A stretch of 23,054 nucleotides of DNA. Source: a virus. The translations under genes were made by a program, and so were the position numbers. Each line of letters begins with the position of its first letter. The stretch's first letter is position 1. Where the stretch lies: IMG/VR virus record IMGVR_UViG_3300009419_000103, positions 1 to 23,054 of that record; one strand, written 5' to 3'. The notes beneath the pieces are model-generated. The model was not told the DNA's origin and did not search any database. It saw only the letters and a program-made list of their open reading frames with translations. Shown here piece by piece: positions 1 through 23,054 of this stretch.

Positions 1-10
1 CAGTCAATAC

Positions 11-721
11 TTATCTTGCCAATATATTGGTTACTGCACCCGCATTGCTTACAAAGCCCACACGGATGAATGGGTGATATCCATTTACATTATAATGGAA
101 TGTGTCTGTTATTTCAGTATAACTATATATTGTACTGATTGGATACCAATCTGTGTTACCAATAGTAGAACCTTCAATCAATACATTACCATAGAAGTCA
201 GTATATGTGGCTTGCAGTGTTAATGTAGGATTGTTGCTTGTGGTATAAACACTAGTATAATATACGACAGAGTTAGAATCAGGTACATATGATCCGTCGT
301 TTGAATACCAATCTGGATTAGGATATGCTTGACCAGTAGGAATAGTTATTTCATTACTAGGAACAAAGCTAGGTAATATGCTATTAACAATATTCATATC
401 ACCGCGGCCGCCTGCATTTTGGTCTACGAATACGGGGTAATCAAATGTGCCTACCGGAATCTCTAATGTGTAATAACATTTTTGTGCTTCAATTTCTTCT
501 AGTTCTCCTGGGTTTAACATCAATGCGGCTATGCCTGTCGCACCTAATTGAATAGTAAGTGCTTTTCTAATAAGGACCGTAGTACCTGTTGCATTTAATA
601 TTCTGCAAGAGATTTCTTTTCCTGTGATATTGACAGGTTTCTGTTCCTGATTAAGGAACTGAAATTGAATTTGATTGTCTACACCTTTGTGTAGAGTAAG
701 TGGCTTGGCATACTGAGGCAT
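11..721 (-). CDS. Beta-rich virion/baseplate-type structural protein
   Basis: The protein is about 236 aa. An open frame extends upstream to 874, but I start at ATG 721 because a strong Shine-Dalgarno (AGGAG, 4 nt spacer) lies directly before it and the upstream extension (Met/Tyr/Phe-rich) does not look like a domain. The N-terminal half (LTLHKGVDNQIQFQFLNQEQ, then alternating hydrophobic strands and CYYTLEIPVG) resembles the small beta-sandwich module of phage baseplate or fibre attachment proteins (BppU-N-like). The C-terminal half is rich in Ser, Thr, Tyr and Asn, as in tail-fibre or decoration proteins. There is no signal peptide or membrane segment. A late-promoter-like box lies upstream at 805-812, fitting late expression of a virion part. 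The structural role is inferred from composition and promoter; the exact protein is unknown. Confidence 0.6.
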   Translation of the reverse strand: MPQYAKPLTLHKGVDNQIQFQFLNQEQKPVNITGKEISCRILNATGTTVLIRKALTIQLGATGIAALMLNPGELEEIEAQKCYYTLEIPVGTFDYPVFVDQNAGGRGDMNIVNSILPSFVPSNEITIPTGQAYPNPDWYSNDGSYVPDSNSVVYYTSVYTTSNNPTLTLQATYTDFYGNVLIEGSTIGNTDWYPISTIYSYTEITDTFHYNVNGYHPFIRVGFVSNAGAVTNILAR

Positions 722-804
722 ATAACTCCTAGGGGAATTTCCTGATAAAAGAATAACGATTTGTCGTTGCGTATAAACGAATACTTGAGTTGAGTACATA
801 AACA

Positions 805-812
805 TATTTATC
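805..812 (-). promoter_or_regulatory. T4-type late promoter box (GATAAATA)
   Basis: On the minus strand GATAAATA differs from the T4 late consensus TATAAATA at one base. It would start transcription near 799, giving a leader of about 78 nt with a good SD before the structural gene at 721. A mirror-image box lies at 838-845. Confidence 0.5.
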
Positions 813-837
813 AAAATATATTGCCAGGCAACCCGAT

Positions 838-845
838 GATAAATA
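838..845 (+). promoter_or_regulatory. T4-type late promoter box (GATAAATA)
   Basis: Plus-strand GATAAATA, one base off TATAAATA, with a predicted start near 851. This favours ATG 866 over ATG 836 for the gene that follows, because 836 would lie upstream of the transcription start. Confidence 0.5.
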
Positions 846-865
846 TTTCGGTCAATACAATAACA

Positions 866-1246
866 ATGATTCAAAACGAATTCTTCCAGAAATTAACTGA
901 AAACCACCCGTTCATCACTATATGTTCATATGCCAACCAAGATTATGTTGGAATCGTACAGAATAGAGATGATATAGTCACCACAATCTATGACTATGGT
1001 GCTATAATTGACCCTATAGTTAAGGAGAAATTCTTAGAATTAGGGGATGTTTGGTGGTGGGAAAGTAATAGATTAGTCCCCATCAATCTATTCTTAAAGG
1101 AAGAATGGATTATGTTCAGACCCTATTTAAGGACTTTCAACAATAAAAGTCTGACTGTAATACATGGTCCTACATGTAGTATAAGTGAACTACATAAACG
1201 CAGGACCAAACGCCGTAGTATTACGCTTGTAAAGCGGATGTTGTAA
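866..1246 (+). CDS. Conserved T4-type phage small protein, function unknown
   Basis: The protein is 126 aa from ATG 866; in-frame ATG 836 and 821 are alternatives. I prefer 866 because the late box at 838-845 would start the transcript near 851 and because MIQNEFFQKL is where the folded protein appears to begin. There is no clear SD. The sequence has a compact beta-rich core (SYANQDYVGIVQNRDD, TIYDYGAI), a Trp triplet (DVWWWESNRLVPINLFL) and a basic tail (KRRTKRR). I believe similar proteins occur in other aquatic T4-type phages, but I know no function. It is one of only two plus-strand genes here. Its last 26 nt overlap tail-to-tail with the DnaE-like gene on the other strand. Confidence 0.7.
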   Translation: MIQNEFFQKLTENHPFITICSYANQDYVGIVQNRDDIVTTIYDYGAIIDPIVKEKFLELGDVWWWESNRLVPINLFLKEEWIMFRPYLRTFNNKSLTVIHGPTCSISELHKRRTKRRSITLVKRML

Positions 1247-1802
1247 GTAAATTCATATGCACTGCAACTAATTGCGAATAACCAATTGCATGGGCTTTCT
1301 TAAAAGAATATCCATCATCTTCTTTATTCCATATAGTTTGACTCACTTCACTCCAACTCTTGCCAATTAAGTGCTTTTTAGCAGGACGAATCAATGCTAA
1401 AAACATTGCTAGTCTAGGGATACTATTAATAGGTTCAGGCATCCTCTGAATACTCTGATAATGATTTGCCAAGTGAATCAGTTTTTCAACAAATTCTCTA
1501 TCATTTAGCTTAGACCAATCAGGTTCACGCATCAATTCAATCAAGTGCCGTTCATCTCGAACCTGAGAGTATACATGCACATTCAATAAGTCTAGTTTGA
1601 AATATCCACGCTTCTCTGCATCTTCATAATGAAGTGCTGACATGTTATTGACAGGATCATATGGAATGTCTGTTATATAAACACCTGTATTGTGTCTACG
1701 CACAGGAGAGACATTACGCATTGAAGCAGGTGTATGAGGGATCAACTTTAGTAATTCATCCCTTGAACCAAAGTCAATGTCAATATCTGAATCTATTCTC
1801 AT
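1221..1802 (-). CDS. Mini DnaE-like (Pol III alpha palm-like) protein
   Basis: The protein is 193 aa, versus roughly 1,100 aa for bacterial DnaE. Several short DnaE landmarks appear in the right order. SDIDIDF (res 5-11) matches E. coli PDFDVDF with D8/D10 at catalytic D401/D403. RHNTGVYI (about res 36-43) matches KHAGGVVI. YFKLDLLNV (res 67-75) matches VKFDFLGL with D71 at catalytic D555. ALIRPAKKHLIGK matches the ALFRPGP segment. FKKAHAIGYSQLVAVHMNLL matches [20 protein letters not shown]. The PHP, most of the fingers, the beta-binding and the OB parts are absent. The start overlaps the exonuclease stop by 4 nt (ATGA), so translation is probably coupled. It may be a minimal polymerase, a primer-end binding factor or a decoy; activity is unproven. 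Homologous small proteins occur, I believe, in other T4-type aquatic phages. Confidence 0.7.
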   Translation of the reverse strand: MRIDSDIDIDFGSRDELLKLIPHTPASMRNVSPVRRHNTGVYITDIPYDPVNNMSALHYEDAEKRGYFKLDLLNVHVYSQVRDERHLIELMREPDWSKLNDREFVEKLIHLANHYQSIQRMPEPINSIPRLAMFLALIRPAKKHLIGKSWSEVSQTIWNKEDDGYSFKKAHAIGYSQLVAVHMNLLTTSALQA

Positions 1803-2356
1803 CTTGCGGGTGTTACCAATCCTGCTTTAATCAATTTCACATAACCTTGTTGTACAACGATTGCTTGGCGTTCAGCATCTTCTACTGCCTTATGGCTTGT
1901 TACATGCCCGCCGTCTTTTAGGTTGACACCAGTGATATCATACAATGTACGGGTGTCTCTGATATCCCAGAAGTTCCAAGGTGTGTTTTTTCCAAGTTGT
2001 TTCCAAGCATGATCCATAACTACCACGTCAAAACTTGCTCCGTTACTCCACGCACCTTTACTACGATTCCAACAAAACTTGTACAATTGATTCATTGCCT
2101 CTTCAAAAGAGACACGGTCTCTGTCACCCATAGCTTCTTCAATTGCTTCAGGTGATTGCTTGCCCCACCATTCCATTGTTGCATCATTAATACTTCGATT
2201 ATAAATCTCTGTTTGATCTTCAATTGTAGGACGAATCTCAATTTTATCGATAATGCCACTACCTTTAGGGTCAAACAATACCGCACCGATAGTAAGAATC
2301 ACACAATCCGGTGTTGTGTCTAGTGATTCAATGTCAATCATTACATCTACTGCCAT
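1799..2356 (-). CDS. dexA: DexA-like DEDDh 3'-5' exonuclease
   Basis: The protein is 185 aa (T4 DexA is 227 aa). It is a DnaQ-fold exonuclease that removes nucleotides from DNA 3' ends using two metal ions. Visible motifs are Exo I MIDIESLDT (D8, E10), Exo II SNGASFDVVVMDHAW (D110) and Exo III SHKAVEDAERQ (H155, D160), the DEDDh pattern. TMEWWGKQSPEA and FWDIRDTRT resemble T4 DexA (TIEWW..QSPEA, FW..RDIRT), which separates it from a generic epsilon subunit. The start has SD AAGGA upstream. It overlaps the DnaE-like gene by ATGA, so an exonuclease and a polymerase-palm-like protein are made from one coupled message. Likely roles are host DNA degradation or 3'-end processing; a proofreading partnership is an inference. 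Confidence 0.85.
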   Translation of the reverse strand: MAVDVMIDIESLDTTPDCVILTIGAVLFDPKGSGIIDKIEIRPTIEDQTEIYNRSINDATMEWWGKQSPEAIEEAMGDRDRVSFEEAMNQLYKFCWNRSKGAWSNGASFDVVVMDHAWKQLGKNTPWNFWDIRDTRTLYDITGVNLKDGGHVTSHKAVEDAERQAIVVQQGYVKLIKAGLVTPAR

Positions 2357-2373
2357 AATATTCCTTTTCTTTA

Positions 2374-2628
2374 TTATACAGTCAAAGCATAGTGAGTGTA
2401 AATCTTTTCGGACATTACAATTGTGTCAGGACTATACCACCATGTGTCACAATATTTTGCCTCGCCGTAATGATAGTCTAGCCATTGTCTAGCAATTGAT
2501 ACATCTTTGGTAATAGCATAAAAGATTCTTTCTTCCCAACCATTATTACCATCAGGAACAGTCTTCTTTAGTTTCCTAAAGTATACCGGTTCTACTTCTA
2601 TAATTTCCTGTGCAGGAAAAAATGTCAT
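2374..2628 (-). CDS. Small array protein, degenerate C-terminal motif
   Basis: The protein is 84 aa. ATG 2628 is chosen because it overlaps the upstream stop as ATGA; an in-frame ATG at 2646 is possible. No known family. The C-terminus WWYSPDTIVMSEKIYTHYAL lines up loosely with the array motif (Trp, beta strand, S-E-K, then an aromatic helix ending in Leu) but lacks the final L-R-W. It is the last small ORF of the packed run and is followed after 17 nt by the exonuclease gene, which has its own SD. Function unknown. Confidence 0.6.
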   Translation of the reverse strand: MTFFPAQEIIEVEPVYFRKLKKTVPDGNNGWEERIFYAITKDVSIARQWLDYHYGEAKYCDTWWYSPDTIVMSEKIYTHYALTV

Positions 2629-2975
2629 GCTTTGAGTGTTTTCCATATGTATTTCTTTTCCAGTATGTCTTGAAAATGTTCTGCTTCATGTTTGTTTCTA
2701 AACACAACACAACGAATCTCATACATGTCCATTAAGTATTCACTATAGTCATGCTTATTACCTTGTACCCAAACAGTAAAATCAAGCCACAGTGTGTCAA
2801 GATCACCGCCATGGAGTAGTATACCCAATCCTACTTCAAAACATTTTACTTCTCCAAACAATATGTCTAGTAACTTTAGACCAGTGTCTGCCTCTTTGAT
2901 ATTCTTAAATGAGGGCCAATGTACTACATGGTTATTTTTTTCAGTTGTATATAATTCAAAAGGTGTATTGTTCAT
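2625..2975 (-). CDS. Small array protein, function unknown
   Basis: The protein is 116 aa, starting at ATG 2975, which overlaps the upstream stop as ATGA. It is acidic and aromatic, with no signal peptide or membrane helix. The segment IRCVVFRNKHEAEHFQDIL near the C-terminus has the strand-turn-helix pattern of the array motif (F-R-N-K-H-E-A-x-x-F), followed by about 11 extra residues instead of the usual immediate stop. It also carries a Gly/Leu-rich middle (GLGILLHGGDLDTLWLDF). No function can be assigned. Confidence 0.6.
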   Translation of the reverse strand: MNNTPFELYTTEKNNHVVHWPSFKNIKEADTGLKLLDILFGEVKCFEVGLGILLHGGDLDTLWLDFTVWVQGNKHDYSEYLMDMYEIRCVVFRNKHEAEHFQDILEKKYIWKTLKA

Positions 2976-3244
2976 TGAAATTTTAATAAAAATATTAGGT
3001 ACTTCTTTTCGTCTACTATCTGATAACCATCTGTTATGTTACCATTGACGATGTTCATCTTTACTCCGTACTTACCTTCAAGGTAATCTTCAAAATCATA
3101 CGCATCAAATTCTGTATATTTGTTTTGTTCCTGATATTCTCTACGCACAAGTTTTAATGCCGCCCAATAATCCCAACGTCTTTTGCGTTGTTCTATGTTA
3201 GGATCATCGTCATCGTAATCTTGAAATGGCGGTACTGTAGTCAT
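2972..3244 (-). CDS. Small array protein with C-terminal FxLxF motif
   Basis: The protein is 90 aa. I start at ATG 3244 (MTTVPPF), which overlaps the previous stop as ATGA, rather than at the in-frame start at 3265. An acidic stretch (DYDDDDPN) is followed by a basic, helical segment (QRKRRWDYWAALKLVRREY). The C-terminus YQIVDEKKYLIFLLKFQ is a clear variant of the array motif: D-E-K-K-Y-x-x-F-x-L-K-F and stop. It is probably cytoplasmic and its function is unknown. Confidence 0.65.
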   Translation of the reverse strand: MTTVPPFQDYDDDDPNIEQRKRRWDYWAALKLVRREYQEQNKYTEFDAYDFEDYLEGKYGVKMNIVNGNITDGYQIVDEKKYLIFLLKFQ

Positions 3245-3459
3245 TTGTATAGTAGTTCGAACCAAGAAGCTAGTTCTTCTTTGTAGAAAGTGAACAGTGT
3301 ATATCTATCATAGAGTACACCATACCGTTCAAGATCATATTCAGGTTTATGATATGAGAAATCAAAATCAGTGCCTTGAACATAGCCTTTAGCCCGTAAT
3401 TCTCTTACTATATCCATCATAGCATCGGGCTTCATATTAGGTAATTTGATTTCAATCAT
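3241..3459 (-). CDS. Small array protein with C-terminal motif
   Basis: The protein is 72 aa, starting at ATG 3459, which overlaps the upstream stop as ATGA. A predicted helix (PDAMMDIVRELRAKGY) is followed by aromatic strands (TDFDFSYHKPEYDL) and then LFTFYKEELASWFELLYK at the C-terminus. That ending aligns with the array motif (F-x-F-x-x-E-x-x-A-x-W-F-x-L, with Y-K in place of R-W). The helix-strand-strand-helix order is the same as in its neighbours. Function unknown. Confidence 0.65.
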   Translation of the reverse strand: MIEIKLPNMKPDAMMDIVRELRAKGYVQGTDFDFSYHKPEYDLERYGVLYDRYTLFTFYKEELASWFELLYK

Positions 3460-3680
3460 GAAGAAAACTTAATCGCAAAAAAAGTGGCAAGTTTTTCATC
3501 TTCTAGTGTAAGATACCATCGCTTTTGGACCATACTTGGCTCCCACTCATTTTTAACTATCCATCCTTGTCCACCGATGCTATTATGTAGATAGTGCATT
3601 CGTGGTCCTACATTCTTAGCAAGCCATTGTTCTTGCTCTCCCGTTAATTTATTATGAGGTAACGGTATCTTTATCGTCAT
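3456..3680 (-). CDS. Small array protein with C-terminal motif
   Basis: The protein is 74 aa from ATG 3680 and overlaps the upstream gene by 29 nt, longer than the 1-13 nt usual in this array. QEQWLAKNVGPRMHY resembles the W-x-x-x-x-x-G helix seen in several array members (for example EKWCKNNLGERY and FNWCVKQFGPEP). It is followed by two Trp-containing strands and ends with RWYLTLEDEKLATFFAIKF, matching F/W-x-x-E-D-E-K-x-A-x-x-F-x-x-K-F. This gives one of the fullest views of the shared helix-strand-strand-helix layout. Function unknown. Confidence 0.65.
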   Translation of the reverse strand: MTIKIPLPHNKLTGEQEQWLAKNVGPRMHYLHNSIGGQGWIVKNEWEPSMVQKRWYLTLEDEKLATFFAIKFSS

Positions 3681-3945
3681 GTGTTAGTAAATCAAATAGT
3701 GTACTGTACTGAGTTTCTGGTTCCATGTGAAAGCCTGTACCCCACACAATCCAAACTTTACGCTTGTATGCTTTCTCCCACCAGATGCGTTTACCTGTTA
3801 CTGTTTTTCGGGGTAATAAAGCAAAGTATTCAGTCCATGGATAACAGTCAGCACCGTCAGTTATAATGTAATAGTCCACTTTTACGTTCCTGTATCGTAT
3901 CAATTCAATATTCCAGCCTAGACTACGGCCCCAATTTATAGCCAT
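3652..3945 (-). CDS. Small Trp-rich array protein, extended C-terminus
   Basis: The protein is 97 aa. ATG 3945 lies inside the last codons of the upstream gene (AAATGGCTATAA carries both the end of the K-W-L-stop sequence and this ATG). It is Trp/Tyr-rich (DCYPWTEYFALLP, IWWEKAYKRKVWIVWG). GFHMEPETQYSTLFDLLTH is a degenerate version of the array motif and is followed by eight charged or polar residues (DDKDTVTS) in the region overlapping the next gene. That suggests a read-through or lost stop relative to its paralogues. Function unknown. Confidence 0.6.
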   Translation of the reverse strand: MAINWGRSLGWNIELIRYRNVKVDYYIITDGADCYPWTEYFALLPRKTVTGKRIWWEKAYKRKVWIVWGTGFHMEPETQYSTLFDLLTHDDKDTVTS

Positions 3946-4196
3946 TTAAGTATGAACCATTCAGCGTCTTGTTTCTTTTCAAAGACAAATGTTCTACCTA
4001 ACTTGGTATGTTTACCCGTGCAGTTTTCATCAATCCATAGTTCAATATCAATTGATTCATACCTGTCTTTTAGTCGTTCTAATTCAACTTTAGTCCAACC
4101 AGTTGCTATTAACATGTCTAACATAATTTCGTTGTCAATTTCTTTTGCTAAGATTCTACTAATCTCTCCTGCAATGTCTTCTACTAAGTCTGACAC
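3936..4196 (-). CDS. Small array protein with full C-terminal motif
   Basis: The protein is 86 aa with a GTG start at 4196, supported by AAGGA 7 nt upstream; no ATG occurs until about residue 25. An N-terminal amphipathic helix (VEDIAGEISRILAKEIDNE) precedes TGWTKVELERLKDRY and a strand segment. The C-terminus RTFVFEKKQDAEWFILKWL is a near-consensus array motif (F-x-F-x-x-K-x-D-A-x-W-F-x-L-K-W). It overlaps the upstream gene by 13 nt and the downstream gene by 10 nt. Function unknown. Confidence 0.65.
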   Translation of the reverse strand: MSDLVEDIAGEISRILAKEIDNEIMLDMLIATGWTKVELERLKDRYESIDIELWIDENCTGKHTKLGRTFVFEKKQDAEWFILKWL

Positions 4197-4471
4197 ATGT
4201 ATTCCTTCATTGTGATTTCTTCATACTCACCTGCGAATGCGATTCTAAAGACTTTTGCGGCTTCACTCCACTCAAACTGAATCACATCATATTCTTTTGG
4301 ACTATCCATTGTTCCGTATACACTAGCCCACTCGACATGGAAGCGATTGAAGCAACCCTTCTCAGGATATGCTTCTGCCCACTGGTACATATCAGTAGTA
4401 CACTTTTTTACTTTGAATCTGTAAGTAAAGTATGGGCGATTATTACCTCCGCCACTATAAAAGTATTCCAT
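4184..4471 (-). CDS. Small protein in array, lacks the shared motif
   Basis: The protein is 95 aa. ATG 4471 shares one base with the upstream stop (TGATG), so re-initiation is likely; the frame is also open to a GTG at 4480. It is rich in aromatic residues (YFYSGGGNNRPYFTYRF, MYQWAEAYPEKGCFNRFHVEW). The C-terminus (FRIAFAGEYEEITMKEYM) does not fit the array motif, so it may be an unrelated insertion or a diverged member. Function unknown. Confidence 0.6.
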   Translation of the reverse strand: MEYFYSGGGNNRPYFTYRFKVKKCTTDMYQWAEAYPEKGCFNRFHVEWASVYGTMDSPKEYDVIQFEWSEAAKVFRIAFAGEYEEITMKEYMCQT

Positions 4472-4722
4472 CAGTTCCACCGTAATAAGAACAATGTCAG
4501 GTCTTCATCGTTGCACAAGAAAATTTCACCTTGTTCTGAGATATTATCTAGCCAACGAGTTCGTTCAATATCATCTTGATATCCTGCAGGGCCTAATGTT
4601 TCAATACACCAAGCACGAATCTCATTACCGTCAACCTCGCCCTTGCCCCTCCAAGATACAGTGTGAATGTTTCGTTCACTACCGTAGTAGTGTTCTGTTT
4701 TATGCGTGAATGGAGTAGTCAT
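4471..4722 (-). CDS. Small array protein with C-terminal LLRW motif
   Basis: The protein is 83 aa. ATG 4722 is chosen because it overlaps the upstream stop as ATGA; ATG 4740 is in frame. RAWCIETLGPAGYQ matches the W-C-x-x-x-x-G helix signature shared with other members (EKWCKNNLGERY, FNWCVKQFGPEP). TRWLDNI gives the central Trp strand and EIFLCNDEDLTLFLLRWN is the C-terminal motif with intact L-R-W. Function unknown. Confidence 0.65.
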   Translation of the reverse strand: MTTPFTHKTEHYYGSERNIHTVSWRGKGEVDGNEIRAWCIETLGPAGYQDDIERTRWLDNISEQGEIFLCNDEDLTLFLLRWN

Positions 4723-5147
4723 CTGTTTAAGATTGCCCACATGTCAAGTTTATTTTTCATTTCTTCCTTCTCCTGATGTGCATTGTAACGACTACGTTCT
4801 GCGGCTTCTCTCATGTATTTTTCAGTAAGAACTTCTTGTCGCAATTGTTCAATCAATTCACTGACCTTCATCGTTTTCATTTCTTCAATTTCGTCTAGTG
4901 CTTGCTTTAGTTGTTCATTGAGATATTCTATCTCATTTTCAAGATGACTGATGTATTGACCAGGAAGATAATCATTGCATGTATCTTTATCTCTAAAGGT
5001 GCAGTCTGTTTGATCCATGCCCGCTCGTTCAAGATCATCTAGGATAGCTCCAGGATGCCGATCCATATATGTAGCAAGTCTGACACGAACAGGGTCGTTG
5101 TCAAATTTAATAGTGTAGTCAATCAATTCATTGTCAGTCATATTCAT
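4719..5147 (-). CDS. Coiled-coil protein in array
   Basis: The protein is 142 aa from ATG 5147, which overlaps the upstream stop as ATGA; ATG 5153 is also in frame. The N-terminal third is a small globular segment (NELIDYTIKFDNDPVRVRLA). From about residue 68 it is almost entirely a charged heptad-like helix (HLENEIEYLNEQLKQALDEI and onwards), predicting a coiled coil and oligomerisation. It lacks the C-terminal array motif, so it may scaffold or cap the neighbouring proteins, or simply be an unrelated gene in the run. Confidence 0.65.
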   Translation of the reverse strand: MNMTDNELIDYTIKFDNDPVRVRLATYMDRHPGAILDDLERAGMDQTDCTFRDKDTCNDYLPGQYISHLENEIEYLNEQLKQALDEIEEMKTMKVSELIEQLRQEVLTEKYMREAAERSRYNAHQEKEEMKNKLDMWAILNR

Positions 5148-5323
5148 CGCCATATTAAGTTAAACCAAACTGCATCTTTATCTTCTACTTCATAGTAGAT
5201 ATCATCATATCCAATCTGCCATGCAGCCCATTCTGTTTTATCCACATAGTTCTTACAGTTCTTTTCTATCCATTCACACTGTATATACCATGTGGTAGGA
5301 CATGATATTGTAACTCTGGTCAC
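5144..5323 (-). CDS. Very small array protein with C-terminal motif
   Basis: The protein is 59 aa if it starts at GTG 5323, which overlaps the upstream stop as GTGA. A GTG at 5344 would add seven residues, and there is no ATG in the frame. TTWYIQCEWIEKNCKNY gives a short strand plus a Trp/Cys helix, TEWAAWQIGY the central Trp strand, and DIYYEVEDKDAVWFNLIWR a textbook C-terminal motif (E-D-K-D-A-x-W-F-x-L-x-W). It is probably close to the minimal unit of the family. Function unknown. Confidence 0.6.
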   Translation of the reverse strand: MTRVTISCPTTWYIQCEWIEKNCKNYVDKTEWAAWQIGYDDIYYEVEDKDAVWFNLIWR

Positions 5324-5733
5324 GCCCACCTCAACATGAACCACTCATAGTCTTTGGCATCACGAAATCTAAATGTTCTATCAACATTGAAATACCATCG
5401 TGTCCATGCGTCAGTATATTTAGGTTCGGGGCCAAATTGTTTCACGCACCAGTTGAACGCTGCCTGTCCGTCTCTAGGCAGTTTTGCTTCATACCACTTG
5501 GCACGACTGAACTTATACTTGTGTTCTGACTTCATAGGTAATACAATTTCTTTGCAAAGATTATTTTGGAACCAAGTATTTAGAGTACTCTTGCCAGTGT
5601 ATTGCACGGCGCTGTACAAAGTCATTTGGCCCTTTTTGAATCCACCCTGATTCATCCGGTTCCAGAGTACTTGTTGGTACGAAAGTAAGGGGAAAGGTTC
5701 TATGCCTTCAGTTACGTCTTTAAGAATGTTCAT
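5320..5733 (-). CDS. P-loop-like segment joined to array motif domain
   Basis: The protein is 137 aa from ATG 5733, which overlaps the upstream stop as ATGA. Residues about 30-51 read GGFKKGQMTLYS followed by AVQYTGKST, a match to the Walker A pattern [AG]-x4-G-K-[ST]. The preceding GGFKKGQ resembles the lead-in of RecA/DnaB-type ATPase cores. There is no room for a complete ATPase fold and no Walker B is visible. From about residue 90 it becomes an ordinary array member: AAFNWCVKQFGPEP, WTRWYF, then RTFRFRDAKDYEWFMLRWA. It looks like a fusion of a truncated P-loop segment to the array domain. Nucleotide binding is unproven. Confidence 0.6.
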   Translation of the reverse strand: MNILKDVTEGIEPFPLLSYQQVLWNRMNQGGFKKGQMTLYSAVQYTGKSTLNTWFQNNLCKEIVLPMKSEHKYKFSRAKWYEAKLPRDGQAAFNWCVKQFGPEPKYTDAWTRWYFNVDRTFRFRDAKDYEWFMLRWA

Positions 5734-6047
5734 TTTACCAACTTTGTAATTATGTTGTACTTTTCAATCGCATCACATACATTCTTCCAGGCATTGAGTT
5801 CTGCTGGTAGTGGTTGCAGTGAAATATGATTGTCTGGATCATGTTCAGGACAGTCTGTCCAAATACTGACTCTAATAGAATGAGAGTGCGGAGCTTTAGA
5901 CTCTCGCCATTCTGTATAATAGTTGTCCCAGTAATATAATCCGTAGCCTTCTTCGCTATCACCAAATGATGGCAATTTATAGGCTAGGTAGTGCCCACTA
6001 ACTTTAGGGCAAATATCTTCTTCGTGTTTCCAAATGCTTGTTATCAT
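5730..6047 (-). CDS. DUF551-like small protein
   Basis: The protein is 105 aa. ATG 6047 shares a base with the upstream stop (TGATG). SIWKHEEDICPKVSGHYLAY near the N-terminus, then YYWDNYYTEWRES and VSIWTDCP, recall the layout of DUF551-type phage proteins (W near the start, P-x-x-x-G-x-Y-L-x-Y, a Trp strand, then a final W-x-x-x-P). The match is by eye and weak. It has no array motif and ends in a helix. Function unknown in this family. Confidence 0.5.
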   Translation of the reverse strand: MITSIWKHEEDICPKVSGHYLAYKLPSFGDSEEGYGLYYWDNYYTEWRESKAPHSHSIRVSIWTDCPEHDPDNHISLQPLPAELNAWKNVCDAIEKYNIITKLVK

Positions 6048-6301
6048 CAGAATCTCAACTTAAACCATACACAGTCTCGTTCATATCTGAATTTTACACT
6101 AATAGTCAATACTTGTCTAGTCCAACGGCAATGTCTTTCTGGATTATCTATATTTTTGTACAACCATAGTACTACTTCTTTGTGTACTAAATCTAACTCA
6201 GTCTGATTATGGGTAACTATATCATGGGTATGCCAAAAAGGATGGTCATCTTCCCAACCTCTAGTCCAATCATAGTGTTCTGGGTAATATTTTATTGCCA
6301 T
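6047..6301 (-). CDS. Small array protein with C-terminal FKLRF motif
   Basis: The protein is 84 aa. Its ATG at 6301 lies inside AAATGGCAATAA, which also encodes the last residues and stop of the upstream gene, the same arrangement as at 3945. The N-terminus is rich in Trp and His (EHYDWTRGWEDDHPFWHTHD). VVLWLYKNIDNPERHCRWTR supplies the helix and central Trp, and SVKFRYERDCVWFKLRF is the C-terminal motif, with F replacing the last W. Function unknown. Confidence 0.65.
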   Translation of the reverse strand: MAIKYYPEHYDWTRGWEDDHPFWHTHDIVTHNQTELDLVHKEVVLWLYKNIDNPERHCRWTRQVLTISVKFRYERDCVWFKLRF

Positions 6302-6504
6302 TTCAATCTAAACCAAAAAGCATCTTTTTCACTTTTAAAATGCCAGCGATAACTTTTAAAACTTATGTCGCTTGCCCAAAAACAAGTCCATGTACCAGTC
6401 TTGCGTTCTATAGGAGAATATCGTTCGCCTAGATTATTCTTGCACCATTTCTCGGCTTCGTAGCCTAGCTTGTTAGTAATTACAGTATATGGTAAATCTT
6501 TCAT
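6292..6504 (-). CDS. Small array protein with full motif (prototype)
   Basis: The protein is 70 aa from ATG 6504, which overlaps the upstream stop as ATGA; a GTG at 6510 is also in frame. It shows every shared element: helix EAEKWCKNNLGERY, strand TWTCFW, strand YRWHF and ending KSEKDAFWFRLKWQ. I use it as the reference for the family: helix with W-C and G, two aromatic strands, then a helix ending in L-[RK]-W within one residue of the stop. There is no membrane segment or signal peptide. Function unknown. Confidence 0.7.
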   Translation of the reverse strand: MKDLPYTVITNKLGYEAEKWCKNNLGERYSPIERKTGTWTCFWASDISFKSYRWHFKSEKDAFWFRLKWQ

Positions 6505-6932
6505 GCCCACCTCAACAAAAACATCATGTAATCTTTTTCTTCTTTGAATGCTACAAAGATATAGTCGCCGCCACCCATGTCATTGAATTCCCACTCCATT
6601 CCAGTAGATGGATACTTGATGACTCTATGCTCATCTACACGACATTTAAACCTTGTATATTTCTCACACCAGTCGTAGATATCAGAAGCACCGTACTTTA
6701 TGCCGCCGGGGCCATAGTCGTAAATCAATTCGTAGGCGTGATGATTTCTGTTTTCAATACAGTGGAAGTACTCGTAACCTTTGTAGAAATCTTTTACTTT
6801 ATTTGCACAGTAAAAAACATCAGGATCACGCATTCTACGATACACATCCCATGACTTGTATCCACTCTTTTTGAGTTTTCTTTCGGCTCGCTTCTTACGA
6901 ACCCATGCTTTGATTCTACTTATCCGCAACAT
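6501..6932 (-). CDS. Basic N-terminus plus array C-terminal motif
   Basis: The protein is 143 aa, with ATG 6932 overlapping the end of the upstream gene by 13 nt. The first 30 residues are strongly basic (AWVRKKRAERKLKKSGYKSW) and could bind nucleic acid. A middle part (FYKGYEYFHCIENRNHHAYE, YDYGPGGIKYGASDIYDWCE) precedes the ending YIFVAFKEEKDYMMFLLRWA, a full C-terminal motif. It is one of the two longest motif-bearing members and looks like the shared domain with an added N-terminal half. I believe relatives exist in other aquatic T4-type phages; function unknown. Confidence 0.65.
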   Translation of the reverse strand: MLRISRIKAWVRKKRAERKLKKSGYKSWDVYRRMRDPDVFYCANKVKDFYKGYEYFHCIENRNHHAYELIYDYGPGGIKYGASDIYDWCEKYTRFKCRVDEHRVIKYPSTGMEWEFNDMGGGDYIFVAFKEEKDYMMFLLRWA

Positions 6933-7174
6933 AATTCAAACATCATAGCATCTTTTTCGTCTAAGAACCAAAACTCAATATGAGTCTTAGTAAATCTACA
7001 TGTATACTTTTCTCCAGGTAGTCCGAACAGTTCAATTGCAGTAGCACAGGTATCATTCCACATTTTTATCCCGGCAGTAGTCCTGACAGTCTCATTAAAG
7101 GGTATCCTTACACGGAAATCGTGGTCAATATCAATACCCCCCAGCGTGTAAGATTTCTTTAACCGTTCTGACAT
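6920..7174 (-). CDS. Small array protein, first in the array
   Basis: The protein is 84 aa. ATG 7174 lies 44 nt inside the upstream zinc-finger-like gene. The N-terminus has beta-rich HDFRVRIPFNETV, followed by a helix with Cys and Gly (MWNDTCATAIELFGLPG) and IEFWFLDEKDAMMFELCCG. It keeps D-E-K-D-A-x-x-F-x-L but ends in C-C-G instead of R-W. It is the upstream-most gene carrying the motif. Function unknown. Confidence 0.6.
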   Translation of the reverse strand: MSERLKKSYTLGGIDIDHDFRVRIPFNETVRTTAGIKMWNDTCATAIELFGLPGEKYTCRFTKTHIEFWFLDEKDAMMFELCCG

Positions 7175-7850
7175 TCTCTGGTTCTCGATGAAACTTCAGT
7201 GCCCATTTCTCAGGATCAATATAGTCAAATACCATCTTAACATGTCCCTGCTCTAGTGATTCTACAAACTTGATACCACTCTCACTTTGAAACAACATCC
7301 AGGGACTGATTCTGCCCCTAGTAATCTCTAAACAAATTCGATTGACATTACCATATCGCAAATAATCTCTGCTTTGAATTTTTTCATTTTCTGCTAATGC
7401 TATTGTTGTTTCAATGCTACGATGAATAGCATCTAACGGATCTTCTGTACGAATGTATTCAAGTAGATAGTTTGTATAGTTTGTGTCAGTACACCATGTG
7501 TCAATTCTAATTTGACTTTTAACTAACCAGTCAGCATATCTACTAACATTCAATGCATTAATCTCTACACAATGATTACCAAACTTTACAAACGCTGTAT
7601 AGTATGGACTCTTAATGAATTCTTCATTAGTCTTTGCTTTCTTACTTGCACTATTCTTTTTGTAAAATTGAACAAAGGCTTGATATGCAATACGATTACC
7701 TTGTAGGTCCTTATTCATCCATCTGCGTTTAGATTCGCACATGTGGGTGAGCAATGTAGATTCACGCAAGTACTCACCTGTGCAAAACTCACATTTAAAT
7801 TTAGGCTTACCTATTGCCTCTATCTCTTTCGTATTGCTCAATTTCTTCAT
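7131..7850 (-). CDS. Conserved phage protein with C2HC zinc-finger-like motif
   Basis: The protein is 239 aa from ATG 7850 and overlaps the gp62 gene by 44 nt. Residues about 18-40 hold KCEFC followed 12 residues later by H-x-C (LLTHMC), then KRRW: a C-x2-C-x12-H-x-C arrangement typical of a small zinc-binding finger that could contact nucleic acid. The remainder is helical with conserved-looking blocks (SPYYTAFVKFGNHC, ITRGRISPWMLFQSESG). I recognise it as a widespread conserved hypothetical of T4-type aquatic phages but cannot name a function. Its place directly after gp62 suggests replication or transcription control. Confidence 0.7.
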   Translation of the reverse strand: MKKLSNTKEIEAIGKPKFKCEFCTGEYLRESTLLTHMCESKRRWMNKDLQGNRIAYQAFVQFYKKNSASKKAKTNEEFIKSPYYTAFVKFGNHCVEINALNVSRYADWLVKSQIRIDTWCTDTNYTNYLLEYIRTEDPLDAIHRSIETTIALAENEKIQSRDYLRYGNVNRICLEITRGRISPWMLFQSESGIKFVESLEQGHVKMVFDYIDPEKWALKFHREPENVRTVKEILHAGGY

Positions 7851-8403
7851 CTGTGACCATTTGACTTAGTGTTTCAATATCTGCTATTTTCATCTCTGGG
7901 TATACAGTAGCCAAATAACATTTCTTTTTCTGTTCTGTTACATACGCTTTTGACACTTCAGTAATATCATCATCATCTGCTTTAGGATATATTTTCTTAT
8001 AATACTCTTTTATATCTTTTAGTTGAGCAGGTTCTTTTAACAAACTGACCTTCTCTTTAATCTGCGGGATCCATGGATGGAATTGTTTTCCCAAACCCGG
8101 ACTTGAAGCGCATAACATTAACCATTGTAGTTTAGGATGCTTCTGTACATATTCATTAAAGATATATTTGTTAGCGTGATAGTCCACACTTCGTGCATAA
8201 TAACCTGCAATCTCCCCTGAGCCTTTGATGTAACTCATGTATCTAACCAACATGAATGATGTAAACTTCTTTTGTTGCTCTGGTGGCAACTTATCATAGA
8301 AAGTATAATCTTTCCTATCTAATGCCGCAATTGCATCAAACAAAGGAAAGTCTTGCTTCTCAAGTTGTTCGTCTTTAGGGACTGATGCTTTTTTAGTTGC
8401 CAT
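7807..8403 (-). CDS. 62: Clamp-loader small subunit (gp62-like)
   Basis: The protein is 198 aa (T4 gp62 is 187 aa). gp62 assembles with four copies of the gp44 ATPase to load the gp45 sliding clamp. Support is by pattern: FPLFDAIAALDRKDYTFYDK at the N-terminus, FTSFMLVRYMS, KYIFNEYVQKHPKLQWLMLC and QFHPWIPQIKE follow the order of gp62 relatives (F-x-x-F-M-L-x-R-x-M-S, then H-P-x-L). It ends with a helical tail (VSKAYVTEQKKK). There is no Walker motif, as expected for this non-ATPase subunit. gp44 and gp45 are not in the window, so the usual 45-44-62 cluster is split or the other genes lie elsewhere. It heads the long packed run. Confidence 0.7.
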   Translation of the reverse strand: MATKKASVPKDEQLEKQDFPLFDAIAALDRKDYTFYDKLPPEQQKKFTSFMLVRYMSYIKGSGEIAGYYARSVDYHANKYIFNEYVQKHPKLQWLMLCASSPGLGKQFHPWIPQIKEKVSLLKEPAQLKDIKEYYKKIYPKADDDDITEVSKAYVTEQKKKCYLATVYPEMKIADIETLSQMVTDEEIEQYERDRGNR

Positions 8404-8419
8404 TAGAATGCCTTATAAT

Positions 8420-8448
8420 AGTCTTTTTTGTAGTTTATGATAAATACA
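8420..8448 (-). promoter_or_regulatory. Weak sigma70-like promoter for gp62 run
   Basis: The minus strand reads TTATCA, a 17-nt spacer, then TATTAT (4/6 and 5/6 matches to TTGACA/TATAAT), ending about 17 nt before the gp62 start at 8403. It overlaps the oppositely oriented late box of the HNH gene. AT-rich chance matches are possible. Confidence 0.3.
8439..8446 (+). promoter_or_regulatory. T4-type late promoter box for HNH gene
   Basis: Plus-strand GATAAATA, one base off the T4 late consensus, with only four bases (CAAT) before the ATG at 8451. The expected transcription start coincides within a base with the initiator codon, implying a leaderless message. Confidence 0.5.
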
Positions 8449-8450
8449 AT

Positions 8451-9128
8451 ATGTACTTATCAAACAAATATTCTAGATGTTATTTTAACATCATTAACCG
8501 AGCTAAGTCAAGATTATTGGACGCATCAATATATGTTGAAAAACATCATATTGTGCCCAAATCATTAGGCGGGACAAATGACCCTGACAACTTAGTAGTG
8601 TTGACCGCACGTGAGCATTTAATCTGCCATAGATTATTAGTCAAAATGACTGAGAGTACAGCTAAATCTAAGATGGCATTTGCGGCTTGGAGAATGGTTT
8701 TTATGGGCAATAAACATAAACGTCATATTGTTACTTCACGTACTTATGAAGTCATTAAATTTGAAATGGCTGAAGCTAGAAGAAATAGCAAAGGTTCCTA
8801 TAAACATTCACTAGAAAGCAAAGAAAAAATAAGTAAGGGTAATAAAGGAAAACGATTAGGAAAATCGTTACCAACTGAGTGGCGTGAAAAAATAGGTGAA
8901 TCACGTAAAGGGGAAGTTCGAGGTCCGTTACCAAAATCAACTACTCAAAAAATAAGCGAAACACTCACTGGTAAAAAAAGAGAAGAATTTCCTGAATCAC
9001 ATAAGTCTAATATTTCAGCCGGGAGAATAGGGAAACGACAGTACAATAATGGAATCAATAGTATATTGTGTTTCCCGGGAATTGAACCTGAAGGATATGT
9101 ACTGGGTAGGCTTACTCAAAAGGCTTGA
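8451..9128 (+). CDS. HNH homing endonuclease with NUMOD repeats
   Basis: The protein is 225 aa from ATG 8451; the open frame runs back to 8397, but the late box at 8439-8446 sits just before 8451. The HNH core YVEKHHIVPKSLGGTNDPDN followed by LVVLTAREHLICHRLL has H32/H33, N47, H56 and H60. Three or so NUMOD3-type DNA-binding repeats follow (S-x-E-S-K-E-K-I-S-K-G-N-K-G-K, then TEWREKIGESRKGE and STTQKISETLTGKK). It is a freestanding selfish nuclease that cuts DNA and spreads by recombination. It sits on the opposite strand between gp62 and the UvsW block and its end overlaps the neighbouring gene by 13 nt. Its own late promoter fits the behaviour of T4 homing genes. Confidence 0.9.
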   Translation: MYLSNKYSRCYFNIINRAKSRLLDASIYVEKHHIVPKSLGGTNDPDNLVVLTAREHLICHRLLVKMTESTAKSKMAFAAWRMVFMGNKHKRHIVTSRTYEVIKFEMAEARRNSKGSYKHSLESKEKISKGNKGKRLGKSLPTEWREKIGESRKGEVRGPLPKSTTQKISETLTGKKREEFPESHKSNISAGRIGKRQYNNGINSILCFPGIEPEGYVLGRLTQKA

Positions 9129-9616
9129 CTATAATCTACAATTTCACAGTTACGACTAATCTCTTTTACGAAATACACACATCGCGGTTTAAGACCATCA
9201 TCAATCGGTACACATAAGAACTGTCCGTTCTTCAATCGAGGTGCATACCATGTTACATCATGGTAAATGTCTACAATCTCAATGGGAACAAATGAAGGGC
9301 TAAAACTAGTGAGTGGATTAAACTCAAACGCATTGAATCCCCTGTCATTGATACTTGTAAGAGGCAATGTTTCTAAGTCACCGTGTTCTTGTTCACCGAT
9401 AAGGATCTGCCAATCAATAGGCATCTTAATTGTGCTATTACCGATCTTCAATACAAGTGCAGGACTATTGAATGATTCTAAAAAGATTAGTGGGATATAA
9501 TGATAATCTACATTGCTTGGGTTACTGTTATCTAAGATAGCAAAACGCAAATCATCAATTTCTTCAGGTAGTGTTTCTAAGTTATAGAATTCGTTGTCTA
9601 GGGTTAATATACGCAT
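9116..9616 (-). CDS. Conserved T4-type phage protein, function unknown
   Basis: The protein is 166 aa from ATG 9616, 11 nt after the UvsW stop, so it is in the UvsW transcription unit. The sequence is beta-rich with the blocks ILTLDNEFYNLETLPEEIDD, DYHYIPLIFLESFNSPALVL, PLTSINDRGFNAFEFNP and DVTWYAPRLKNGQFLCVP. I recognise these as a conserved hypothetical of aquatic T4-type phages, with no known catalytic motif. The last 13 nt overlap the HNH gene on the other strand, meaning the endonuclease gene arrived or extended right up to this gene's stop. Confidence 0.7.
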   Translation of the reverse strand: MRILTLDNEFYNLETLPEEIDDLRFAILDNSNPSNVDYHYIPLIFLESFNSPALVLKIGNSTIKMPIDWQILIGEQEHGDLETLPLTSINDRGFNAFEFNPLTSFSPSFVPIEIVDIYHDVTWYAPRLKNGQFLCVPIDDGLKPRCVYFVKEISRNCEIVDYSQAF

Positions 9617-9627
9617 AATGTATTATA

Positions 9628-11115
9628 TCACTTATACTTTAGTTTTTCTACATCAAACGGGTAGTTAGCTTCTTTGTAGAATGCTTTCCGTTGTGTCAAG
9701 TGTCGTTTGGCAAACTTACAATTACTTGTAATGTCCCAAATCTGCACAAAATCTTTATCTTCTGCTTTACGAATGCCACGACCGATACTTTGAATAACTC
9801 TTACGAAACTCTTACCCGGTTCTAATAGCATCACATTAAAGATACGAGGGATGTTAATACCAACTGCCGCGACACCATATGTAGCAATGATAATCTTATT
9901 GGTAGCAGTAGCAATGTCATCATAGTGTTCGGTTCTAGTTGTACCCTTAGTACCACCTGATACGAATACTACACTATCCTTTAACACCGCAAAACTATTA
10001 TCCTCAGTAAGTTTCTGATACAACAGTTGACCTGCTTCAATTCTATCAACTAGAATTAATGTGTTACCACTGTTCTTAACTGTATTAGATAACTCAGCAA
10101 TTTTTTGCATTCGTTTTTCATCACTGGTCAAGAATTTAAGTTCACTTTGATAGTTAGTAAACTCCATACCATCTTGTAATTGAACGATGTTCACATGACA
10201 CTGTGATAGTACACCCATGTCTTGTAATGTGCTTGCCGACAATTGATTAATGACAGGACCTAAACTTACAGTCAATGACATTGATTCATGTTTAGCTTTA
10301 GGAATTGTTCCAGTCAATCCCCAACGCAATGGGATACGACTCATTACACCTGTCAACAATGTTTTAAGCACATCAGCTTTTGCTTGATGTACTTCATCTA
10401 CAATAACACATACAACACCCTCAATAAAGTCTTGGAATGGTACTTCTGCTTCGCCTGCTTTAGTGTTCTTCAACATGTTACCTAGACTCTGCCATGTACA
10501 AATTGTATGCGTCTTGTCATACTCTTTGCGTCCACCGTAATACACACCTACATCTAGACCCAAGTTGATGTAATCTTTTTCTGTTTGTGTGACAAGACTA
10601 GTGTTAGGTACAATGACAATACTGCGACCATATTGTTCTACACAACTTGACAATGCGGCTGTGATTAATGTCTTGCCTGCACCAGTTGCAATCTCTTGCA
10701 GTGACTGCGGGTTCTTTAAATAGTTATTGATAATCTCAATTTGATAGTCACGCAATACTACAGGCTGTCCCTCCATCGGATGACCTTTAGGCCAGTTCTT
10801 GTGCTTGAATGTATCCTCGGACACTTCAGTAAATGTGAATGTTGTTTGATAGTCTCTGGTATCATCCAGTTCAATATCATAACCAGCCTGATCTAGTAAT
10901 GGCAATATCTCTGGTAACAAGTTAATATATGTACTGCCACCTAGCGCAAAAAAACTGCTCTTACCATTCCATCTACCTAACCTTACTGCAGGAAGATATC
11001 TTGCCCCGGGAACTTCAAACTCAAACATTTTCATCAATGTCTTGCGGTCTCCCAGTTCTAGTCCCTCAAGTTTTACATTCACTTCATCTCTAATTATTAA
11101 CTTACATTCTTTCAT
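9628..11115 (-). CDS. uvsW: UvsW-like superfamily 2 DNA helicase
   Basis: The protein is 495 aa (T4 UvsW is about 500 aa). UvsW branch-migrates and reverses stalled forks, dissolves R-loops and drives the switch to recombination-dependent replication. Motifs visible: Q-like VLRDYQIEII (about 120-129), Walker A ATGAGKT (143-149), Walker B DEVH (240-243), motif III LTGT (267-270), and motif VI QSIGRGIR (442-449) with its arginine fingers. The N-terminal 115 residues (RLGRWNGKSSFFALGG) match the UvsW N-domain style. The start ATG overlaps the stop of the upstream gene as ATGA, so the two are co-translated. In T4, uvsW is expressed late; a weak late-like box at 12154-12161 would agree. Confidence 0.93.
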   Translation of the reverse strand: MKECKLIIRDEVNVKLEGLELGDRKTLMKMFEFEVPGARYLPAVRLGRWNGKSSFFALGGSTYINLLPEILPLLDQAGYDIELDDTRDYQTTFTFTEVSEDTFKHKNWPKGHPMEGQPVVLRDYQIEIINNYLKNPQSLQEIATGAGKTLITAALSSCVEQYGRSIVIVPNTSLVTQTEKDYINLGLDVGVYYGGRKEYDKTHTICTWQSLGNMLKNTKAGEAEVPFQDFIEGVVCVIVDEVHQAKADVLKTLLTGVMSRIPLRWGLTGTIPKAKHESMSLTVSLGPVINQLSASTLQDMGVLSQCHVNIVQLQDGMEFTNYQSELKFLTSDEKRMQKIAELSNTVKNSGNTLILVDRIEAGQLLYQKLTEDNSFAVLKDSVVFVSGGTKGTTRTEHYDDIATATNKIIIATYGVAAVGINIPRIFNVMLLEPGKSFVRVIQSIGRGIRKAEDKDFVQIWDITSNCKFAKRHLTQRKAFYKEANYPFDVEKLKYK

Positions 11116-12119
11116 TTAGGTCCTAAATCTATTGGTTCCGAGTTTACAAATTTTATTATTTTAAACAGCTTCATCGGCGTTTCATTAACTAATGAAAAAT
11201 TACCACGTTGATACACTATAACACTATTCTCATAGTTTTTCAAGTCTTTAGGATTCGTAAGAACATTAATAGTTGTATTATGAATATTTAATTTAGAATT
11301 AGTTAAAAACGCTTTAGGTTCACAAATTGCATCACATCCAAATTCTTCTAACCATTCTATTGCTAATTGAGTATCCCTCAATTCTATTTCAACTTGAAAA
11401 TTTATAGCAAGTCTTACCTTAGCAGGGATTTCTGTCTCTAGCAAATGGTCTGTGACCGATTGGTCGATAGCAATACCATATTTAACTAATGTTGCTATTG
11501 TTTTTAAATCGTCTGTTATTTCAATGTCCTTAATTGCTTCATACAAATGTTCATTCAATGCGGCAATGTAGTAATGTGCCTTGTAGACTAAAGTGGGCGT
11601 CCAGTATTTAACATTCTCATATACGCTAAGTCTCTCAACAATTTGTGTAACCTTTTCGCAGTAGTTCAATATAGAATAGTGGTCTGCTGTCAAGTACAAT
11701 AATTCTTTCAAATTGGTATGACTATATTCACCTTCATATTGTCGTCTATCTTTGATCCACTGTAATGAATAGATAGGGTTCTTTTTAAGTGCTGTTAAAA
11801 AGTTTTTATTAAAAGGAGATCGTAGAATCAGTTTGTCATTCTCTATTTTGATTGACGCTCCTGTATATTCAGGGATGCTTTCTACTATGTTAACATCCCA
11901 AGACCGAGTCAGTACTTCGTCTACTTCAATTTTTAATTGAGAGAATTGTCGTTTATATTTACCTGCTACCTTTCTGAACAAAAGGTCCTGATTACTAGTG
12001 ATCCGATTATGTTGTGTGATGTAAAGGGTAAGATTGTTTACGAATTGGTCATCATATCTGCTCAGTCTAATATTACTAAGCATCCATGTTGCAAGTTCAT
12101 TAAGTGTTTTGAAATCCAT
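11112..12119 (-). CDS. Unknown protein translationally coupled to UvsW
   Basis: The protein is 335 aa from ATG 12119. The frame is open to 12245, but that extension runs through the terminator hairpin at 12171-12188, so the short start is right. A mostly helical N-terminus (MDFKTLNELATWMLSNIRLS) is followed by SPFNKNFLTALKKNPIYSLQ then WIKDRRQYEG. This resembles the HARP/SMARCAL-type 'F-x-x-x-hhx-x-hK-x-x-P...W' strand-helix module associated with annealing helicases; the similarity is suggestive only. No ATPase motifs are present. The ATGA overlap with uvsW argues for a functional partnership, perhaps DNA targeting for the helicase. Confidence 0.65.
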   Translation of the reverse strand: MDFKTLNELATWMLSNIRLSRYDDQFVNNLTLYITQHNRITSNQDLLFRKVAGKYKRQFSQLKIEVDEVLTRSWDVNIVESIPEYTGASIKIENDKLILRSPFNKNFLTALKKNPIYSLQWIKDRRQYEGEYSHTNLKELLYLTADHYSILNYCEKVTQIVERLSVYENVKYWTPTLVYKAHYYIAALNEHLYEAIKDIEITDDLKTIATLVKYGIAIDQSVTDHLLETEIPAKVRLAINFQVEIELRDTQLAIEWLEEFGCDAICEPKAFLTNSKLNIHNTTINVLTNPKDLKNYENSVIVYQRGNFSLVNETPMKLFKIIKFVNSEPIDLGPK

Positions 12120-12125
12120 CTTGTT

Positions 12126-12154
12126 AGTATAGCAAAACAGTATACAGAATGCAA
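12126..12154 (-). promoter_or_regulatory. Sigma70-like promoter abutting the start codon
   Basis: The minus strand reads TTGCAT, a 17-nt spacer, then TATACT, with AACAAG between the -10 and ATG 12119. The start point would be the A of ATG. A second reading (TTGCCT, 16-nt spacer, TATACT at 12139-12144) would give a 13-nt leader. No SD precedes the gene. Confidence 0.45.
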
Positions 12155-12161
12155 ATTTATA
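12154..12161 (-). promoter_or_regulatory. Possible late box upstream of UvsW operon
   Basis: The minus strand reads TATAAATT, 7 of 8 bases of the T4 late consensus, just downstream of the terminator. The predicted start is near 12148, a 29-nt leader. It is weak alone, but T4 uvsW is known to be late-expressed. Confidence 0.3.
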
Positions 12162-12164
12162 GGC

Positions 12165-12188
12165 AAAAAAAGGGGACCGAAGTCCCCT
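12165..12188 (-). terminator. Strong intrinsic terminator (UUCG tetraloop)
   Basis: On the minus strand a 7-bp stem AGGGGAC / GTCCCCT closes a TTCG tetraloop and is followed by an unbroken T run (7 T) to 12165. It lies 17 nt after the stop of the gene at 12205 and insulates the ATPase operon from the UvsW operon. Confidence 0.92.
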
Positions 12189-12204
12189 AAAAATGCTATA
12201 CCAA

Positions 12205-13005
12205 TTAGTATTGTGTGCGACTGAAATCACCTTCAAGTGGGTCACTCATAGCAAAGTCACTTGGAATATCTTGCTCAGTGACACTTTGAGGCAATCCCTT
12301 ACCGCCAATTTGTCGCCAAATATACATACGTTCGGCATTCTCTTTCTGAATCCATTCGTCCTTACGCTTTGCTTCGTACATTGCAGGGAAGTCTGCGGCC
12401 CAGAGTTTAACCTCGTAAGCATAACTGACATATTCGTTTTTATGGTTGCCACCGCCGCCGCCACTACCGGTACAGATAGTAGTGCGCTCAAAGTAACCGC
12501 TACCCCAACCATCATGCATGTAAGGATCTTTCTTGTGCTTACTCATCGGTGGCTTGACTTTGATGTTAATGCGACCAGTCCAACCAGGGTAACCAGTAGG
12601 CTTACCCTTGTTATAGTCACTACGGGTATCAAAGTTTTGAACACCCTTGCGCGGGCATGAGTGACTGTTACTCATGTCTTCTTTCCAGAACAAGTCAAGA
12701 ATGCTCACATCGTAGTATTCGTGAAACGGAGCAGCCTCACCTTTACGATCCCAACGATAGAAGTCATTTTGTGCGCCGTTGGCCCAGAACCAACGCCAGT
12801 TGTCTTTGATAAACTGATTCAGTTCAGCAAGGCTTTTGACTTGTCCCATATTGTCAAGGAACTGTTCACGCTCGGCTTCCATCTGCTGAACCTTCTTTTC
12901 AGCACGCCGGGCAATAGCCAGTTTACGCAAGTGAGCCTGGTACTTACCTTTGTCTTCAAAGATTTTACCGTCTGCGTCACTTTTGTATGCTTGAATAATA
13001 CTCAT
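12205..13005 (-). CDS. Unknown protein, charged N-terminus, Gly-rich segment
   Basis: The protein is 266 aa from ATG 13005, two bases after the stop of the membrane-protein gene. The first 55 residues are a charged helix (KYQAHLRKLAIARRAEKKVQ) likely to form a coiled coil. Aromatic blocks follow (FIKDNWRWFWANGAQNDFYR, HEYYDVSILDLFW). A glycine run (TGSGGGGGNHKN) sits near residue 185, and a second helical stretch (WAADFPAMYEAKRKDEW) lies near the C-terminus. I recognise no family. It is the last gene of the ATPase operon and is directly followed by the strong terminator at 12165-12188, so it is expressed with the ATPase. Confidence 0.7.
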   Translation of the reverse strand: MSIIQAYKSDADGKIFEDKGKYQAHLRKLAIARRAEKKVQQMEAEREQFLDNMGQVKSLAELNQFIKDNWRWFWANGAQNDFYRWDRKGEAAPFHEYYDVSILDLFWKEDMSNSHSCPRKGVQNFDTRSDYNKGKPTGYPGWTGRINIKVKPPMSKHKKDPYMHDGWGSGYFERTTICTGSGGGGGNHKNEYVSYAYEVKLWAADFPAMYEAKRKDEWIQKENAERMYIWRQIGGKGLPQSVTEQDIPSDFAMSDPLEGDFSRTQY

Positions 13006-13006
13006 A

Positions 13007-13357
13007 TTAGTCTTTCAATGTATGCCAAGTTGCCATTCGTTCAGTCTCAAACTTTTCATACTGATCTAGGATCACGCATGTGATGAAATAGATTACTGCT
13101 ACAATATACCCGATAACGTACACCGTTTTAAAATTGCTTATGCTCTCTGCATCAGTATCACCAACAACCAACCCAATCACACCTGCAATAAAAATTCCGA
13201 TAGATGATGTAATAATCCAGGCGAAAAATCCCATCCCACGATGATCTTGGTACGTGTCCATATATTTTCTATGTAGGCTCATTGGGAGACTGAATAGTGT
13301 TTTGAAAAATCTTTTCATCAACCAACCAATGAAATAGAAACCTGTTTTGACTTTCAT
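13007..13357 (-). CDS. Small two-helix membrane protein
   Basis: The protein is 116 aa from ATG 13357, overlapping the upstream stop as ATGA. Two hydrophobic segments are visible: FFAWIITSSIGIFIAGVIGL (about res 44-66) and VYVIGYIVAVIYFITCVIL (about 79-97). They are separated by an acidic loop (DTDAESISN). A basic, aromatic N-terminus (MKRFFKTLF) suggests a cytoplasmic N-terminus with both ends inside. There is no cleavable signal peptide and no lysis-like catalytic motif. It is co-expressed with an AAA+ ATPase, so it may anchor a membrane-associated complex, but a holin-like or host-envelope role cannot be excluded. Function unknown. Confidence 0.65.
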   Translation of the reverse strand: MKVKTGFYFIGWLMKRFFKTLFSLPMSLHRKYMDTYQDHRGMGFFAWIITSSIGIFIAGVIGLVVGDTDAESISNFKTVYVIGYIVAVIYFITCVILDQYEKFETERMATWHTLKD

Positions 13358-13599
13358 TTGTAATCTTTCTTCAACATCCAGAACAACACTTCACCGTTGT
13401 CTAGTTTACATAAGTCACCGCTGTATTTCATGACAGGGCGAGTTGTTGGACTAGGATTTACCAACATGATTTTTACAGTACCTTTACCTGAACTAGGATG
13501 TACTTTACCAAATGATTTAACTCTGTAGATGTTGTTATGAAAAACAACAAAATCATCTACATTGAGTTCCCGGTCAATTAAGTCGGTTGGATTTGTCAT
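13354..13599 (-). CDS. Small SH3-like barrel-type phage protein, unknown
   Basis: The protein is 81 aa from ATG 13599, preceded by AGGAAG two bases upstream. It is beta-rich: LNVDDFVVFHNNIYRVKSFG, then TVKIMLVNPSPTTRPVMKYS and EVLFWMLKKDY. The opening (two strands with V-D-D-F-V-V-F...Y-R-V) is the kind seen in small SH3-like barrels of phage accessory proteins. This is an impression of fold, not a family match. It sits between the ATPase gene (55-nt gap) and the membrane protein (ATGA overlap) in one operon. Function unknown. Confidence 0.6.
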   Translation of the reverse strand: MTNPTDLIDRELNVDDFVVFHNNIYRVKSFGKVHPSSGKGTVKIMLVNPSPTTRPVMKYSGDLCKLDNGEVLFWMLKKDYK

Positions 13600-13653
13600 A
13601 TCTTCCTTATCGAAGAGGACTTATTGACATGGCCTCTACGCACACTGCAGGGG

Positions 13654-14655
13654 TTAACCTTTCATACATGTGGCCTGGGCAAGTGACCGCCAGTTAGCAC
13701 TAATCTTAACCAAGTCTGCAATCTTGAGACACATACGCAAGGACACTTCACGCAATTTATTGCAATTAGCGTCAATGAATGCCATGATTTCATCAGTTTG
13801 TTCCTGAGAAAAATCATACTCAGCAAACAAACCACCATCAGCATCACGGTGAACTTGCTTGATACGCAACATTTTGTCACGCTCAGTATCAACTGTCAGG
13901 TCCAGAAAGTGACAACGACTTTGCAATGCATCCAAGTGAGGTTGCATCTTGCCGGCTTTCTTAGCATCAAACGATTTGTTTGTAATGAAGATGATAGAGC
14001 CGTTAAAGTTGAAACTGTTAGGGATACCTTCTTCACGCAAAAGACGACTATCCTTGTTCCAAGAGATACGGCGAGTCTTGCCTGAATCCAAAGCACCTTT
14101 CAGCACGTTGATTGCGTCCTGATCTTCCCAGATATCACAGTCATCAAAAACGAGAACGTTTTTAGCATCAGAAAATTTGTACAACTTAGCGAACAGGCCG
14201 ATGCCTGACATAGCACCTTTGACAATTTCAAAGCGAGGCTTCTTTCCTGTAACATTGTCAAACAACGATGCCTTTTCCATTTGCAGTGACACACCGTGAC
14301 TCTTACCGATACCTGCAGGACCTGTCACAATCATAGCACGAATGTCACCTTTGATACATGCCTTAGACATTTCATCAAGCACACCGAAACGAGTAGCAAT
14401 GCGATCCATTGCTTCTTCATCAGTTTCTTTGGGTGTCTCAACCTTTACTGCATCACGACCTGACACAAATTCAATCATTGATTGATTGTCAACATTCACA
14501 CGAACTTGATCGGGACGACCGGGGAACTGACCTTCATTTTTTACGGTCACAAATCCACCCTTAGTACCAAGCTGATAGCCTTTTACCAATGTGAAAACTT
14601 TACCTTTGATAGTGTCGTTGCGATAAGAACCTGACAAAATGCGAACTGTAGACAT
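13654..14655 (-). CDS. AAA+ family ATPase
   Basis: The protein is 333 aa from ATG 14655, with SD AGGAG 5 nt upstream. An N-terminal beta-rich region of about 75 residues precedes the AAA+ core. Walker A is GPAGIGKS (112-119), Walker B VLVFDD (167-172), sensor 1 IIFITN (221-226) and a candidate arginine finger SRC (246-248). ALDSGKTRRISWN and the Q-S-R-C-H-F-L-D-L segment match a phage ATPase type common in T4-like aquatic phages, distinct from the clamp-loader gp44. It likely uses ATP hydrolysis to remodel a protein or DNA complex; the substrate is unknown. It heads an operon with a small beta protein, a membrane protein and a Gly-rich protein, driven by the promoter-operator at 14680-14718. 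Confidence 0.85.
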   Translation of the reverse strand: MSTVRILSGSYRNDTIKGKVFTLVKGYQLGTKGGFVTVKNEGQFPGRPDQVRVNVDNQSMIEFVSGRDAVKVETPKETDEEAMDRIATRFGVLDEMSKACIKGDIRAMIVTGPAGIGKSHGVSLQMEKASLFDNVTGKKPRFEIVKGAMSGIGLFAKLYKFSDAKNVLVFDDCDIWEDQDAINVLKGALDSGKTRRISWNKDSRLLREEGIPNSFNFNGSIIFITNKSFDAKKAGKMQPHLDALQSRCHFLDLTVDTERDKMLRIKQVHRDADGGLFAEYDFSQEQTDEIMAFIDANCNKLREVSLRMCLKIADLVKISANWRSLAQATCMKG

Positions 14656-14679
14656 AACTTCTCCTGTGTGTTAATGATT

Positions 14680-14693
14680 CAATACAAGTATTG
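14680..14693. promoter_or_regulatory. Palindromic operator-like site, copy 1
   Basis: Inverted repeat CAATACAAGTATTG (6-bp arms, 2-nt centre) covers the end of the -10 and the transcription start. It is identical to the site at 14951-14964, as expected for a repressor binding site. Confidence 0.6.
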
Positions 14694-14718
14694 TAGCACA
14701 ATACCCATTTATTGTCAA
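14690..14718 (-). promoter_or_regulatory. Sigma70-type promoter of the ATPase operon
   Basis: The minus strand reads TTGACA, a 17-nt spacer, then TACAAT (6/6 and 5/6 to consensus). The start is expected near 14683, with a 28-nt leader containing AGGAG before ATG 14655. The -35 overlaps the stop codon of the upstream gene. Confidence 0.8.
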
Positions 14719-14927
14719 ATTTTGGCTATCAAATTAGCATGGATTTCGTTCATTTCCGACTGCTCTACATAGAAATCGGAACGAGGATCGTAGTACTGAC
14801 CCTCTTTGTTGTCATAATACAACACTCGACCGCTGAAGTTGAAAGGACCTTCTAGACCCTTGCGTGGACCATACTTCTCACGCATATCATCCATTTGATA
14901 CTTATCAGCAACAACTTTGTAACCCAT
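14715..14927 (-). CDS. Small phage protein under regulated promoter
   Basis: The protein is 70 aa. ATG 14927 has AGGAG 6 nt upstream and is preferred over the in-frame start at 14933. The sequence (YKVVADKYQMDDMREKYGPR, then RVLYYDNKEGQYYDPRSDFY) shows a helix, a Gly-rich turn and aromatic beta segments. There is no recognisable family, membrane helix or zinc site. It has its own promoter-operator (14951-14989) that is nearly identical to that of the following ATPase operon, so the two transcription units should respond together. It could be the regulator itself, but no helix-turn-helix is evident. Confidence 0.65.
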   Translation of the reverse strand: MGYKVVADKYQMDDMREKYGPRKGLEGPFNFSGRVLYYDNKEGQYYDPRSDFYVEQSEMNEIHANLIAKI

Positions 14928-14950
14928 AAACAACTCCTAGTTCTCAGTGT

Positions 14951-14964
14951 CAATACAAGTATTG
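14951..14964. promoter_or_regulatory. Palindromic operator-like site, copy 2
   Basis: Same inverted repeat, CAATACAAGTATTG, in the same position relative to the -10 as copy 1. Confidence 0.6.
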
Positions 14965-14989
14965 TATCACAAAGACCATTTATTGTCAA
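14961..14989 (-). promoter_or_regulatory. Sigma70-type promoter, near-duplicate of 14690-14718
   Basis: The minus strand reads TTGACA, a 17-nt spacer, then TACAAT. The -35 and its upstream flank (CCAAAATTTGACAATAAATG) match copy 1 exactly, while the second half of the spacer differs. The expected start is near 14954, a 27-nt leader. Confidence 0.8.
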
Positions 14990-15001
14990 ATTTTGGTATT
15001 G

Positions 15002-15799
15002 TTACACAATTGTAAACTTATTAGTTAATGACAAGTGTTCATTACCGTCCCGATAACTTTTCTTGTATCTTGCATTAATAACTAAATTACCCTTAGTAAC
15101 TACATTATCCAATAGAGATAATAATGGATTATTAGAATCTAAATTAAGATTTACAAGATTATTATGTGTGTCACTAAACCAGTATTCTTTAGATTTAGAA
15201 TGTCTTTTATTAACTGATAATTTTTTTACAAATTTTAACTGCTTTGTTTCAGCAATGACATGCGGGTCATAAGATTTAATTTCTTTATTATAATCAAATG
15301 ACATTTTTTCAAATTCAACGTCATATTCATAAAACTCAGGTAAACGATATGCTAATGGTAGCATAGACTCTTTAAAAGTTTGACCATTACTGTGAATAAA
15401 TGAGGTTAAATCTTGCCTAAATACAGACAGATTAATATTCTTAAGTTTCCATACCATAATCTTCTTACTATAATAATCACGGATAATATTAGCTTTCTCA
15501 ATATCCTCGTGAGTTGTTAGTCGGAATAATTCACTGTCTAACAGTTTAGTAATTGTAGGCGAGAGTAAATTATAAGCTTGTTCCCGTTCTTTACGTAGGC
15601 GTGACCAGCATACACTCAATGCAAGTAGGTCTTTGCTTATTTCATAAACTTCATATTTACTAACATTATTATTTTTTTCTTGACCAAATGAAGACCAATC
15701 GATTCCTGTTGATGATCCTGATCCTGTTATTGAAATTGTATTCATACTCGGGGATCCTAAATGGAGTGTGTTGAGTGAGTTGCTATATGTATATGACAT
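15002..15799 (-). CDS. Conserved-type phage protein, function unknown
   Basis: The protein is 265 aa from ATG 15799, with AGGA 5 nt upstream. The N-terminal 35 residues are low-complexity Ser/Gly/Thr (SITGSGSSTG). A helical middle follows (ISKDLLALSVCWSRLRKERE, LLSPTITKLLDSELF, IIRDYYSKKIMVWKL), then a charged, Asn-rich C-terminal half. Codon use is distinctly AT-rich. No catalytic or metal-binding signature is visible. The stop lies about 13 nt before the -35 of the next promoter, so it ends the recombination transcription unit. Function unknown. Confidence 0.6.
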   Translation of the reverse strand: MSYTYSNSLNTLHLGSPSMNTISITGSGSSTGIDWSSFGQEKNNNVSKYEVYEISKDLLALSVCWSRLRKEREQAYNLLSPTITKLLDSELFRLTTHEDIEKANIIRDYYSKKIMVWKLKNINLSVFRQDLTSFIHSNGQTFKESMLPLAYRLPEFYEYDVEFEKMSFDYNKEIKSYDPHVIAETKQLKFVKKLSVNKRHSKSKEYWFSDTHNNLVNLNLDSNNPLLSLLDNVVTKGNLVINARYKKSYRDGNEHLSLTNKFTIV

Positions 15800-15801
15800 A
15801 A

Positions 15802-16260
15802 TTATCCTATTGTGATATCTTCCATTCCACTAGTGCGTAGTCGCACGATATGTCCCATCTGCCATTGTTTAGCTTCGAGACCCTTCATAATGCCAAGCCA
15901 TCTATTTCGCAATAGTGCTACTTCGTTAATCAATACTTCCATATCAATTACTTCATCTTCGCCTTCTGCATACTTTTCAGCATCACGACTTGTCAATGCT
16001 CTATTGTACGCTTCTAAATATTTTTGAAAATGTTTTCGGCGAATTTTCCGTAATTGAATATTGAGATAGTTCAATACGGCTTCTATCTCTTGTAGTTGAT
16101 TGAAACGATGTTCAGTGACACCAGGGATAGCGGCAATGTTCTTTTCAACATTGCCGTATATCTTGACTTCGTGTTTAGCCGAAATTAATTCGGCTTCATA
16201 GTGAGTTATGAAATCGGGTATCACACCAAGATTTTGGGTGATGCGTGTATACCAATTCAT
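15802..16260 (-). CDS. Conserved T4-type helical protein, UvsY-like possibility
   Basis: The protein is 152 aa from ATG 16260, directly after the preceding stop (TAAATG). It is predominantly helical and charged: HYEAELISAKHEVKIYGNVE, HRFNQLQEIEAVLNYLNIQL, RKIRRKHFQKYLEAYNRAL, then VALLRNRWLGIMKGLEAKQW. I recognise it as a conserved protein of aquatic T4-type phages. Its size, helical make-up, a R-x-x-x-Y-x-x-x-Y segment and the nearby uvsX gene resemble the recombination mediator UvsY (T4 137 aa), but the sequence does not clearly match UvsY and I do not assign the symbol. Confidence 0.65.
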   Translation of the reverse strand: MNWYTRITQNLGVIPDFITHYEAELISAKHEVKIYGNVEKNIAAIPGVTEHRFNQLQEIEAVLNYLNIQLRKIRRKHFQKYLEAYNRALTSRDAEKYAEGEDEVIDMEVLINEVALLRNRWLGIMKGLEAKQWQMGHIVRLRTSGMEDITIG

Positions 16261-16512
16261 TTAATCCCAGTCTTCGTCTTGGTCATCTTCTTCATAATCT
16301 TCATACGATTCCTCAGTATCTTGATGTGCCAAATTCTCTTTAAGAGCAGTTAGCATTTCTTTATCGCCCTTAAAGGCATCTTTGATATCTTCAGCTTCGT
16401 AATTGTTATCAATCAGTAGATTGACTAGTGAATCGGCCGCGTCAGTGCGGTCATTGAAATCAATATGAGAACGCAATGCGTCCCATACTTCTGCAACAAA
16501 ATCTAAACTCAT
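16261..16512 (-). CDS. Small acidic conserved phage protein
   Basis: The protein is 83 aa. ATG 16512 overlaps the endonuclease stop as ATGA. A helical N-terminal domain (FVAEVWDALRSHIDFNDRTD, SLVNLLIDNNYEAEDIKDAF) is followed by a tail of nearly pure Asp/Glu/Tyr (from about residue 66 to the end). Such tails mimic DNA or bind basic surfaces of replication proteins. I believe it is conserved in T4-type aquatic phages near recombination genes. Before the endonuclease arrived it may have followed uvsX directly. Function unknown. Confidence 0.7.
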   Translation of the reverse strand: MSLDFVAEVWDALRSHIDFNDRTDAADSLVNLLIDNNYEAEDIKDAFKGDKEMLTALKENLAHQDTEESYEDYEEDDQDEDWD

Positions 16513-17267
16513 ACTGTATCATCCTCTCCTATGTTAGATACAGTACTTATCGTTGATTTAGTTTTTTCTACAAACCATCCTTGACACGAGCCTCGTGTAG
16601 GTATTTTTTTATTTCTCAAAATTTTCTCCATTGTAGGTATACTTAAATTGTTCAGATTACAAAAATTATAAAAGCCTTCAACCATATATTCAATATCATT
16701 TGGCGAAACAAACCTATAAGTTTTTATGTTATTCTTGTTTCCTACCATCCTCGCTGAATGTTTTTGTTTATTTTCGGTAGTATGGCGTTTACCGTAAAAT
16801 GGATTTGACTTTCCGGGTCTTGCTATTTTCTTTTTTGTTGCTTCGCTGTGAGGTTTACGACCAACTCTCTTACATGTATCTACATAACTATTGACTCGCT
16901 TAGTAGTATGTTCTAAAGTTTGTTTTTTTCCTTTATGATTGGGCGGTCTATTATCTGAACAAATGTTCGTTAAAATTCCACCTTCATCAATATTTTTGCG
17001 CCCGTATTGTTTAATATAATCTGCCTCAGTAGAATACGCATCATCTTCATTAATAATATTGTCAACTAAAATTGAAACGGGAATTTCATAGCCTTGCTCT
17101 TTTAAAGATTGAATCTTAAAAAATTTATGACGATTATCAGTTGTTTCTAATGTTTCTTTGAAGTGATCCAAATGTCTCTGATTTTTAATCTTTCCTTTTC
17201 CTATATAAAAAGGAAGGTTAGTTCTAATATCTATCATTGCGTATATGTAATACATAACAGTCTCCAT
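16509..17267 (-). CDS. GIY-YIG homing endonuclease (Seg-like) beside uvsX
   Basis: The protein is 252 aa from ATG 17267. The GIY-YIG core reads YYIYAMIDIRT (6-16) and FYIGKGK (20-26), with R31 and catalytic-position E81 in STEADYIKQYG. NUMOD3-like DNA-binding repeats follow (SEATKKKIARPGKSNPFYGK, HTTENKQKHSARM), and the C-terminal part resembles a helix-turn-helix repeat (NNLSIPTMEKILRNKK). It lies directly after uvsX, the same position relative to uvsX as the GIY-YIG gene segA in T4. A perfect late box five bases before the ATG would give a leaderless late message. Its stop overlaps the following gene as ATGA. It is probably intact and active. Confidence 0.92.
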   Translation of the reverse strand: METVMYYIYAMIDIRTNLPFYIGKGKIKNQRHLDHFKETLETTDNRHKFFKIQSLKEQGYEIPVSILVDNIINEDDAYSTEADYIKQYGRKNIDEGGILTNICSDNRPPNHKGKKQTLEHTTKRVNSYVDTCKRVGRKPHSEATKKKIARPGKSNPFYGKRHTTENKQKHSARMVGNKNNIKTYRFVSPNDIEYMVEGFYNFCNLNNLSIPTMEKILRNKKIPTRGSCQGWFVEKTKSTISTVSNIGEDDTV

Positions 17268-17272
17268 AATAT

Positions 17273-17280
17273 TATTTATA
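17273..17280 (-). promoter_or_regulatory. Perfect T4 late promoter box TATAAATA
   Basis: An exact match to the T4 late consensus on the minus strand, in the 36-nt gap between the uvsX stop and the GIY-YIG start. With the usual spacing the start point is 17267, the A of the ATG. Confidence 0.7.
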
Positions 17281-17303
17281 CCAACTGCTATGAATCCGTA
17301 TAA

Positions 17304-18359
17304 TTATTTTTCTGTGGGTTGTTCCGTGGTAGTATTGATCGTGGGCATCATCATTTCTTTCATTACAACATCTAGACAATTATCGTCATTTCGTTCCCAA
17401 CCTTTTCTGAACTTTTTGATGATTTCACCTTCTTTTGTTGTATACACAAGACTATTACCTTCTTTAGACAAAAGACCTTTGCCTTCAATCAAATCAGTAA
17501 GACCTGAGAATGGGCTCATTCCTTGGTCGTACGGAATCTTAACTTGAACAGATTCAAATGGTTTTGCATAACGAGTTTTCATAATCTTACATGCCGCACG
17601 AATACCTCGCACTTCACTAATCTTATTACCATCTTCATCTTCTTTAAGTTTCAATTTCTTCATAGCAACTACAATAGAGCTTGCATAAACGAAACCTTGG
17701 CCACCTGAGATTTTGTCATCTGGATCAAACATATCTTGACTAGCATATGTGTGATTAGTAGCGACTAGACCGATGCCAAGTGAACCAAACATGTTAACAC
17801 AGTTACGAACAAGTGCTGTCAGTGCTTTAGGCTTACGACCCATGTCACCTTTCATATCACCTGCTTCAAACTGATTAACATCAGTTGGTGTTAATAACAT
17901 ACCTAAACTATCAACAACAAACAATACTTTTGGTCTGTCTTGTTCTGGTAGTGCTTTGTAATCCTTAACGAACATAGAAATAGTTTTTCCTACTTCGTCA
18001 ATCATAGCCATATTAAGTTTAAGTAACTTACTGTCGTCAGTTGATACACCAAGTGCGTGTAGCCATGCTTCGTCAAGGGCATTCTCTGAGTCAACTAAGA
18101 CTACAAAGATTCCTTGTTGTTGTGCGTGTCTAACAAGGTTTCCTGAGCAGATGAAACTTTTTCCTGCTCCTGATTCTCCGGCAAAGACAGTAACTTTACC
18201 AAGAGGTACGCCTTTATTAAAATCACCGCTAATGAGATAGTTGAGAGCATAATTTCCTGTTGAGATCCAATCAGTTGGATCGTTAAATCCTATTGATAGA
18301 CCTTCAATACTTTTTGTAATGTCCTTGCGGAATTTACTAATGTCAAAGGGTTTTCCCAT
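17304..18359 (-). CDS. uvsX: UvsX, RecA-like recombinase
   Basis: The protein is 351 aa (T4 UvsX is about 390 aa). It coats ssDNA displaced from gp32 and catalyses strand invasion for recombination-dependent replication and repair. Walker A is GESGAGKS (61-68), Walker B VLFVVDS (145-151), and GLVATNHTYAS precedes the DNA-binding loop region (ISGGQGFVYASSIVVAMKK). The N-terminal GLSIGFNDPTDWISTGNYAL is the typical UvsX lead-in. The ATG at 18359 follows the stop of the 18361-18555 gene by one base. The C-terminal end is short and Thr/Met-rich (MPTINTTTEQPTEK). The operon is driven by the promoter at 18587-18615. Confidence 0.95.
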   Translation of the reverse strand: MGKPFDISKFRKDITKSIEGLSIGFNDPTDWISTGNYALNYLISGDFNKGVPLGKVTVFAGESGAGKSFICSGNLVRHAQQQGIFVVLVDSENALDEAWLHALGVSTDDSKLLKLNMAMIDEVGKTISMFVKDYKALPEQDRPKVLFVVDSLGMLLTPTDVNQFEAGDMKGDMGRKPKALTALVRNCVNMFGSLGIGLVATNHTYASQDMFDPDDKISGGQGFVYASSIVVAMKKLKLKEDEDGNKISEVRGIRAACKIMKTRYAKPFESVQVKIPYDQGMSPFSGLTDLIEGKGLLSKEGNSLVYTTKEGEIIKKFRKGWERNDDNCLDVVMKEMMMPTINTTTEQPTEK

Positions 18360-18360
18360 T

Positions 18361-18555
18361 TTAATTATCCACTTCCATGCTGAGTGCTTCTTTGATTACT
18401 TCAAAAAGTTCTGCTTCAGTAGCACACATAACTTTGCAGTTTTTCCAATCATTCTCTTTGTCTCTTCCACTGACTTCAATCATGTAGCCGTTATCATAAC
18501 GATTGATTGTAAATGATTCATTTACTTTTGATAGTTTGTTTAATTTTTTTGCCAT
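18361..18555 (-). CDS. Small protein upstream of UvsX
   Basis: The protein is 64 aa. ATG 18555 has AAGGAG about 6 nt upstream and is preferred over the in-frame start at 18585, which lies in the promoter-operator region. It has a basic N-terminus (MAKKLNKLSK), a beta-strand pair (ESFTINRYDNGYMIEVSGRD) and a helix (CATEAELFEVIKEALSME), a fold order like many small phage modulators. It is separated from uvsX by a single base, so the two are co-translated. Function unknown; the location suggests a recombination accessory role. Confidence 0.7.
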   Translation of the reverse strand: MAKKLNKLSKVNESFTINRYDNGYMIEVSGRDKENDWKNCKVMCATEAELFEVIKEALSMEVDN

Positions 18556-18568
18556 GTTATTCTCCTTG

Positions 18569-18799
18569 TTATTTGTGTATACCATTAGTATACACGCTAA
18601 ATGGTTGCTTGTCTAGCATGTCTGGACATTTTTCTGCCATTGAGTCAATTTCCCAATCTTGAGGGAAATGTCTTAGTGCGCCTCTAGCTCTGTCTCTAAT
18701 GATACTAGGCACTCTAGGTGTACGACCCGGGTCGCATAGTTCCTCCAACAATTTTTTACCTTGCTTAATGGCTCGGTAGCGTTCGTCTGGTAGTGTCAT
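18569..18799 (-). CDS. BPSL0761-family small protein
   Basis: The protein is 76 aa. ATG 18799 has AGGA 6 nt upstream and starts MTLPDERYRAI, the usual beginning of this family; the open frame to 18838 would run through the gp32 terminator hairpin. LLEELCDPGRTPRVPSIIRD and RARGALRHFPQDWEIDSMA follow the family pattern (T-P-R-V-P...R-x-x-A-x-x-x-L-R-H-x-P). The family is known to me mainly from beta- and gammaproteobacterial chromosomes and prophages, and its function is unknown. Placement between gp32 and uvsX suggests capture from a host. Its last codons carry the operator-like inverted repeat of the uvsX promoter. Confidence 0.7.
   Translation of the reverse strand: MTLPDERYRAIKQGKKLLEELCDPGRTPRVPSIIRDRARGALRHFPQDWEIDSMAEKCPDMLDKQPFSVYTNGIHK
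18575..18595. promoter_or_regulatory. Inverted repeat over uvsX-operon -10
   Basis: Perfect 8-bp arms GTGTATAC and GTATACAC are separated by CATTA, embedded in the 3' end of the BPSL0761-family gene. The -10 hexamer lies within the repeat and the start point (near 18580) inside it, so a bound dimer would block transcription. Confidence 0.55.
18587..18615 (-). promoter_or_regulatory. Sigma70-type promoter of the uvsX operon
   Basis: The minus strand reads TAGACA, a 17-nt spacer, then TATACT (5/6 and 5/6). The leader is about 25 nt and contains AAGGAG before ATG 18555. Confidence 0.65.
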
Positions 18800-18814
18800 C
18801 GTGGTTCCTAAGGA

Positions 18815-18832
18815 AGGGAGCAGTTGCTCCCT
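18815..18832 (-). terminator. Hairpin after gp32, probable terminator
   Basis: Stem AGGGAGCA / TGCTCCCT (8 bp, 2-nt centre) begins 13 nt beyond the gp32 stop. On the minus strand it is followed by TCCTTAGG, a poor U tract, so termination may be partial and could allow readthrough into the BPSL0761-family gene. Confidence 0.5.
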
Positions 18833-18844
18833 ATCCAATAAGTA

Positions 18845-19846
18845 TTACTTATTTTGTCTAGCACGAATCATCGCTAGGATGTCTTGTGCTTTATCTGTTG
18901 AAGTTGTTTTTGGAACTTCAATCGGAGCCGATGCTGTTGTAGATGCTTCATCATCCCAAGGTGCTGTAGAAGTTTCTGCTACGGGTGCTGTTGCGGGTGC
19001 GCTTGCTTCCGATGCTGGCGCTGATTGTTTTTCCGCTGTCGCTCCTGCTGGTGCTTCTAGTCCCCAAGGACGATAGTATGCGCCCCAACGTTCGTTGTCG
19101 AACGGTTGACCATCAACTGATGCTTCAAACATTTCCTTGATGATACGCAATTCTGCTTCGCCGGGCTTCTTAGGCAAGAAGTCAGCTAAGTTAAACAAAC
19201 CATGTGCTTCGATAGCGGCTTGTTCTGCTTCAGTGAGAGGAGATTCTTTACGTGCCCAGTTACTTGTTGAGTAATCTGCGTAACCACCCTTGCTTGTTTT
19301 CTTAATGTTGAAATCAAGACCACGCAAGAAGTCTGTTGGCAATTCTTCAATCTCTGGATCCATCAATCCAGCTTTAACGATTGGAATGATTTGTGGGCTG
19401 ATGATGAATCTACGAATAGGGTTCGCAGGTGTCTTGTCATCGCCTAATGGGTTCTGACGAACAAAACCTTGAAATAGATAACTACGCTTCTTCCAATACT
19501 TGTTTGCCATTTCTTTCAATGATTCGTCTTTATACCAAGGACGAACTTCTGCCAAGATAGGACAGTTGTCACCATACATTTCTACGCATGGTACTTGTAC
19601 TTCAATACGCTTAACGTTAGGATCACCCTTAACGCCATTGAATGGAAGTTTGATAATTTGTTTTTCAACCCAGAAGAAATCATTCTTTGAGTTACCATCG
19701 GGCAAGAAACGAATACTAGCAGTAGTGCCTTCGTCCGTGTTCCAGTGGGGGTAAACTGCGTTATCAGATTGGGTTCCAGAACCCTTGTTGTTTGACTTGT
19801 TTTCTTGCGCTGCGATACGAGCGCGGATATCTGCTAATGATGCCAT
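18845..19846 (-). CDS. 32: gp32 single-stranded DNA-binding protein
   Basis: The protein is 333 aa (T4 gp32 is 301 aa). It coats ssDNA cooperatively and coordinates replication, recombination and repair. The N-terminus MASLADIRARIAAQENK is the basic self-association segment. The core contains WNTDEGTTASIRFLPDGNSK, VPCVEMYGDNCPI, YWKKRSYLFQGFVRQNPLG, NPIRRFIISPQ and GGYADYSTSNWARKE, matching gp32 of aquatic T4-type phages. The T4 Zn-binding C-P-x-C is reduced to C-P-I-L, so the zinc site appears lost. From about residue 265 an Ala/Pro/Ser/Thr-rich linker with an acidic patch (PWDDE) leads to a final basic helix (QDILAMIRARQNK). SD AGGA lies 9 nt upstream. Two promoters and a leader hairpin precede it. 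Confidence 0.92.
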   Translation of the reverse strand: MASLADIRARIAAQENKSNNKGSGTQSDNAVYPHWNTDEGTTASIRFLPDGNSKNDFFWVEKQIIKLPFNGVKGDPNVKRIEVQVPCVEMYGDNCPILAEVRPWYKDESLKEMANKYWKKRSYLFQGFVRQNPLGDDKTPANPIRRFIISPQIIPIVKAGLMDPEIEELPTDFLRGLDFNIKKTSKGGYADYSTSNWARKESPLTEAEQAAIEAHGLFNLADFLPKKPGEAELRIIKEMFEASVDGQPFDNERWGAYYRPWGLEAPAGATAEKQSAPASEASAPATAPVAETSTAPWDDEASTTASAPIEVPKTTSTDKAQDILAMIRARQNK

Positions 19847-19892
19847 GATTAATTTTCCTTATATAAATTGAGATGGTCTCTGTTTAATATTC

Positions 19893-19911
19893 GTCACTAC
19901 CTATTAGTGAC
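19893..19911 (-). promoter_or_regulatory. Leader hairpin upstream of gp32
   Basis: Perfect 7-bp inverted repeat GTCACTA / TAGTGAC with a 5-nt loop, 47 nt upstream of the gp32 ATG and inside the transcribed leader. T4 gp32 represses its own translation after nucleating at a leader structure; a similar use here is inference. Confidence 0.5.
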
Positions 19912-19924
19912 TAACACAAGAGTA

Positions 19925-19953
19925 AGTATAGCAGTACTTTACTCTCCTGTCAA
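19925..19953 (-). promoter_or_regulatory. Strong sigma70-type promoter of gp32
   Basis: The minus strand reads TTGACA, a 17-nt spacer, then TATACT (6/6 and 5/6). The start is expected near 19918, giving a leader of about 72 nt before ATG 19846. Confidence 0.8.
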
Positions 19954-19956
19954 TAG

Positions 19957-19964
19957 TATTTATG
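19957..19964 (-). promoter_or_regulatory. T4-type late box of gp32 (CATAAATA)
   Basis: One base off the late consensus, only 3 nt upstream of the sigma70 -35. The start is expected near 19951. Together they would give gp32 early/middle and late expression, as T4 gene 32 has. Confidence 0.5.
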
Positions 19965-19975
19965 CCATATGTAGG

Positions 19976-19999
19976 AAACCGCATATTTTTATGCGGTTT
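19976..19999 (-). terminator. Hairpin after the 20011 gene, probable terminator
   Basis: 9-bp perfect stem AAACCGCAT / ATGCGGTTT with a 6-nt loop, 11 nt beyond the stop at 20011. On the minus strand the stem ends in TTT followed by CC, so the U tract is short. Confidence 0.55.
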
Positions 20000-20010
20000 A
20001 TTTACCCTTT

Positions 20011-20736
20011 TTAGAATCGTTTCTTTGGCTTGTTTCGTCTGCGTGTAGCAAGTGTTTTGTCTGCTACTTGCTTTACAGCAGCCACCTGCGGTGTGGGCAT
20101 TTGTGGCAATTGCTTTTGAATCATTTGCAACATCTTAGCATCAGCAGGATCATTTGGGTTTAATTTTTGTCCACCAATCTTAACTGGCTCACTAGGTACT
20201 GTCTGAGTTGGTTGCGCTACAGTGGTAGGTGCAGTTGCGGGTGCGCTGGTTCCAGCAGTCGCTGTTGGTTCTGCCGCAGGCTGCGTTGTTGGTTGTTGGG
20301 TAGGCTGTTGTACCGGTGGTTGCGATTGTTGTTTACGCTGTACGGCAGGTATATTAGTATTCTGACCTACCCAATTTGGTGTAGTAGAAGCTGTTGTCGG
20401 TTGCTGTGGTTGTTGTGTTGCAGGTTCAATCTTACGCTGTGCAGGTTGCTTTAATTGATTACCCATTATATCTAAACCCTTACCTTGACCGGCAGGTCTT
20501 GCAAACTGTTTAGTCAATGCATTGTTATATGATTTAGTAGTGACTGCTCCAGGAGTGAACATTCCGCCTTGCGGATCAGTACCAGACTTTGCTCCAGATG
20601 CCGGCCCTCGACCAGGTATTTCTCTATTTGCCTGGCGTTGCGCTCTTACTGCGGCAGCGGCACGGTCTCTATCAAGCTGCGACTTGTAGTCACCACCCAT
20701 TGGGTTCTGTACACGAACAACTTCATCAATACGCAT
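20011..20736 (-). CDS. Pro/Gln/Thr-rich basic protein, function unknown
   Basis: The protein is 241 aa. ATG 20736 shares one base with the upstream stop (TAATG), so translation is coupled. The N-terminus is charged with an Ala/Arg helix (LDRDRAAAAVRAQRQANREI). Residues about 100-185 are a disordered Pro/Gln/Thr/Ala linker (TQQPQQPTTAS, QPPVQQPTQQPTTQP). A short helix (KMLQMIQKQLPQM) precedes a strongly basic end (ATRRRNKPKKRF) that could bind DNA or scaffold. There is no enzyme motif. Co-expression with the 589-aa protein under a late box suggests a virion or head-assembly role. Function unknown. Confidence 0.7.
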   Translation of the reverse strand: MRIDEVVRVQNPMGGDYKSQLDRDRAAAAVRAQRQANREIPGRGPASGAKSGTDPQGGMFTPGAVTTKSYNNALTKQFARPAGQGKGLDIMGNQLKQPAQRKIEPATQQPQQPTTASTTPNWVGQNTNIPAVQRKQQSQPPVQQPTQQPTTQPAAEPTATAGTSAPATAPTTVAQPTQTVPSEPVKIGGQKLNPNDPADAKMLQMIQKQLPQMPTPQVAAVKQVADKTLATRRRNKPKKRF

Positions 20737-22505
20737 TATCTTCTCAACAATCTTTTGATAGTATCTAGGTCTTCTTGGCCTTCACCAACTAAGTCACCGA
20801 TCGTTGCTGGCTTATTAGCTTTAGGACCTTTGTTACGCCATTGACCTGCTTCACCTGTAGCATAGTCACCTGCGAACTCACTATCTTCTGCAACTTCTTC
20901 TTTACTGCTATACTTAGCACGGATGTTTTGCATTGTTTTTTCGCTAGCATCTTCTTGTCCAGCTTTGCGTAGTGCATCCATACCATCTTTACCGTATTTC
21001 TTGTCACCTATGTATGCTTGTAATGCACTTTCATCAACTTCTTCACCGGCTCTGAATCTCTTAACCATTGCTTTAAGTGCTTCAAGTTTGTCATCAGGTA
21101 CATCCATATAATGGTCATGTCCCATTTTCTTTGATGCTTTGCCTAACGCAGTGAAGTGATCCATCTTGTCATTGTTTTTCTTTGGGTCACTTCTCATTGA
21201 ACGGTCGGCTTGACCCATGTCAACTTCGTCAGTACGCTTCTCAACATCAGATTGTGCCATACTTGGCTTACCATTTTGTGGATTGCGAACTCCTGCTTTA
21301 TCTTTTAAGTCTCTTAATAAATCTTCATCACTACCGTGACCTATTTTATCTAGTATCTTGCCGCCAACTTTCTTGACTGTATCCATTACGCCTTCAGGTA
21401 CACCTTGTGGGTTGTTGCTTGTTAGACTTTCTTCTTCTGTTAACTCTGATTCGGCATTGTCGATATCATCAGATGCTTCGTTATCTTCAATATCTTCATC
21501 ACCTTCAATTAACTTATCTGCCCACTCACTCAACTCATTAACTTCTGACATTTCAGAAATCTTCTTCTGTAGTTTAGATAAGATAGGCATTACATTTTCA
21601 ATACGTGGATCAACTGTTTCTTGTACAAACAATTCATTGATATTGCTCATGTCGCTGTCATCTTCCATTAATGGAGGAGTCCAACTTTCAAAGTATGCAT
21701 TGTAACCACGATGACCAGCTAGTTTACCTAGACTCTCACGCAATGCTTGATAATGATTAATACCTTCAGCAATCAATTTCTGTGTTGATTCTGTAAATTG
21801 CCCATTACGAGTAGCACGAACAAATCCTGCCATCTTACTGTATTCTTCGCATAAGCTACCAATATGATTCCAACGGTCATCATGTGGCTTGCCACCTTCA
21901 GCAATGTGTCTAGCATATACACGGGCAATACCAGGTCTTGTAGTTGGTGCTAAGAATCTTTCACCTTGTTCATTCTCTAAGAAGATGCGTTCAACATTAC
22001 GATAACGCTGTTCACCTTCTTCGATTTGGCGACTATGTTGTAACACAATCTTTACGCTAGGTACAGCATCACTGTAACTTGCTTTTCTACCCATTGGGTA
22101 GTAACCTTCTGCGATTGATTCTTTTTTCTTCATATATTCTCTCTTTGCCATGTCGTGCTTTAAGTTGCTTACGTTGCGTAATTCAAAACTCAATTGATAT
22201 TTCTGTGAGAATTTCTTCAATTGATTTAATAATTTATACCAAGATACGTCATCAGACTCTGATTCTTCTTTTTCACTATTAGCAACCTCATCACTAAAAT
22301 AGATTGTTAACTTGTGTAGACCGTCAATAGAAATAGTGACTGTTCCGTAGTCTTCTCCGTCTTTGACAAAGTTAAATTGAAAGACTTCAGCTTCTTCAGG
22401 AGTAGGAATTGCCTTACCTGAAGTATCTAACATAGTAGGGTCTAGGCCCTTGCTATGCAATAACTCAAATAAGTTGCGGTTTAATGATTCTGTATTTTTT
22501 GGCAT
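20736..22505 (-). CDS. Large conserved phage protein, probably virion or packaging
   Basis: The protein is 589 aa from ATG 22505, with no SD and a late box five bases upstream. The N-terminal about 150 residues form a compact alpha/beta domain (AEVFQFNFVKDGEDYGTVTI, SIDGLHKLTIYFSDEV, YKLLNQLKKFSQKYQLSFEL). A central block (TRPGIARVYARHIAEGGKPH, DRWNHIGSLCEEYSKMAGFV) looks conserved with other T4-type aquatic phages. Residues about 330-370 are highly acidic. The C-terminal part has repeated short helical units (MDHFTALGKASKKMGH, ALKAMVKRFRAGEEVDE). No enzyme motif is seen. Position after gp17 and late control suggest a virion, packaging or scaffold role, unproven. Confidence 0.7.
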   Translation of the reverse strand: MPKNTESLNRNLFELLHSKGLDPTMLDTSGKAIPTPEEAEVFQFNFVKDGEDYGTVTISIDGLHKLTIYFSDEVANSEKEESESDDVSWYKLLNQLKKFSQKYQLSFELRNVSNLKHDMAKREYMKKKESIAEGYYPMGRKASYSDAVPSVKIVLQHSRQIEEGEQRYRNVERIFLENEQGERFLAPTTRPGIARVYARHIAEGGKPHDDRWNHIGSLCEEYSKMAGFVRATRNGQFTESTQKLIAEGINHYQALRESLGKLAGHRGYNAYFESWTPPLMEDDSDMSNINELFVQETVDPRIENVMPILSKLQKKISEMSEVNELSEWADKLIEGDEDIEDNEASDDIDNAESELTEEESLTSNNPQGVPEGVMDTVKKVGGKILDKIGHGSDEDLLRDLKDKAGVRNPQNGKPSMAQSDVEKRTDEVDMGQADRSMRSDPKKNNDKMDHFTALGKASKKMGHDHYMDVPDDKLEALKAMVKRFRAGEEVDESALQAYIGDKKYGKDGMDALRKAGQEDASEKTMQNIRAKYSSKEEVAEDSEFAGDYATGEAGQWRNKGPKANKPATIGDLVGEGQEDLDTIKRLLRR

Positions 22506-22510
22506 ACAAG

Positions 22511-22518
22511 TATTTATC
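22511..22518 (-). promoter_or_regulatory. T4-type late box for the 589-aa protein
   Basis: Minus-strand GATAAATA, one base off the consensus, five bases before ATG 22505. The predicted start point is the A of the ATG. Confidence 0.55.
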
Positions 22519-22527
22519 TTTTTAGTC

Positions 22528-23054
22528 TTAACTCATTACCGCAAAGAATGGTAAAGGAGCGACAAATTCATCGTGGTCACGTATCTGATTCTCTAAATCA
22601 AAGTGATAATCACTCAATTGCTGTAACATGCGTGTTACTAATAAGCTTGCCATAATCAAATCGTCTGTGTCACCAATTTTAGCCGCATAACTGCCACCAT
22701 GTGCTACAAACGCTTTTAATTCACTGATAAGACTACGACTATTTATGGTCATTTTCTTGCTTTCAACCAATGTTTTGAACTTAGCACAACTTGCTAGTTT
22801 GCTCTTGTTAGTTGTATTGAATCCTCTACGACCTTTGCCAGTCTCGCTAATAAAGATACCCGGAATGCCTGATTCTCCATATTCGTTTAATGATACGATA
22901 GCGGCTTCTCCGATACCATTACACTCAATACTATAATAGATATTGTTGGGTTCATTGGTGCATTCAGCAATATGTTTGTTAATTTGTGCTAATAGTTTAA
23001 TTTGACTAGGAATGTCTGTCTTATTGTGTTTCCATTCACCTACTTGAGTAGTAG
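22528..23054 (-). CDS. 17: Terminase large subunit, nuclease domain (gp17), partial
   Basis: The C-terminal 174 residues; the frame is open to the window edge, so the ATPase half lies outside. gp17 is the packaging motor and headful nuclease. The nuclease (RNase H-fold) part is visible: IYYSIECNGIGEAAI carries the acidic residue equivalent to T4 E458, GRRGFNTTNKSKLASCAKFK follows, and the GDTDDLIMASLLVTRMLQQL block carries the aspartate equivalent to T4 D542. ESKKMTINSRSLISELKAFV is the typical preceding segment. It ends 22 nt before the 589-aa gene. The family call rests on these motifs and resemblance to aquatic T4-type terminases. Confidence 0.85.
   Translation of the reverse strand, partial: TTQVGEWKHNKTDIPSQIKLLAQINKHIAECTNEPNNIYYSIECNGIGEAAIVSLNEYGESGIPGIFISETGKGRRGFNTTNKSKLASCAKFKTLVESKKMTINSRSLISELKAFVAHGGSYAAKIGDTDDLIMASLLVTRMLQQLSDYHFDLENQIRDHDEFVAPLPFFAVMS

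Follow-up and report, generated by a model that had tools for sequence, protein, structure and literature searches.

Why should a long run of small phage genes, highly diverged in sequence and packed almost without gaps, close on nearly the same few residues? The question is raised by a 23 kb virus record (23,054 nucleotides in full, hereafter the window), in which positions 2374-7174 of the minus strand are filled by 17 small ORFs, nearly all overlapping their neighbours and many ending in a version of F-x-L-[RK]-W. The 17 consecutive ORFs with almost no intergenic bases that were reported in the initial annotation were all present, with coordinates unchanged. The array is bounded upstream by a C2H2-like gene (7131-7850, minus strand; phrog_11058, E 4e-57) and downstream by a DexA-type exonuclease gene (1799-2356, minus strand; phrog_255, E 8e-42), and the same two genes bound the site in relatives. 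It lies among T4-type replication and recombination genes, also on the minus strand, encoding gp32-like, UvsX, UvsY-like, UvsW and DexA-like proteins and a small DnaE-like protein, and the phage belongs to the T4 superfamily and is probably a jumbo phage. The phage was additionally noted to be a large, freshwater one. Promoters and terminators within the array showed no excess over shuffled sequences.

The ORFs had been proposed to be tandem paralogues with a common ending, and profile searches upheld the proposal, with membership settling at 12-13 genes. A profile HMM built from clusters holding no window sequence recovered 14 of the 17 array ORFs (E 1e-11 to 0.03), all of them ahead of the best non-array ORF of the window (E 0.43), and every one of nine leave-one-cluster-out runs recovered the held-out cluster (E 8e-12 to 4e-5). 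When the last nine residues were cut from both the model and its targets, array genes continued to fill the nine top places (E 8e-6 to 0.065); homology therefore extends past the motif, in agreement with paralogy. Motif-ending ORFs were strand specific when the window was taken together with 48 related loci (129 of 1,086 sense vs. 4 of 1,271 antisense ORFs), all 383 HMM matches in a second set of loci fell on the strand that encodes the array, and family matches end 0-2 residues before the stop. Across 84 members, in the numbering of gene C, the conserved columns are E16, W20, (C21), G26, W39, F56, D61, F65, L67 and W69, with E16, W20, W39, F56, D61, F65 and L67 kept in 63-98%. The family has no name. 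No consistent match for the 84 members was found in Pfam or PHROGs, and none for the window genes in NCBIfam; the PADLOC HMMs for anti-phage defence gave a single stray weak match among the 84, and tblastn searches of phage and plasmid collections with single members returned nothing or chance matches only.

Iteration left ten firm members (A, B, C, D, F, G, I, K, M and Q) and two weaker ones (N and O), and J is counted as a member because its orthologue (L034:9796-10050, ending FKLRWL) belongs to the family. By these sequence criteria 12-13 of the 17 genes are assigned to one family, with P doubtful and E, H and L unrelated; the latter three are real genes too, since selection acts on them. 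Read in the direction of transcription on the minus strand, the array opens with family gene A (6920-7174), whose place behind the C2H2-like gene is fixed; its product ends FELCCG, and orthologues occur in 56 loci (iterated HMM E 7e-16). Gene B (6501-6932) joins a basic N-terminal extension to the domain (E 2e-7, with no window sequences in the model), and its LRW codons contain GAGGTGG (6507-6513, minus strand), a putative Shine-Dalgarno sequence for gene C as judged from the sequence and codon statistics. Gene C (6292-6504; 70 aa) starts at the ATGA at 6504, and gene D (6047-6301; iterated E 3e-18) starts at an ATG that spans the Lys and Trp codons of C (AAATGG). These are followed by gene E (5730-6047), a real array gene outside the family (dN/dS 0.17-0.20; no HMM match), and by family gene F (5320-5733), which has an additional N-terminal segment with a P-loop-like GxxxxGKST. 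For family gene G (ORF 5144-5344) the likely start is the GTG at 5323, in a GTGA overlap, so that the gene would span 5144-5323; a GAGGTGG stands ahead of this start at 5332-5326 inside gene F, and the orthologue in L064 has an ATGA start at the same place. Gene H (4719-5153), encoding a coiled-coil protein outside the family (dN/dS about 0-0.18), precedes family gene I (4471-4740; E 5e-7) and family gene J (4184-4471, within ORF 4184-4480), which starts at a TGATG on the stop of I and has a degenerate motif with an additional C-terminal tail beyond it. Family gene K (3936-4196; E 1e-11) was found in 45 loci, and the non-member L (3652-3945) starts at an ATG lying within K's Lys-Trp codons. 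Family gene M (3456-3680; E 8e-5, iterated 4e-10) has the degenerate end FAIKFSS, and N (3241-3459; E 3e-4; 46 loci) ends in a degenerate FELLYK in the window and in FMLRWG in its orthologues. Genes O (2972-3265; E 1e-4), a divergent member, and P (2625-2975; E 0.011, not significant once iterated) are both conserved near the array tail, and family gene Q (2374-2646; iterated E 2e-4) is the last.

The helix-strand-strand-helix domain described initially matches the AlphaFold2 models of the two members that were modelled. Gene C is predicted to be beta-alpha-beta-beta-alpha (pLDDT 87.7), with the FxLxW end forming part of the last helix, and O, the most divergent member, is predicted separately as alpha-alpha-beta-beta-alpha (pLDDT 79, with only its own orthologues as input), sharing the alpha-beta-beta-alpha C-terminal core and thus agreeing with the shared fold that had been expected. 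The PDB gave no match to the family by sequence, and the best by fold had E 1.4 and probability 0.35. PII-like, RRM, KH and ferredoxin-like families were considered and set aside, the resemblance not being significant and no solved structure matching. Searched against a library of structures predicted for viral proteins, C was matched best by small uncharacterised proteins from uncultured Caudovirales.

About 150 viral loci, from related contigs that are metagenomic, were retrieved via the neighbour gene and single members, and the family has hundreds of relatives in environmental phages. A search with the gene D group found 356 relatives in IMG/VR viral contigs, and the same kind of search of 84,980 bacterial and archaeal genomes found none. 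Between the same two boundary genes, the number of genes ranges from 1 to about 20 across relatives, bearing out the expectation of variable copy number, and two arrays occur on one contig of 364 kb. By HMM, hypothetical proteins of three named phages belong to the same family: 41 matches, spread over many clusters, in the sequence records of Sinorhizobium phage Phosso (PV764938), four in Atu_ph07 and three in PA5oct. Eleven further named phages, including T4, P-SSM2, HTVC008M, KVP40, phiM12, phiKZ, Munch and G, had no family match; the idea of like endings in marine T4-like phages was accordingly not borne out among the phages searched.

Between orthologues, dN/dS ranged from 0 to 0.50 (mostly 0.05-0.3) for every gene with orthologues close enough, Q having none; the genes are thus under purifying selection. 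The duplications are old, since 122 of 124 members most resemble a gene of another phage and not the adjacent gene. Gene A is usually first and O-P-(Q) last, with the middle of the array reshuffled, and both orders were seen for 21 pairs of orthologous groups. As read from these sequence comparisons, the array consists of old orthologous groups that have been gained, lost and reshuffled, and recent tandem duplication is rejected on the 122 best matches in other genomes.

As to function, the role ranked first, at a little under an even chance, is that of accessory proteins with separate intracellular targets, in host takeover or counter-defence; it fits because the proteins are small, their content varies at a fixed site, the cellular genomes searched are without them and selection within groups is purifying. 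The main alternatives, ranked after it, are an accessory role in replication and a hetero-oligomer. That the proteins bind nucleic acid in phage replication is unlikely: the site does lie among UvsW, UvsX, UvsY, gp32 and DexA, and the fold loosely recalls ferredoxin-like, RRM and KH domains, but the resemblance is weak, no PDB match is better than E 1.4, and the members have no common basic character, since their isoelectric points span 4.4 to 9.4. Less favoured again is a single hetero-oligomeric complex of paralogous subunits, in which coupling would serve stoichiometry. Subunits of heteromeric complexes are enriched among overlapping gene pairs (PMC10666635), and the common fold and strict co-orientation are in keeping with such a complex; however, a gene count of 1 to about 20 and a reshuffled order are hard to reconcile with a fixed complex, and in Phosso the copies lie dispersed over several clusters. 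An arms-race family arising by recent repeated duplication under diversifying selection, with products engaging variable host targets, is improbable. This was the first interpretation of the locus, of which paralogy, a common fold and varying copy number have stood while diversifying selection has not; the high divergence of the paralogues, the variation at one site, the small proteins and the lack of cellular relatives in the 84,980 genomes would all suit it, but dN/dS lies far below 1 and nearly all members match best in other genomes.

For the common ending, the codons were informative. Of 58 non-redundant members, 46 (79%) use AGG for the motif Arg, compared with 32 of 367 Arg codons (9%) in the gene bodies (p 2e-29); the AGG share in controls was 5-12% overall, at 5% for the 15 codons immediately before the motif and 6% for the final four codons of other genes that overlap. 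In a replication restricted to members sharing under 60% identity with the first set, AGG was used in 15 of 35 cases (43%) vs. 24 of 277 (p 1e-6). The preceding Leu codon is mostly TTG, and the junction reads TTGAGGTGG; this contains the Shine-Dalgarno core GAGGTGG, after which comes an overlap of the ATGA or TGATG type. An R/K codon that ends in A places the start codon of the following gene, an ATG, within the R/K-W codons (AAATGG, AGATGG). Stop-overlap starts go with G-ending codons, and ATG starts within Lys/Arg-Trp with A-ending ones. For 141 of 143 members, an ORF begins within the junction or immediately after it; together with the AGG bias, this places stop-start overlap and a signal inside the upstream gene, as in a translationally coupled array. 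DNA conservation is limited to TTGAGGTGGNNATGA and is about zero beyond the stop.

The Phosso copies, besides being scattered, differ from those of the window in ending FKL[TAR]W with ordinary codons and without the GAGGTGG signal. The F, L and W are thus protein constraints, because they are kept there without a Shine-Dalgarno sequence, whereas R encoded by AGG is, on the codon patterns, a DNA constraint specific to the lineage of the window, and the AGG state probably arose later than the constraint on F, L and W. The near-perfect C-terminal conservation would accordingly have a partly non-protein cause, the codons also holding the signals that initiate the following gene. Against a dual-use signal, the AGG bias is weaker in the distant relatives and missing in Phosso, and in these phages just 24% of large ORFs have a Shine-Dalgarno-like site. 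That the peptide serves as a tag for sorting or packaging is very improbable: it does lie 0-2 residues from the stop, but it is predicted to belong to the last helix of the domain, and the PA5oct homologues carry no mass-spectrometry note in their record, as some of their neighbours do. Scarcely credible is the explanation of the ending as a mere by-product of overlapping start signals in unrelated proteins, because, clearly as the DNA signal shapes the R/K codon, the HMM without the last nine residues still ranks array genes first, the conserved residues of gene C extend from E16 to L67, and FxLxW is kept in Phosso without the signal.

Comparison of filled and empty sites gave 38 events representing 12 distinct inserts, and in all 12 the best single crossover lay 0-25 nt before a stop. 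The four clearest inserts fit clean one-gene insertions (119, 118, 116 and 114 of 120 positions matching). In the relatives without gene C (L064-L067), the breakpoint is within the motif codons; the sequence tracks gene B through AGGTGG and then gene D from TGGCAATAAAAT on. Breakpoint position alone is no proof of junction-driven recombination, because only insertions at junctions spare both overlapping neighbours, and selection for intact genes alone could give this pattern.

Combined, these results make it probable that the locus is a cassette array of self-initiating units with dual-use terminal codons. Single-gene cassettes would follow one another head to tail in the replication-gene region, most of them encoding proteins of 60-140 aa that belong to one old, diverged family and carry a predicted C-terminal beta-alpha-beta-beta-alpha domain. 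The L-[RK]-W codons would be used twice, closing the last helix as protein and providing an initiation signal as DNA, either as TTG AGG TGG, a Shine-Dalgarno core just ahead of the ATGA/TGATG overlap, or as AAATGG or AGATGG enclosing the ATG of the next gene. Each gene would then supply the start signal for whichever gene follows, and therefore cassettes could insert, drop or reorder without breaking translation. The junction signals may be inferred to act in translation, and the shared junction DNA, besides selection for intact genes, may help to place crossovers. More tentatively, and at less than an even chance, this may be an integrase-free phage cassette system, in which the protein end is kept partly as a portable ribosome-binding site and recombination point and the family has spread because each copy makes the next insert translatable.

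Like integron arrays, the phage array has single-gene cassettes in one orientation, with number and order variable at one site. Unlike them, it has no attC-like conserved element beyond 15 nt, conservation stopping at the junction, and no tyrosine recombinase in the seven records searched. Integrase-driven cassettes were rejected on this basis: PF00589 was found neither in the window nor in six related records (the seven include contigs of 352 and 364 kb, and the records may be fragments), and the search was positive in 14 of 14 control genomes. A homing endonuclease was also rejected as the driver, because the HNH gene beside the locus occurs in the window and, as a distant relative, in just one related locus. 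Lineage-specific expansions of paralogues are described for jumbo phages in the portion of PMC7824862 that was consulted; Bacillus phage G, for example, has about 35 copies of a zinc ribbon. As there, one small domain has been greatly expanded in a giant phage; the array family, not mentioned in that portion, differs in its fold, in showing no evident zinc site and in its tandem, overlapping genes with a common junction.

The proposed signal would explain an odd protein motif by a nucleic-acid function, and offers a testable route by which large phages may build arrays of small accessory genes. Termination-reinitiation coupling at ATGA/TGATG overlaps with an intragenic Shine-Dalgarno sequence has been described (Huber et al. 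2019, PMC6728339; 2023, PMC10666635), and the array resembles these cases in its -4 and -1 overlaps and in a Shine-Dalgarno core within the upstream gene. It differs from them in that the conserved C-terminal codons of one family carry the signal and in that most junctions, in arrays of up to about 20 genes, are alike.

In gene F, a member of the array family (window 5320-5733, minus strand), and in its orthologues in the related viral loci L064 (4187-4672) and L027 (3833-4309), the family domain is preceded on its N-terminal side by a P-loop-like segment, GF[KR]xG[QE]M...GRQTGKS. This segment, which has no PHROG match, resembles the opening strand and loop of an ATPase of the RecA/DnaB type, with the remainder absent. 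Among the array genes, conservation was strongest for the non-family gene H (window 4719-5153, minus strand), which reaches 99% identity in some relatives with dN near 0; it encodes a coiled-coil protein with no relation to the array family.

Two homing endonuclease genes lie within the window. The HNH/NUMOD3 gene (8397-9128, plus strand), an insertion oriented opposite to the C2H2-like boundary gene (7131-7850) and lying 550 nt upstream of it, had a single, distant match among the related loci, and the GIY-YIG/NUMOD3 gene (16509-17267, minus strand) is directly downstream of the UvsX gene.

Beyond the DexA-type exonuclease gene, the window encodes a small DnaE-like DNA polymerase III alpha fragment (1221-1802, minus strand; phrog_11778) and, at the module's far end, a conserved opposite-strand ORF of unknown function (821-1246, plus strand; phrog_11637). 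Annotated genes like the DnaE-like fragment are also present in Sinorhizobium phage Phosso (PV764938), in which family members at 1-20000 and 92000-120000 (L091 and L092) occur within runs of small hypothetical genes intermixed with tRNA and nucleotide-metabolism genes.

Follow-up and report, generated by a model that had tools for sequence, protein, structure and literature searches.

The window analysed here, a virus record of 23,054 bases and probably a fragment of a genome, holds two adjacent genes on the minus strand that are preceded by nearly the same promoter, each with the same palindrome over its predicted start point. The question raised by this locus is whether the two promoters form a private pair, recently duplicated or strongly selected and controlled by a common repressor, as a sequence-only reading of the window had proposed, or belong to a wider arrangement.

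Two near-identical promoters

Both promoters are predicted by a promoter scan as sigma70-type promoters matching at 11 of 12 positions. P1, in the minus-strand repeat copy at 14950..14996, reads CCAAAATTTGACA-ATAAATGGTCTTTGTGA-TACAAT-ACTTGTATTGA, with TTGACA at 14984-14989 and TACAAT at 14961-14966 (hexamers spanning 14989..14961). P2, in the minus-strand copy at 14679..14725, reads CCAAAATTTGACA-ATAAATGGGTATTGTGC-TACAAT-ACTTGTATTGA, with TTGACA at 14713-14718 and TACAAT at 14690-14695 (hexamers spanning 14718..14690). A repeat search of the window recovers them as a 47-nt direct repeat (14679-14725 and 14950-14996) with 91% identity and a spacing of 271. The description in the sequence-only reading stands: the -35, the 17-nt spacer, TACAAT and the palindrome over the start point are shared, the differences are limited to the second half of the spacer and the leader, and P1 and P2, strong sigma70-type promoters with a near-identical core, stand ahead of a 70-aa gene and an AAA+ ATPase gene, respectively. 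Its interpretation fares less well: the recent duplication is disfavoured and the common repressor is weakened by the comparisons described below.

The palindrome, CAATAC-TT-GTATTG, consists of two 6-bp arms flanking 2 bp and lies at 14951..14964 in P1 and 14680..14693 in P2. These are the only exact copies of CAATACAAGTATTG in the window. With up to three mismatches there are 16 matches, which include both exact sites counted again on the opposite strand, compared with a shuffle mean of 4.97; 16 was reached in none of 100 shuffles. If transcription starts 7 nt below the -10, the palindrome spans the -10 to about +4 and therefore overlaps the predicted start point. An RNA hairpin in the leader was considered and rejected: the predicted start lies inside the palindrome, and the leaders at both boundaries in the window fold no better than shuffled sequences (z of -0.34 and -1.15).

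A further promoter in the window, TTGACA-17-TATACT at 19925-19953 on the minus strand, lies upstream of a gp32-like gene. It has a similar counterpart in the relative L007 and does not belong to the TTGACAATAAA family described below.

The genes and their source

The 70-aa gene (14715..14927, minus strand) matches phrog_13298, which has no assigned function. The ATPase-type protein encoded downstream of P2 (13654..14655, minus strand) matches phrog_1250 and also gives a weak clamp-loader match; its match in Acinetobacter phage Acj9 carries the annotation nrdC.10. On the other side, a 265-aa protein with no assigned function (15002..15799, minus strand) stops 12 nt short of the P1 -35, and beyond it lies a UvsY-like recombination mediator (15802..16260, minus strand; phrog_231, E = 4.6e-14). 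Proteins resembling UvsW, UvsX, UvsY and gp32 are all encoded in the window, and judged from these relatives the source is a large T4-like phage. A DNA search with the window gave no match to a cultured close relative. The ATPase is less than 60% identical to every one of 1235 matching phage records, and the nearest UvsX proteins are those of Sinorhizobium phage Phosso, Pectobacterium phage CBB, Xanthomonas phage XbC2 and Cronobacter phage GAP32 (68-69%).

Two other features of the window may be recorded here. An ORF at 16509-17267, between UvsX and the UvsY region, has GIY-YIG and NUMOD3 matches and is homing-endonuclease-like. Between 3936 and 6536 there are four occurrences of a 36-nt repeat (the reference and three copies at 64-75%); they coincide with, or lie close to, the 3' end of a small ORF, which suggests paralogous small genes.

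A promoter family at the edges of single-gene cassettes

Scanned with a tolerance of one mismatch, all 12 related contigs (88-250 kb each) contain the pattern TTGACAWTAAA-N12-TAYAAT; there are 2-18 places per contig and 85 in total, and none for the reversed pattern. By eye, a promoter of this family stands ahead of the ATPase gene in all 77 relatives with a complete ATPase start; by rule, it does so in 76 of 78 loci, the window included. These counts derive from 80 ATPase loci, of which L058, L061 and L070, where the start is truncated, were excluded from the promoter and array counts. The rule failed at L010 and L075, and an upstream ORF is absent at L005 and L051, leaving 74 of 78 loci for the stop-codon count given below. 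A scan for strong sigma70 promoters in 45 kb of Cronobacter phage GAP32 found none of this family. As judged from this distribution, P1 and P2 are members of a dispersed promoter family that marks cassette edges, rather than a private pair under one repressor.

In the relatives the stretch between the UvsY/265-aa gene and the ATPase is occupied by a row of small genes, each following its own family promoter. UvsY is a fixed backbone gene to the left of the array, the 265-aa gene is its left-hand neighbour in the window and the ATPase gene is its right-hand anchor. The 232 promoter-ORF units of the 77 relatives and the window fall into 35 ORF families arranged in 37 orders; the ORF caller assigned one ORF per promoter with a simple score, and a few families (F29 and F30, for example) may be spurious. 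Each recovered stretch holds from zero to seven cassettes (78 loci), zero being a minimum figure because some contigs end within the stretch. The order itself varies (F1-F3 versus F3-F1 between loci; F10-F5 in L003 versus F5-F10 in L174), and several cassettes also occur in rows for which the locus showed no neighbouring ATPase. The array in the window is minimal, with the 70-aa gene as the single cassette. In L007 the same 265-aa gene and P1 cassette are followed by a second cassette (78 aa) ahead of the ATPase. Because the loci are related and some are near-duplicates, their counts lack independence and make the p values given below optimistic.

We consider it probable that P1 and P2 represent a dispersed sigma70 promoter of early type, which bounds single-gene cassettes, and that the palindrome is one of its exchangeable start regions. 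A cassette would comprise the promoter, a leader with the ribosome-binding site and one small ORF, whose stop codon is often the TGA within the following TTGACA. As all boundaries start with the same stretch, homologous recombination between promoter copies could lose, gain or exchange cassettes, and an exchanged gene would still arrive with its own strong promoter. Such an array would account, at the DNA level, for the trading of small early genes by a large phage without loss of their expression.

The junction at TTGACA and the mosaic window

The gene families abutting the ATPase promoter number 18 and are mutually unrelated. When one representative of each was aligned, anchored at TTGACA, the mean identity was 0.24-0.34 per 5-nt bin up to -6 (chance level), 0.43 over the last five bases before TTGACA and 1.00 from its first T. 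The neighbours have been exchanged up to the edge of the promoter, and from these neighbours we infer recombination between promoter copies. Selection that preserves the promoter, independently of changes in the adjoining genes, would also leave a sharp junction.

The stop codons bear on this point. In the window, the 70-aa gene ends with the TGA at 14715-14717, within the TTGACA of P2, a point absent from the sequence-only reading. Among family promoters, the preceding ORF ends in this way at 62 of 129, compared with 19 of 112 generic TTGACA-17-TATAATAC phage promoters among the matches listed and 86 of 850 TTGACA sequences of any kind, the count requiring an ATG-initiated ORF of 40 codons or more for which that TGA is the stop (Fisher p = 3e-7, family versus generic). 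Counted as distinct junctions between a cassette and the following promoter, 45 of 109 have the stop within TTGACA, representing 13 of 34 families; at a further 39 of the 109 the stop is at +1 to +6, and at 23 a distance of over 12 nt separates it from the next -35. For the ATPase promoter itself the preceding gene stops within TTGACA in 27 of the 74 loci. The fusion is also seen in the generic phage promoters just mentioned, against the lower frequency for TTGACA of any kind in other loci, and joining a stop codon to a -35 may be common in phages.

The segments of the window also differ in their closest relative among the five loci compared. The UvsX-UvsY stretch is closest to L014 (96.5%). 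The 265-aa gene is 95.0% identical to that of L007 and 72.9% to that of L003, and the 70-aa gene is 96.7% and 84.2% identical, respectively, whereas the ATPase gene is closest to L003 (92.8%, compared with 85.0% for L007). The closest relative therefore changes once within the 63 bp that hold P2.

These observations can be set against a simpler account in which the repeats are just strong promoters under purifying selection and cassettes change by illegitimate recombination with the promoter uninvolved. Selection on the promoter would by itself yield the sharp edge in similarity, and the exchange events are read from the neighbours rather than directly observed. The account leaves the excess of stop codons within TTGACA over the generic promoters, spread across 13 families, and the change of closest relative at P2 unexplained, and we regard it as unlikely. 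More tentatively, and with somewhat less than even confidence, we propose that lytic T4-like phages possess a scar-free system of cassettes bounded by promoters. TTGACA would provide a universal joint at its start, where TGA closes the incoming gene and the remainder starts the next, and UvsX and UvsY, encoded beside the array, would reorder, drop and trade single early genes in the manner of integron cassettes, each gene with a strong promoter. A promoter whose -35 doubles as a stop codon offers a concrete, testable unit.

Two exchangeable start regions

Downstream of the -10, most family promoters carry one of two start regions: class I, ACWTGTAT[T/A]GA, or class II, A.A.TCTT[A/T] (AGARTCTTA...). 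The 134 deduplicated family promoters divide into 40 of class I, 58 of class II and 36 others. On this classification the palindrome corresponds to class I, a start region made up of the discriminator and first transcribed bases and exchangeable with class II. The ATPase promoters comprise 35 of class I, 39 of class II and three others (n = 77), and those of the 70-aa family comprise four, 39 and three (n = 46). Among the 45 loci that have both promoters, class I, and with it the palindrome, is present at both in only three: the window, L025 and L027. Class II is present at both genes in L003, which is closest to the window in the ATPase, and in L014, which is closest in UvsX-UvsY.

This distribution bears directly on the proposed duplication, a recent copying of P1 to P2 or the reverse in this phage with nothing wider. 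The high identity and close spacing of the 47-nt repeat are as such an event would leave them, and L025 and L027 likewise have the palindrome at both promoters. The promoter family is genome-wide, however, as is evident from its 85 places in 12 contigs. L007 keeps P1 and its gene at 95-97% identity yet has a different, class II ATPase promoter, and L025 and L027 have the P2 of the window and nearly its leader but with an extra cassette between the two promoters. A local tandem duplication is accordingly very improbable.

The second proposal, a shared operator, supposes that CAATAC-NN-GTATTG, lying over the start point, is the binding site of a dimeric repressor, coded by the phage or host, through which the 70-aa gene and the ATPase are jointly controlled. 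A perfect 6+6 dyad does lie across the start point at both P1 and P2. AATACTTGTATTG has 14 exact copies in the 12 related contigs, and 13 of these overlap a family promoter at its -10. There are 18 sites with a single mismatch to AATACTTGTATTG: the six at family promoters found by the motif scan all change the centre, while the other 12 comprise ten arm and two centre changes, one of the latter (G003:37628) also being at a family promoter. GTAT is found in 40 of 45 promoters of the window's group with AC at -6/-5 and [TA]GA at +3..+5. As far as these alignments go, the arms are kept while the centre changes in this group, a pattern not expected of a start region alone. The dyad is completed by TACAAT, and this hexamer is also more frequent in class I promoters (16 of 40) than in others (15 of 82; p = 0.014, in related sequences).

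The comparison of close relatives points the other way. L003 and L004 (96% ATPase protein identity) and L014 keep both promoters and have the palindrome at neither, which weakens the operator reading, and the same gene can carry either class. Loss of the palindrome from close relatives with both promoters is the very outcome that the sequence-only reading had named as refuting it. Conservation in class I extends past the dyad: G at +4 and A at +5, the latter beyond the dyad, are present in 40 of 40 promoters, and the centre base at -3 is T in 39 of 40. In all 24 class I promoters with TATAAT the outer pair of the dyad is broken, with no compensating change. Start regions in the same register are used without the full dyad by phage T5 and, for the most part, by Salmonella phage Munch. 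No DNA-binding regulator was recognised among the proteins scanned in the window, which is probably a genome fragment. Joint control through a shared operator therefore appears doubtful.

The preferred reading of the palindrome as a start region is consistent with its resemblance to the early promoters of T5, taken from the annotated promoters of AY543070. Scored on a matrix of T5 early start regions, with promoters deduplicated by start region, class I has a median of 3.3 (n = 23), compared with -5.4 for generic phage promoters (n = 121, among the matches listed; p = 1e-9); class II, at -3.4, differs weakly (p = 0.03). The two groups share a start in the same register, a 6-nt discriminator, AT[A/T].ATTGA and a purine-rich leader; T5 contains TATAAT-ATTTGTATAGATTGATAGGA, for which the counterpart in L003 is ACTTGTATAGATTGATTAAAGGAG. 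They differ in the core, the T5 -35 being mostly TTGCT where this family has TTGACA (TTGACAATAAA), and the full palindrome is present in none of the 24 T5 promoters examined, which have at most five of six arm matches. Given this resemblance, a repressor is not needed to account for class I.

For the T5 promoter N25, parts of one report describe a 6-bp discriminator with G at -5 and a strong effect of the initial transcribed sequence on promoter escape (PMC12464699). Position -5 is C in class I, by definition, and mostly G in class II (37 of 58), and the two classes may therefore differ in open-complex life. The likeness to T5 suggests a role for the class I start in open-complex behaviour and promoter escape, and the start region may also affect promoter strength. 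The occurrence of the two classes ahead of the same gene would provide a natural experiment on the tuning of phage promoters by their discriminator and initial transcribed sequence. A general RNA-polymerase optimum of strong phage promoters was also considered and set aside: of 126 TTGACA-17-TATAATAC promoters among the matches listed, six have GTAT at -2..+2 and 14 have ACAT.

Occurrence in viruses and bacteria

In viral contigs, 135 distinct TAYAATACTTGTATTG sites among the matches listed have sufficient flanking sequence; a -35 within one mismatch accompanies 102 of them, 95 with 17-nt spacing, and promoters outside the family are included. The corresponding figure in bacterial genomes is two of 118 among the matches listed, which is chance level. 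The difference also counts in favour of an operator; as the sequence accompanies a -35 in viruses and does so at chance level in bacteria, it is taken to be a phage promoter feature. A host regulatory site was rejected as a candidate: among the matches listed (119 stretches), an exact TTGACA accompanies none of the 118 bacterial sites and a one-mismatch version two, the frequencies at random positions being 0.1% and 3.0%.

Comparison with known systems

The locus resembles what are reportedly the promoter-early stem-loop (PeSL) cassettes of T4-type phages, attributed to Arbiol in 2010 and Comeau in 2014. PeSLs mediate gene shuffling in T4-type phages, according to part of a published account (PMC4503421). 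In common with them, the present system occurs in a T4-like phage, has conserved sigma70-type promoters of presumed early timing between genes where shuffling is heavy, is repeated through the genome at the borders of the shuffled genes and involves small genes of unassigned function exchanged between relatives. The boundaries in the window differ in having no detected stem-loop or terminator; no terminator-like site was found on the minus strand from 14640 to 15050. A further difference is that many -35 hexamers here also provide the upstream gene's stop codon and that there are two exchangeable start regions. By this comparison the locus works like the PeSL shuffling cassettes yet lacks their stem-loop.

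Integron arrays consist of tandem, mostly single-gene, reorderable cassettes, as does the phage array, with the difference that every phage cassette here carries its own promoter. Four promoter motif strings gave no match in the literature searched. No report of promoter-bounded arrays appeared among the titles and abstracts listed, and the portion of PMC11218385 covered makes no mention of promoters. The promoter string could be used to find small phage genes of unassigned function in otherwise unannotated metagenome contigs.

In Salmonella phage Munch, small genes likewise follow one another singly and are separated by sigma70-like promoters; two promoters have TATAATACTTGTATTG, and three stop codons lie within TTGACA. 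Munch differs in that other start regions dominate (ACTTACATCA at nine places, compared with two for ACTTGTATTG), and some of its promoters lie, by eye, within terminator-like hairpins, which places them nearer to PeSLs than the array in the window. As a cultured phage of related design, Munch is a possible bench model. In the Munch locus (L470, 4115-20156), several -35 hexamers are embedded in terminator-like hairpins, as in AAAAAAGGGG-TTGACT-...-CCCCTTTT, and other promoters are flanked by AAGTACT/AGTACTT arms. Vibrio phage D419 (L351, 114 kb) has near-identical repeated promoters, TATAATACTTGTATAGAATGAAGAAACGG, ahead of small genes, with repeated TATAATACTTGTATAG starts within the 39.6 kb examined.
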